The notes under the pieces were generated by a model, which was given only the letters and a program-made list of their open reading frames with translations, was not told where the DNA came from and did not search any database. Both the position numbers and the translations under genes were made by a program. From a virus: a stretch of 38,103 bases of DNA. Location of the stretch: positions 1 through 38,103 of IMG/VR virus record IMGVR_UViG_3300045996_003893; one strand, written 5' to 3'. Numbering within the stretch: the first letter of the stretch is position 1; each line of letters opens with the position of its first letter. Below are positions 1 through 38,103 of the stretch, piece by piece.

Positions 1-210
1 CCGCTGAGGTCCGCGCCGCTGAGGTCCGCGCCGCTGAGGTCCGCGTCGCGGAGGTCCGCGCCGCTGAGGTCCGCGCCGCTGAGGTCCGCGCCGCTGAGGT
101 CCGCGCCGCTGAGGTCCGCGCCGCTGAGGTCCGCGCCGCTGAGGTCCGCGTCGCGGAGGTTCGCGTCGCTGAGGTCCGCGCCGCGGAGGTTCGCGTCGCG
201 GAGGTTCGCG
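1..210. repeat. 15-bp tandem repeat array (about 14 units)
   Basis: The unit ccgctgaggtccgcg is repeated head to tail, with variants containing gtcgcggag or gaggttcgcg. On the minus strand each unit encodes one pentapeptide ([10 protein letters not shown] or ANLRD). Many adjacent units are identical at the DNA level, which points to recent slippage or unequal recombination rather than old, diverged repeats. The window is cut inside this array. Confidence 0.95.
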
Positions 211-326
211 CGGCCATCCCCATCCGCGGGCGCCGTGCGGATCACCGTACCCGTCCAGCGGTTGCGGATCTCAACCGTCCGCGCGGGTTCCTGCGCCGGG
301 CTGGCGCCCTGCTCCGGGGCGGTCAC
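1..326 (-). CDS. pentapeptide-repeat protein, N-terminal part (runs off the left edge)
   Basis: A GTG start at 326 gives a short leader with the motif [12 protein letters not shown], then tandem pentapeptides of the type A(D/N)LSG or A(D/N)LRD up to the window edge. Pentapeptide repeats fold as a right-handed quadrilateral beta-helix; in known proteins this fold mimics DNA or mediates protein contacts. The GTG overlaps the TGA of the gene upstream (GTGA), so translation is probably coupled. The missing C-terminus is very likely the partial ORF at 37775-38103. With a 4-nt end overlap (ccgc) the two halves make a 216-aa protein in frame. The DNA repeats are nearly identical, so the copy number may vary or be collapsed in assembly. 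The function in this phage is unknown. Confidence 0.8.
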
Positions 327-649
327 GCGGCCACCGCCGAGCGGGCGTGGTCGGCCGCGGGCGCCTCGAAGAGGTCGCGGGCCTCGTCGGCGGGCTCGAT
401 GACGAGGCACCCCGCCTCCTCCAGGATGCGGCGCGCCTCGGCCATGCTCAGCAGCGGCGGCATCGTGTCCGCCGCCAGGGCGTCCATCGCCCTCGGCAGC
501 TCGCCCGTGACGGTGAGGTGCAGCACCCGCAGCACGTCCTGCAGGAGCGCGCCGACCTCGGCGTCCCCGCACACCTCGACGGTGCGGGCGCGCGTCATCA
601 GGTCGCCGATGTGGCCGTGGAAGGCCGCGCGCTGGATCGTGTTCAGCAT
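323..649 (-). CDS. hypothetical protein, 108 aa
   Basis: Start chosen at the ATG at 649 ([10 protein letters not shown]), which has a GAGG-type ribosome site about 6 nt upstream; a longer frame to 802 has no such support and an Arg/Pro-rich shadow-like N-terminus. The protein is predicted helical and acidic at the C-terminus, with no motif I recognise. It lies between the leftward HTH gene (847-1128) and the pentapeptide gene, which it overlaps by 4 nt, so it belongs to the presumed early leftward operon. Confidence 0.6.
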
Positions 650-811
650 CTTGCCTCGGTTCCTGGGGCTGGCTATCGTTCGAGGTGGAGGTCCGGGCCC
701 CTGAACCGGCCTCCACCGCCCCCGTGTCGCTCTTGCCAGCGGCCGGGGGCTCCCTCGTTTCTTGACCTGCCGGAACATCCGTCGTACATTCCCGAAGACC
801 AACCGAAACCA

Positions 812-836
812 CCCCCGCGCACACCCGCGTCGGGGG
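812..836 (-). terminator. weak hairpin after the leftward HTH gene
   Basis: Inverted repeat ccccc-gcgc / gcg-t-c-ggggg just downstream of the stop of the 847-1128 gene. On the minus strand it is followed by TGGTTT, a poor U-tract, so it may attenuate rather than stop transcription into the next gene. Confidence 0.35.
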
Positions 837-846
837 CGCTTCTGTT

Positions 847-1128
847 TCAGGCGGCTGCGGTCGCGGTGGTACGAAGGACCGCCTGCACCTCCTCGTCGGT
901 CAGCCGAATCCCCGTCCGCTGCTCGTGGTACCGGAGCACGCCGTCGAGCGCGTACTCGAGGCGTCCCGTGTCCTCCCGCTTCCGAGCCGCGAACTTCCCC
1001 CGCAGCTTCGCCGACTCGCGCACCCCCTGGGTGGTGAACCCCAGGATGCGCGCGGCAGCGGCGCCGCTGATGAAGCGCTCCGACTCGTGGTCGGCCGACC
1101 CCTTGGCGACGGAATCCTTGCGGGCCAT
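847..1128 (-). CDS. MerR/excisionase-like helix-turn-helix protein, 93 aa
   Basis: A small basic protein with a winged-helix or HTH pattern around residues 19-50 ([18 protein letters not shown], then a basic stretch [13 protein letters not shown]), followed by a short strand-like segment and a helix. This resembles excisionase or MerR-type DNA-binding domains. The ATG at 1128 has a clear GGAGAG ribosome site. It is the first leftward gene from the divergent immunity region, the place where lambdoid phages keep cro or an early activator. A Cro-like or early regulatory role is therefore likely; excisionase is the alternative. The DNA-binding call is inferred from pattern only. Confidence 0.65.
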
Positions 1129-1181
1129 CCGTTTCTCTCCGTATCTTCGGGAACGCGCGTCCAACGTGCGTCTTGCGACTT

Positions 1182-1211
1182 TCGACAAGTTACGACAGGT
1201 TTGGACAACTG
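1182..1211. promoter_or_regulatory. candidate repressor operators: three 10-bp repeats
   Basis: Three adjacent, roughly helical-turn-spaced copies: tcgacaagtt (1182-1191), acgacaggtt (1192-1201) and tggacaactg (1202-1211). They share a core resembling nnGACAaxTT and lie between the divergent genes at 1128 (-) and 1231 (+), on top of the leftward promoter. This is typical of a phage genetic switch. Confidence 0.5.
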
Positions 1212-1215
1212 TCAA
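1187..1215 (-). promoter_or_regulatory. leftward early promoter, TTGACA-N17-TAACTT
   Basis: On the minus strand, TTGACA occupies 1215-1210 and TAACTT 1192-1187, with a 17-bp spacer. It faces the HTH gene starting at 1128. The spacer and both boxes are covered by the 10-bp repeats at 1182-1211, so a repressor bound there would block it. Confidence 0.6.
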
Positions 1216-1230
1216 GCGTTTCCCGACGGG

Positions 1231-1731
1231 ATGCCCACACGAGAGCAGCACCCCTTCGTCGCGGAGTTGGTGGCGGCCATGAAGGAGCGGAAGCTCCTGG
1301 ACGGGGAAGTCGCCGAGGCGATCGGCGTAGACCCGGTGACGATCCGCCGCTACAGGTTGGGCGAGTCGGGGAAGCAACCGCCCGCCGCGCAGCTGGCGCG
1401 GATCCGGGACTACCTCGCGACCCTGCCGCCCACACGGCGGAGGGAGCGGGAGCCCATCCCCCTCTCCGCTCGGCGGGCGGCGGATGAATTGGTGGTGGTG
1501 CCGACTGACGAGGTGTCAGCGGCCCAAGCGCTTCACGACCTGGTGACGCAGGCCGCGGTGCGTGGCGGGGCGGGAGAGGTGGCGGGGCTGCTCGCGAAGG
1601 CCGAGCAGATCAAAGCCTGTTTCACGCATCCGGACGCAATTGCGTACGCGGACGCGTGGATCGAGAAGATGCGCCAGACCATCGATGACCACAGCACATC
1701 CCGCAAAGCGTCACGGACTCCGCCTCGCTGA
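1231..1731 (+). CDS. XRE/CI-type repressor-like HTH protein, 166 aa
   Basis: Residues about 6-50 form a Cro/CI-like helix-turn-helix: LLDGEVAEAIGVDPVTIRRY followed by a basic stretch, with helix spacing normal for the family. The rest is helical, with no peptidase S24 (LexA-type) Ser-Lys dyad visible, so cleavage-driven induction is not evident. The ATG at 1231 is preferred over an upstream frame because it begins right after the divergent operator region and before the HTH; its ribosome site is weak (gacggg). The gene overlaps the TPR gene by 47 nt, suggesting co-transcription. By position it is the best candidate for the lysogeny repressor. Confidence 0.7.
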   Translation: MPTREQHPFVAELVAAMKERKLLDGEVAEAIGVDPVTIRRYRLGESGKQPPAAQLARIRDYLATLPPTRRREREPIPLSARRAADELVVVPTDEVSAAQALHDLVTQAAVRGGAGEVAGLLAKAEQIKACFTHPDAIAYADAWIEKMRQTIDDHSTSRKASRTPPR

Positions 1732-3055
1732 GGCGTGGCAGGTCGTCAGTCCGTCGTTCGCGCTGGCCGAGCAGGGGTCAGCGGAATTGGCGGCAATCCT
1801 CGCCGTTTCTGGCATCGACGTCGTCGAGGAGGAGAACCTCCCCTTCGCCTATTTCCTCGTGCCAGCCGTCGGCCACTTCCGGGCGCGGCTCCACATCTCG
1901 GCTTCGCTGCCGCTGCCGGTCCGGACGTTCATCAAGCTCCGTGCAGCGGGTACGCTCTGGCCGACGAGGCGCCCGCGTTCCGCCGAAGCCGTCGACGTCG
2001 CGGCGCTCGCGGGCCTGTTCCCATACGAGAGCTTCCTCGAGGAGAGCGACGAAGCGGCAGCCGAGACGGTGCGGGCCCTGGCCTCCTGCCCCTCTCTCTG
2101 GCACGGGGCGTCGCTGCGTACCCTCCTCGGCCTCGCGAACGATGTGCTGAAGCGGCTGTACCCGGCGCCGCCGCCCGCCGATGCGGCGGCATGTGAGGCC
2201 GCCTGCGAGGAGGCGTATCACGCCGGGCGCGCAGCGCGCATGGACGGACGCACGAAGGAGGCTGAGGGAGAGTTCCAACGAGCGGTGCGGCTCGGCCGCC
2301 TCGTCGAGCGCTGGGACATCGTGACGCTTTCCCGGCTGGGGATCGGTCGGACGCACTACCAGCGCGGGAACTACCCGAAGGCGCGCGCCGCGCTTGAGCG
2401 TGCGGTCGCGAGCGCGCGGCGGCACGAGCTGCACCGGATCGAGGGCATGGTGCACCACGCGCTGTTCCACCTCGCGGTGGATCGGGATCACCTGGCCGCG
2501 GCTGCCGAGCACGCTGATGCTGCGCGCCGGATGTACGAGGCGCACGGGGATGACGGGGCCGACCTCGCGCACCTGGCACACGATGTCGGGCATGCGTGGG
2601 TCGTTCAGGGCGACTACCGCGCGGCGCTGCCGTTGCTACTCTCCTCCGCCACGACGTTCGAGCGGATGGAGGCCCAGCTCGTGGCGTGGGGAGACGTCGC
2701 GCGCGCCGCCGGCGGCGCCGGCCGCCCGGGGTTGTATCGGAAGGCTCTGGGTATCGCGCTCAACCTGCTCGCGAAGGCACCCACGGAGGAGCATGCCGCC
2801 GAGGCGTTGCTCGGCCTCGCGCGTGGCGCCCGTTCGCTCGGCTTCCGTGACGACGCGCACGCGTTCGCCCGAATGGCGATGGAAGTGGCGGAGAAGCGCG
2901 GAGAGGCAAGGTGGCTGATGGAGGCCGGGGCCGTCGTGGATTCCCTGCACGACGAGCCAGCGCGGAGCAGGCAATCGCCCACCCCGCGCTCTCGCGAAGG
3001 CCAGTCGCGAAGAAGGCTCGCTCGTGGACTACTCGCCAGCTTGAAGCCGGCGTAG
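1685..3055 (+). CDS. TPR-repeat protein paired with the repressor, 456 aa
   Basis: Residues about 1-130 form a globular N-domain and about 145-430 hold roughly six tetratricopeptide-like helical pairs (GRTHYQRGNYPKARAALERA, HVFQ-type GDYRAALPLL segments, HAADALLGLARGAR-like helices). TPRs are protein-binding scaffolds. The N-domain is arranged loosely like an ImmA/IrrE-type domain (strand, then a segment ending in VRTFIKLRAAGTLW) but has no HExxH zinc motif, so this comparison is weak. The start at 1685 (MTTAHPAKRH) is chosen because the upstream extension is Arg-rich shadow sequence. Overlapping the repressor gene, it may act as a partner, antirepressor or signal sensor; this is inference. 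Confidence 0.65.
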   Translation: MTTAHPAKRHGLRLAEAWQVVSPSFALAEQGSAELAAILAVSGIDVVEEENLPFAYFLVPAVGHFRARLHISASLPLPVRTFIKLRAAGTLWPTRRPRSAEAVDVAALAGLFPYESFLEESDEAAAETVRALASCPSLWHGASLRTLLGLANDVLKRLYPAPPPADAAACEAACEEAYHAGRAARMDGRTKEAEGEFQRAVRLGRLVERWDIVTLSRLGIGRTHYQRGNYPKARAALERAVASARRHELHRIEGMVHHALFHLAVDRDHLAAAAEHADAARRMYEAHGDDGADLAHLAHDVGHAWVVQGDYRAALPLLLSSATTFERMEAQLVAWGDVARAAGGAGRPGLYRKALGIALNLLAKAPTEEHAAEALLGLARGARSLGFRDDAHAFARMAMEVAEKRGEARWLMEAGAVVDSLHDEPARSRQSPTPRSREGQSRRRLARGLLASLKPA

Positions 3056-3057
3056 AC

Positions 3058-3243
3058 CTACGCGCAGCAGCGCCCTCCCTGCGGCCCAACCCACCCGGAG
3101 TCGCACGTCGTGCAGGGGATGCTGTCGGCGCGCAGGTTCGCCGGCGCGCGATCGGTCGCGGTCGGGATGTCCGAGCAGGCACCGAGGGCGGAGAGGCCGG
3201 CGGCGAGGGTGAGCCCGGCGATGGTGCGAAGCGTGGTGCGCAT
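3058..3243 (-). CDS. small Cys-rich lipoprotein, 61 aa
   Basis: The N-terminus is a lipoprotein signal peptide (MRTTLRTIAGLTLAAGLSAL) with lipobox LGAC, cysteine 23 being the lipidation site. The mature part of about 39 residues ends with CTTCDSGWVGPQGGRCCA, four further cysteines in a compact Gly-rich tail. The ATG at 3243 has a strong AGGAGA site. It lies convergent to the TPR gene, with only 2 nt between the stops. The mature product would sit in the envelope of a Gram-negative host. It could alter the lysogen's surface or be a host gene picked up as cargo; its function is unknown. Confidence 0.7.
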   Translation of the reverse strand: MRTTLRTIAGLTLAAGLSALGACSDIPTATDRAPANLRADSIPCTTCDSGWVGPQGGRCCA

Positions 3244-3266
3244 GGTGTCTCCTGCGGGAGGGGGAG

Positions 3267-3317
3267 GCGGTGCGCTCGAGCGCACCGCAGATGGTCGGCG
3301 CCAGAGGCGGCGCCGAC
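3267..3317 (-). promoter_or_regulatory. 22-bp palindrome plus second hairpin upstream of the lipoprotein gene
   Basis: Positions 3267-3288 are a perfect palindrome (half-site GCGGTGCGCTC). Positions 3294-3302 and 3309-3317 (GTCGGCGCC / GGCGCCGAC, 6-nt loop) form a second hairpin. On the minus strand both would lie in the leader of the lipoprotein mRNA, the second ending about 11 nt before the ribosome site. They may be an operator, an attenuator or mRNA-stability hairpins. Confidence 0.55.
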
Positions 3318-3521
3318 GTTTCACGCCTGTGGGTGATGTGGTTGCGGCCTGAGAACATACGCGTGCGGCCCCGTGCGGGACCACATCCTCGAGGACAGGA
3401 ACCGCGTGGGTGGGGCCCTTGCACTTCACCGCTGGCGACTCGAGGCCCCAAGCGCCGGCAACCGCGCACGGCCTGCGTCGGTTCGGCGGCTAGATGGGCA
3501 ACGGGGAACTAAGGAGACGCG

Positions 3522-3731
3522 ATGCGAGGGATTTTCGGCAACGGGAACCGCAGCGGCGGCGCTGCGGGCGGCGGTACCAGATCGGGGGGCGCCGCGGGGA
3601 GCGGCACCAGGTCCGGAGGCCCGTACGGCGGTGGGAGCCGAGTCGGCGTCCTGGTGGGCGGTGGCACCCAGGGAACCCTGCTCGGCAGCGGGAACCGCAC
3701 GGGCGGCGGCACGGCCGGGAGCGGCTCGTGA
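3522..3731 (+). CDS. Gly-rich decapeptide-repeat micro-protein, 69 aa
   Basis: The protein is almost wholly Gly/Ser/Thr/Arg/Asn, with a roughly 10-residue period: GNGNRSGG, GGGTRSGG, GSGTRSGG, GGGSRVGV, GGGTQGTL, GSGNRTGG. The ATG at 3522 has an excellent AAGGAG ribosome site 6 nt upstream, which argues that it is real despite the low complexity. There is no signal peptide or membrane segment. It is followed by a related ORF and a 59-aa ORF in one small rightward operon. A regular G-x-G-x-R-x-G-G repeat could form a beta-solenoid or polyglycine-type fold; no function is assigned. Confidence 0.6.
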   Translation: MRGIFGNGNRSGGAAGGGTRSGGAAGSGTRSGGPYGGGSRVGVLVGGGTQGTLLGSGNRTGGGTAGSGS

Positions 3732-3745
3732 GCGAGGGGATGCTG

Positions 3746-3916
3746 ATGGGACGAAGCGGCCGCGCCTCGTCGGGCGGTCCCGTGGGGTCCGGTACACGCT
3801 CGGACTCCCTCGTCGGGGGCATCGGCTGCTCCGGCGGGACGTACGGATCGGGGACGCGCGTGCCCATCGCGGGCAGCGTCCGAAGGACACCCGTTCGACA
3901 GGGGGCGGCACGATGA
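3746..3916 (+). CDS. second Gly-rich micro-protein, 56 aa
   Basis: A diverged relative of the preceding gene: MGRSGRASSGGPVGSGTRSD, later GTYGSGTRVP, with the same GSGTR signature and decad spacing but fewer repeats and one Cys. The ATG at 3746 has a GAGGGG site at good spacing; ATG 3740 and GTG 3728 (overlapping the previous stop) are alternatives. It overlaps the next gene by 4 nt (ATGA). Duplication of a small repeat protein in tandem is the likely origin. Confidence 0.5.
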   Translation: MGRSGRASSGGPVGSGTRSDSLVGGIGCSGGTYGSGTRVPIAGSVRRTPVRQGAAR

Positions 3917-4092
3917 ACGACCAGCAACTGCTCACGAAGCTCGAGCAACAGGGCATGATGGAGCGAGGCGAGATGCTCCCGGACGAGACACTGACGCAGT
4001 TCGCCATTCGCCGAGGGTGGGCCGGCGAGGAGGAGTTCGCCGGTGGCGAGACGCTGTTCCAGGTGCTCACCGCACGCGGCCTGCTGACGTGA
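3913..4092 (+). CDS. hypothetical protein, 59 aa
   Basis: Starts at an ATG overlapping the previous stop (ATGA), so it is probably translated by coupling. The sequence MNDQQLLTKLEQQGMMERGE continues as an acidic, helical small protein ending LFQVLTARGLLT. Its acidic, helix-rich composition contrasts with the two basic Gly-rich neighbours, so it may bind or chaperone them. I do not recognise the family. Confidence 0.6.
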   Translation: MNDQQLLTKLEQQGMMERGEMLPDETLTQFAIRRGWAGEEEFAGGETLFQVLTARGLLT

Positions 4093-4105
4093 GCCGCGTC
4101 GGCTG

Positions 4106-4687
4106 ATGCTGCGGACGCACGTCCTCGCCGCGTACGAGGAGGCTCTCGCGCGCGGCGAGTCGCTGTCGATCGACCAGCAGCGGCAGCTCGCGGCCGAGGT
4201 GCGCCGCCTGCTGGAGCGCGGCGGCGCGGCCGACTTGCCGCCGCGGGTGGAGCCGGTGCCCGAGCCGCGCGCCTCGCGCGTGGCCGTCACCGCCGAGCCG
4301 AGGGGGCGCAGCGCCGGCGGGCCCGAGGTGGAGCGCATCCGTGAGGCGCTGGCGGTGGCCGTCGATCGCGACGGACTGCGGCCGACGGCGCGCGAGGTGG
4401 CGGCGAGGGCGGCCGGGAGGATCACGCCGACTGGCCTGCAGAAGTTCCTCGACGGCGGCCAGCCGTACTCGCGGACGCTGATGGCCTACCGGATCTGGTA
4501 CGTCCACCAGGTCCAGGGCGGGCGCATCCCGCTGGATGAGGAGGCGCAGCGCGTCGCGTTGGCCGTCCTCCTCGCCGACTTCGGTCCGCTGGAGCGGCAG
4601 CTGCTGGTGGAGCGGGTGAAGCGGCAGTACCGAGAGCGGGGACAGGCGCCGCCGCGGTGGCTCGCGGACGAGGATGAAACCTCTTGA
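4106..4687 (+). CDS. HTH-like protein with PTGL-KFLDG signature, 193 aa
   Basis: Residues 92-134 contain an HTH-like block, TAREVAARAAGRITPTGLQKFLDG, followed by PYS-T and R-WY. A second protein in this window (32409-32669) carries the same block. Residues 1-40 are helical, and a Pro/Arg-rich linker (41-70) joins the halves. The C-terminus is helical and basic. No strong ribosome site is seen at 4106; the gene follows the 59-aa ORF by 13 nt. Its stop codon overlaps the -35 box of the promoter at 4684. It is likely a DNA-binding regulator, possibly of that promoter. Confidence 0.6.
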   Translation: MLRTHVLAAYEEALARGESLSIDQQRQLAAEVRRLLERGGAADLPPRVEPVPEPRASRVAVTAEPRGRSAGGPEVERIREALAVAVDRDGLRPTAREVAARAAGRITPTGLQKFLDGGQPYSRTLMAYRIWYVHQVQGGRIPLDEEAQRVALAVLLADFGPLERQLLVERVKRQYRERGQAPPRWLADEDETS

Positions 4688-4711
4688 CATTATAGTCCAT
4701 TGGATTATAAT
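4684..4711 (+). promoter_or_regulatory. consensus sigma70-type promoter TTGACA-N16-TATAAT
   Basis: TTGACA at 4684-4689 and TATAAT at 4706-4711 match both consensus hexamers perfectly, with a 16-bp spacer, in a stretch strikingly AT-rich for this genome. It reads into the gene starting at 4757, leaving a leader of about 40 nt. The operator at 4689-4711 covers the spacer and the -10 box. Confidence 0.85.
4689..4711. promoter_or_regulatory. 23-bp operator-like palindrome over the promoter
   Basis: Near-perfect inverted repeat with half-site ATTATAgTCCA and partner TGGAtTATAAT, meeting at 4700. It overlaps the -10 box and nearly the whole spacer, so a dimeric repressor bound here would exclude RNA polymerase. 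No second copy was noticed in the window. Confidence 0.7.
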
Positions 4712-4756
4712 GAACGGAGAGACGCACGGCACGCCACCTTTTCCGGAGCCCGATCC

Positions 4757-5257
4757 ATGACCGCCACGTCGACCACGGACACCTACGATGCGACCCTCGC
4801 CGAGGCGACGGCGCTGCTGATCGCCCGCCTCGGGCGCGCCGGGGGCGAGTGGCCCGAGGGGGAGATGGTCAAGGCGGCGAGCGACGCCCTGGGCAACGTG
4901 TGGTACGACGGCATCTCCGTCCCGGCGTGGGTGAACGCGGCCGACGCGATCCTGCAGGGACAGGCGACCGGCCCCACGGCGACTGCCCAGCAGCTCGTGG
5001 AGGCGCGCGAGATCGCGGACGCGCAGGGGACGACCGTGTGCATCGTGGAGGGCGACGGCACCGTGTTCGTGTGGGGTCGCGCCCTGGATCGTCTCAGCCC
5101 CCGGGCGCTCGTGCTGGCCACGGTGGAGCCGACGGCCTGGCGGGAGCGCCGGGAGCGCGAGGCGGCGGAGAGGATGGCTGCGGACGCCGCCGCCCAGGCG
5201 GAGTCGGACGCGCAGTGGTACGGCGCGATCGACACCCGCGCCGCGGAGCGGGAGTGA
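4757..5257 (+). CDS. hypothetical protein, 166 aa
   Basis: The ATG at 4757 (MTATSTTDTYD) has a GGAG site 9 nt upstream and lies just below the consensus promoter; an ATG at 4700 lies inside the promoter and is rejected. Residues about 10-65 are helical, about 80-125 are strand-like (TTVCIVEGDGTVFVWGRALD), and the end is an Arg/Glu/Ala-rich helix that may form a coiled coil. It overlaps the next gene by 4 nt (GTGA). The strong, apparently repressible promoter suggests the product is needed quickly or must be kept tightly off. The family is not recognised. Confidence 0.65.
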   Translation: MTATSTTDTYDATLAEATALLIARLGRAGGEWPEGEMVKAASDALGNVWYDGISVPAWVNAADAILQGQATGPTATAQQLVEAREIADAQGTTVCIVEGDGTVFVWGRALDRLSPRALVLATVEPTAWRERREREAAERMAADAAAQAESDAQWYGAIDTRAAERE

Positions 5258-5796
5258 GCTTCGCGACGCGCGACGCCGCCGCGGTGAGGGTAGTCGAGGA
5301 CGAGAGCACGCGCCTGGCGTTCGTCCGCGCCCGCATGACGATGGTGCGAGGGGCCGGGGACCTTCTCCCTCCCCCGCTTCGCAACCGCCTGGTCCGGGCG
5401 CTGGAACTCATCGGCCGCGTCGACAGCATCGACCGCAGCCGCCTGGAGCGGGAGGCGCGAGGACTGGAGGCCTATCTCCGCCGCGGCGTCGACCCCGCGG
5501 TTCGGGGTTTGGTGGGGGACGTCGCAGCGGCAGCGAGTGCCGCCCTCGTCGTTCCGCCGGATGAGGCCGACGAGGGCGAGCCCACTCAGGAGGCCGCGGC
5601 GCTGGGCGCGCGCATCGAGGCGTTGTGGATGCGGAGGACCGGGGCAAAGTCCCCGCGCGGGGCGCGCGCATGGATGGCGCGGACGTGGCGCGTCCAGCCG
5701 CTCACCGTGTCCCGCTGGCTCTCCGGAGCCCGAGCGTTCGATGGCCCGGCGCTGGCGTTCCTCGAGCATCTGGAGGAGTGCCGCGCGCCGGAGTAG
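5254..5796 (+). CDS. protein with C-terminal HTH, 180 aa
   Basis: Starts at a GTG overlapping the previous stop (GTGA). The C-terminal 40 residues contain WMARTWRVQPLTVSRWLSG, a YdaS/Cro-like helix-turn-helix pattern whose recognition helix carries TVSRW. The N-terminal two thirds are helical (RLEREARGLEAYLRRG). Co-transcribed with the 4757 gene from the consensus promoter, it is a plausible autorepressor acting on the palindrome at 4689-4711. It is the last rightward gene before the terminator cluster. Confidence 0.6.
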   Translation: MSFATRDAAAVRVVEDESTRLAFVRARMTMVRGAGDLLPPPLRNRLVRALELIGRVDSIDRSRLEREARGLEAYLRRGVDPAVRGLVGDVAAAASAALVVPPDEADEGEPTQEAAALGARIEALWMRRTGAKSPRGARAWMARTWRVQPLTVSRWLSGARAFDGPALAFLEHLEECRAPE

Positions 5797-5798
5797 GG

Positions 5799-5869
5799 CC
5801 CCGCTCCGGCGGGGGTAGACCGTGATCGTCCAGCACGCACGAGTAGAAGTGGTCCCCGCCCCGGCGGGG
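5799..5869. terminator. two short GC hairpins after the rightward block
   Basis: CCCCGC-TCCG-GCGGGG at 5799-5814 and CCCCGCC-CC-GGCGGGG at 5854-5869. Neither has a U-tract. They lie between the last rightward gene and the strong hairpin at 5875. Confidence 0.4.
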
Positions 5870-5874
5870 GATCC

Positions 5875-5916
5875 GTGAAGCGCCCCGGCATCCTTGCGGA
5901 TGCCGGGGCGCTTCAC
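5875..5916. terminator. 19-bp perfect hairpin between converging gene blocks
   Basis: GTGAAGCGCCCCGGCATCC (5875-5893), loop TTGC, then its exact complement (5898-5916). It sits between rightward genes ending at 5796 and leftward genes ending at 6065, as expected of a bidirectional terminator, although no clear T-tract follows on either strand. The remaining gap up to 6064 holds only a short hexamer repeat. Confidence 0.65.
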
Positions 5917-6000
5917 CTTGCCCACCCCTCAATCGCGGTAGGAGATTCGGACACGATCTCAGAACCCGCACCGCCGCGCCGTCCACCGATCCCCCCCAAC

Positions 6001-6030
6001 CACCGCCACCGCCACCGCCACCGCCACCGC
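6001..6030. repeat. (CACCGC)5 hexamer repeat
   Basis: Five exact tandem copies of CACCGC in the non-coding gap downstream of the endolysin gene. This is a simple slippage-type repeat. Confidence 0.9.
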
Positions 6031-6064
6031 GGCGTACCCCGTCCGCACCGCACGCGTTGCTCCC

Positions 6065-6679
6065 TCAGAGCGCCCAGGGCCGCGCGTCGTCGTAGAGCAC
6101 GGGGTCGGCGTCGACGCTCACGTGCAGGTGCGATGAGTGGGCGTTGGCGCCGGTGTACGGCCGCCACGCCCAGGGATGCACCGTCGACGAGACGATCCGC
6201 CCGCGGAAGATGATGTACTTGATGCGCGGATCCCGCGACGCCACCAGCTGATCGGCGATCACCCGGCAGTCGCAGCCATGCGCGGGGTCGTGCGTGACGT
6301 CGAGCGCGGTGACGACGCCGGCGGCGTTCGGGTTGTGGTCGCTCTTCCCGGCGGCGTGCGCGGCGTCGCCGATCGTCCCGTCGTGGGTCCGCGCCCGCGT
6401 CGGAGCGATGGCGTCCACCTGGCGGAGCAGCTGCACCAGGGCGGCGGCCGTTCGCCAGCGCGGGCCCGCGGGCGCCCGCGGCGGGGCGGCGAGGTGGGCG
6501 CCGTACACCCATCCCCCGCCCGGGGTGACGTAGACCCACGCGCCGCCGCCCGGCTGGCGCTCCTGCACCTCCACGCGCTCCCCCGTCGGCAGGTGGCCGA
6601 TGATCCGGTAGGGCTCCCCCGGGCCGCTGCGCACCCGGAGGTGCGGCCTCGCCGTGACCACCAGCTGAGGCGTCGTCAT
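6065..6679 (-). CDS. endolysin: SH3-like domain plus M15-type peptidase, 204 aa
   Basis: Residues about 5-62 form a bacterial SH3-like wall-binding domain (LRVRSGPGEPYRIIGHLPTG, ending GGWVYGAHL). Residues about 75-204 carry a D,D-/L,D-carboxypeptidase-like fold with a zinc-ligand region GKSDHNPNAAGVVTALDVTHD and a final HLHVSV. In M15/VanY-type phage lysins these His/Asp residues bind the catalytic zinc that cuts peptidoglycan stem peptides. The ATG at 6679 has a strong GGAGGG site and overlaps the holin stop by 4 nt. The catalytic domain is C-terminal and the binding domain N-terminal. It acts in the periplasm at the end of the lytic cycle, after holin opening. Confidence 0.85.
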   Translation of the reverse strand: MTTPQLVVTARPHLRVRSGPGEPYRIIGHLPTGERVEVQERQPGGGAWVYVTPGGGWVYGAHLAAPPRAPAGPRWRTAAALVQLLRQVDAIAPTRARTHDGTIGDAAHAAGKSDHNPNAAGVVTALDVTHDPAHGCDCRVIADQLVASRDPRIKYIIFRGRIVSSTVHPWAWRPYTGANAHSSHLHVSVDADPVLYDDARPWAL

Positions 6680-7257
6680 CCGGTTCCCTCCGGCTCCTGG
6701 GTGTCGGTCATCTCCGCGAGCGCGACGTCGGTGTGGCGCCGCGCGGGGAGCGGCTCGGCGTGCTCGCGCTGGTAGAGCTGCGCGTCGATCTGCTTGAGCG
6801 CGGCGAGGGCGCCGGGGAAGAGCACGTCGACGCCCTCCGTGCGGCGCACGTTGTCGAGCACCGAGAGCACCTCGACGCGGAGGAGCCAGGCGATGGACGC
6901 CGTCGTCACCCAGCCGTACGCGAGCACGGGGACCAGGTGGGCCGTGCCCTGCGCGTTCGTCGAGCTGAGGGCGAGGAGGGCCGTGTCGAGCGCCAGGCCC
7001 ACCACCACCAGAGAGAGGCGGCGGAGCTTCGAGTGCATGCCGCGCACGGCGAGGTTGGGGTCGTACACCTCCGAGGCGGAGCGGCGCGCGCGGCTGGTGC
7101 CGGTGAGCACGTCGAGCACCTGAACGACGACGAGCGCGGCGAAGAGCCAAGCGCTCGCCCCGGTGACGATGCCGAGCAGGGCGGCGCCCACGGTGGCACC
7201 CCCCACCGCGCCGACGGTCGCCGTGTCGGCCGCGAGCGCGGCGCGGTGGGGGGTCAT
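6676..7257 (-). CDS. holin (phage_holin_4-like), 193 aa
   Basis: Two hydrophobic segments near residues 12-48 (TVGAVGGATVGAALLGIVTG, then WLFAALVVVQVLDVLTG) are followed by a conserved-looking LDVLTG, RGMHSKLRRL and VVVGLALDTALL, the pattern of class-4 holins. A third hydrophobic stretch follows (LVPVLAYGWVTTASIAWLL), then a soluble tail. It would form pores in the inner membrane and time lysis for the adjacent endolysin. The ATG at 7257 is chosen for its GAGAGGG site; GTG 7263 is the alternative. Confidence 0.8.
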   Translation of the reverse strand: MTPHRAALAADTATVGAVGGATVGAALLGIVTGASAWLFAALVVVQVLDVLTGTSRARRSASEVYDPNLAVRGMHSKLRRLSLVVVGLALDTALLALSSTNAQGTAHLVPVLAYGWVTTASIAWLLRVEVLSVLDNVRRTEGVDVLFPGALAALKQIDAQLYQREHAEPLPARRHTDVALAEMTDTQEPEGTG

Positions 7258-7267
7258 TGTCACCCTC

Positions 7268-7642
7268 TCAGGTGGCGCCGCTGACGGTGCCGTCCACGAC
7301 CACGGTGATGGCGGAGCCGGCCGGGGCCAGCACCTGCACCGTCACCTGATCGGCACCGTCGTCCTCGATGACGACCTCCGGCAGGTCGTGGCCGGCGGCG
7401 GTGTAGCCCTCCGCCCCGAACACCTTCTCGTCCTGGGGCGTGGCCGTCGCGGCGCCGTTCGCGCGCGAGATCCCGACGGGGCGACGGAACGCCACGGCGT
7501 CCCCGCCCGTCTCGACCTCCGTGCGCACGGTGATCTGCCCCGACACGCCCTTCGGCACGGCGATGCGGACGGGGGTGACGGACGTGGCGGGGGTGGGCGT
7601 GGTGTGGAAGCCCAGCGCTGCGACGTGGATCGACTGCGTCAT
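7268..7642 (-). CDS. hypothetical virion-associated beta-rich protein, 124 aa
   Basis: MTQSIHVAALGFHTTPTPAT begins a protein rich in Val/Thr/Gly and strand-like throughout (VTPVRIAVPKGVSGQITVRT, ending SAITVVVDGTVSGAT), resembling an Ig-like or jelly-roll accessory domain. The ATG at 7642 has an AGAGGG site. It lies between the tail fibre and the holin, the usual place for fibre-associated or decoration proteins. I do not recognise the family. Confidence 0.6.
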   Translation of the reverse strand: MTQSIHVAALGFHTTPTPATSVTPVRIAVPKGVSGQITVRTEVETGGDAVAFRRPVGISRANGAATATPQDEKVFGAEGYTAAGHDLPEVVIEDDGADQVTVQVLAPAGSAITVVVDGTVSGAT

Positions 7643-7704
7643 GGTCCCTCTGCGTGTGGTGCGTGACCAACCCCGCGCCCCGGACGGGACGCGGGCCCTG
7701 CCCG

Positions 7705-8772
7705 TCAGGTGTCGATGAGCCCCAGCGTGCGGAGCGCGGCGAGGATCGCGTTGACCTTCGTGGCGATCTGCGCGGACGTGGCGGACCCGTCGGTGGCCAG
7801 GTCCGCGAGCGCTGCGGGTTGCGTCGCGGCGGCGACACCGAAGAAGCCGGCGTGCGTGCCCTGATGCTGGAGCTGCGCGTTGAACAGGACGTCCCCGTCG
7901 AAGAGCCCGCCGAGCGCCTCGAACTGATCGAGGAAGGTGGCCGTCCCCCCGAACGTCGCTGCGCCGGTCGTCTCCAGCGCGTGCGTCGTCAGCACGCCGG
8001 CAACGGCCCAGAGGAAGGCGCCGAGCGCCGACGCCGTCGGCGCCGCGGCGGCGTTGTCGATGTAGACGACCTCGTCGCCGCCCGTGTCCGGGGGGGTCGC
8101 GGCGAAGAAGCTGGCGATGCGCCGGTTGGTCGTCACCAGGCGCAGCAGCGCAAGCATCTCCTGCGCGCCGAGCGTCACGCGGACGGACTCCGTTCCCGTC
8201 GTGGTCCCGCGCGCGAGCGAGACGAGAAGCCCGGGGACGTTCGTCCCGTTCAGCTGCGCGACGCCGGGGTCCGTCGCGTGGCCCTCGCTGCGGAGCCGGA
8301 CCTCGAAGGACCGCGTCCCGCCGACCGCGTTGGGGTCGCTGATGAGCTGGACGCCAGCCGTCGCCGCGGACCCGCTGGTGATGTTGCTCACCTGCAGATG
8401 GGTCGTCGCGTTCTGGTTCACGCTCAGCGCCTGGTTCGCGCCGAAGACGTTGGCGACGCTCTTCCGCGCGTAGCCGGCGGCGGTGGCGTGCGGGTCGGCT
8501 GCGGCCGCGTGCACTGCCAGGGCGGCCGCCGCCGTCGCCTCGGCCGCCGCCTGGGCGGCCGTGGCCTTCGCCTGCGCCCCGGACGTGGACTCCACGGCCG
8601 CCGGCGCCACGACCCCGTGCACCCCCGCGGTCGCCGCCGCGTGCGCGTCCACCATCGCCGCGACGGCGCCGCTCACGTCCCCGCTCCCGGCGGTGCCCAC
8701 GATGGGGCGCCCCTCGGCGTCCTCCCCGACGACGTTGGCGACGAACGGCTCGTTGATGGTCCGGGTCGGCAT
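7705..8772 (-). CDS. tail fibre / receptor-binding protein, 355 aa
   Basis: An N-terminal collar-like region is followed by an Ala-rich helical stretch (residues about 40-100, possible trimeric coiled coil), then a beta-rich shaft or knob (about 105-290). The C-terminal segment begins HQGTHAGFFGVAAATQPAAL and ends NAILAALRTLGLIDT, a recurrent C-terminal ending of siphophage fibre proteins. Placement directly after the tail-tip gene, 3 nt away, supports a receptor-binding role on the virion. No hydrolase motif is seen, so binding is probably non-enzymatic. Confidence 0.7.
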   Translation of the reverse strand: MPTRTINEPFVANVVGEDAEGRPIVGTAGSGDVSGAVAAMVDAHAAATAGVHGVVAPAAVESTSGAQAKATAAQAAAEATAAAALAVHAAAADPHATAAGYARKSVANVFGANQALSVNQNATTHLQVSNITSGSAATAGVQLISDPNAVGGTRSFEVRLRSEGHATDPGVAQLNGTNVPGLLVSLARGTTTGTESVRVTLGAQEMLALLRLVTTNRRIASFFAATPPDTGGDEVVYIDNAAAAPTASALGAFLWAVAGVLTTHALETTGAATFGGTATFLDQFEALGGLFDGDVLFNAQLQHQGTHAGFFGVAAATQPAALADLATDGSATSAQIATKVNAILAALRTLGLIDT

Positions 8773-8775
8773 GGC

Positions 8776-11700
8776 TCACACGCTCCCGTTCACGGGCACC
8801 GGCCCGGCGTAGGCCGGCGGCCCCTCCGTCAGCTCGTCGGCGCTGATGTGCCGGAGCTCCACCTCGGCCACGGTGGCCGGCGTGGTGATGGCGTAGGCGC
8901 GGCTCCCGCCGCTCACCCCCGCGGCGAGAACCGTCGTCTGCACCACCCCCCCGTTCGCCTTCCACCTCGCGCGCGTCTTGAGCGCGGCCGTCGGCGTGAA
9001 CGACAGGACCATCGTCTGCGAGCCACCGGCGACGGTGCCCCGCTCCAGCTCGGCCAGGCCGGGGACGGCGGTGATGGGGCCGCCGTCGACGCCGTCCCCC
9101 GGCACCCCGGCCACGACGACGCTCCCCTCCCAGGTGTGCGAGGTGGAGTCCTGCCCCTCGGCCAGGATGACCACGTACCACGTGCCGTTGCTGACGGTGA
9201 CGGCGGGGAGCGCCGGCGTCACGCCGGGCTCCAGCTTCCGCCGGCCGCCGCGGAGAGTGCCGGCGTCGGGCACGCCGCCCGCCGATGGCGCCACGCCGTC
9301 GAGCGTGGGCCACCCCCCCCGCCTCGCGTAGACGCTGATCCACTGCGTGGCACCGGTGAACGCCGCCACCAGCTCGAGCGCCGTCGCGGGGGGCGTGTGG
9401 GCGGCCGAGCCGCTGAGCACCCACGGGCGGGAGAGGGGGCGGGTGTCCTCCTGGACGACGCGCACCGTCTCCCCCTCCGTCCCCGCCACCGCCGCCCCGG
9501 TCCACGCCGACCACGCGGAGACGTCGGCCGTCAGCATGTAGCTGGCGGGGAGGGGGGTGCCGAGCGTCGCCGTCCCCGCGGCCGCGGCGAACTCCTCGAC
9601 CTCCGAGAGCACCGGGACCGCGCCGGGATCGTCGACGCCGAAGTCGACGCGGATGCCGGCCGCGAAGGCATTGGGCGTCCACGTGAGCGTGAGGGTGCCG
9701 TCGTCGCCCACGACGACGTCCACGTCCTTCACGCGCGGCGTGTCGGGGGTGGCGGTGCTGGGGGCCACGGACCACTCCGAGGGGCGGTAGCCGCTGCGCT
9801 CGCTCCGGTACCGGATCCACACGTCGGCGCCGGCGGGCAACTGCGGGGTGACGACGTCGGCGCCTGCGGCGGCGCGGCCGGCGTACGTCCAGAGGCCGGA
9901 GCCGGCGGCGGGCTCCGACGCGGAGACGGCGTAGTCGACGCGCGCCGCGGCGTCGGTCGGCGTGGTGGCGATCGGCACCGTCACGGCTCCGGCGGCGTCC
10001 GTGGTGATGGCGCCGATGGTCGGGGGGAGGAGCGGTGTGTTGACGGCGCCGGCGTCGAGGAGATCGACGCTCCACCAATGGAAGTCGAGCGGCGTCCGGC
10101 GCACCACCTGGGCGAGCCGGAACGTCCCCCGCGTGCGGTCGCGATAGTCGGGGAGGCGGCCGATGGCCACCTCGAACCAGTCGCCCACGCGGAGGTGCGC
10201 GTGCGCGCTGCGGAGCACCTCGAGGTCGGTGATTCGCTGGCCGCCGTAGAGCAGGCGGTCCAGGGCCTGCGCGCGCCGGAGCTGCGCCACCTGGTGTCCG
10301 ACCTCGTCGCGGATGTCGCCCGTCAGCGACTGCCCCTCCGCGCCGCCGATGGCGCGGAGGGAGATGGTCTTCAGCTCCCACAGCCGGAGGTTGAGCACGT
10401 CGATGGACGCGTCGACACCGGCCTCGATGCTCACGTCGCGCGAGGCCATCCCGTCCCCGGCGGAGCGCTCGCCGAGCGGGTCGCGCTCGGCGCCGACGAA
10501 GTAGTCCCGCTGGTAGATGACGCGGACGTAGTTGACCGCGTCGGAGGAGGGGTGCGCCCAGCGGCCTCCGCGGGTGTTGTCGTCGTTCAGCTCGCCGAGG
10601 ACGGCGTCCGCATCCGGCACCTCGTACCGCACGGGGCTGATGCGGCCGGCGTCGTCGAGCGCGGGCGCGGAGCCGGTGGCCACGTCCAGCCGCTCGAGGA
10701 ATTCGCGCGCGTCCTTCACCGGCTCCGTCACCCGGAGGCGGCACGGCGTCTCGTCCGCGAGGAGCGCCGCCTCGTCGTAGCGGATGCGCGGCGCGTACGG
10801 CACCACCTGGCCGGCGGCGTTCTGGCGGGTCGCGAAGTCGCCGCGGTAGACGTTGCGCCGGAACTCGCCGTGCGTCCCCTCCCACAGGAACGGCCAGTCC
10901 TTCGACGCCGCGCCGACCCACACGAGGAGCACCTCCACCGACGCGCCGTGCACCGGCGTCGGTGTGCCGATGAGCCAGCCCCACAGGAGGGCGACGACGT
11001 AGTTGACCTCGAGCTCCGGGCCCGTCGCCGGCCGGAACTTCCCCCTGGCGGTGTGAAAGAGGACGCCACTCGGCGTGAAGTCGGGGGCGATGACCGTCGT
11101 ATTCCACTCCGTCTCGCCCACATTCCGCCACCACAGCTCGACGTTGTTGACGACGAGCAGGGTGTCGCCCACGCCGAAGTTGTCGCGCTGCCCCAGCTGC
11201 AGGGCCGCCCGCATCTTGTCGGTGACGATGAGGTGCGCGGGGACGCGCGAGCGGTCTGCCGGCGCGGACGGAGCGAACGCCCCCAACTGGAAGCCGCGAG
11301 AGCGGTAGACGCCCGCGACAGGCGCCGCGGCCGGGACGAGGTACGAGCCGTCCGCGCGGCGGCCGTACGGCACGACGGGGCCCCGCGGCCAGACGGCGGT
11401 GGTACCCGTGCGGTCGAAGAGCCGCATCTGCCGGACGACCTCGTTGGTGTCGCGCGGGTCGAAGCCGAAGGAGACGCCGTCGGCCAGCAGCTCCGGCCCA
11501 CCGATGACGCCGTCGTGCAGGGTGCGCCGCGTGGTGCCGTCCGTCTCCTCGACGAGCATCCGGCGGCCGTTGACCGCGCTCTCCCCCGCGAGGGTGGCGA
11601 GATGGTAGGTGACGAGGCCGGAGTCCTGATCGGCGGCGATGCGGCGCCGGTCCAGCAGCTCCACGCGCATCTGCCCGATGCTGGCGCGCCCCTGCTGGAA

Positions 11701-12474
11701 GTCGACGGCCTGCTCCGCGAACGCCCGCGGCATGGCGAGGTAGGGACGGGGGTGGTCCGGGGCGGTGCTGAACGACGCCTCCGTCACCGCGCCGTCCTCG
11801 TCGACGGCGCCCAGGACGGGCGTCTCCCCGTCGTCGCCGAAGAGCGTGACCTCGACGGCGTACCGCGGCGGCACGACGGTCGGCGCCGTCTCCCCCGCGG
11901 TCGAGATCCCGACGACGTCCACGTCGAAGTGCAGCCCGCCGCCGCCGGTCTCCGCGTACACGCCGGCGAACCCCGCCGGCCGCGCGCCGCCGACGTAGGC
12001 GCCGGAGAGCCCCGGCGTCCACGCCCCCGGCTCGTCCTCCGGGCCGCCCGTCCACACGCGGCCGAGCAGCGTCGCCGCGTCAGGGCGCAGCCGGATCCAG
12101 TACCACACCCCTGCGCCGACGCCGACGGCCACGGACGCGAGCTGGGTCTCGCCGTGGAACAGCCTCGCCGTCCCGTCGCTGGCGCGGAGCTCGAGGCGGA
12201 GCACGCCGCCCACGATGATCCCGGCCCACACGACGGCCGCCTCGACGATCCGCACGCGGGCGACGAGCTCGATGGTGTCCCCGCTGCCGACCTCCGACCA
12301 GAACATCCCGCACCGGGCGGTCGAGAGGGTGCGGGTGTAGCGCATCCGGCGCCGCCCCGTCGCCGCCTCGTCGGCCTCGACGAGCCAGGTGCCGGCGGTG
12401 GCCGTCAGCCCGGGCGTCCACCCCGGGGGCGGGTCGCCGGCGGCGACGGCGCGGAAGTCGGTGACGTCGATCAT
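8776..12474 (-). CDS. tail-tip / central fibre protein (baseplate hub-like), 1232 aa
   Basis: The largest gene, translated from the ATG at 12474 that overlaps the previous stop by 1 nt. Residues about 1-190 form a LamG/concanavalin-like beta-sandwich (WYWIRLRPDAATLLGRVWTG), a possible glycan binder. The middle, about 190-820, resembles hub or tail-associated proteins (RLFDRTGTTAVW, DRDDSRGTFRL-type strands). About 830-1232 is a series of fibronectin-like or Ig-like beta modules (PTIGAITTDAAGAVTVPIAT; LTLTWTPNAFAAGIRVDFG). Length and position after the tape measure fit a TipJ/gpJ-like protein that closes the tail and contacts the host. The exact domain limits are inferred. Confidence 0.7.
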   Translation of the reverse strand: MIDVTDFRAVAAGDPPPGWTPGLTATAGTWLVEADEAATGRRRMRYTRTLSTARCGMFWSEVGSGDTIELVARVRIVEAAVVWAGIIVGGVLRLELRASDGTARLFHGETQLASVAVGVGAGVWYWIRLRPDAATLLGRVWTGGPEDEPGAWTPGLSGAYVGGARPAGFAGVYAETGGGGLHFDVDVVGISTAGETAPTVVPPRYAVEVTLFGDDGETPVLGAVDEDGAVTEASFSTAPDHPRPYLAMPRAFAEQAVDFQQGRASIGQMRVELLDRRRIAADQDSGLVTYHLATLAGESAVNGRRMLVEETDGTTRRTLHDGVIGGPELLADGVSFGFDPRDTNEVVRQMRLFDRTGTTAVWPRGPVVPYGRRADGSYLVPAAAPVAGVYRSRGFQLGAFAPSAPADRSRVPAHLIVTDKMRAALQLGQRDNFGVGDTLLVVNNVELWWRNVGETEWNTTVIAPDFTPSGVLFHTARGKFRPATGPELEVNYVVALLWGWLIGTPTPVHGASVEVLLVWVGAASKDWPFLWEGTHGEFRRNVYRGDFATRQNAAGQVVPYAPRIRYDEAALLADETPCRLRVTEPVKDAREFLERLDVATGSAPALDDAGRISPVRYEVPDADAVLGELNDDNTRGGRWAHPSSDAVNYVRVIYQRDYFVGAERDPLGERSAGDGMASRDVSIEAGVDASIDVLNLRLWELKTISLRAIGGAEGQSLTGDIRDEVGHQVAQLRRAQALDRLLYGGQRITDLEVLRSAHAHLRVGDWFEVAIGRLPDYRDRTRGTFRLAQVVRRTPLDFHWWSVDLLDAGAVNTPLLPPTIGAITTDAAGAVTVPIATTPTDAAARVDYAVSASEPAAGSGLWTYAGRAAAGADVVTPQLPAGADVWIRYRSERSGYRPSEWSVAPSTATPDTPRVKDVDVVVGDDGTLTLTWTPNAFAAGIRVDFGVDDPGAVPVLSEVEEFAAAAGTATLGTPLPASYMLTADVSAWSAWTGAAVAGTEGETVRVVQEDTRPLSRPWVLSGSAAHTPPATALELVAAFTGATQWISVYARRGGWPTLDGVAPSAGGVPDAGTLRGGRRKLEPGVTPALPAVTVSNGTWYVVILAEGQDSTSHTWEGSVVVAGVPGDGVDGGPITAVPGLAELERGTVAGGSQTMVLSFTPTAALKTRARWKANGGVVQTTVLAAGVSGGSRAYAITTPATVAEVELRHISADELTEGPPAYAGPVPVNGSV

Positions 12475-12887
12475 CAGACGTAGACCTCCACCCACGCGGA
12501 GCCGTCCACCTTGGAGACGGTGAGCGTGTACTCGAGCAGGCCGAGCGTCTCTCCGCGCGAGGGGTTGAGCTCGTCCTCCGGTGTCGGCGCCTCGAGGTAG
12601 ACGCTGTACGGCGTGCCGTTCCCCAGGTCGACGGTGAACGCGGTCCCCGGCGCGTCCTGGGCGGAGGCGATCGCGGCCTCGAAGGCGACGGCCTCGCTCT
12701 CCCACACGCGCACGCGGAGGACGAGCTTCCGGTCGCGTCGGTCGACGCGGCCCTCGCGGGCGCCGGACGTGACCTTGCGGAACCCGCCCTCCGTCGCGCC
12801 GCGGCGGTCCCACGGCGCCATCGGCACCGTCGCCGTCCACGTGGTGCCCGACGGCGGGGTGATCGACACGAGCCAGGGCAGCGTCAT
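12474..12887 (-). CDS. distal tail-like structural protein, 137 aa
   Basis: A compact protein beginning MTLPWLVSITPPSGTTWTAT with alternating strands and an internal helix (ESEAVAFEAAIASAQDAPGT). It overlaps the preceding small gene by 4 nt and the tail-tip gene by 1 nt. In siphophages the slot between tape measure and tail tip holds distal tail and tail-tip assembly proteins, so this role is likely. Sequence alone does not place it in a named family. Confidence 0.55.
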   Translation of the reverse strand: MTLPWLVSITPPSGTTWTATVPMAPWDRRGATEGGFRKVTSGAREGRVDRRDRKLVLRVRVWESEAVAFEAAIASAQDAPGTAFTVDLGNGTPYSVYLEAPTPEDELNPSRGETLGLLEYTLTVSKVDGSAWVEVYV

Positions 12888-13042
12888 GCGACGGGGCCCA
12901 GGGACGAGATGACGCGGAGACGCGCGCCGCGCAGCGTGAGGCCGAGGGCGTACCCGAGCCAGCGCTCCGACGCGGCGAGGTGGAGCGCCGCGGCCCTCGC
13001 GTGGTCCGCGGCGGTGGGGCCGGTGGGGGGCTGCGGGTGCAT
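12884..13042 (-). CDS. small hypothetical protein, 52 aa, first gene of the tail-tip module
   Basis: A short ORF (MHPQPPTGPTAADHARAAAL and onward, ending VISSLGPVA). The ATG at 13042 has a strong CGGAGG ribosome site 5 nt upstream, and its stop overlaps the next start as ATGA. This coupling and the good ribosome site support it despite its size. It is helical and moderately basic. It sits just below the leader element at 13062-13124, so it is the first translated product of that transcript. Confidence 0.6.
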   Translation of the reverse strand: MHPQPPTGPTAADHARAAALHLAASERWLGYALGLTLRGARLRVISSLGPVA

Positions 13043-13061
13043 GCGCCTCCGGGGGGCTGAG

Positions 13062-13124
13062 ACGAAAGAAGCCCCGCCCCGCCTATGGTGGCGGGGAGGG
13101 GCCTTGCGGCTGATGGCGACTTCT
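13062..13124 (-). promoter_or_regulatory. leader/terminator element, copy A
   Basis: On the minus strand a conserved run beginning AGAAGTCGCCATCAGCCGCA is followed by a hairpin (13071-13083 pairing with 13090-13102) and TTCTTTCG. The block 13085-13124 matches 23991-24030 at 38 of 40 positions. It lies 20 nt upstream of the first tail-tip gene and starts just below the promoter at 13132-13160, so it would be the 5' end of that mRNA. Confidence 0.65.
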
Positions 13125-13131
13125 GAGCTAC

Positions 13132-13160
13132 AGTCTACCGGCGCAGGCGCCGCGAATCAA
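13132..13160 (-). promoter_or_regulatory. leftward promoter candidate TTGATT-N17-TAGACT
   Basis: TTGATT at 13160-13155 and TAGACT at 13137-13132 on the minus strand, with a 17-bp spacer. The expected start is near 13125, exactly at the conserved edge of leader copy A, which supports it. It points to the tail-tip module. Confidence 0.45.
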
Positions 13161-13182
13161 CGGCACCGTGTCCGTCGTACAG

Positions 13183-13212
13183 TTGCGCCGTTCGCGCGGA
13201 GCGGCCTACAAT
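13183..13212 (+). promoter_or_regulatory. rightward promoter candidate TTGCGC-N18-TACAAT
   Basis: TTGCGC at 13183-13188 and TACAAT at 13207-13212, 18-bp spacer, about 43 nt before the opposite-strand lipoprotein gene. A private promoter is expected for a gene facing against the surrounding late operon. Confidence 0.5.
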
Positions 13213-13254
13213 GGTCGGCCGCCGGTCGCCGCTCACCCCGATCCGGAGCCCTTC

Positions 13255-13743
13255 ATGCGTCGCCTGCTCCTCGCCCTGCCGCTGCTGCTGGCCGCGTGCG
13301 CCAGCGTTCCCGCGATCCCCCAGGCGGACCGTCAACCCATGGCGCCCGTCGAGGTAGCCGCCGCCGGAACCCGCGCTGAAGTGTTCCGCCGCGTGGTCGC
13401 GGCGTTCACCGCCGAGGGACTCACCGTCGAGCACGCTTCTGCCGACGGCGGGTTGGTTACGTCCGCGACTCTCGCTGGCGACATCGTGACCCACGCGTCC
13501 GGGCTGGCGGGCGGTCTGTTTCCTCAGGTCTGGCGGACGCACACCCGCTACCGCGCCGTAGTGCTGGGGGATGATGGGGCCGTTCGGGTTCAGGTCACCG
13601 CCACCAGCGCTGTGGAGGACGTTCAGAAGCAGACGATGTCGCCTGAAGCGGCGACGCCGGAGGCATGTGCGCGTGATCCGAAGTGCGTCGAGGCGATCAT
13701 CTCCCGCATGCACCGGATCGCGGCCCGCATTCCGGGCCGCTGA
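13255..13743 (+). CDS. opposite-strand lipoprotein (moron), 162 aa
   Basis: Signal peptide MRRLLLALPLLLAAC with lipobox LAAC, cysteine 15 being lipidated. The mature domain of about 148 residues alternates strands and helices (RAEVFRRVVAAFTAEGLTVE; TRYRAVVLGDDGAVRVQVTA), and later carries a Cys pair within CARDPKC. The ATG at 13255 has a GGAG site 8 nt upstream. It is the only rightward gene within the late block and is convergent with the tape measure (4 nt between stops). That layout is classic for a moron expressed from the prophage to change the host envelope, for example superinfection exclusion. The fold looks like small envelope lipoproteins; the function is inferred. Confidence 0.75.
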   Translation: MRRLLLALPLLLAACASVPAIPQADRQPMAPVEVAAAGTRAEVFRRVVAAFTAEGLTVEHASADGGLVTSATLAGDIVTHASGLAGGLFPQVWRTHTRYRAVVLGDDGAVRVQVTATSAVEDVQKQTMSPEAATPEACARDPKCVEAIISRMHRIAARIPGR

Positions 13744-13747
13744 GGAG

Positions 13748-15778
13748 CTACGAACCCGGACGCATCCACGGGGGTGTTCCCCGCAGCTGAACGTCCAGGT
13801 TGATACCGTCGCCGATCCCGCGTGCTTGGACAGGGTCGTTCGGGTTGAACGGCTGCACGAACACTTGGACGTTCATCTCCGGCGGAGGCACCTGCGCGGC
13901 GATCCCGACTCCTGCATCGCGTGGCGCTGGAAACCCGCCCCCGCTCCCTCCCCCGCCACCACCGATGCTACCGAGCCCTCCGCTCGCCACGCCGATGAGG
14001 GCGCTGTACCCCAGCCACTTTACGGCCGCGGCTTGATGCATCCCGACTGCCGCAAGATACCCGGGGGCCAATGCGGCCGTCAGCGGGTTCGCCGCCGCCG
14101 CTGTGGCTTTTGCCTTGGCTTCGAAAGCGCCGGCGATATTCTCCGCGACCTTGGCCTTGGCGTACTGCGCGAGTGAACTCAGACCCGCCAGCCCAATCGA
14201 CTTGAACATCTCCCCGAGAAAGCCACCGAGCGTCTGGCCTTCTTGGAAGAGCTGAGCAAATGCGCCGCTCCATGCATCGAGGACGCCTGAAGCGGTATCC
14301 TGCACGATGCTGAGCATCGTCGCATGCTGCTCTCGCCAGAGATCGACGAGGTACTGCATCTGCTCGATGGCCGGCACCGGCAACCCGGTGACGGAGTTGG
14401 CGAGCGTGTCGTCGACCTCCCGCTTGGGAAGCGGAGTCGTCTTCCCCTTCTTGCCCTTCGCTCCCGGTGCCGCGGCCGCCGCAGCGGCGCCGTCGCCCCC
14501 CCAGTCGGCAGCGACGGCGGACGCCGCGCCGCGCGAGGCGTTGCTGATGTCCTCGAACGCCTGAGCGTACGCCTGCGCCAGCTCGATCGCGTTGTCGCCG
14601 ATGGAGGAGAAGGCGGCGCTGGCCGCGATCAGGTCGTCCTCCAGCCCCGCGTTGAAGATGGCCGCCTGCCGCTGCATCGCGGAGAAGAGGCCGATGTTCA
14701 CCCCGGGCAGCTTGTTCAGCTCGGTGATGAAGTCGTTGAGCGCACCCTCACCCTTCGCGAGGGCGTTGACGATGCCCCCGACCATCAGCGAAACCATCGC
14801 CTCGATCGAGTGGCCGATGGCCCGCCCCAGGTTGAACAGCATCTTGAACGGCGTCACGAGCGTCGCCACGATGGCCTTCACGCCGGCGATGGTGACGCGG
14901 ACCCAGTAGCCGATCTGCGCCCGGTTCTCGATGAGCTTCCCGGTGAAGCTGTTCACCGAGCTGATCCCACCCTTCATCTCGCCGTTGAACCCCTCCTCCC
15001 CGATGATCCGCGCCAGCGAGGAGAAGTTGTCCCACATGTTCGACAGCAGCCCGTTGGTCGTGGTCATCTGCCCCGCCATCGAGCCCTGCACGCCAGCCAT
15101 CTGACCGATCGACACGAGGTAGGCGGAGATGGCGTCCTGGGTGTTGGCGATCTCCGTCGTCTGGCCCTTGAACGTGAGAGACACGCGGTCGCCGTTCTGC
15201 TTCGCCTTGACGCCGAACTCCTTCAGGCGCTCGAACTCGCCGGTCACGGCGTCCGTCACGGCCTCGGCCAGGTCGGTGATGCTCTTCCCGCGCGAGGACG
15301 CGAGGTCGCCGAACGCGGTCATCTCCGCGGCGGCGGGCTGCAGGCCCGTGCCGCGCAGGATGACGAACGCCTTCGTCAGCTCGGCCACCTCGAACGGAGT
15401 GCGAGAGGCGAACTCGCTGATCGCGGCGAACGCCGCCCGCCCCTTCTCCGCGCTCCCCTCCAGATTGGACAGCTGCGCGACGAGGCTCTCCGTCTCGCGG
15501 TTGACGTCGAAGATGAACTTCCCGACGGCGAGCGCGCTGATCCCGGCGGCCAGCCCCATGATCTTGCTCTTGAGGCTGGCGAAGACGCCCTCCCCCGTCT
15601 TCCCGACGCTGGCCAGGTCCGCGCGCGCGTTCCTCGCGAACCGGTCCATCTCGGCGGTCGGGACGTCCATGTCCGTGGCGCGGCGCAGCGAGGCTTGCGT
15701 CTCCTCCTCCGTGCGCCTGGCCTGGCCGCGGTCGAAGACGAGCTCGATGAACTTCCGGAACCCGCGTCCCTCAGCCAT
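13748..15778 (-). CDS. tape measure protein, 676 aa
   Basis: A long helical protein with a tape-measure N-domain (TPFEVAELTKAFVILRGTGL, TDLAEAVTDAVTGEFERLKE) and hydrophobic segments near residues 290-345 and 590-610. A Lys-rich linker (KGKKGKTT) and a Gly-rich tail region (GGGGGGSGGG) follow. It sets tail length and exits at infection, often making the membrane channel. At about 0.15 nm per residue, 676 residues would give a tail near 100 nm (family rule). It follows the tail chaperone genes, as expected. Confidence 0.9.
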   Translation of the reverse strand: MAEGRGFRKFIELVFDRGQARRTEEETQASLRRATDMDVPTAEMDRFARNARADLASVGKTGEGVFASLKSKIMGLAAGISALAVGKFIFDVNRETESLVAQLSNLEGSAEKGRAAFAAISEFASRTPFEVAELTKAFVILRGTGLQPAAAEMTAFGDLASSRGKSITDLAEAVTDAVTGEFERLKEFGVKAKQNGDRVSLTFKGQTTEIANTQDAISAYLVSIGQMAGVQGSMAGQMTTTNGLLSNMWDNFSSLARIIGEEGFNGEMKGGISSVNSFTGKLIENRAQIGYWVRVTIAGVKAIVATLVTPFKMLFNLGRAIGHSIEAMVSLMVGGIVNALAKGEGALNDFITELNKLPGVNIGLFSAMQRQAAIFNAGLEDDLIAASAAFSSIGDNAIELAQAYAQAFEDISNASRGAASAVAADWGGDGAAAAAAAPGAKGKKGKTTPLPKREVDDTLANSVTGLPVPAIEQMQYLVDLWREQHATMLSIVQDTASGVLDAWSGAFAQLFQEGQTLGGFLGEMFKSIGLAGLSSLAQYAKAKVAENIAGAFEAKAKATAAAANPLTAALAPGYLAAVGMHQAAAVKWLGYSALIGVASGGLGSIGGGGGGSGGGFPAPRDAGVGIAAQVPPPEMNVQVFVQPFNPNDPVQARGIGDGINLDVQLRGTPPWMRPGS

Positions 15779-15781
15779 GCG

Positions 15782-15997
15782 TCACCATCCTGCAGCGCGG
15801 TTCTGCGCGGCGAACCAGCCCGCGCGGGCGTCCTTGTCGGGGGTCGAAGCGATCGCCGCCGCCGACGCGGCGCGCAGCGTGGCGCGCGCGTCGAGCTGGC
15901 CGATGATCCGCAACCCGTACACGAAGCCCCGCCACGTGCGCGGGTAGCCCGTGGCGGGGTCGGCGAGGTTGGGCAGGCGGGCGCCCACCTCGATCAT
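15782..15997 (-). CDS. tail assembly chaperone, downstream frame (gpT-like), 71 aa
   Basis: Translated alone from the ATG at 15997 (MIEVGARLPNLADPATGYPR), which overlaps the stop of the upstream chaperone by 1 nt. The same frame is open upstream, so a -1 ribosomal slip near the end of the first chaperone would make a longer G-T fusion, as in many siphophages. A region reading AACCCCG (about 40 nt before the stop) is a possible but imperfect slip site. Either expression mode is possible. Position between tail tube and tape measure is diagnostic. Confidence 0.6.
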   Translation of the reverse strand: MIEVGARLPNLADPATGYPRTWRGFVYGLRIIGQLDARATLRAASAAAIASTPDKDARAGWFAAQNRAAGW

Positions 15998-16494
15998 CAG
16001 CGCGAGGAGGTCGGCAGGCCGACGGGGTTGTCCATCACCTGGCCACGGTACCGGACGCTGGACGTCGTCTGGCACCGAGCGCAAAAATCCAGCAGCTGCT
16101 TGACCTCCGCGAAGGTCGCGTCCCGGAACGGGTTCCGGCGCAGGCGCCAGAGCCACCCGCGCCACCCGGGCGGCCGGCAGAGTCGGTGCACCTCGCGCAG
16201 CACGTCGGCGTAGCTGGCGCGGAGCGCAGCCAGCGGGTCGGGGCCGCTCTGCGCCTCGGCGAGCCGGGACGAGATGACCATCAGCCGCAGCCCGTCGAGC
16301 GCTCCGATGGGCCGGACCGGGTAGCGGCGGCCGCGATACTCGAGCGTCTCGCCGTCGATCAGCGCCACGGCGTTCACGACGTTCACCGGCGGCGGCGCGT
16401 CGACGTCCGCGGCGCTGAAACGCGCGCGCAGCTCGGCCGTTCCCTGCGCGGCGAGCTGCGCGATCTCCGCCTCGGTGTGCGCGCGGGCGACCAT
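15997..16494 (-). CDS. tail assembly chaperone (gpG-like), 165 aa
   Basis: MVARAHTEAEIAQLAAQGTA starts a protein with strands LIDGETLEYRGRRYPVRPIG and long helices, ending RYRGQVMDNPVGLPTSSR. Such proteins bind the tape measure and guide tube assembly without entering the virion. Start and stop each overlap neighbours by 1 nt (TGATG). The next gene lies in the -1 frame, consistent with programmed frameshifting. Confidence 0.7.
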   Translation of the reverse strand: MVARAHTEAEIAQLAAQGTAELRARFSAADVDAPPPVNVVNAVALIDGETLEYRGRRYPVRPIGALDGLRLMVISSRLAEAQSGPDPLAALRASYADVLREVHRLCRPPGWRGWLWRLRRNPFRDATFAEVKQLLDFCARCQTTSSVRYRGQVMDNPVGLPTSSR

Positions 16495-17096
16495 CAGACG
16501 CGCACCGCGGTCACGCCGGCCGTGACGGGGTTGCCGACGGTGAACACCCGGTGCCCGCTCGGCTTGGTGGAGTCGTAGAACGCGCGGAACGGCACGGGGA
16601 GGATCGTCTTCCCGTTGTTCTCGAACGCCGACGACATGTCGGGCCGCATGGGGATGACCTTCCAGTACCACCGCGCGTTGACGGGCGCCTGGGGGGTCCA
16701 GACGGTCCCGTTGTACCCGAACGTCGGCGGGTCCGCCGTGGTGTCGAGGTCGGCCCACGGCATGATGACCAGCGTCGTGAACGTCGGCGTGCGCGGTGAG
16801 CTGTAGCCCTCGCTGGCCGCGCCGTGCGCGGAGAGGGTCGCCATCTGCGCCGCGCCCGTGTAGATCACGGGCACCGTGACCGTCACCTCGCCGGGGGTGA
16901 TCACGGCGCTGTGGTCGATCTCGCCCGTCAGCTCCGGGTACTTGGCGGAGTTGACGTTCTGCGGCGCGCTCTCGGTGATCGCCCCCTCGTGCGGCAGCGC
17001 GATCAGGCCGCCCACGGTCAGCGCGTCCCCGATGAAGACCCGCGAGGGGCCGATGGAGGTGGTGGCGGCGGACAGGGTGTAGCCGGTGGCGGGCAT
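16494..17096 (-). CDS. major tail (tube) protein, 200 aa
   Basis: Mainly beta (TVTVPVIYTGAAQMATLSAH, RWYWKVIPMRPDMSSAFENN) with a capping helix, the length and profile of siphophage tail-tube subunits, which share the type VI secretion tube fold. The ATG at 17096 has a GGAGACC site. It lies directly before the chaperones and tape measure. It would form stacked hexamers around the tape measure. Confidence 0.75.
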   Translation of the reverse strand: MPATGYTLSAATTSIGPSRVFIGDALTVGGLIALPHEGAITESAPQNVNSAKYPELTGEIDHSAVITPGEVTVTVPVIYTGAAQMATLSAHGAASEGYSSPRTPTFTTLVIMPWADLDTTADPPTFGYNGTVWTPQAPVNARWYWKVIPMRPDMSSAFENNGKTILPVPFRAFYDSTKPSGHRVFTVGNPVTAGVTAVRV

Positions 17097-17099
17097 GGC

Positions 17100-17339
17100 T
17101 CAGGTCTCCGCGTTGACGGGGGGCGCGCCCGGCACCGCCGGGGCGGGGGAGTGCGTGTTGAACTCGCGGATGTAGCCGCGGGCGAGGCGGTCCTCGACGA
17201 CGTCCTTCGGCAGGTCGCCGATCTCCGGCACGTCCTGGCCGGCGTAGTAGCGCCCCTCGTGGACGAACGCGCGGTCGACCGCGTAGGAGACGCGCGTCTC
17301 CGTCTTCCCGGCGGCAGCGCTCTTCTTTCCTTCGGCCAT
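17100..17339 (-). CDS. small structural-module protein, 79 aa
   Basis: Begins MAEGKKSAAAGKTETRVSYA with a flexible Lys/Ala-rich N-terminus and a short folded middle (VHEGRYYAGQDVPEIGDLP). It is Pro/Ala-rich at the end. Good GGAGGG site before the ATG at 17339. It lies between the tail terminator and tail tube; small proteins here are often tail completion or spacer proteins. No family recognised. Confidence 0.6.
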   Translation of the reverse strand: MAEGKKSAAAGKTETRVSYAVDRAFVHEGRYYAGQDVPEIGDLPKDVVEDRLARGYIREFNTHSPAPAVPGAPPVNAET

Positions 17340-17353
17340 GGTCCGGCCCTCCC

Positions 17354-17749
17354 TCAGAGGTGGGTGGTGAAAACGTAGTCGGCGGAGGAGTGCTCCACCC
17401 CCGGCCGCGGCGCGGCGTGGTCGCGCGAGTCGGAGTAGCGGAGCCAGATCGGCAACCCGGCCAGCGTCTCCGGCAGCACGCGGTGCAGGCACCCGTGCAG
17501 GGCTGTCTCGATGGCCGCGGCCTCAGCGGTCGAGCGCGCCCACACGTCGAACTGCAGGAGCACCCGCACCGTGTTCTCCGTCTCCACGGTGGAGATGCGG
17601 GTGTAGTCGACCGAGGGCACGCGGTACTCGACGTTGGCCGCGGCCTTGTACAGGTACGCCCCGCCCACGGCCGCGAGGAACGCGGGGTCCGCCACCACCC
17701 TGGCGCGGACGGCCTGAACCACCGCAGGCCAGCGCAGAACGCGGGTCAT
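17354..17749 (-). CDS. tail terminator/completion protein (DUF3168-like), 131 aa
   Basis: Helix then strands with VPSVDYTRISTVETENTVRV and VWARSTAEAAAIETALHG, the pattern of HK97 gp10/lambda gpU-type tail completion proteins, which cap the tail tube and join it to the head. It overlaps the upstream gene by 4 nt. Length is normal for the family. Confidence 0.65.
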   Translation of the reverse strand: MTRVLRWPAVVQAVRARVVADPAFLAAVGGAYLYKAAANVEYRVPSVDYTRISTVETENTVRVLLQFDVWARSTAEAAAIETALHGCLHRVLPETLAGLPIWLRYSDSRDHAAPRPGVEHSSADYVFTTHL

Positions 17750-18192
17750 AGCATCGCCTCCATCGCCGCGTCGACCTGCGACTCGGCCCGCTCGAGCGCC
17801 GGGCGCATGAACGGCCGCGGCGCCAGGCGCACCCGCCCACCCTTGCCGGTGGTGCCACCGTACTCGAGGACGGCTGCGTACTCCACGTTCGTCCCGACCT
17901 CGGCCTCGACCGAGTCTCCCTGCCAGGTGGGACCGGCATGGGTGATGGAGTTACGGAGGCGGCCGGTGTCCACGGCCGGAGGCTGGCCCGGGGCGGACGC
18001 CTGGTGCGTCGTCTCCCCGCGCTCGTACACGCGGCCGGTGCCGGGGCGGGACAGCTCCTCCTTCACCGCGCCCTCCAGGATGAGCACCCCGGCCAGGACG
18101 GCGTTCCCCATCCTCGGCCGCAGCTCGCGCATCAGTTCCTCGGCGAGCCCGTTCGCATCGTCACCTCGGACGTGGACGCGGATCGTCGTCAC
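17746..18192 (-). CDS. HK97-gp10-like head-tail joining protein, 148 aa
   Basis: Starts at a GTG overlapping the previous stop (GTGA). Middle residues read GRLRNSITHAGPTW, then EYAAVLEYGG and LAPRPFMRPALERA, matching the HK97-gp10 pattern (tG.LrnsI, Ya..vEfG, .PFmrPAl). It belongs to the neck complex between portal ring and tail. Length is typical. Confidence 0.75.
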   Translation of the reverse strand: MTTIRVHVRGDDANGLAEELMRELRPRMGNAVLAGVLILEGAVKEELSRPGTGRVYERGETTHQASAPGQPPAVDTGRLRNSITHAGPTWQGDSVEAEVGTNVEYAAVLEYGGTTGKGGRVRLAPRPFMRPALERAESQVDAAMEAML

Positions 18193-18530
18193 AGCGCCCC
18201 CTCGACGAACGTCTCCAGAGCCGCCTCGGTGTGGTGCCCGCGGGGGCGGTGCACGTCCAGCGCGCGCCAGGTCGTGCCCGCCTCCGGGCCGGTGAGCATC
18301 ACCAGCACGTCCCCCCGCCGCAGGTCGGCGCCGGCACGCATGTAGACCTCCATCGTGCCCACCGGCTCCATCCCCGCGCCCGAGTCGCCGATGGCGCGCT
18401 TGGGGGGGACGAGCGCGCACCGCTCCGTGGCCACGTCCGCCCACGCGTCCGTCACGTCGCCGTAGCCGTCGGGCGCTCCGGCTGTGCCGCGGCGGATGCG
18501 GGCGGTGGAGTCGAACAGCCCCTCGATCAT
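18189..18530 (-). CDS. head closure protein (head-tail joining), 113 aa
   Basis: Starts at the ATG at 18530 overlapping the previous stop (ATGA). Short beta-rich protein with TARIRRGTAGAPDGYGDVTD, CALVPPKR and GDVLVMLTGPEAGTTW, the layout of SPP1 gp16/HK97-type head closure proteins (small beta-barrel plug after DNA packaging). The order within the block fits. Confidence 0.65.
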   Translation of the reverse strand: MIEGLFDSTARIRRGTAGAPDGYGDVTDAWADVATERCALVPPKRAIGDSGAGMEPVGTMEVYMRAGADLRRGDVLVMLTGPEAGTTWRALDVHRPRGHHTEAALETFVEGAL

Positions 18531-19093
18531 CCGACCCTCACGCGGCGCCAGCGGTCGAGCGTGGCGGCGAGCCCGGGGACGAGCCGCAGGTCTGCGCCGC
18601 TGAACACGTGGCTCGCCGCGACGCTGTAGCTGTAGCCGCCGATGCTCTCGCCGCTGAGCCCCTCCTTGCCGAGCCGCCGGTACCGCAGCGCCACCAGGTC
18701 CAGCACCGCGCCGCGAATGTCGGCGGGCTCCTCCCCTGGCGCGTAGCCGGCCGTGTAGGTGACGCGGATGTTGCGCACCCCCCGCGGCCAGCCGGTGCCG
18801 GTGTGGTGCAGCGCGGCGCCGTCGACCTCGTAGTCGTCGCCGTCGACGGCCACCCACCCGCCGGTGTCGTTCGTCTCCACCACCGGCGCGGGGTCGGCGG
18901 CCGGCGTCTCCGCCAGCCACAACACCCCGACGCCGCCGCTGAAGCGGCCGACGAACTCGGCCGGCGCGCCGAACCATCGGCCCGTGTGGCCCTCGACGAA
19001 CGCTACGACGGCGGCCTCGACGGCGGTGAGGACCGCGTCGTGGTCGTCCGTCGTGACGCCGATCAGCGTCTTGAGCTCGTCGAGGGCGTACAC
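18527..19093 (-). CDS. head-tail connector (gp6-like), 188 aa
   Basis: GTG start at 19093. The N-terminal helices (MYALDELKTLIGVTTDDHDA, AVEAAVVAFVEGHTGRW) and later VTYTAGYAPGEEPADIRGAV match HK97 gp6 / phiE125 gp8-type connectors that dock under the portal. Its ribosome site is weak (AAGGCTG), but coupling to the upstream stop 3 nt away is likely. Confidence 0.75.
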   Translation of the reverse strand: MYALDELKTLIGVTTDDHDAVLTAVEAAVVAFVEGHTGRWFGAPAEFVGRFSGGVGVLWLAETPAADPAPVVETNDTGGWVAVDGDDYEVDGAALHHTGTGWPRGVRNIRVTYTAGYAPGEEPADIRGAVLDLVALRYRRLGKEGLSGESIGGYSYSVAASHVFSGADLRLVPGLAATLDRWRRVRVG

Positions 19094-19096
19094 GGT

Positions 19097-19393
19097 TCAG
19101 CCTTGCGACGCGCGGATCTTCGCGACCGTCGCCTCGCCCACGCCGTCGAGGGCGACGAGCTGCGCGTCGGTGGCGGCCGTCACGGCGGCGCGCGTGTCGA
19201 AGCCGCCCGCCACCAGCAGCGCGCGAGCGGGGAAGTCCTCCGGCAGCGCGTCGTCGTCGCCCCCCGCCGAGGCCGCCGCGGCGGCCTCGGCGTCCTTCCG
19301 GAACCACGCCGCCGGCAGGCGGTAGCCGCTACGCGCCAGCTCGGTCCGCCGCGGGTCGTCGGCCTTGTTCTCGATGGGCGTTTTGTCCGCCAT
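19097..19393 (-). CDS. HhH-motif protein in the head module, 98 aa
   Basis: Acidic N-terminal half (ENKADDPRRTE, AGGDDDALPEDF) and a C-terminal helix-hairpin-helix, TDAQLVALDGVGEATVAKI, a non-specific DNA-binding motif. The ATG at 19393 follows AGGGGG. HhH tails are common on small proteins between capsid and connector genes in siphophages. Possible roles are DNA packaging or decoration; it could also be a spacer to the capsid gene. Confidence 0.55.
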   Translation of the reverse strand: MADKTPIENKADDPRRTELARSGYRLPAAWFRKDAEAAAAASAGGDDDALPEDFPARALLVAGGFDTRAAVTAATDAQLVALDGVGEATVAKIRASQG

Positions 19394-19429
19394 CCTGCAC
19401 CCCCTGGGGTTCGTTCGTGGTGGTTGGGT

Positions 19430-19459
19430 GAGGCCGGCACCACCGCGGGCGCCGGCCTC
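19430..19459 (-). terminator. hairpin between capsid and connector genes
   Basis: GAGGCCGGC (19430-19438) pairs with GCCGGCCTC (19451-19459) around a 12-nt loop, just after the capsid stop on the leftward transcript. There is no U-tract, so it may protect or tune the capsid mRNA rather than end transcription. Confidence 0.4.
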
Positions 19460-19481
19460 CGGTTCGTGCGAGCCGCGACCG

Positions 19482-20978
19482 TTACGCCACGCGGGCCTGC
19501 GCCACCACGTACTTGAAGGCGGCCGGCCGCTTCACGCCGAACGCGACGCGCTCCTCGCCGCGGATGGTGCGGCGGTTCTTCGTGAAGTCGTCGTTCTGCC
19601 ACCCCACCTGGACCGTCGCGTCGAGGCGGTCCCACAGCGTGGCGCCGCGGACGAAGTCGCCGACGAGGACGCGGCGCTCGTTGGTGGTGTAGGAGCCGGG
19701 CTCCTGCATAGCCACCGACTCGACCTTCGTCAGGCCCCACACGCGCATGCGGCCGTTGTCGTCGGTGATGACCACCCAGACGTAGTGCGAGTCGGTGCCC
19801 TTCAGGAGGTCGAGGGCCTCGCTCTCGTAGGGGTGGAGGATGACGCCGTTGGGCTCGTTGCCGCTGACGCGGACGTCGGTGATGGAGCGGCGGATCTTGT
19901 CGAGCAGCGTGTCGCCGCCGACGGTTCGCCCGGCGGCCACGCCCGGCGTCTGGAAGATGCCGAGCAGGTTCTGCCCGGTGCCATCCGCCCAGGTCACCTG
20001 GCGCTCCTCGACGAGCTTCAGCTCGTAGCGGAGCTCCGTGTCGATGATCCCCTCGACCTGGGGGATGTCCTGCAGCTGCTGCTCGGTCACGGGGATCCAG
20101 ACCGCCAGCGTCCGGACGGGCGACGTCGCGTCGTCGAGGATGAAGGTGGTCTCCGGCTTCGCGGCGTTCTCGGCCACGGGCGCCGCCGCCGGCGTGGCGG
20201 CCGGCGTGAACGCCAGGTACTCGATGGCGTTGCTGCTCGTCCGGCTGACGTTCAGCAGGTCGCGCATCGTCAGCCGGATCGGCTCGCTGTCGCGCACGAT
20301 CTCCGAGATGCGATCCGGCTGGATGACGCCGGCGCCGATGGTCGGGATGGCCTTCCCCTCCCAGGTCTCCTGCAGCTTCTTCAGACCCTCAGCCGTGAGG
20401 CCGATGAAGCGATCCTCACCGGCCAGCCCCTTCACGCGGAACGGCATCGACCCCCCCTGCGGACGGCCGGCGGCCAGGTAGTTCTTGAACTGCTCCGACG
20501 CCGTGAACGCCTGGCCGAGCGAGATGTAGCCGACGATCGGCGCGGCCTTCGCCGCGGCCGGACCATCGGCCGGCATCGCCGGATCGGGGATCTCGCGGCC
20601 GAACTTCTCGAAGCTCTTGATCTGCTCGTCGCGGTCGAACTCGTCCTGCAGCCCCTTCGCCTCGGCGGCGAGCTCCTCGAACTTCTTCCCCATGTCCTCG
20701 GGCATCGCCTTCCCGCGGTGGTCGTCCTGCAGCTTCTTCAGCTCCTTCAGGATGTCCGCGAGCTTGGCGCCCTTCGCGTTGACGATGCCGGCGCTGCGGA
20801 GCGCCGGGTGCATCCAGCCGAAGACGGTGCGGTCGAGCGCGTCGGCCACGGCGAGGAAGCCGCCGGCGACGACCACGGCGCCGCGGTCGGCGGCCGCGGC
20901 GAGCAGCGGGGGGACGGCGCACAGCAGCGCCAGCACGGCGGCCAGCGCGGCGGCGGTCCAGCGGGTGAGGGTCTTCAT
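19482..20978 (-). CDS. major capsid protein (HK97 fold), 498 aa
   Basis: Residues about 60-115 form a helical, charged delta (scaffold) domain (LKELKKLQDDHRGKAMPEDM), and about 175-498 the HK97 fold, with IVRDSEPIRLTMRDLLNVSR, VEERQVTWADGTGQNLLGIF and NGVILHPYESEALDLL segments typical of the family. Residues 7-47 are unexpectedly hydrophobic (WTAAALAAVLALLCAVPPLL and AVVVAGGFLAVADAL), like a signal peptide or membrane helix ahead of the delta domain. ATG 20978 has an AGGACC site. The adjacent protease probably removes the whole N-terminal part during maturation. A start at the internal Met 56 is possible but has no ribosome site. Confidence 0.85.
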   Translation of the reverse strand: MKTLTRWTAAALAAVLALLCAVPPLLAAAADRGAVVVAGGFLAVADALDRTVFGWMHPALRSAGIVNAKGAKLADILKELKKLQDDHRGKAMPEDMGKKFEELAAEAKGLQDEFDRDEQIKSFEKFGREIPDPAMPADGPAAAKAAPIVGYISLGQAFTASEQFKNYLAAGRPQGGSMPFRVKGLAGEDRFIGLTAEGLKKLQETWEGKAIPTIGAGVIQPDRISEIVRDSEPIRLTMRDLLNVSRTSSNAIEYLAFTPAATPAAAPVAENAAKPETTFILDDATSPVRTLAVWIPVTEQQLQDIPQVEGIIDTELRYELKLVEERQVTWADGTGQNLLGIFQTPGVAAGRTVGGDTLLDKIRRSITDVRVSGNEPNGVILHPYESEALDLLKGTDSHYVWVVITDDNGRMRVWGLTKVESVAMQEPGSYTTNERRVLVGDFVRGATLWDRLDATVQVGWQNDDFTKNRRTIRGEERVAFGVKRPAAFKYVVAQARVA

Positions 20979-21043
20979 CTGCGGTCCTGGGGGTGCGGGT
21001 GGTGGTGTGGTCGCTGGATGTCGTCCGCGCGTGCCGGGCGCCC

Positions 21044-21832
21044 TCAGCGGAGGGCGGTGGCGAGGCTGCGGAGGGTGAGGTCGCGGAGCATCTCCTCGCG
21101 GGCGATGCTGGCGGCGTCCTCGGGCGCGAGTCCCTTCGGCTCCGGGGCCGGCGCCGGGGGCGCGGCGGGCGGGGCATCGAGGAGTGCGCGAAGCTCGGCC
21201 TTCTGCTCGTCGGTGAGGGCGCCGGCGCGGATGGCGGCCGCCATCTCGCCCAGCCCCTTCGCGGTCGTCGTGTCGATGAGGGCGCCGGTGTTCATCCCCC
21301 AGATGACGAGGGACACCTCGCGGAGCTCCACCTCGTGGAGGTGGCGGATGCGGTCCCAGTAGGAGGAGGTGCCCTCCGGCTGCTCGAACTCGTACCGGAT
21401 GCCCCGGTAGCCGATGGAGAGGCCGGTGATGTACCCGCCCTTCACCCGCCGCCAGCAGGCGTCCGCGTCGGGGTCCGGCGCCTCGCCCTCGTCGGCCTTG
21501 AGGATCTGGAACGTGCACCACAGCCCGTCCTCCCTCTCCTCGGCGGCGAGCATCTTCCCGACGACGCGGCGCACGCTGTCGTAGTTGTGGAGGTCGATGA
21601 GCGGCATCACCTTCGCGCTCGACTTCCAGTGCGCGAGCGTCCGCGCGAACGCCCCGAGGTGGATCACGTCGTTGCCGAGGTCGACCTCCCAGGTGGAAGC
21701 CAAGCCGGAGAACGTCCGCTCCGCGTCGTTGATCGTCTCCGCCTTGATCTCGAACCGGATCGGGCCGGAGCGCTCCGTCTCGCGCGTCTTCGGCGCCGGC
21801 GGCGCGGGCGCGCCGCTCTTGGTCTGGATCAT
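21044..21832 (-). CDS. prohead protease (peptidase S78-like), 262 aa
   Basis: Shows the HK97-type pattern: FSGLASTWEVDLGNDVIHLG, GAFARTLAHWKSS, a LHNYDS stretch where family members carry the catalytic His, then KGGYITGLSIGYRGI holding the likely nucleophile Ser, and LREVSLVIWGMN. It processes the capsid delta domain during maturation. ATG 21832 overlaps the portal stop (ATGA) and has a GAGG site. The C-terminal Pro/Ala-rich tail (about 205-262) is variable in this family. Confidence 0.85.
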   Translation of the reverse strand: MIQTKSGAPAPPAPKTRETERSGPIRFEIKAETINDAERTFSGLASTWEVDLGNDVIHLGAFARTLAHWKSSAKVMPLIDLHNYDSVRRVVGKMLAAEEREDGLWCTFQILKADEGEAPDPDADACWRRVKGGYITGLSIGYRGIRYEFEQPEGTSSYWDRIRHLHEVELREVSLVIWGMNTGALIDTTTAKGLGEMAAAIRAGALTDEQKAELRALLDAPPAAPPAPAPEPKGLAPEDAASIAREEMLRDLTLRSLATALR

Positions 21833-23949
21833 TCCTCGGCCTCCGTCGTCGTGAGCGCGAACGTGCAGGTGCACCGGCAGTTCGGTTCCCCCGGCGCCTG
21901 CCGCCCGTTGCTGAACGCCTCGTCGATCCCCCGCTCCTCCCCGTCGAGCTGACGGTGCGCGTCGCGGGTGCGGGAGTCCTTCGTCGCGAGCCACCGCTTG
22001 CGCACCGTCACCGTGGGCGTCTCGGCCGCGTACGCGCTCAGCCCCGACCGGGCGGCGCCGTTCGTGACCGTGACCGTCTCCGTCCTGGCGATCAGCGTGG
22101 CGCGGGAGCGGGCGAAGGCGCCGGAGCTCTCGATGCGCTTCGTCAGCCGGGCGACGGACTCGCCCGCCTCGACACCGGCCTTCAGGGCGTCGCGGATGGC
22201 GGTGCGTGTCGTATCGGCGATCTCCTTCACCAGCTCGGCGCCGTGCTCCTCGACGTACTCGAGCAGGCCGGGTTGCAGCAGGTCGAACGCGAGGCCCAGC
22301 TCAGAGGCCACGGCCTTCACCGCGCGGCGCCCGGTGCTGGTGACGAGCGGGCCGACCTTCGCGCGCCACGACGCCTCGAGGGCCAGGTCATCGAGCAGGC
22401 GCTGGAGCAGCTCGTCGACGCTCTCGGCCGAGGCGGCCGGGTCGTCGTCCTTCGCGCCGGCGCGCAGCGTCGTGCCGGCGAGCTTCAGCACCGCGGCCTT
22501 GTCGGCGGCCAGCTGGGCCGCCGCCGCCGTCTCCCACGCTCCCTCCTGCGCCTCGGCGAGCGCGTCGAACATCGCCCACCGGCCGGCGTCCGCCTTCGTC
22601 TCCGCCTTCCCCGGCTCCGATGCGGGGTCGGCCGTCGGCTGGCCGGGGCGCTGCTGGAATCGCGCGGCCGCCGCGGCCTGGGCGGCGACGCGCTCGGCGC
22701 GCTGCTCCGGCGTCAGCGGCTCGCGGCCCAGCATGGCGCGGCGCTCGTCGTCGGTGAGAACGTCGGACGCGATCCGGCCGATGCGCGCCTGTCGCTCGGC
22801 GTCCTCCTGGAGGGCGGCGATCTTGGAGTTGTCGAAGGTGATGATCCGCGACGTGTCGGGGTCGACCGGCCGCAGGAGCTGGCGGGTGAGCGCGCGGGTG
22901 TAGCGGCTTTGGATGGGTGCGATGCAGTCCTCCCACCCCATCCGCTTCGCGGTCTGGATGTGCGACCACGGGCTGTTCTCGAGGCCGACGGTCGCGCCGA
23001 TCAGCTCCGGGCGGACGGCGAAGGCCATGCACGTCGTCGCCTCGACCTCGCGCCACAGGTCGCCCATCCGCATCTCGTCGAGCGACAGCCCCATCCGCTG
23101 CCAGGTGGCGCGCTCGATCAGCATGGGCCGGCCGGTGTTCAGCGCGCCGACGTGGTTCGCCTTCAGCTCCGCCCGGGCCCGCTCGAACTGCTCGTCGGTG
23201 AGGGGCGCGTCGCCCTGGGTCGAGAACACGCCCGACGGCATCGCCGCGTTGCGCAGCGCCCAGCGCACGCGATTGCGCAGCTCCGTCCCGATCCGCAGCA
23301 TCGACAGCGCGACCTCCGTGGGGGAGATCGCGCCGTGCCGGTCCTCCGGGTTCGGGTAGCGGAAGAGGACCACGTCCTCCGGACCGAACGTGCGGGAGCC
23401 GCCGTGCAGCGCGACGCGGAACTGCGCGTAGAGCCGGGTCCGCCCCTCCGCGTCGGCGCCGCGGGTGACGGTGAACTCCTGGCGGCTGAACGCGCGCAGC
23501 TCGGCCACCCGGTTCAGCCGGTCCCGCGTCTTCAGCCACAGCGCCATCCCGTCGAGGTCGAGGTAGAGTTGCGTCTCCTCGAGCAGGTCGACCATGTCCT
23601 GATCGGGGTTCGGCTCCTCGAGCAGCGCGCCCAGCGGGTGGCCCTTCACCCACTCCCGGTCGCCGTTCTCGTCCTCCGTCCAGACGTAGAGCGGCGACTC
23701 CACCAGCTTCTGCACGCGGTACCGGATGCACGCGTAGCAGATGACCGCGGCGGCGTACGCGCGCTTCGCCGAGATGACGGCGTCGGCCTCTCCGTCGGCG
23801 TGGGCACCCTCGAGCCAGAACGACGCACCGGGCAGGACGACGAGGCCCTTCCGCTCCATCGAGGACGGAGCGGAGTCGACCTTCGCCGCGGGGGCGGAGG
23901 TGCGGGGGAAGAGGCGGGCGGGTCGTGCGGTCGGCGCGAAGATGCCCAA
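21829..23949 (-). CDS. portal-MuF fusion protein, 706 aa
   Basis: Residues about 1-450 form an HK97-type portal: an MGIF-like start (from a TTG at 23949), YAAAVICYACIRYRVQKLVE, FSRQEFTVTRGADAEG, later RYPNPEDRHGAISPTEVALS, VFRPELIG-type segments. After a charged linker, residues about 590-706 match MuF/SPP1 gp7 head-morphogenesis domains: TLIARTETVTVTNGAARSG, KRWLATKDSRTRDAHRQLDG, PNCRCTCTF. The portal forms the DNA entry ring; MuF domains aid head assembly or ejection. The TTG is chosen because GTG 23988 lies inside a hairpin; Met 23859-type starts would cut the family N-terminus. No ribosome site is clear. Confidence 0.8.
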   Translation of the reverse strand: MGIFAPTARPARLFPRTSAPAAKVDSAPSSMERKGLVVLPGASFWLEGAHADGEADAVISAKRAYAAAVICYACIRYRVQKLVESPLYVWTEDENGDREWVKGHPLGALLEEPNPDQDMVDLLEETQLYLDLDGMALWLKTRDRLNRVAELRAFSRQEFTVTRGADAEGRTRLYAQFRVALHGGSRTFGPEDVVLFRYPNPEDRHGAISPTEVALSMLRIGTELRNRVRWALRNAAMPSGVFSTQGDAPLTDEQFERARAELKANHVGALNTGRPMLIERATWQRMGLSLDEMRMGDLWREVEATTCMAFAVRPELIGATVGLENSPWSHIQTAKRMGWEDCIAPIQSRYTRALTRQLLRPVDPDTSRIITFDNSKIAALQEDAERQARIGRIASDVLTDDERRAMLGREPLTPEQRAERVAAQAAAAARFQQRPGQPTADPASEPGKAETKADAGRWAMFDALAEAQEGAWETAAAAQLAADKAAVLKLAGTTLRAGAKDDDPAASAESVDELLQRLLDDLALEASWRAKVGPLVTSTGRRAVKAVASELGLAFDLLQPGLLEYVEEHGAELVKEIADTTRTAIRDALKAGVEAGESVARLTKRIESSGAFARSRATLIARTETVTVTNGAARSGLSAYAAETPTVTVRKRWLATKDSRTRDAHRQLDGEERGIDEAFSNGRQAPGEPNCRCTCTFALTTTEAEE

Positions 23950-23970
23950 GCGCGGCGGCGGAGAACGCAG

Positions 23971-24030
23971 AAAGGCCCGGCCCCGCACGGATGGTGGCGG
24001 GGTCGGGCCTTGCGGCTGATGGCGACTTCT
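23971..24030 (-). promoter_or_regulatory. leader/terminator element, copy B
   Basis: Matches copy A (13062-13124) at 38 of 40 positions in 23991-24030. The hairpin pairs 23972-23986 with 23997-24011 (15 bp with one G-T) and is followed on the minus strand by TTTCTGCG. It lies 22 nt upstream of the portal start, as copy A lies just upstream of the tail-tip module. Confidence 0.65.
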
Positions 24031-24085
24031 CAGGTGCTACTGGGTGGCGCACCGGACTCGGTATCCGGGGCTCACCTTCAGACCA

Positions 24086-24121
24086 CCGAACGCCCCTCAG
24101 CGTAGGTGAGGAAACGTTCGG
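24086..24121. repeat. two-part inverted repeat between terminase block and portal
   Basis: CCGAACG (24086-24092) and CCTCA (24095-24099) pair with TGAGG (24107-24111) and CGTTCGG (24115-24121) around GCGTAGG. It lies in the 263-nt gap (23950-24212) between the small Zn-ribbon gene and portal. It could be a packaging-initiation site or an mRNA structure. The rest of this gap holds leader copy B and no ORF. Confidence 0.5.
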
Positions 24122-24212
24122 GATCGTCGGCGCGTGTTCCACTCTACACCATGCGCCACCCTCTACAGCGCGGAAGCTACGGCATCACTCGCGCCGGTTC
24201 AAGGGCGACGTG

Positions 24213-24419
24213 TCACGCCGCCGCCTCGACGGCCGCGTGGTAGGCGCGCGCCGTCACGCTGTAGACGAGGCCGCACCGGGTGTGCTGGCACTTCACTGTG
24301 TCGAGCACCGTCTCCGGCGGAAGCGCCGCGACGGCCTCGCGGTGCGCCGCGGTCACGCGCTTCGACGGCCGCCACCCGCACCGCGGGCACTGCGTCGCCA
24401 GGATGTACAGGGCGCTCAC
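24213..24419 (-). CDS. small Zn-ribbon protein (Com-like), 68 aa
   Basis: GTG start at 24419 overlapping the large-terminase stop (GTGA). Contains QCPRCGWRPSKRV and, later, VKCQHTRCGLVY, a CxxC...CxxxxC zinc-ribbon pattern. Such small proteins next to terminase resemble phage Mu Com-type translational activators or terminase accessory factors. It lies between terminase and portal, so a packaging or late-regulation role is possible. Only the zinc-ribbon call is firm. Confidence 0.65.
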   Translation of the reverse strand: MSALYILATQCPRCGWRPSKRVTAAHREAVAALPPETVLDTVKCQHTRCGLVYSVTARAYHAAVEAAA

Positions 24420-25954
24420 GCGAGGCTGCGGAAGCGCGGGCCGCCCGCGGCGCCCCCGGTGTGGCGGTGGATGGCCTGGACGAACGCGTCGTTGAGGTCG
24501 AGGTCGGGCCCGCCGGCGACGAGCGTCTCCGCCCGCACCCGCAGCAGCCCCTGCCGCTCCCCGTGCAGCAGCCGGCGGAGGAGGTTCTTCCGCACCCGCA
24601 CCCGCCCCTCCGCGACGATCGGCTGCACGCCGCTGGCCCGCTTCAGCTTGTCGCCCTCGACCTTCACCTCCGAGACGGTCACGCCGTGCGACCGCAGCGT
24701 CTGGGCGGCGCTCTTTCCGCTCGCCTTCGCCTCGATGTGGTGCGGGCCACGGAGGAGCCGCATCCAGGCCACGAGCTCGGGGAACTCCTTCCACTCCCAG
24801 TCCGCCTCGTCGACGTAGATCGGGAAGGAGTCGCGGATCACCTTCCCCGCCTCGTCGAGGCGATCGGGGCCGCGGAAGCTGCGCACCACGGCCGAGGCGC
24901 TGTTGTGCTCGTCCTTCGTCAGCGCCGTGTCCCAGTCGCGCCCGCCGTCGAACGCGTCCGCCGGGAGCTCGTCGTACACCCCGAACCACTCCTCGCGCCA
25001 GACCGTCCCCTTCGGCACCGCGGGGCGCGCCTGCCGCTGAGCGGCGGTGACGTACGTGCCGGCGCTGCGCTGCATCCGGTCGACGGCGGCACGGTCGAAG
25101 CGGCTCGGCGCGAGGACGGCGCCGAGCGGGCGCGGGTCCTCCTCGACGGTGCACGTGGGGGGGAGGCCGCGGGGGCCGTCCCAGCGGCCGAGGGGCGCGT
25201 CGCTCCGGACCTCGTCGCACACGACCACGTGCCAACCCTCCGGCGCCTCGTCGGTGTCCTCCCCCACCTCGCGGCGGAGGAGGAAGTCGATGGGGTCCAG
25301 CACGCCCAGACGCTGCATCACCACGACGATGGCCGCGCCCGGCTCCTGCCGGGACAGGAACTTCCCCGGCCACCACGTCTCGAACCGCCGTTGGTACGTG
25401 GGGGACTCGCTCTTCACCGGGTCGAGCGGGTCGTCGACGACGCCCAGGTGGAAGCCGCGGCCGAGGAGCGCGCCGCCGGCGCCGTCCGCCCACATGGCCC
25501 CGCCCGCCCGCGTCCGCCAGCGGCGCTTCGCCTTCGTCTCCGGGCGCAGTTCGCCGCCGCTCGCCACGAAGTGGCCGCGGGCCTCCTCGCTGAGCTCCCA
25601 GGCCAGCGCGGCCCCGTAGCTGGCGAGGCCGGCGTGCCGCTCGGGGTGACGCTGCAGGTAGTGCGCGGGGAGGAGCCGGCTGAACAGCTCGGACTTGAAG
25701 TACCGCGGCGGCAGGATGACCAACACCCGCAGCAGCTGGCCGACGACGACGCGCTCGCACACGTCCACCAGGCGGGGGATGTGCTCGTACCGGAGCAGGT
25801 CCGGGTTCCGCTGCTCGACGAACGCGCGGAAGGTGGCGGGGCCCGACGGCGCCCCGCTGGCGCGGCCGCCGAGGGCCGACCCTGCGACGTGGAGCCCCTC
25901 GGCCATCAGGTCGAGGCCGCCGGCGTCCGGATGGCTACCCCAGTCGCAGAGCAT
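24416..25954 (-). CDS. terL: terminase large subunit, 512 aa
   Basis: ATPase domain with Walker A-type LPPRYFKSELFSR (residues about 81-93; the usual Gly before Lys is Phe) and Walker B-type FHLGVVDDPLD. The nuclease domain contains DWDTALTKDEHNSASAVV (RNase H-like acidic site) and ends with LNDAFVQAIHRH. It pumps DNA into the prohead and cuts it. The ATG at 25954 has AGAGGTG and overlaps the small subunit by 20 nt; a Met at 25906 is the alternative. Confidence 0.85.
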   Translation of the reverse strand: MLCDWGSHPDAGGLDLMAEGLHVAGSALGGRASGAPSGPATFRAFVEQRNPDLLRYEHIPRLVDVCERVVVGQLLRVLVILPPRYFKSELFSRLLPAHYLQRHPERHAGLASYGAALAWELSEEARGHFVASGGELRPETKAKRRWRTRAGGAMWADGAGGALLGRGFHLGVVDDPLDPVKSESPTYQRRFETWWPGKFLSRQEPGAAIVVVMQRLGVLDPIDFLLRREVGEDTDEAPEGWHVVVCDEVRSDAPLGRWDGPRGLPPTCTVEEDPRPLGAVLAPSRFDRAAVDRMQRSAGTYVTAAQRQARPAVPKGTVWREEWFGVYDELPADAFDGGRDWDTALTKDEHNSASAVVRSFRGPDRLDEAGKVIRDSFPIYVDEADWEWKEFPELVAWMRLLRGPHHIEAKASGKSAAQTLRSHGVTVSEVKVEGDKLKRASGVQPIVAEGRVRVRKNLLRRLLHGERQGLLRVRAETLVAGGPDLDLNDAFVQAIHRHTGGAAGGPRFRSLA

Positions 25955-26735
25955 GCCACCTCTCGCGGATCCGCTCGCACGTGTCCGGGTCGCGCACCTC
26001 CGCCTCGACCGCGGCGCCCATCTCCCGCATCAGCCGGAAGAAGTCCGGGCGCGTGACGAACGTCTCGCTGCGCTGCTTCTCGATGCGGTCGGCGATCTTC
26101 GAGATGGTCTCGAGGATCTTGTGCCCGTCCGCGATGTCCATCACCCGCGTCGGCTTGAGGTCCGGCGGGGTCTGGAGCAGGTCCACCAGGGCGCGCGCCG
26201 TGTGGTACGCCCGCGCCACGACCGCGGCATCGTCGCCCTCGTCGACGTCGAAGCGGCTGCGCCGGAGCGCCCCGCCGTGGGGCTGGGGGTCGAGCTCGTC
26301 GTGCGCCTCCGGCTCCGGGAAGGGGCCGGCCAGCGCCTCGAGCTCGTCGAGCACCGTCTCGAGCGCCTGGACGCGGTCGGCGGGCAGCGGCCGGAGCGCC
26401 GGCGAGAACGAGGCGTGCCACGCGAGCAGCGCCGCGGCGTGCGCCTCGAAGCGCAGGAGCCAGTCCGCGAAGAGCGCGCGCGCCGCGGCCAGCTCCGGGA
26501 GCGTGTTCGTGGGGTCGGGCGCCGCCTCGAACCGGGCGATCAGCTCGCCGACCGGCGTCCGGACGACCTGGCTGTACAGGCCGTGCCGGATGGGGGAGGC
26601 GCCGCCGTGCATCTTGCACGCGCCCTGGCCGGGGTGGTCGGTGCCCCAGCCGGCCGGGCGCGCGCACGGCCCGGCCCCGCGCTTCCGGTTGCGTCCGCAC
26701 GTGGCATACGCTCTGGCGACGGCGGTGCCTGCCAT
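25935..26735 (-). CDS. terS: terminase small subunit-like protein, 266 aa
   Basis: The N-terminus has a short zinc-type motif CGRNRKRGAGPCARP then QGACKMHGGASPIRHGLYS, the HGG-hG-YS pattern common in phage small terminases and related proteins. The rest is helical (LPADRVQALETVLDELEALA; SKIADRIEKQRSETF). It would bind phage DNA and load the large subunit, directly upstream of which it lies. Longer than most TerS. The ATG at 26735 has only a weak AAGGG site. Confidence 0.7.
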   Translation of the reverse strand: MAGTAVARAYATCGRNRKRGAGPCARPAGWGTDHPGQGACKMHGGASPIRHGLYSQVVRTPVGELIARFEAAPDPTNTLPELAAARALFADWLLRFEAHAAALLAWHASFSPALRPLPADRVQALETVLDELEALAGPFPEPEAHDELDPQPHGGALRRSRFDVDEGDDAAVVARAYHTARALVDLLQTPPDLKPTRVMDIADGHKILETISKIADRIEKQRSETFVTRPDFFRLMREMGAAVEAEVRDPDTCERIRERWHALRLG

Positions 26736-26738
26736 GGG

Positions 26739-26990
26739 CTACCGGCCCTTCCTGTCGAGGAGGGCAGCCATCTCGTCCACGCCGAACCGGCTCCGCGCCA
26801 TCGCCGAACCGCCGCCTCCCCACGGCTCCCGCAGCGCCGAGCGCGCGTCCTCTCGGCAGCGGTAGAACGCGGCCGCCTCACCCGTTGACGACGGGCGGCG
26901 ATCGGCGATCCGCTGCAGCACGGCCCGGAGACGCTCGTTGTCGCAAGCGAGGGCGTGCTCCCGATCCATGGCCCCTCTCGTCGTGTCCAT
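26739..26990 (-). CDS. small hypothetical protein, 83 aa
   Basis: MDTTRGAMDREHALACDNER is followed by a helical stretch with a likely coiled coil (LRAVLQRIADRRP) and ends FGVDEMAALLDRKGR. Start at 26990 is 2 nt after the replication gene stop; the ATG at 26969 has a better GAGAGGGG site and would give 76 aa. Small coiled-coil ORFs of this type often precede terminases. No family assigned. Confidence 0.55.
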   Translation of the reverse strand: MDTTRGAMDREHALACDNERLRAVLQRIADRRPSSTGEAAAFYRCREDARSALREPWGGGGSAMARSRFGVDEMAALLDRKGR

Positions 26991-26992
26991 CG

Positions 26993-28084
26993 TCACCCCG
27001 TCCGCAGCAGGGCCCGCCCCTCGTCGGGGATCGGGTCGTGGATCATGTCGCCGTACCAGCGCAGCACGGCGAGGCGCACGCGGGCGCTCCGGGCCTTCGG
27101 CGGGAGCTTGCCGAGAGCGGGGTCCGCCTGGACGTGGCGCTCGATTCCGGCGGCCACGTCGCGAAGCTTCGCGTCGAGGGCCGGATCCTCCTTCACCGCC
27201 CGGCCGAGCCGCGTCGACAGGCGCGAGCGCCAGGCGTCGACGACGGGCGGCAGCGGCGGTCCCCCGTCCTGGGCGTCCCCACCGGCGAGCGCGACGCACT
27301 CGGTGATGAGCGACGGCAGGCCGAGGACGGACGCCGAGAGCGGGCGCTTGCCCTCGGTGACGAGGCGGTGCCGCGGCAGGCCGGTAGCCGCCTGCACGAG
27401 CAGGTCGGGACCGTGCTGCCGTAGGAGCGCCGTCACCGTCGGCCTCTCGGCGTCGCGGCACTCCGCCGGGACGCCGGCGGCGACGAGGGCGTCGAGGACG
27501 CGATCGACCTCGCGGCGGTCGTACCTCCGATGCACCTCCGACGAGGGGCGGGGGGACGGCGCGGGAGCGACGGCGTCGGCCAGAGCGCCCCTCGCGTGCG
27601 TACGCGCGCCCGCGTCTCCCACCCCCGAAGGGGGTGATTCTCTTTTCTCTTCTTCTTCTTGAACGTGTTCCGCGGATTGTTCCGCTTTTGTTCCGGCGAT
27701 TGTTCCGGATGCGTAGCTGGAAGCCGCGCCGTTGCTGGTGTTTTTTGTTCCGGCGATCGTTCCGGTTTTGTTCCGCGGATTGTTCCGCCGCTGCATCTCG
27801 ACGAGGACGAGCACGCGGCCGGCGCGGGCGTGGTCGCCGAGGCGGCGCACCTCCACCTGGCCGGCGGCCACCAGGTCCGCGACGAACCGCTCGACCTGGC
27901 CGGGCCCGCTCCATCCCCACGCGTCGGCGAGCTCGCGCGACGTCGCCCGGACCTCCCCCTCCCGGGTGGCGCGGAGGTGCAGGTCGGACCACGCGGCCAT
28001 GCGCGGGAGCGGGCCACGGCGGGGCTCCGCGAGGACCGTCGCGGCGAGGGCGCGGTCGACGTGGACGAGCACGTAGCCGCTCAC
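26993..28084 (-). CDS. replication initiator-like protein (O-type), 363 aa
   Basis: Residues about 25-80 form a winged helix (SDLHLRATREGEVRATSREL, ADAWGWSGPGQVERFVADLV), as in phage O-like origin-binding proteins. About 95-160 is a low-complexity, Asn/Thr/Glu-rich linker encoded by the iteron array. About 165-363 is a helical C-domain (LDALVAAGVPAECRDAERPT, LRWYGDMIHDPIPDE) that may contact host replication proteins. GTG 28084 has a GGAGGG site and overlaps the previous stop (GTGA). Iterons inside the initiator gene are the lambda-type arrangement. Confidence 0.7.
   Translation of the reverse strand: MSGYVLVHVDRALAATVLAEPRRGPLPRMAAWSDLHLRATREGEVRATSRELADAWGWSGPGQVERFVADLVAAGQVEVRRLGDHARAGRVLVLVEMQRRNNPRNKTGTIAGTKNTSNGAASSYASGTIAGTKAEQSAEHVQEEEEKRESPPSGVGDAGARTHARGALADAVAPAPSPRPSSEVHRRYDRREVDRVLDALVAAGVPAECRDAERPTVTALLRQHGPDLLVQAATGLPRHRLVTEGKRPLSASVLGLPSLITECVALAGGDAQDGGPPLPPVVDAWRSRLSTRLGRAVKEDPALDAKLRDVAAGIERHVQADPALGKLPPKARSARVRLAVLRWYGDMIHDPIPDEGRALLRTG
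27666..27787. other. iteron array, candidate replication origin
   Basis: Eight copies of the heptamer TGTTCCG (one CGTTCCG) in two clusters of four: starts at 27666, 27678, 27689, 27701 and 27746, 27758, 27769, 27781. Both clusters use spacings 12, 11, 12, close to one helical turn. A pyrimidine-rich stretch at 27636-27660 flanks the array and could open easily. It lies within the initiator gene at 26993-28084. Confidence 0.75.
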
Positions 28085-28290
28085 GTGCCCTCCGGCGTCT
28101 GCTCGAGGGACGTGACGACCATGCCCCGCACCTCCGGCAGCGCCCACAGCCGGAAGCGATGCCAGGTGAACGTGACCCCCTCCATCACCGCGGCGCCCTC
28201 CGGGCTCGAGGGGTCGAAGCCGGCCACCTCGCACGCCTCGACGCGCACGGCGGCCAGCGCCTCGGCCGGGGACGGGGCGGGAGTGGTCAT
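28081..28290 (-). CDS. small hypothetical protein, 69 aa
   Basis: Helical N-terminus (MTTPAPSPAEALAAVRVEAC) and a strand-like middle (GVTFTWHRFRLWALPEVRGM). It overlaps the methylase start and the initiator gene by 4 nt each (ATGA, GTGA). Probably co-translated with them. No family recognised. Confidence 0.6.
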   Translation of the reverse strand: MTTPAPSPAEALAAVRVEACEVAGFDPSSPEGAAVMEGVTFTWHRFRLWALPEVRGMVVTSLEQTPEGT

Positions 28291-29150
28291 GCGAGGGCCA
28301 TCTCAGCTTGCGCCGCAGCGCGCGCCTGCCGCAGGACGCCCGAAGGCTTGATCCAGAGCACCTCCGTCCGGGCGGCCGCGCCGAACGCGGCGTGCGGGCG
28401 CTCAACTCTCCGCCACCCGGCGTACAGCGCGTCCAGCACGGGGTGAGGGTAGCCGCTCAGGACCACCGTCCCGTGCAAGGCGTGCAGGTGATCGGCGAGC
28501 CGTTCGTGATCGGCGCGCGTGAAGGGGACGCGGTAGTGCTGGTGGTACCCGAGGTACGGGGGGTCGACGTAGTGCAGCGCATCGGGCGCGTCGAAGCGCC
28601 GCGACACCTCCACCCCGTCGCACTCCTCGATCAGCACGGAACGAAGCCGCTCCGTCACGATGAGGACGGAGTCGGGCATGCGGTTCCACGACGTGACACG
28701 CGTGTAGCCCGCAGCGTCCGAGAGCGCCGTATGGAAGCCGGTGCGGTTCGGCGAGACGGGCCCCTTCGTCCCGTGGCCCAGGAAGGCGCGGACGATCAGC
28801 CGCCGCGCCCGCTCCACGGGCGTGTCGGGGTCGGCCGGCCCGTACGTCGCTGACCACTCGGCGCGAGAGTACGGCGTCAGGCGCAGCACGCGCTCCAGCT
28901 CCGCCGCCGTTGCCGGATCCCGCAGGACGCGGAAGACGTTCACCACCTCCTCGTCCAGGTCGTTGTAGACCTCGACTTGCGCGGGCGGCTTCCGAAGCAG
29001 CACCGACGCGGCGCCACCGAACGGTTCGACGTAGACGCGGTGAGGGGGGAAGTGCGCGACGATCCACGGGGCGATTCGCCACTTCCCCCCGTGGTACCGG
29101 AGCACCGGGCGGGTCGGGGCCTTCGGCTTCATCGATGCGGGGTCGGGCAT
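28287..29150 (-). CDS. DNA adenine N6-methyltransferase (Dam/D12-like), 287 aa
   Basis: Has the D12-class order: RYHGGKWRIAPWI (SAM entry), VEPFGGAASVLLRKP (motif I) and YVDPPYLGYHQHY with catalytic DPPY at about 196-199. Length is normal. It methylates adenine, probably in a GATC-like site, protecting phage DNA or controlling replication timing next to the initiator gene. The target site is inferred from the family. ATG 29132 is an alternative start; no clear ribosome site decides. Confidence 0.85.
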   Translation of the reverse strand: MPDPASMKPKAPTRPVLRYHGGKWRIAPWIVAHFPPHRVYVEPFGGAASVLLRKPPAQVEVYNDLDEEVVNVFRVLRDPATAAELERVLRLTPYSRAEWSATYGPADPDTPVERARRLIVRAFLGHGTKGPVSPNRTGFHTALSDAAGYTRVTSWNRMPDSVLIVTERLRSVLIEECDGVEVSRRFDAPDALHYVDPPYLGYHQHYRVPFTRADHERLADHLHALHGTVVLSGYPHPVLDALYAGWRRVERPHAAFGAAARTEVLWIKPSGVLRQARAAAQAEMALA

Positions 29151-29204
29151 GCGTCGCAGCGGTGCGGGTGGCGGCGGGGGCGCAGCGCGCGCCCCCGCCC
29201 GTCG

Positions 29205-29942
29205 TCATGCGAGCGAGAGAGCGAACTGCCCCTCGGCCGCCTTCTCGATTGCGTCGCCGACGTCCCCGTCCATGTTCATCCCGCCGGACTCCGAACGGAT
29301 CCCGTACGTCTCGACGATGGAGGCGAAGTCCTCGAAGTCGTGGCCGCGCCCCTTCAGCCCGCCGTCCTCGACGACGAGGTGCTCGAGCTCGTGGTGCACC
29401 AGCCGCTGCCGGTCGGTGTCCGAGAGGCCGCGCCAGCGGAGGAACGAGAGGGTGATGATGGCGTCGACGCCGGAGACGTGGTGCATCTTCCCCGGCAGCT
29501 TCATCGCCGTGCCGATCCGCTCCCGGCGGTTCGCGGGGGTGAGCTTCAGCTGGAAGAGCACGACGATCCGGTAGCCCCGCAGGTCCGGCCGGTACGCGCG
29601 GATGACGAAGTCCTTGAGGAGGACGCCCTCGTCGAGCGAGCGGAACTCCTCCCCCTCCTCCGCGTCCCAGTAGCCCATGCGGATGCGCTCACCGAGCGAG
29701 AAGTGCGACTCGGTGAGCCGCTTGAACGTGTCGGCGTCGGTGAGCGCCTTCGTCATCTCCTCCGCGAGCGCGGGTTCGATGCGCTTCAGGTCGCCCAGCT
29801 GCTGACGGAGCCGGGTGAGCACGGCCTCGCGCTGCACTTCCTTCGGCGTGTAGACGCGGCAGTCCCGCAGCTTGGGCCCGACCTCCGGGTCGTCCATGGC
29901 GAGCAGCGGCACGCCGCCCGGCTCCTTCACGGTGTGGATCAT
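29205..29942 (-). CDS. phage metallopeptidase-like protein, 245 aa
   Basis: Contains HHELEH (residues 183-188), an HExxH zinc-protease motif in the setting RQRLVHHELEHLVVEDGG, as in the PhageMetallopep family. The upstream helices are charged, and the middle is FKLQLKLTP-type strands (VVLFQLKLTPANRRE). A third ligand may be the downstream His in GRGHDFEDF. ATG 29942 has an AGGGAGAGG site. In phages such proteins may act on host or virion proteins; the target is unknown. It lies downstream of the attP region on the leftward transcript. Confidence 0.75.
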   Translation of the reverse strand: MIHTVKEPGGVPLLAMDDPEVGPKLRDCRVYTPKEVQREAVLTRLRQQLGDLKRIEPALAEEMTKALTDADTFKRLTESHFSLGERIRMGYWDAEEGEEFRSLDEGVLLKDFVIRAYRPDLRGYRIVVLFQLKLTPANRRERIGTAMKLPGKMHHVSGVDAIITLSFLRWRGLSDTDRQRLVHHELEHLVVEDGGLKGRGHDFEDFASIVETYGIRSESGGMNMDGDVGDAIEKAAEGQFALSLA

Positions 29943-30048
29943 CGTCCTCTCCCTGCAGAGGTCTACCCCGGCACCCCGGCGGTGCCGAGGTGGGTCACGC
30001 CGCCGCGGTCGCCGGGCAGCACGAGCGCCCCGCCCGGCGAATCCGGGC

Positions 30049-30069
30049 GGGTAACATTTCGGGTAACAT
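30049..30069. repeat. integrase arm-type repeat pair 1
   Basis: GGGTAACAT at 30049-30057 and 30061-30069, a 12-bp step. Matches the second pair exactly. These are likely integrase arm-binding sites. Confidence 0.65.
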
Positions 30070-30201
30070 GACGCGCGAGCGCCTACGCGCTTCTGCGTTG
30101 CTGCGGGGGGTGCGCGCGGGCCCCCGACCCTTTACATTCGGACGGGAGCGCGAGGATACGCGACCATACGCGCCCGCCGGGATGGCACCGAGCTTGCCAT
30201 G

Positions 30202-30232
30202 AACCCCGTGCAATGACGCGGGGTTTTGCACG
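30202..30232 (+). terminator. terminator-like / possible att core inverted repeats
   Basis: AACCCCG (30202-30208) pairs with CGGGGTT (30219-30225) followed by TTTT, a rightward terminator shape. The alternative stem CGTGCAA (30207-30213) pairs with TTGCACG (30226-30232). The two cannot form together. The second may mark the recombination core next to arm pair 2. Confidence 0.5.
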
Positions 30233-30234
30233 TC

Positions 30235-30255
30235 GGGTAACATTGCGGGTAACAT
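30235..30255. repeat. integrase arm-type repeat pair 2
   Basis: GGGTAACAT at 30235-30243 and 30247-30255, with the same 12-bp spacing as pair 1, running into the integrase stop codon. Confidence 0.65.
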
Positions 30256-31466
30256 CATCCCTCCGCGCCTCCCTTCCGCACGCGCAGGTGCGCCCGGTCC
30301 AGCCCCAGGCCGCGCACCGCCTCGTTGACCTGCTCCCGCTGGTTCGCCGGACGGCTCCCCAGGTACCGCGTCGACGTCTGCGGCGACGAGTGCCGGAGGA
30401 ACATCATCAGCTCGCGGTGGTTCATCGACCGCCCGGCCTCGGTCCCGGCGATGTGCCGGAGATCCTTGAACCGGAGGTTCGCCAGCGACACCGGCGCGTC
30501 CCGCATCGCCCCCCGACTCACCTCCGCCGGCACCCCCGACGCCCGCGCCCGCGCCTCCGCCCACAGCATGCCGATGTTCGTGTAGCCCAGGCCGAAGATG
30601 GTGTCGTCCGGGCCCTTCCCTTCGACGAGCGTGCGCACGATGGCGGCGGCGACGTCGGGCAGCACCGCCCGGACGTTCCGCACCTTCGTCTTCGTGTCCT
30701 GCGGCTCGATGCTGTTGTCGCGCGGGTCGAAGTGCCGGACGAGCTGGCGAGCGATCGGCCCGCGGTCGAACCCCGTGACCATGGCGTACACCACCACCGG
30801 ATACAGCCGGTCGTCGCACGCCTCAAGGAGACGCGCGACCTCCTCGCGCGTGATGTTCACGTCGCGCGAGTCGTCCTCGTGCGGGCGGGAGACGCCCGCC
30901 ATCACCGCGTCGCGCCCGGCCTCCCCCAGCTCGTGCAGCAGGAGGTGGTTCACGGCCTGGTGGAGGGAGCGGGCGACGCTGTTCGGCCGCTCGCCCTCGC
31001 GGAGCTGCGCGGCGTACAGCGCCATGATGTTCTTCGCCCCCGTCTCCCCCCCGGGGTGGCGTGGGTCGGGCAGGCGTGAGAGCCAGGACAGGCGGGCCCC
31101 GGCCGGGAGCCGCTTCCTCAGCGTCTCGAAGCCGTCCCGGTACCGGCGGTCCTTCACCAGCGGGAGGTAGCGCTCGATGCAGTCCCGCAGGTCCGGGTCC
31201 GTGGCGAAACGCTGCAGCTCGTCGGTGCGGCCCTGGAGCTTCGCCGCCCACAGCTGGGGCAGGGAGTACCCCCCGGCCTTCGCGGGGCGGAGCAGGCCGT
31301 CGATGAGCCGCGGCTCGGAGAGCGCGACCTCCTGTAGGTACGCCTCCATCCGGGCCGCCAGCGCCTTGTTCGCCGTGCCGGTCGAGAAAGGACCGATGCG
31401 GCCGAAGCCCGGCAGCGTCGGCCAGACGTAGTAGGAGGGGCGGCCCGGCTTCTTGTACGGGCTCAC
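30255..31466 (-). CDS. int: tyrosine integrase, 403 aa
   Basis: GTG start at 31466 overlapping the previous stop (GTGA). The N-terminal arm-binding region (1-65) starts SPYKKPGRPSYYVWPTLPGF; a core-binding domain spans about 85-190. The catalytic domain has Arg235 (TGFDRGPIARQL), Lys259 or 261, Arg337 (KDLRHIAGTEAGR; the usual His of the HxxR box is Lys334), His359 (LRHSS) and nucleophile Tyr368 (STRYLG). It inserts the phage at attB using the nearby attP-like region. The stop abuts arm pair 2. Confidence 0.9.
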   Translation of the reverse strand: MSPYKKPGRPSYYVWPTLPGFGRIGPFSTGTANKALAARMEAYLQEVALSEPRLIDGLLRPAKAGGYSLPQLWAAKLQGRTDELQRFATDPDLRDCIERYLPLVKDRRYRDGFETLRKRLPAGARLSWLSRLPDPRHPGGETGAKNIMALYAAQLREGERPNSVARSLHQAVNHLLLHELGEAGRDAVMAGVSRPHEDDSRDVNITREEVARLLEACDDRLYPVVVYAMVTGFDRGPIARQLVRHFDPRDNSIEPQDTKTKVRNVRAVLPDVAAAIVRTLVEGKGPDDTIFGLGYTNIGMLWAEARARASGVPAEVSRGAMRDAPVSLANLRFKDLRHIAGTEAGRSMNHRELMMFLRHSSPQTSTRYLGSRPANQREQVNEAVRGLGLDRAHLRVRKGGAEG

Positions 31467-31783
31467 GCGGACCTCTGGAGGTAGTCCGCGGGGAGCGCCG
31501 GCGCCGACCGGCCGTTGATCTGCCGGCACCCGTCGAGGTACCGGAGGATGTCGAAGCCGCGGTAGCCGACCCGGCCCCCCTTCGGGCCCACAGGCGTCTT
31601 CGGGAGGAGGTCCTCGGGGATCTCGCTCACCGTCTGCGCCCCCCGCTTCCCGTACAGGCACAGCAGGGTGGCCGTCTCCTCGCGGGTGTACAGCGCCGAC
31701 GCGACGATCTCGCTCTTGGCGATCGGCGCCGGCGTCTCGGCCGCGGCCGCCTCCGCCGCGCGATCCGGATCCGCAGCGCGCAT
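31463..31783 (-). CDS. HTH/excisionase-like protein next to integrase, 106 aa
   Basis: From ATG 31783 (GGGAGGG site). The middle reads TREETATLLCLYGKRGAQTVSE, a MerR-like helix-turn-helix, then GYRGFDILRYLDGCRQINGR, a wing-like end. It overlaps integrase by 4 nt and the small gene upstream by 1 nt. A small winged-helix protein directly upstream of integrase is the expected place for an excisionase. The family is not certain. Confidence 0.6.
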   Translation of the reverse strand: MRAADPDRAAEAAAAETPAPIAKSEIVASALYTREETATLLCLYGKRGAQTVSEIPEDLLPKTPVGPKGGRVGYRGFDILRYLDGCRQINGRSAPALPADYLQRSA

Positions 31784-31923
31784 CAGCCCTCCCCCCGCCC
31801 GTGGCGGAACTCGTCGACGGTGCGCGCGACCCGGCGGCGGTGCGCCGCCTCCCTCCGCCACGCGAGCAGAGCGACGGGCGCGCCCAGGACGATCCACAGC
31901 GCGCGGATCAGCATCTCACGCAT
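31783..31923 (-). CDS. very small membrane protein, 46 aa
   Basis: Starts at ATG 31923 or 31914. Residues 5-22 (LIRALWIVLGAPVALLAW) form one hydrophobic helix, followed by a strongly basic tail (RREAAHRRRVAR). It overlaps the upstream stop and the next start by 1 nt (TGATG), which supports translation by coupling. The function is unknown; a single-pass inner-membrane protein. Confidence 0.45.
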   Translation of the reverse strand: MREMLIRALWIVLGAPVALLAWRREAAHRRRVARTVDEFRHGRGEG

Positions 31924-32416
31924 GGGAGGCGGCCTCCCGCCCCGCGGCGCGCGTCGCCCGGTCGCGCATCAGCTTCGAGACGCGCGGGTGGCACGCCGCG
32001 GTGGCGTGGTAGGACGGCCGCCCCTTCGTGCGCTCGAGGATCGGCTCCCCGCACGCCTTGCAGCGGATCACCGGCGCGCGGTTCCGCGAGTGCTCGGCGG
32101 CGTCGACCTTTCGCCGGTGCGATCGGCAGTGCTCGGCGCACCGCAGCGCCCGCCCGCGGGCGCCGCTCACCGGCGCGTCGCAGTCGCGGCAGATGCCCGC
32201 GCGCCGGCGGCGGTCCGCCTCGGCGACCGCGGCCACCGCGACCGGGTCGACGCCCGCGAGGTCGTGCTCGTCGTCCGGCTCGTACCGCCGCGGTGGCAGC
32301 GGCGTGCAGACGTGGGGCTCAAGGTGCTCCGTCATCCGGCCGTGCCCGTCCGTGCCGAACCGCACCGCGAGGGAGCGTCGGCAGGAGGGGCAACGCCCCC
32401 GGGCCGTCTCACGCAT
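31916..32416 (-). CDS. multi-zinc-finger protein, 166 aa
   Basis: Three Cys clusters: CPSCRRS near residue 9, CRDCDAPVSGARGRALRCAE in the middle, and CKACGEPILERTKGRP with a later HxxxxCH. Each looks like a small zinc ribbon or finger. In the early operon, overlapping neighbours. It may bind nucleic acid or host proteins. No named family. Confidence 0.6.
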   Translation of the reverse strand: MRETARGRCPSCRRSLAVRFGTDGHGRMTEHLEPHVCTPLPPRRYEPDDEHDLAGVDPVAVAAVAEADRRRRAGICRDCDAPVSGARGRALRCAEHCRSHRRKVDAAEHSRNRAPVIRCKACGEPILERTKGRPSYHATAACHPRVSKLMRDRATRAAGREAASHA

Positions 32417-32669
32417 CGCTCACCTCCGCGGCGGGGGCGCGCTCGATGGCGAACTTCAGGTACCACACCCGCAGGCGGTGCACGGTGGGGGAGTACGGGT
32501 CGGCGCCGTCGAGGAACTTGCGCAGGCCCGTGGGGCTCATCCCCACCTCGCGCGCCACCCGCCGCAGCGACGTGGCGTTGACCCGCGCAGCGATCTCCTC
32601 TCGGATGCACCGGATGCTGGCCTCGCGTCGAGAGGCGGGCAGGGATGCACAGGGGGGAAGCGTCGTCAT
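32409..32669 (-). CDS. small HTH protein with PTGL-KFLDG signature, 86 aa
   Basis: Residues 33-70 carry SLRRVAREVGMSPTGLRKFL then DGADPYS-T and RVWY, matching the 4106-4687 protein over the same block. Likely a DNA-binding domain with little else. ATG 32669 follows the previous stop by 2 nt. The shared block in an early gene and a lysogeny-side gene suggests that both see related sites, or that they derive from one ancestor. Confidence 0.6.
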   Translation of the reverse strand: MTTLPPCASLPASRREASIRCIREEIAARVNATSLRRVAREVGMSPTGLRKFLDGADPYSPTVHRLRVWYLKFAIERAPAAEVSDA

Positions 32670-32671
32670 CG

Positions 32672-33070
32672 TCAGAATGGAGGTTCGATGGAGTCGTCCG
32701 GCGCGAGCGCGGGCACCACGTCGGTGCACAGCGCCTCGCGGCGGGCGAGGTATGCGATGAGCGCCTTCCCGGCGCCCGTGACTTCCCGGTCTGCGGCCCA
32801 CGTCACCCCGTCGGCGAGGCTCTCGAGCTGCGCCTCCGAGCCCCCGATCTGCACCCCGTACCGCACCAGCGCCCGCCGCGCCCCGGCCGCCCGCTCCGCC
32901 GGCCACGTGGCCGCGGTGCGCCCCTCGATGAGGGTGGCGTAGAAGCGCCGGAGGAGCCGCGCGGCCTGGCCGGAGAGTCTCCTCGTCGCGCGCTGCTGGA
33001 CGTGGCGGTCCCACGCGGCCACCAGGTCGTGCGCGTGGGTGGAGCTGAGCACGCGCACGTCATCCGGCAT
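32672..33070 (-). CDS. hypothetical protein, 132 aa
   Basis: Helical protein (MPDDVRVLSSTHAHDLVAAW, QAARLLRRFYATLIEGRTAA) overlapping VRR-NUC by 11 nt. No motif I recognise. Co-translated early gene. Confidence 0.6.
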   Translation of the reverse strand: MPDDVRVLSSTHAHDLVAAWDRHVQQRATRRLSGQAARLLRRFYATLIEGRTAATWPAERAAGARRALVRYGVQIGGSEAQLESLADGVTWAADREVTGAGKALIAYLARREALCTDVVPALAPDDSIEPPF

Positions 33071-33527
33071 GGGCGGACTCCCACGCGATGACCTCGTCGA
33101 CGGAGCGGGCGAGCAGGTACGGCGTGCCGGCGCGCTCGCACGCCGCCTGGAACTCCCGCTGCTCCGGCGTCTGCCGCCCCTTCGCGCTCTTCAGCTCGAC
33201 GAAGCGCAGGCCGCGCGGGGTGAGGACGACGAGGTCCGGCATCCCCTTGTCGACCCGGCTCCCCCCCTGGCCGGTGTCCTGGCCGCAGTGGCGGCAGGCG
33301 GACGGGCGGTACCCCTGTTCCGTGTCCCACACCTTCGCCCCCTGCAGGCGGTACCACTCGCGCACGCCGCGGCGTATCTCGTCCTCGGACTGCGGAGGGA
33401 GCGTGGCGGCGGGCGTCGGCTTCTCCGCCCGAGCGTCGGACGCGGCAGGCGCCGCCGCCGCGCTGCGGCACGGCTCGCACTGGAGGCCGACGGCCTCACG
33501 CTCGCGGCAGATGACACACGCGCTCAC
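33060..33527 (-). CDS. VRR-NUC nuclease with N-terminal zinc ribbon, 155 aa
   Basis: GTG 33527 overlaps the previous stop (GTGA). N-terminal CVICREREAVGLQCEPC and a second cluster CRHCGQDTGQGGSR precede the PD-(D/E)xK-type core GMPDLVVLTPRGLRFVELKS, then KGRQTPEQREF, the VRR-NUC pattern (D, E-x-K, Q). Such phage nucleases resemble structure-specific junction or flap nucleases. It lies beside the annealase-like gene, fitting a recombination module. Confidence 0.8.
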   Translation of the reverse strand: MSACVICREREAVGLQCEPCRSAAAAPAASDARAEKPTPAATLPPQSEDEIRRGVREWYRLQGAKVWDTEQGYRPSACRHCGQDTGQGGSRVDKGMPDLVVLTPRGLRFVELKSAKGRQTPEQREFQAACERAGTPYLLARSVDEVIAWESAHAG

Positions 33528-34690
33528 GCGGCCTCGCCGGGCGCGGGACCGAGAAGCTCAGGGGCGACGCTGCCCAGCGCGCGCTTGTGCTGAAAGGTGA
33601 ACCCCGTCTCCCGCTCCCAGGAGACGTACAACCGGTACAGCTCAGGGTTGTGCATCGCCCCCACCCGCAGGTCATTCGCATCAGCGAGCACACACAGCGC
33701 GCAGGACACCCGGTTGTTGCCGTAGACGTATGCGGGGTGCGCCGGCCAACCATCGAGCGCATCGGCGTGGTGTCCCGCTGCGTACGCGCGGCGACGTAGC
33801 TCCAGCTCCTCGGCGTTCGTTCCGATCTCCGCCCACACCTCCTCGACAGCCCAGTCGAAGACGGGCATCCAGTCGAACGCGAGCCGGTCCTTCCCGGCTG
33901 GATTCCACCGAGTGAACGCTTCCTCTGGCGTGAGCTCCCGCAGCGCTTTGGCGGTGAGGGTGGCGTCCAACTTGAACGGCGTCTTCTTCGCCCGCGCCGC
34001 CGATTCCTGGGCGCGCATCCCCATCGCGCTCACCACCAGCCGGAAGCGGCGCGTCACCTTGTCGATCTGGTTCTCCTTCTGGTGCGCGGTGCAGTACCTA
34101 CTCTCCGAGGAGGGCCAGAAGGGCGCCCCCTCGCGCTCTCCGTCAGGCATCTCCGCGTTCCGGATTTCCCGGTCGATCTGGCCGCGTTTCTGGTCCGCCG
34201 TGCAGTAGCGGTTCGCCGCGTCGGGCCAGAAGGGCTTCGCCTCCGGCTGCGGCTCGCGCTTCAGCTTCTGGAGTTGGTCCCGCTTCTGATCGGCGGTGCA
34301 ATACCGCTGCGTCGCGGTCGGCCAAGGGGACCGCCCGCTCCCGGTCAGCTTGTTCTTGCGGTCCTCGATCTCCTGCACCAAGTCCCCCTGCGAACGGCGC
34401 GTAACGATCAGGTCCAGGCCCGCCTCCCGCGCGATGCGCTCGCAGTGCGGCAGCGACTCCTCCCACTCCGCGCGCCCTAGGTGCGCGTGGATGCAGATGG
34501 TCGTGCACCGCCACCCCCGGTCGCGGCGCAACCTCGCCAGCGCCTTCAACATCGCGTGGCCGTCCTTCCCGCCAGAGATGCTGACGAACAGCGCGGCGTC
34601 CTCGCGCATGAGGACTTGCTCCAGCACGTCCGGGACGGGGATCTCCTGCGGAGCGCGGGGCGCAGCGAAGAGCGGAAGCTGCGCGGTCAT
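33524..34690 (-). CDS. PAPS reductase / ATP-pyrophosphatase-like protein with a triplicated RYCT motif, 388 aa
   Basis: The P-loop SISGGKDGHAML (37-48) binds ATP or PAPS in this family. A block FWP-x-RYCTADQK occurs three times (RYC at 129-131, 161-163, 198-200) where relatives I know carry it once. The C-terminal half includes FDWMPVFDWAVEEVW and CALC. Related phage proteins are implicated in nucleotide, sulfur or base modification. ATG 34690 overlaps the next gene upstream (ATGA). Sulfate reduction itself is unlikely for a phage. Confidence 0.75.
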   Translation of the reverse strand: MTAQLPLFAAPRAPQEIPVPDVLEQVLMREDAALFVSISGGKDGHAMLKALARLRRDRGWRCTTICIHAHLGRAEWEESLPHCERIAREAGLDLIVTRRSQGDLVQEIEDRKNKLTGSGRSPWPTATQRYCTADQKRDQLQKLKREPQPEAKPFWPDAANRYCTADQKRGQIDREIRNAEMPDGEREGAPFWPSSESRYCTAHQKENQIDKVTRRFRLVVSAMGMRAQESAARAKKTPFKLDATLTAKALRELTPEEAFTRWNPAGKDRLAFDWMPVFDWAVEEVWAEIGTNAEELELRRRAYAAGHHADALDGWPAHPAYVYGNNRVSCALCVLADANDLRVGAMHNPELYRLYVSWERETGFTFQHKRALGSVAPELLGPAPGEAA

Positions 34691-35052
34691 GCGTCGTCGG
34701 TCGGTTCGGCGTTCGGATCGGGCGCGCCAAGCGGCGCCAGGACGGCGACGATGGCGTGGCGCCAGGGCACCTTCCCCTCGGGCGGCGTCTCCCACCGCAC
34801 CAGGCGGAGGCCCGGGGGGAGGTTCTCCTCGACGCCCTCGCGGTCGATCTCCCAGGGGCGGAGGTGCTCGCGCTGGACGAGCACGCGCTCCGTCCCGTCC
34901 TCCATCACCCGCCAGCCCACCCGGCGCTGGTAGCCGGCGGGCAAGACGAAGCGCGTCCCGGGCTCGCGGCGCGCACGCGCCCGGGTCCGCATCATCGCCC
35001 CCGCCAGCTCGGCCAGGTCGGCGCGCTCGTCCACCTCGGGAGCGGTGGCCAT
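34687..35052 (-). CDS. hypothetical protein, 121 aa
   Basis: MATAPEVDERADLAELAGAM starts a partly helical protein with strands RFVLPAGYQRRVGWRVMEDG and GLRLVRWETPPEGKVPW. It overlaps its neighbours by 1 and 4 nt. No family assigned; it belongs to the recombination block. Confidence 0.6.
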   Translation of the reverse strand: MATAPEVDERADLAELAGAMMRTRARARREPGTRFVLPAGYQRRVGWRVMEDGTERVLVQREHLRPWEIDREGVEENLPPGLRLVRWETPPEGKVPWRHAIVAVLAPLGAPDPNAEPTDDA

Positions 35053-36086
35053 CAGAAGGGGAGGTCGAGGCCGTCGTCCTCCTCGGGCGCCTCCTCGCCG
35101 TCGATCGCCACCTCGGCACCCTGCGCCTTCGCCTGCTCGCGCCGCTGCCACATGTCGTCGGGGCCGATCGCCGTCTTCTCCCCCTCCGCCGGCGCCGCCC
35201 CGGCGGGGGCCGCCGCCTTCGCGGCGCGCTTCGCCGCGCGCGCGTCGAGGTCGGCGTGCAGGTCGGCGAGCTTGTCGCGGGGGACGCCCTTCGCCTTCGC
35301 GTCGGCCAGCCAGGCGAACCACCGGTCCCCCGCCTTCACCCGCATCCCGTGCTCGCGCAGCGCGTCGAGCTCGTCGGCCGATGCGAGGACCACGGCCGGG
35401 ACCGTTTCGACCGCCTCGCCGCCCTCGGCGTCCATCGCCTCGGCGCGCGCGTTGGCGGCCACGTCCTCCATGTCCTGGGTGAACGCGTCGCTCAGGCCGA
35501 AGGTGGTGAGCGTGGCATCCACGTACGCCCGCTTCTTCGCCATCTTCAGGACGGTGTTCTCCGAGTCGCGCGGGCGGTCGACGTACTTGCTCTCCATCGT
35601 CGAGCAGGAGCCCACGCCGGATCCCACCGTCGTCCCCGTCTGCACGTGCACCAGCTCGCAGCGGATGACGTAGCGGTAGAGGCCGAAGGAGACGCCGCTC
35701 TCCTCCTCCCAGCCGACGAACTTCCGGTCCTTCCACTTCTTCTTCCGCTTCTGCCACGGCACCTCGCGGTCGTGCTGGACCTCCTGCTCGAGGATGGAGA
35801 ACTCCGGCCGGACCCCGTAGCCCGCGCACACCCGCTCGGCGCCGGGCTTCAGCAGGTTGTTCTTCCCCTTCCGCTTCCCGTCCTCGTCGGCCCGGTCGGT
35901 ACCGGGGATCACCCCGTAGTCGCGCCCGGGCTGGAGCGCCGCGGCGATGTACTCCCGCACCTCCTCCTGCTGCTGGATGACCTCCCGCACGGGGGCGATG
36001 GGTCGCAGGAGCCCGACGGCACGGTTCGGCGCCGCGACCAAGGCGGCCCCGGGGGAGGAGCCCCCGGCGCTCGTCTCGTCGTTCAT
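35052..36086 (-). CDS. annealase-like protein with SSB-type C-tail, 344 aa
   Basis: Core: VREYIAAALQPGRDYGVIPG, KNNLLKPGAERVCAGYGVRP, NTVLKMAKKRAYVDATL (about 177-193) and FGLSDAFTQDMED, resembling the ERF/Rad52-like single-strand annealing families found in phages. The last residues, EEAPEEDDGLDLPF, mimic the acidic C-tip of single-strand DNA-binding proteins (D-L-P-F), which recruits host repair proteins. ATG 36086 has GGAGG. The core family call is less sure than the tail. Confidence 0.65.
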   Translation of the reverse strand: MNDETSAGGSSPGAALVAAPNRAVGLLRPIAPVREVIQQQEEVREYIAAALQPGRDYGVIPGTDRADEDGKRKGKNNLLKPGAERVCAGYGVRPEFSILEQEVQHDREVPWQKRKKKWKDRKFVGWEEESGVSFGLYRYVIRCELVHVQTGTTVGSGVGSCSTMESKYVDRPRDSENTVLKMAKKRAYVDATLTTFGLSDAFTQDMEDVAANARAEAMDAEGGEAVETVPAVVLASADELDALREHGMRVKAGDRWFAWLADAKAKGVPRDKLADLHADLDARAAKRAAKAAAPAGAAPAEGEKTAIGPDDMWQRREQAKAQGAEVAIDGEEAPEEDDGLDLPF

Positions 36087-36604
36087 GCGGCGTCCTCCGT
36101 CTCGGGGTCGGCGACCGTCGGGGCGGCGGTGAACGTCCGCGCCAGCGTCCGCAGCGTGTCCTGCAGGTCGCCCCACAGGCGCGCGGCGTGGGCGGCCTCG
36201 CGGTGCGCGCGGTCCAGCCCCACCACCTCCGGCGCCTCCCGCGCGAGCGCCTCGCACTCGGCGAGGCTGCGGGGCTTCGTCGCCCCCGCCGGGATCTCCT
36301 CGCGGAGGCGGCGCTCCACCTGGCCGCGGAGCAGCGCCCGGGCGGACTCGGCGTCGGCCGCGGCGCGCGTGGCGCGGGCGGCCTGGAGCCCGGCCACGTG
36401 GGCGGCGCGCGCGAGCTCGACGGGATCCTCGCTCGAGCGCACCAGGCGGTCGAGCGCGAGGAAGAGGTCGACCTCGCCCCCGTTCTCGTATCCGTAGGTG
36501 CCGAGCGCGCGGAGAGAGGCGCGGCGCTCCGCGCGCTCGGCGGCCTGCGCGGCCGCGGCGGCGAGCGTGAGGCGCGCGGCCTGGGGATCGGTGGTCATGG
36601 TCAT
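36083..36604 (-). CDS. Ala-rich helical protein, 173 aa
   Basis: Almost wholly helical and Ala-rich (RLTLAAAAAQAAERAERRAS, AALLRGQVERRLREEI-type), with a probable coiled coil. Overlaps its neighbours by 4 nt each. It may be a recombination partner of the annealase-like protein by position only. Internal ATG 36598 is an alternative. Confidence 0.55.
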   Translation of the reverse strand: MTMTTDPQAARLTLAAAAAQAAERAERRASLRALGTYGYENGGEVDLFLALDRLVRSSEDPVELARAAHVAGLQAARATRAAADAESARALLRGQVERRLREEIPAGATKPRSLAECEALAREAPEVVGLDRAHREAAHAARLWGDLQDTLRTLARTFTAAPTVADPETEDAA

Positions 36605-37278
36605 GCGGACGGCTCCGGGTCGGGCGTGGAAGAGAGGGCGTAGTTGAACAGCCACGCCGTGTAGTTGCTGTTGTCCGCGGGTGTGAGGAGCTGGCCCTCG
36701 CTCCGCCCGCTGAGCTTCGTCCACTCGGCCATGCGCGCGTTGCTCCACGCGACGAAACCGGCGGCCGCGTCGGCGGGGCTGTCGCTGAGCTGGAAGCGCG
36801 CGTCCATCTCGTGGGGGGTGAGGCGGTGCGCGAGGGCGTACGCCGTGAACCGCGCCCGGTACCGGCGCTCGTGGAGGAACACGTCCCGGACGGTCGCGGC
36901 GAGCACGTCCCGCAACCGCTCCACCTCGCGCATGGGGTGGTCGGGGCAGACGAGAGCGTGGAGGCGGATGACGGTCCGGTAGTCGTCGAGCGGCGCGTCC
37001 TGGCGCCAGTCGCAGAACGAGCACACGGTCGGGACCGTCCGCGCGTCCTCGTGGTCGGCGAACTGCGCGGCGATGAACCCCGGCGGCAGACCGGCGGCGG
37101 CGGCCATCTCGTCCCGCAGCCGAGCGAACGCCGCCATGGAGACGCGGTCCTCCTCGGACCCGTCCACCTCGCCGAGCGAGCGCTCGTGGCACTCCGACGC
37201 GACGATGGCGCACGCCGCGCGGTACCACCGCTCCTCGAGCGGCATGTCGTCGATGGAGGTCGGCTCGGCCGGGCTCAT
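36601..37278 (-). CDS. hypothetical protein with Cys cluster, 225 aa
   Basis: Starts MSPAEPTSIDDMPLEERWYR. A middle CSFCDWRQDAPLDDYRTV and a later VCPDHPMR could bind zinc. Mostly helical (ATVRDVFLHERRYRARFTAY). Overlaps its neighbours by 4 nt each. No family recognised. Confidence 0.55.
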   Translation of the reverse strand: MSPAEPTSIDDMPLEERWYRAACAIVASECHERSLGEVDGSEEDRVSMAAFARLRDEMAAAAGLPPGFIAAQFADHEDARTVPTVCSFCDWRQDAPLDDYRTVIRLHALVCPDHPMREVERLRDVLAATVRDVFLHERRYRARFTAYALAHRLTPHEMDARFQLSDSPADAAAGFVAWSNARMAEWTKLSGRSEGQLLTPADNSNYTAWLFNYALSSTPDPEPSA

Positions 37279-37778
37279 CGCCCACCCCCGGACTCGACGC
37301 GGGCGGCGTGACGCGCGCGGACCTGCATCATCAGGTGCACGGCCTCGAACGTCGGGATGCGGCCGAGGTGCGCGGGGCGGGGCGGCACCGCCGGGGACCG
37401 GAACCCGACGGCCGGGAGGATGGAGGCCTGCACGCCGCGGCCGACGCACGGGCGGCAGAGGATGCGCGGCGACACCATCCCCGGCAGCTCGTCGCCGTCG
37501 CGCTCGACGTGCCCCTCGCCGCCGCACCTCGAGCAGAGCGGCAGGCCCAGGGCGGCGGCGGCCTCCACCTCGATCCGGCGCTCGACCTGGAGGACGTCGT
37601 ACGCCTCCGACACCCGCCCCTCGTCGGCGAGCGCCCGCGCCATCCCCGCCAGGTGGTAGAGCGCGGCGATCGACACGGCGAGGAGCCGGTCCCGCTGCGC
37701 GGTGAGCCGCTCGATCTTGTACTCGCTGCCGCCGCGGTGGCGGCGGGCGCCGGTCGGCGCCCCGGCGGGGGCGCTCAC
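37275..37778 (-). CDS. DnaJ-type zinc-finger-like protein, 167 aa
   Basis: GTG 37778 overlaps the pentapeptide C-terminal stop (GTGA). N-terminal coiled-coil-like helix (YKIERLTAQRDRLLAVSIAA), then CSRCGGEGHVERDG and CRPCVGRG, a DnaJ zinc-finger pattern (CxxCxGxG). The rest is linker-like. Such small proteins are common in phage early blocks; the function is unknown. Confidence 0.6.
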   Translation of the reverse strand: MSAPAGAPTGARRHRGGSEYKIERLTAQRDRLLAVSIAALYHLAGMARALADEGRVSEAYDVLQVERRIEVEAAAALGLPLCSRCGGEGHVERDGDELPGMVSPRILCRPCVGRGVQASILPAVGFRSPAVPPRPAHLGRIPTFEAVHLMMQVRARHAARVESGGGR

Positions 37779-38103
37779 GCGCCACCCGCCTGCGGCGCGG
37801 CCGCGGCCTCCGCCTCGGCGAGGCGGCGCATGTCCTCGAGCGCGTCGCGGTCGCTGGCATAGAAGCTGGGCACGCGCTCGAGCCCCGGGTCGGACGCCTG
37901 GTAGATCAGCGCGGCCGCCACGGCCGTGCTCGTCCGCTCCTCGAGCGCACGGCCGGCCTCGCCCGCCAGCGTCACCACCCAGCCGGCCCGGCAGTGCGTC
38001 GTCTCGCACGTGTGCCAGTTGCCCATGTTCAGCGCGCCCGGGCGGCTGGCCGCCGCGTACACGGCGCCGTGGATGGACGGGATGACGGGGACTCCCGCGC
38101 CGC
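37775..38103 (-). CDS. pentapeptide-repeat protein, C-terminal part (runs off the right edge)
   Basis: Enters from the right edge in frame with GAGVPVIPSIHGAVYAAASR, then MGNWHTCETTHCRAGWVVTL, LIYQASDP and FYASDRDALEDM. This is the C-terminal domain that commonly follows phage pentapeptide repeats. The left-edge gene (1-326) lacks its C-terminus and this lacks its N-terminus. A 4-nt overlap of ccgc gives one continuous frame of 651 nt. Confidence 0.8.
   Translation of the reverse strand, partial: GAGVPVIPSIHGAVYAAASRPGALNMGNWHTCETTHCRAGWVVTLAGEAGRALEERTSTAVAAALIYQASDPGLERVPSFYASDRDALEDMRRLAEAEAAAAPQAGGA

Follow-up and report, generated by a model that had tools for sequence, protein, structure and literature searches.

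The window analysed here is the whole of a 38,103-base virus record (IMGVR_UViG_3300045996_003893; 73% G+C), which encodes an uncultured tailed phage and carries on its minus strand two nearly identical elements, each consisting of a 24-base 5′ tag and a terminator-like hairpin and each lying just ahead of a block of structural genes. On sequence grounds, these elements are most likely a duplicated regulatory leader that is real and well placed, while the mechanism is put forward as a proposal. The reading that we favour, to which we give about an even chance, is that both copies are transcribed 5′ leaders of leftward structural operons, gated by read-through of the hairpin, with the tag serving as a factor site. 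If this is true, the head and tail-tip genes are held behind two near-identical stops, both of which a single factor could release. A few model phages and operons already provide examples of such paired leaders, and an uncultured phage with a new sequence family of them would offer a simple system open to direct tests. If it is wrong, the pair is an ordinary duplicated terminator.

From 38 kb down to 6 kb, nearly all genes of the window run leftward. By gene calling and family matches, the early genes occupy the upper part of this leftward block, before the terminase gene (24416-25954, minus strand). A gene for a small zinc-ribbon protein (24213-24419, minus strand; CPRC...CQHTRC, all Pfam matches sub-threshold) sits between the terminase gene and leader 2. 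The first gene after leader 2 (21829-23949, minus strand) encodes a portal fused to a Mu-F-like head protein (PF04860, 1.9e-46; PF04233, 2.3e-20), the product of which begins with (M)GIFAPTARPARLF; protease, capsid and connector genes follow in leftward order on the same strand, and the tape measure gene lies at 13748-15778 (minus strand). A lipoprotein-like gene on the opposite strand (13255-13743, plus strand), whose product has a signal peptide with a LAAC lipobox and no family match, separates leader 1 from the tape measure gene. This gene, an insertion that runs counter to the structural operon, is possibly a moron and has a promoter-like site of its own (TTGCGC-18-TACAAT). The first gene after leader 1 (12884-13042, minus strand, 52 aa) opens a block that continues with 12474-12887, 8776-12474 and 7705-8772 and represents the tail-tip or fibre region, with a holin and an SH3 protein beyond it. 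Given an integrase-like gene, the phage is probably temperate. Among the early genes, the one at 35052-36086 (minus strand) encodes a conserved protein with a ENTVLKMAKKRAYVDA motif, whose relatives number in the hundreds among viral contigs, whereas deposited phages gave one match and Pfam none.

The repeat itself is clear-cut. Positions 13085-13124 and 23991-24030 are identical at 38 of 40 bases, exactly as an earlier note on this DNA had claimed, and the second copy falls within the region (23971-24030) where that note had placed it; an ungapped comparison of 64 nt gives 80% identity. The positions given in the note hold, with the correction that both elements are minus-strand features. If the tandem array at 1-255 is set aside, no direct repeat of the window scores higher than this pair (34); the next best, a low-complexity run at 6000-6030, reaches 25, and the maximum among 20 third-order Markov resamples is 21. 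(The array consists of 15-base repeats at the contig edge, and its minus strand encodes a pentapeptide-repeat-like protein.) There are exactly two copies in the window, where a covariance model recovered only these two, their reverse strands and an unrelated terminator at 5875-5916. In a gapped alignment, the similarity runs on past the hairpin to GCGC(A/T)TG at both start codons, which fits a duplicated leader rather than a terminator alone. The spacing from element to start codon is 20 and 22 nt, in agreement with the 20-22 nt previously stated. Of the two first-gene starts proposed, 13042 is an ATG preceded by GGAGG, whereas 23949 is a TTG without a Shine-Dalgarno sequence. A coding explanation of the repeat was rejected: the shared stretch has no minus-strand start codon, and on the plus strand an ATG frame in element 1 crosses the lipoprotein gene in a different frame.

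Both elements begin with AGAAGTCGCCATCAGCCGCAAGG, the opening of the 24-base tag AGAAGTCGCCATCAGCCGCAAGGC, which is the same in leader 1 (13101-13124, minus strand) and leader 2 (24007-24030, minus strand) and is predicted to be mostly unpaired, its last bases entering the stem in leader 1. The earlier note had argued that a plain terminator would not need conservation outside the stem; the tag is indeed shared, but the argument is weaker than it was made to appear, because there are only two copies and a functionless recent duplication would look conserved as well. The hairpins with their U-rich tails lie at 13062-13102 and 23962-24010 (both minus strand); on a d'Aubenton-Carafa-type terminator score, applied to all hairpins on both strands of the window, they come first and third, with values of 24.6 and 9.8. 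They are the only positive-scoring leftward hairpins in the 38 kb, and both have the GC-rich stem, U tract and positive score of an intrinsic terminator. The rank-2 hairpin (5880-5911) is on the plus strand and ends rightward genes. The larger palindrome around it, at 5875-5916, is perfect, has convergent gene blocks on either side, forms the strongest local fold of the window and is a terminator candidate with a poor minus-strand U tract.

The GC hairpin followed by a U-rich stretch, as described before, is present in both copies as far as the stem is concerned, which is two-part (7 pairs, one mismatch, 6-7 pairs), with z values of −3.2 and −3.7 against dinucleotide shuffles and, in leader 1, an energy of −28.4 kcal/mol; the U-richness of the minus-strand tails (UUCUUUCGUCUC or UUUCUGCGUUCUC) is only moderate. 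The 3′ arm differs between the copies yet still pairs, leader 2 having G-C in place of C-G and of G-U, although with two sequences this covariation is not significant (241 of 500 shuffles reach the same). An alternative fold opening the terminator, i.e., an internal antiterminator, was sought in both leaders, and the best options were more than 20 kcal/mol worse. The tag would thus be unable to undo the hairpin by forcing its 3′ arm open, and an outside factor would be needed.

Promoters were predicted by a weight-matrix scan, in which the weights, like those of the terminator score, are E. coli-derived and possibly not those of the host. Upstream of element 1 lies a predicted sigma70-type promoter (TTGATT-17-TAGACT, 13132-13160, minus strand, 16.5 bits), the third-best site on both strands and the second on the minus strand, whose expected start near 13124 coincides with the first conserved base. 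A random position would have a site as good within 60 nt with P ~0.003, a value that ignores intergenic A+T-richness. The promoter suggested previously at these positions, with its start at the edge of the element, therefore stands as a prediction, whereas element 2 has no counterpart at equal distance in the same scan. Instead, a candidate promoter for leader 2 (TTGAAC-17-TAGCTT, 24174-24202, minus strand, 11.9 bits; start expected near 24166) lies ~140 nt upstream of element 2, with P ~0.017 for a site as good within 160 nt of a random position, intergenic A+T-richness again being ignored. Between hairpin and gene, the best promoter site reaches at most 4.5 bits in both leaders. With promoters upstream and none fitting between hairpin and start codon, the downstream genes must be read through the hairpin. 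The simplest arrangement is promoter, leader, terminator and gene, present twice, as in attenuation or antitermination.

The interval upstream of element 2, as far as the zinc-ribbon gene, contains a strongly folded, multi-branched stretch of ~120 nt (24041-24161, minus strand), closed by a ten-base-pair helix, GGGUGGCGCA/UGCGCCACCC. It ranks second of 950 scanned windows (z −5.8) and gives z −4.27 against shuffles, none of 200 reaching it; Rfam returned no match for it. This stretch may represent a structured RNA or else a small element of the inverted-repeat type; were transcription to start near 24166, leader 2 would open with it.

We infer termination at these hairpins, its regulation and a role of the tag as the recognition site. 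In the mechanism that we propose, RNA polymerase would start at the upstream promoter, transcribe the mostly unpaired 24-nt tag first and then, ~20 nt short of the first start codon, encounter the strong, intrinsic-terminator-like hairpin. There, the majority of early transcripts would end, and the head and tail-tip genes would be made only upon read-through. An outside factor would be required for read-through, and the tag, identical in both leaders, is the natural candidate for its site; the factor may be another RNA or a protein (of phage or host) that acts on the polymerase or on the nascent RNA, and one factor at the tag would permit read-through of both operons together. No N, Q or NusG-like antitermination protein was recognised among the proteins scanned from this contig, which may be incomplete.

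The put RNA of phage HK022 acts in cis on downstream terminators without protein factors. Its two related copies, putL and putR, are ~70-nt sites in leaders that form two stem-loops and serve the early operons, one lying at the transcript start and putR ~270 nt in (PMC9378689). The parallel in layout is striking, as here too one of two related leader copies lies at the transcript start and the other ~136 nt in; unlike put, which was compared by description only, the present elements have one terminator-type hairpin before structural genes. Membership of the put family was rejected, as the two adjacent stem-loops in ~70 nt are absent and the leaders have one strong hairpin behind a mostly unpaired 5′ 20-24 nt. 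The combination of boxA and boxB hairpin of lambda nut is likewise missing, the best boxA match having 3/8 mismatches. Thus, of what the earlier note had proposed, regulated attenuation or antitermination is the best fit to the upstream promoter, the strong hairpin, the conserved unpaired tag and the lack of a downstream promoter, whereas the put/nut-type label finds no support, in view of the single hairpin and the missing boxA, ops and UNCG-loop hairpin.

In the Q-dependent late leader of lambda at pR′, a promoter, a short leader and an early terminator precede the late genes, the same order as found here, although there are two leaders here versus one in lambda and no Q homologue was recognised among the proteins scanned. 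In the LoaP system, two operons of the same organism each have, ahead of their first gene, a near-identical leader element and an intrinsic terminator; the element, dfn, is a distinct hairpin with a UNCG loop to which a NusG paralog binds (PMC12691694). The near-identical leader and terminator ahead of two operons recur in the phage, whereas the UNCG-loop hairpin and a NusG-like protein are not seen; neither leader has a CUNCGG-type loop, and none is folded before the terminator in these short leaders. RfaH ops/JUMPstart is a leader sequence shared by several operons in which transcription otherwise ends early (PMC2871177). The leaders described here are likewise shared among operons, and the ops sequence GGCGGTAGNNTG is missing from them, with 4 and 5 mismatches in its 10 fixed bases. 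The ESAS of Cluster K mycobacteriophages are inverted-repeat elements just upstream of start codons, present in 11-19 copies, whose 13-bp motif, GGGATAGGAGCCC, lies at the translation start (PMC3203893). The present elements resemble them as inverted-repeat elements repeated near start codons within one phage, but have two copies, a terminator-like tail and no GGGATAGGAGCCC-type motif. To judge by these comparisons, the elements work like an attenuated or antiterminated leader, and we assign them to no named family.

The main competitor of the gated-leader reading, distinctly less probable than it, is that the elements are duplicated plain insulating terminators, which would halt leftward transcription from the preceding block where extra genes were inserted (the terminase and zinc-ribbon genes in one case; the tape measure gene plus the lipoprotein gene in antisense in the other), with the structural genes served by leakage or by late over-riding transcription. 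The hairpins do border apparently inserted material, namely the lipoprotein gene (13255-13743) and the zinc-ribbon gene (24213-24419). Contigs L170 and L171 come nearest in the head block (protease and capsid 39-49%), and in L171, the nearest syntenic contig, the terminase and portal genes overlap by 1 nt without a leader. The leader and zinc-ribbon gene are therefore likely an addition in this lineage, although the L171 terminase is of another type, so that the junction is not strictly comparable. Against insulation speak the promoters, which lie upstream of both hairpins with none fitting downstream, and the fact that the copies also share the unpaired tag and the stretch reaching to the start codon. 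A duplication or module-boundary recombination patch of recent origin and no regulatory function seems least probable of all: there are two copies only, both at module borders and with none in any relative, but the similarity starts sharply at the expected +1, the copies are co-placed with promoters and start codons, and the stem is maintained though one arm has changed.

Two further readings, each improbable, assign the RNA another role. The elements might be two copies of a ~60-nt phage small RNA consisting of a promoter, an unpaired 5′ seed that pairs with host or phage messages and a terminator. Element 1 has this classical layout, with its expected +1 at the first conserved base, and an AUG context, GCUGAUGGCGAC, occurs in the complement of the tag; that complement has no further match within the window, though, element 2 lacks a suitably spaced promoter, and a free small RNA would not need the 20-22 nt spacing to the start codons. 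Phage Mu offers the precedent for the other reading, its Com protein opening a hairpin for mom. Here, the hairpin would be no terminator but a 5′ UTR structure for stability or translation control, possibly opened by the neighbouring zinc-ribbon protein. The hairpins do end close to the start codons, and a small zinc-ribbon gene precedes leader 2, but its match to Com (E 0.053) is far under the cut-off, the stem of element 1 leaves the ribosome-binding site and start codon of 13042 uncovered, and the U-rich tail after each stem would serve nothing.

The wider distribution fits neither a generic mobile nor a host repeat, the former having been a concern of the earlier note. A 20-mer scan of ~85,000 prokaryote genomes gave nine chance matches, all without the hairpin; viral contigs (20-, 16- and 17-mers) gave none or chance matches only, and deposited phages and distantly related contigs gave none, with the reservation that such scans need exact 16-20-base words or close similarity, so that a strongly diverged form could escape, and that they may not cover records very near the window. 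In Rfam, the window has no match at the gathering score, and around either copy there is none up to E=5, so that the leaders match no known riboswitch, T-box or other Rfam leader. Portal and terminase peptides retrieved no close relatives. That no relative carries the element, and hence offers no evolutionary conservation, counts against the gated-leader reading. It is tentatively conceivable, at rather long odds, that the pair represents a new phage family of antitermination or attenuation RNA, in which the 24-nt tag and the terminator hairpin jointly gate two structural operons in the phage of a high-GC, little-studied host, and in which the RNA perhaps acts on the polymerase directly.

Among the top repeats of seven related contigs, a comparable intergenic leader repeat was absent except for one 22-nt hairpin, CCCCGGCGAACCGGGGCTTCGT, which occurs twice (19780-19801 and 25190-25211) in the distantly related viral contig G006 and is perhaps a repeated terminator of another phage. 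Within the window, by far the best promoter site lies away from both leaders, at 4684-4711 on the plus strand, where a perfect consensus (TTGACA-16-TATAAT) precedes the gene at 4757-5257.

What the first reader, a model, noticed from the sequence alone, without database searches (positions are those of the whole stretch)
35052..36086. Annealase-like protein carrying its own SSB-type C-terminal tip
The C-terminus EEDDGLDLPF copies the acidic tip that single-strand binding proteins use to recruit repair enzymes. A phage annealing protein with this tip could redirect host SSB partners to phage DNA.
Basis: partly seen in the sequence, partly recalled or inferred. Interest (0 to 1): 0.6.

Follow-up and report, generated by a model that had tools for sequence, protein, structure and literature searches.

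The report
Phage annealing protein with SSB-like tail
A phage protein predicted to pair up matching DNA strands ends in a short acidic tail like the one bacterial single-strand binding protein uses to call in repair enzymes; many but not all relatives have it, it resembles the host's own tail, and what it does is untested.

Summary
A 344-residue protein lies at 35052-36086 on the MINUS strand and ends EEAPEEDDGLDLPF. Its family (phrog_10048, function unknown) has no Pfam or NCBIfam name. Two AlphaFold2 models match RAD52 best, and 9 of 13 annotated phage or plasmid relatives sit near Gp157/Gam, exonuclease or SSB genes, so "annealase-like" is well supported but not proven.

The tip is not chance. 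It ends 38 of 163 distinct family proteins against 6 of 2,182 other non-SSB reading frames from the fetched loci. It is patchy: 1 of the 5 closest relatives ends in it. In some Firmicutes it extends to a whole SSB-type tail, and in 11 named genomes it resembles the host's own SSB tail more than other hosts' (permutation p about 1e-4; 0.026 within eight Bacilli). A few RecT proteins and one Erf carry similar tails.

Known annealing proteins READ the SSB tip; these CARRY one. Best reading: a host-matched SSB mimic that keeps SSB partners at phage DNA after SSB is displaced (about 0.5). Autoinhibition is the main rival. The idea that the tip replaces a phage SSB is not supported overall (Fisher p 0.13). 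Binding was not tested. I found no description in nine paper searches.

The parts
35052..36086 (-). Whole gene: putative Rad52-fold single-strand annealing protein, 344 aa, with SSB-like tip
35454..35999 (-). Predicted annealing core (about residues 30-211), the span aligned to RAD52
   Evidence: core pLDDT mostly 88-98; VIA-align Z 8.2-9.8 to RAD52/Mgm101
35466..35561 (-). Most conserved block, residues 176-207 (ENTVLKMAKKRAYVDATLTTFGLSDAFTQDME)
   Evidence: invariant or nearly invariant columns N177, K181, M182, A183, K185, S199, F202, Q204, D205
35085..35453 (-). Variable region between core and tip (residues 212-334): helices and low-confidence linker
   Evidence: pLDDT blocks 41-82
35055..35084 (-). 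SSB-like C-terminal tip, residues 335-344, EEDDGLDLPF; predicted disordered
   Evidence: (pLDDT blocks about 39-48)

Best explanation
The gene encodes a phage single-strand annealing protein of the Rad52 structural superfamily, in an uncharacterised family (phrog_10048). Residues about 30-211 form the DNA-annealing domain, and a variable, partly disordered region carries at its end a mimic of the host SSB tip. Proposed mechanism: the protein coats phage single strands and displaces host SSB. Because each subunit ends in an SSB-like tip, the annealing filament still offers docking sites for host SSB-binding enzymes (RecO, RecQ, PriA, exonucleases, the SSB-binding part of DNA polymerase III; list recalled except RecO and PriA), so processing and replication restart continue on phage DNA instead of stopping when SSB leaves. 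Shown here: the reading frame, the tip, its recurrence above controls, its resemblance to the host's SSB tail in relatives, and the predicted fold. Inferred: annealing, SSB displacement, partner binding and benefit to the phage.
For: Family: phrog_10048 at E 1.5e-35. Fold: window model, Foldseek ranks 1-5 all RAD52 (E 8e-3 to 2e-2), VIA-align ranks 1-11 all RAD52/Mgm101/yeast Rad52 (Z 8.2-9.8); a model of a distant relative (L081) gave Foldseek ranks 1-9 RAD52 and VIA ranks 1-6 RAD52 plus the phage 80alpha Sak annealase at Z 6.8; viral library hits include proteins annotated RecT, ERF and Rad52. Context: Gp157/Gam, exonuclease or SSB within a few genes in 9 of 13 annotated records. Tip: 38/163 family against 6/2,182 non-SSB frames. 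Extended SSB-type tails, e.g. L081 KDPFANEGKPIDISDDDLPF beside phage SSB tail NDDPFGGEPIEFNDDDLPF. Host match: S. kofuensis annealase KDPFANDGKPIDISDDDLPF against host SSB DDPFANDSKPIDISDDDLPF, with 11 of 19 codons differing, so the likeness is kept at protein level. Similar tails in RecT (5 of 53 clusters) and Erf (1 of 46).
Against: No direct evidence of binding. The tip is absent from most of the family (33 of 171 80%-identity clusters have any strict tip) and from the ends of four of the five closest relatives, one of which has it buried. Foldseek E-values to RAD52 do not reach 0.001 and dsRBD folds score nearly as well (Z 7.9, 9.0). The window itself has no SSB by PF00436, and no exonuclease, Gam or Gp157 was recognised among the ten neighbours scanned. 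The window's host is unknown, so host matching could not be tested for this protein. In known systems the annealing protein reads the SSB tip, so carrying one could equally serve self-regulation.
Confidence: 0.5

Rival explanations
1. The acidic tail is self-regulatory: it folds back on the protein's own positively charged DNA groove (or a pocket in its own C-terminal region) and is released when single-stranded DNA or SSB binds, tuning loading and preventing useless binding.
For: T7 gp2.5, an ssDNA-binding and annealing protein, also ends in an acidic tail with a terminal Phe (sequence read). The E. [quoted passage not shown] The window's tip keeps acidity and PF but not the exact SSB sequence.
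Against: An electrostatic role needs acid but not a terminal PF or the DPF..G.PIDI stretch, and would not predict resemblance to the host's own SSB tail.
Confidence: 0.22
2. The tip docks a phage protein rather than host enzymes: it stands in for a phage SSB in recruiting the phage's own replication or recombination partner, and is dispensable when the phage encodes an SSB.
For: In the Geobacillus-type group the four tip-less records searched (E2, D6E, L073, L172) all encode an SSB, while eight tip-bearing records of 27 kb or more (L035, L040, L067, L080, L121, L125, L129, L130) show none. Tip-bearing proteins lie directly downstream of tip-less annealases in L004 and L061.
Against: Over 153 records the association is not significant: tip+SSB 3, tip only 40, SSB only 19, neither 91; Fisher p 0.13. 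Independent pairs on the tree have no power. The tip-less Geobacillus-type annealases are near-identical in tail, so this may be one event, and L134, which groups with them, has both. The host match is not predicted.
Confidence: 0.13
3. The LPF end is a degradation tag read by ClpXP that limits the annealing protein's lifetime.
For: The last three residues LPF of SsbA are sufficient for ClpXP degradation in some Streptococcus mutans strains (abstract and passages of PMC5143411).
Against: The same paper reports no recognition in E. coli, in some S. mutans strains, or by purified ClpXP; many family tips are IPF, VPF or EFPF, or have one or two residues after the F, and the long SSB-type tail is unexplained.
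Confidence: 0.06
4. The tip is a chance end of an acidic low-complexity tail with no function.
For: Family tails are often acidic and vary fast; most members lack the tip.
Against: Enrichment over frames from the fetched loci (38/163 against 6/2,182), recurrence in both large halves of the tree (16 changes against 24 in shuffles, at least 6 forced by well-supported branches), extended likeness to SSB tails with synonymous divergence, host match.
Confidence: 0.09

Closest known systems
Rad52-superfamily single-strand annealing proteins (human RAD52, Mgm101, phage 80alpha Sak, Erf, Sak3, RecT/Redbeta)
   Same: Predicted fold of the core, N-terminal position, variable C-terminal region, neighbourhood of Gam/Gp157, exonuclease and SSB genes in relatives (context described in PMC8093625, passages).
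   Different: No match to any Pfam annealase family at E up to 1. Known members bind SSB or its tail through their C-terminal domain (Redbeta: PMC8303780; Sak: PMC11846896); this one carries such a tip.
T7 gp2.5
   Same: ssDNA binding plus annealing (record annotation), with an acidic C-terminal tail ending in Phe.
   Different: OB-fold protein classed apart in PMC8093625; tail ends EEADEDGDF, without PF; it is itself the phage's ssDNA-binding protein, not a Rad52-fold protein.
Bacterial and phage SSB (PF00436)
   Same: Acidic C-terminus ending in a hydrophobic residue plus PF; in Firmicutes relatives the longer tail is shared too.
   Different: No PF00436 match in the window and no OB-fold title recognised among the fold hits shown.
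Sak4 with its cognate SSB, phage HK620
   Same: SSB tip (NDYPPF) is essential for coupling annealase and SSB (abstract and passages, PMC5928155).
   Different: There the tip sits on a separate SSB and is read by the annealase; here it is part of the annealase chain.

Membership tests
phrog_10048 (unknown function) | Match to the PHROG profile | tested here: met
   E 1.5e-35, 123.8 bits; ten relatives match at 1e-21 to 1e-134
Rad52 superfamily of single-strand annealing proteins | RAD52-type annealing-domain fold in about the first 200 residues | tested here: met
   Predicted models only: RAD52 entries top both searches for two family members; Foldseek E not below 0.001 and dsRBD folds at Z 7.9-9.0
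Rad52 superfamily of single-strand annealing proteins | Anneals complementary ssDNA; rings or filaments | not testable with these tools
   needs purified protein
Rad52 superfamily of single-strand annealing proteins | Gene context with ssb, gam/gp157 or exonuclease | tested here: inconclusive
   Met in 9 of 13 annotated records; not seen around the window gene, whose neighbours are unknown proteins, a PAPS reductase and a VRR-NUC protein
Pfam Erf, Rad52/22, Sak3 (DUF1071) or RecT families | Match to the Pfam profile | tested here: not met
   0 Pfam families at E up to 1; of ten relatives, two match ExoX-like_C above its cut-off in the C-terminal region and none matches an annealase family
Bacterial SSB | OB-fold SSB domain (PF00436) | tested here: not met
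   0 Pfam families for the protein; no PF00436 match anywhere in the window at E up to 1
Bacterial SSB | Acidic C-terminal tip ending in PF | tested here: met
   EEDDGLDLPF; strict rule
Gp2.5 family | OB-fold protein with acidic tail | tested here: inconclusive
   Acidic tail with final Phe shared; fold hits shown are RAD52, but an unlisted fold is not excluded

The most novel reading that the evidence does not exclude
Phage annealing proteins of at least three families (phrog_10048, RecT and Erf) have repeatedly gained SSB-like tails matched to the host's SSB, turning the annealing filament into a surrogate SSB hub that keeps host repair and replication enzymes working for the phage, the reverse of the known arrangement in which the annealase only reads the SSB tip.
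Probability: 0.35. Interest if true: 0.75.

Novelty: new variant of a known kind. Interest (0 to 1): 0.55.

Why it matters
Host range of phage annealases in genome engineering has been tied to whether the annealase recognises the host SSB tip (PMC10711431, passages). If some annealases instead bring a host-matched tip of their own, that is a second way to plug into host DNA repair, a simple rule for choosing or testing recombineering proteins in laboratory strains, and a case of short-motif mimicry that can be checked by deleting ten residues. It also offers an experimental handle on a widespread phage protein family of unknown function (phrog_10048).

Tried and rejected
Pfam, NCBIfam and PDB sequence searches with the window protein gave nothing useful. 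A 30-residue tail of L081 found no PDB chain.

Substitution idea (tip replaces a phage SSB): looked attractive in the Geobacillus-type group but is not significant over 153 records (Fisher p 0.13) and has no power on the tree; kept only as a rival. Of 154 records searched (22 with PF00436), two had no closed family frame and were dropped, and the window was added.

Alternative C-terminal module: a small helical domain (class A) never co-occurs with the strict tip (0 of 30 proteins; 0 of 12 representatives, Fisher p 0.068); suggestive only.

Frequency caveats: the scan used tip-bearing seeds, so pooled frequencies (26 of 126; 48 of 249 distinct tails) and the 38 of 163 lean upwards; the less biased figures are 13 of 58 clusters (before that scan) and 14 of 78. 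The regex dropped 11 family frames; one search did not use it. In some searches the frame extracted for L079 was not the family frame; later calls used the right one. One of 8 Erf loci (L382) was misread and one of 30 RecT loci (L398) looks misread; the Erf and RecT counts rest. For the second tip-bearing window protein no relatives were found.

Host-match caveat: 11 genomes, some closely related; much of the signal is the difference between Bacilli, Peptoniphilus and Halopseudomonas, and within eight Bacilli p is 0.026. In 6 of 11 genomes the own SSB tail is not the best match (ranks 2 to 7).

Full report
What is there. The finding's coordinates hold one complete gene on the minus strand, 344 residues, ending EEAPEEDDGLDLPF. 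Codon-position G+C (0.73, 0.47, 0.97) and stop-start overlaps with both neighbours support a real gene. The window is a 38,103-base IMG/VR virus record; its listing says such records are often fragments.

What family. The protein's one clear match is phrog_10048, of unknown function (E 1.5e-35; a second PHROG at E 0.22), with no Pfam or NCBIfam family at E up to 1. tblastn found relatives in 14 phage and 5 plasmid records. Scans with family alignments found 505, 541 and 522 candidate relatives in viral contigs (overlapping sets) and 182 in bacterial genome contigs, of which the best 80 are kept per scan. The conserved block is N-T-x-L-K-M-A-x-K-R-A ... S-x-x-F-T-Q-D.

What fold. AlphaFold2 with 51 rows gave a confident core (ten-residue blocks of 83-98 pLDDT over residues 31-200) and a disordered tail. 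In the PDB, Foldseek ranked RAD52 first to fifth (E 7.7e-3 to 1.8e-2), and VIA-align ranked RAD52, Mgm101 and yeast Rad52 first to eleventh (Z 8.2-9.8), above RNase III/Dicer-type double-stranded RNA binding domains (7.9 and below). A second model, of the distant relative L081, repeated this: Foldseek ranks 1-9 RAD52, VIA ranks 1-6 RAD52 at Z 9.2-9.7, with a dsRBD at 9.0 in rank 7 and the phage 80alpha Sak annealase at 6.8. The viral library hits include proteins annotated as RecT, ERF and Rad52. I take the Rad52 superfamily as likely, not proven.

What context. Among 13 annotated records read, 9 have Gp157 or Gam, an exonuclease, or SSB within a few genes: Geobacillus E2, D6E, Eggerthella PMBT5, Silvergun, PBR31, Cr-LKS3, the Bacillus carboniphilus plasmid, and the Nitrosococcus and Methylobacter plasmids. 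A survey of phage annealase genes describes the same kinds of neighbours (PMC8093625, abstract and passages). The window's own neighbours are less telling: unknown proteins, a PAPS reductase and a VRR-NUC protein.

Is the tip real. I defined a strict tip as PF within two residues of the end with at least three D/E in the preceding eight. It is met by 38 of 163 distinct family C-termini and by 17 of 2,193 other predicted frames from the fetched loci; 11 of the 17 look like SSBs by eye, most of them fetched as SSBs, leaving 6 of 2,182. These rows are related and one scan was seeded with tip-bearing members, so the Fisher value (6e-40) overstates the case. On a tree of 126 representatives (26 with tip), the trait changes at least 16 times by parsimony, 6 of them forced by well-supported branches, against 24 in shuffles: it is inherited in part and gained or lost repeatedly.

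Is it an SSB tail. In Firmicutes-type members the likeness runs past the last six residues: L081 KDPFANEGKPIDISDDDLPF and L035 DPFDGEVIEISDEDLPFDM beside the E2 phage SSB NDDPFGGEPIEFNDDDLPF. For 11 named genomes with a tip-bearing annealase I compared its last 25 residues with the SSB tails of the same and the other genomes: the own-genome total is reached in 5 to 9 of 100,000 shuffles, and p is 0.026 within eight Bacilli. In Sporolactobacillus kofuensis the annealase and host SSB tails differ in 1 of 19 residues but 11 of 19 codons, as expected if the protein sequence, not a recent DNA copy, is kept.

How widespread. By the same rule 1 of 46 Erf clusters and 5 of 53 RecT clusters have a tip, against 33 of 171 phrog_10048 clusters (difference from Erf p 0.003, from RecT p 0.14). 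RecT members L532, L538 and L542 carry a long DPFDG.PVD...PFD tail. So the tail is not private to this family.

What it does. In the papers read, annealing proteins bind SSB or its tip: Redbeta through its C-terminal domain (PMC8303780, passages; PMC9870868, passages), Sak of 80alpha (PMC11846896, passages), Sak4 of HK620 through the NDYPPF end of its SSB (PMC5928155, abstract and passages), and host range of RecT proteins has been put down to this (PMC10711431, passages). Here the annealase carries the tip. The most likely use is to stay attractive to host SSB partners after displacing SSB. Autoinhibition, docking of a phage partner and a ClpXP tag (PMC5143411, abstract and passages) are rivals; the substitution version of the second was tested and is not significant overall.

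Novelty. Nine searches of the paper library did not turn up a description of SSB-like tips on Rad52-, RecT- or Erf-type annealases; I saw listings and, for nine papers, passages, and most subscription journals are not held. A structural survey of the superfamily does not contain the word SSB in the main text held (PMC11783212, passages). T7 gp2.5 is the nearest precedent.

Noticed in passing
window 32672-33070, minus strand: A second protein in the same window, 132 aa, also ends in an SSB-like tip (...APDDSIEPPF). No Pfam or PHROG match and no relatives found.
   Followed up: partly
L532, L538, L542, L400 (RecT) and L439 (Erf): Other annealase families carry SSB-like tails, three RecTs with the long DPFDG.PVD...PFD form.
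   Followed up: partly
L004:5508-5906 and L061:3721-4161: Short proteins directly downstream of tip-less annealases end in DDDMGLPF and TADEIPF; possibly unusual SSBs.
   Followed up: no
L014:3875-4708: In a Bacillus carboniphilus plasmid the annealase core and its tip (SATDDFPFE) lie in two consecutive frames: a frameshift, sequencing error or split gene.
   Followed up: no
L018:2926-4002: A close relative has DDLPF followed by 12 extra residues, so the tip is buried or lost by extension.
   Followed up: no
window 1-220: A 15-base tandem repeat at the window's start that would read as pentapeptide repeats on the minus strand (reading inferred, not run).
   Followed up: no
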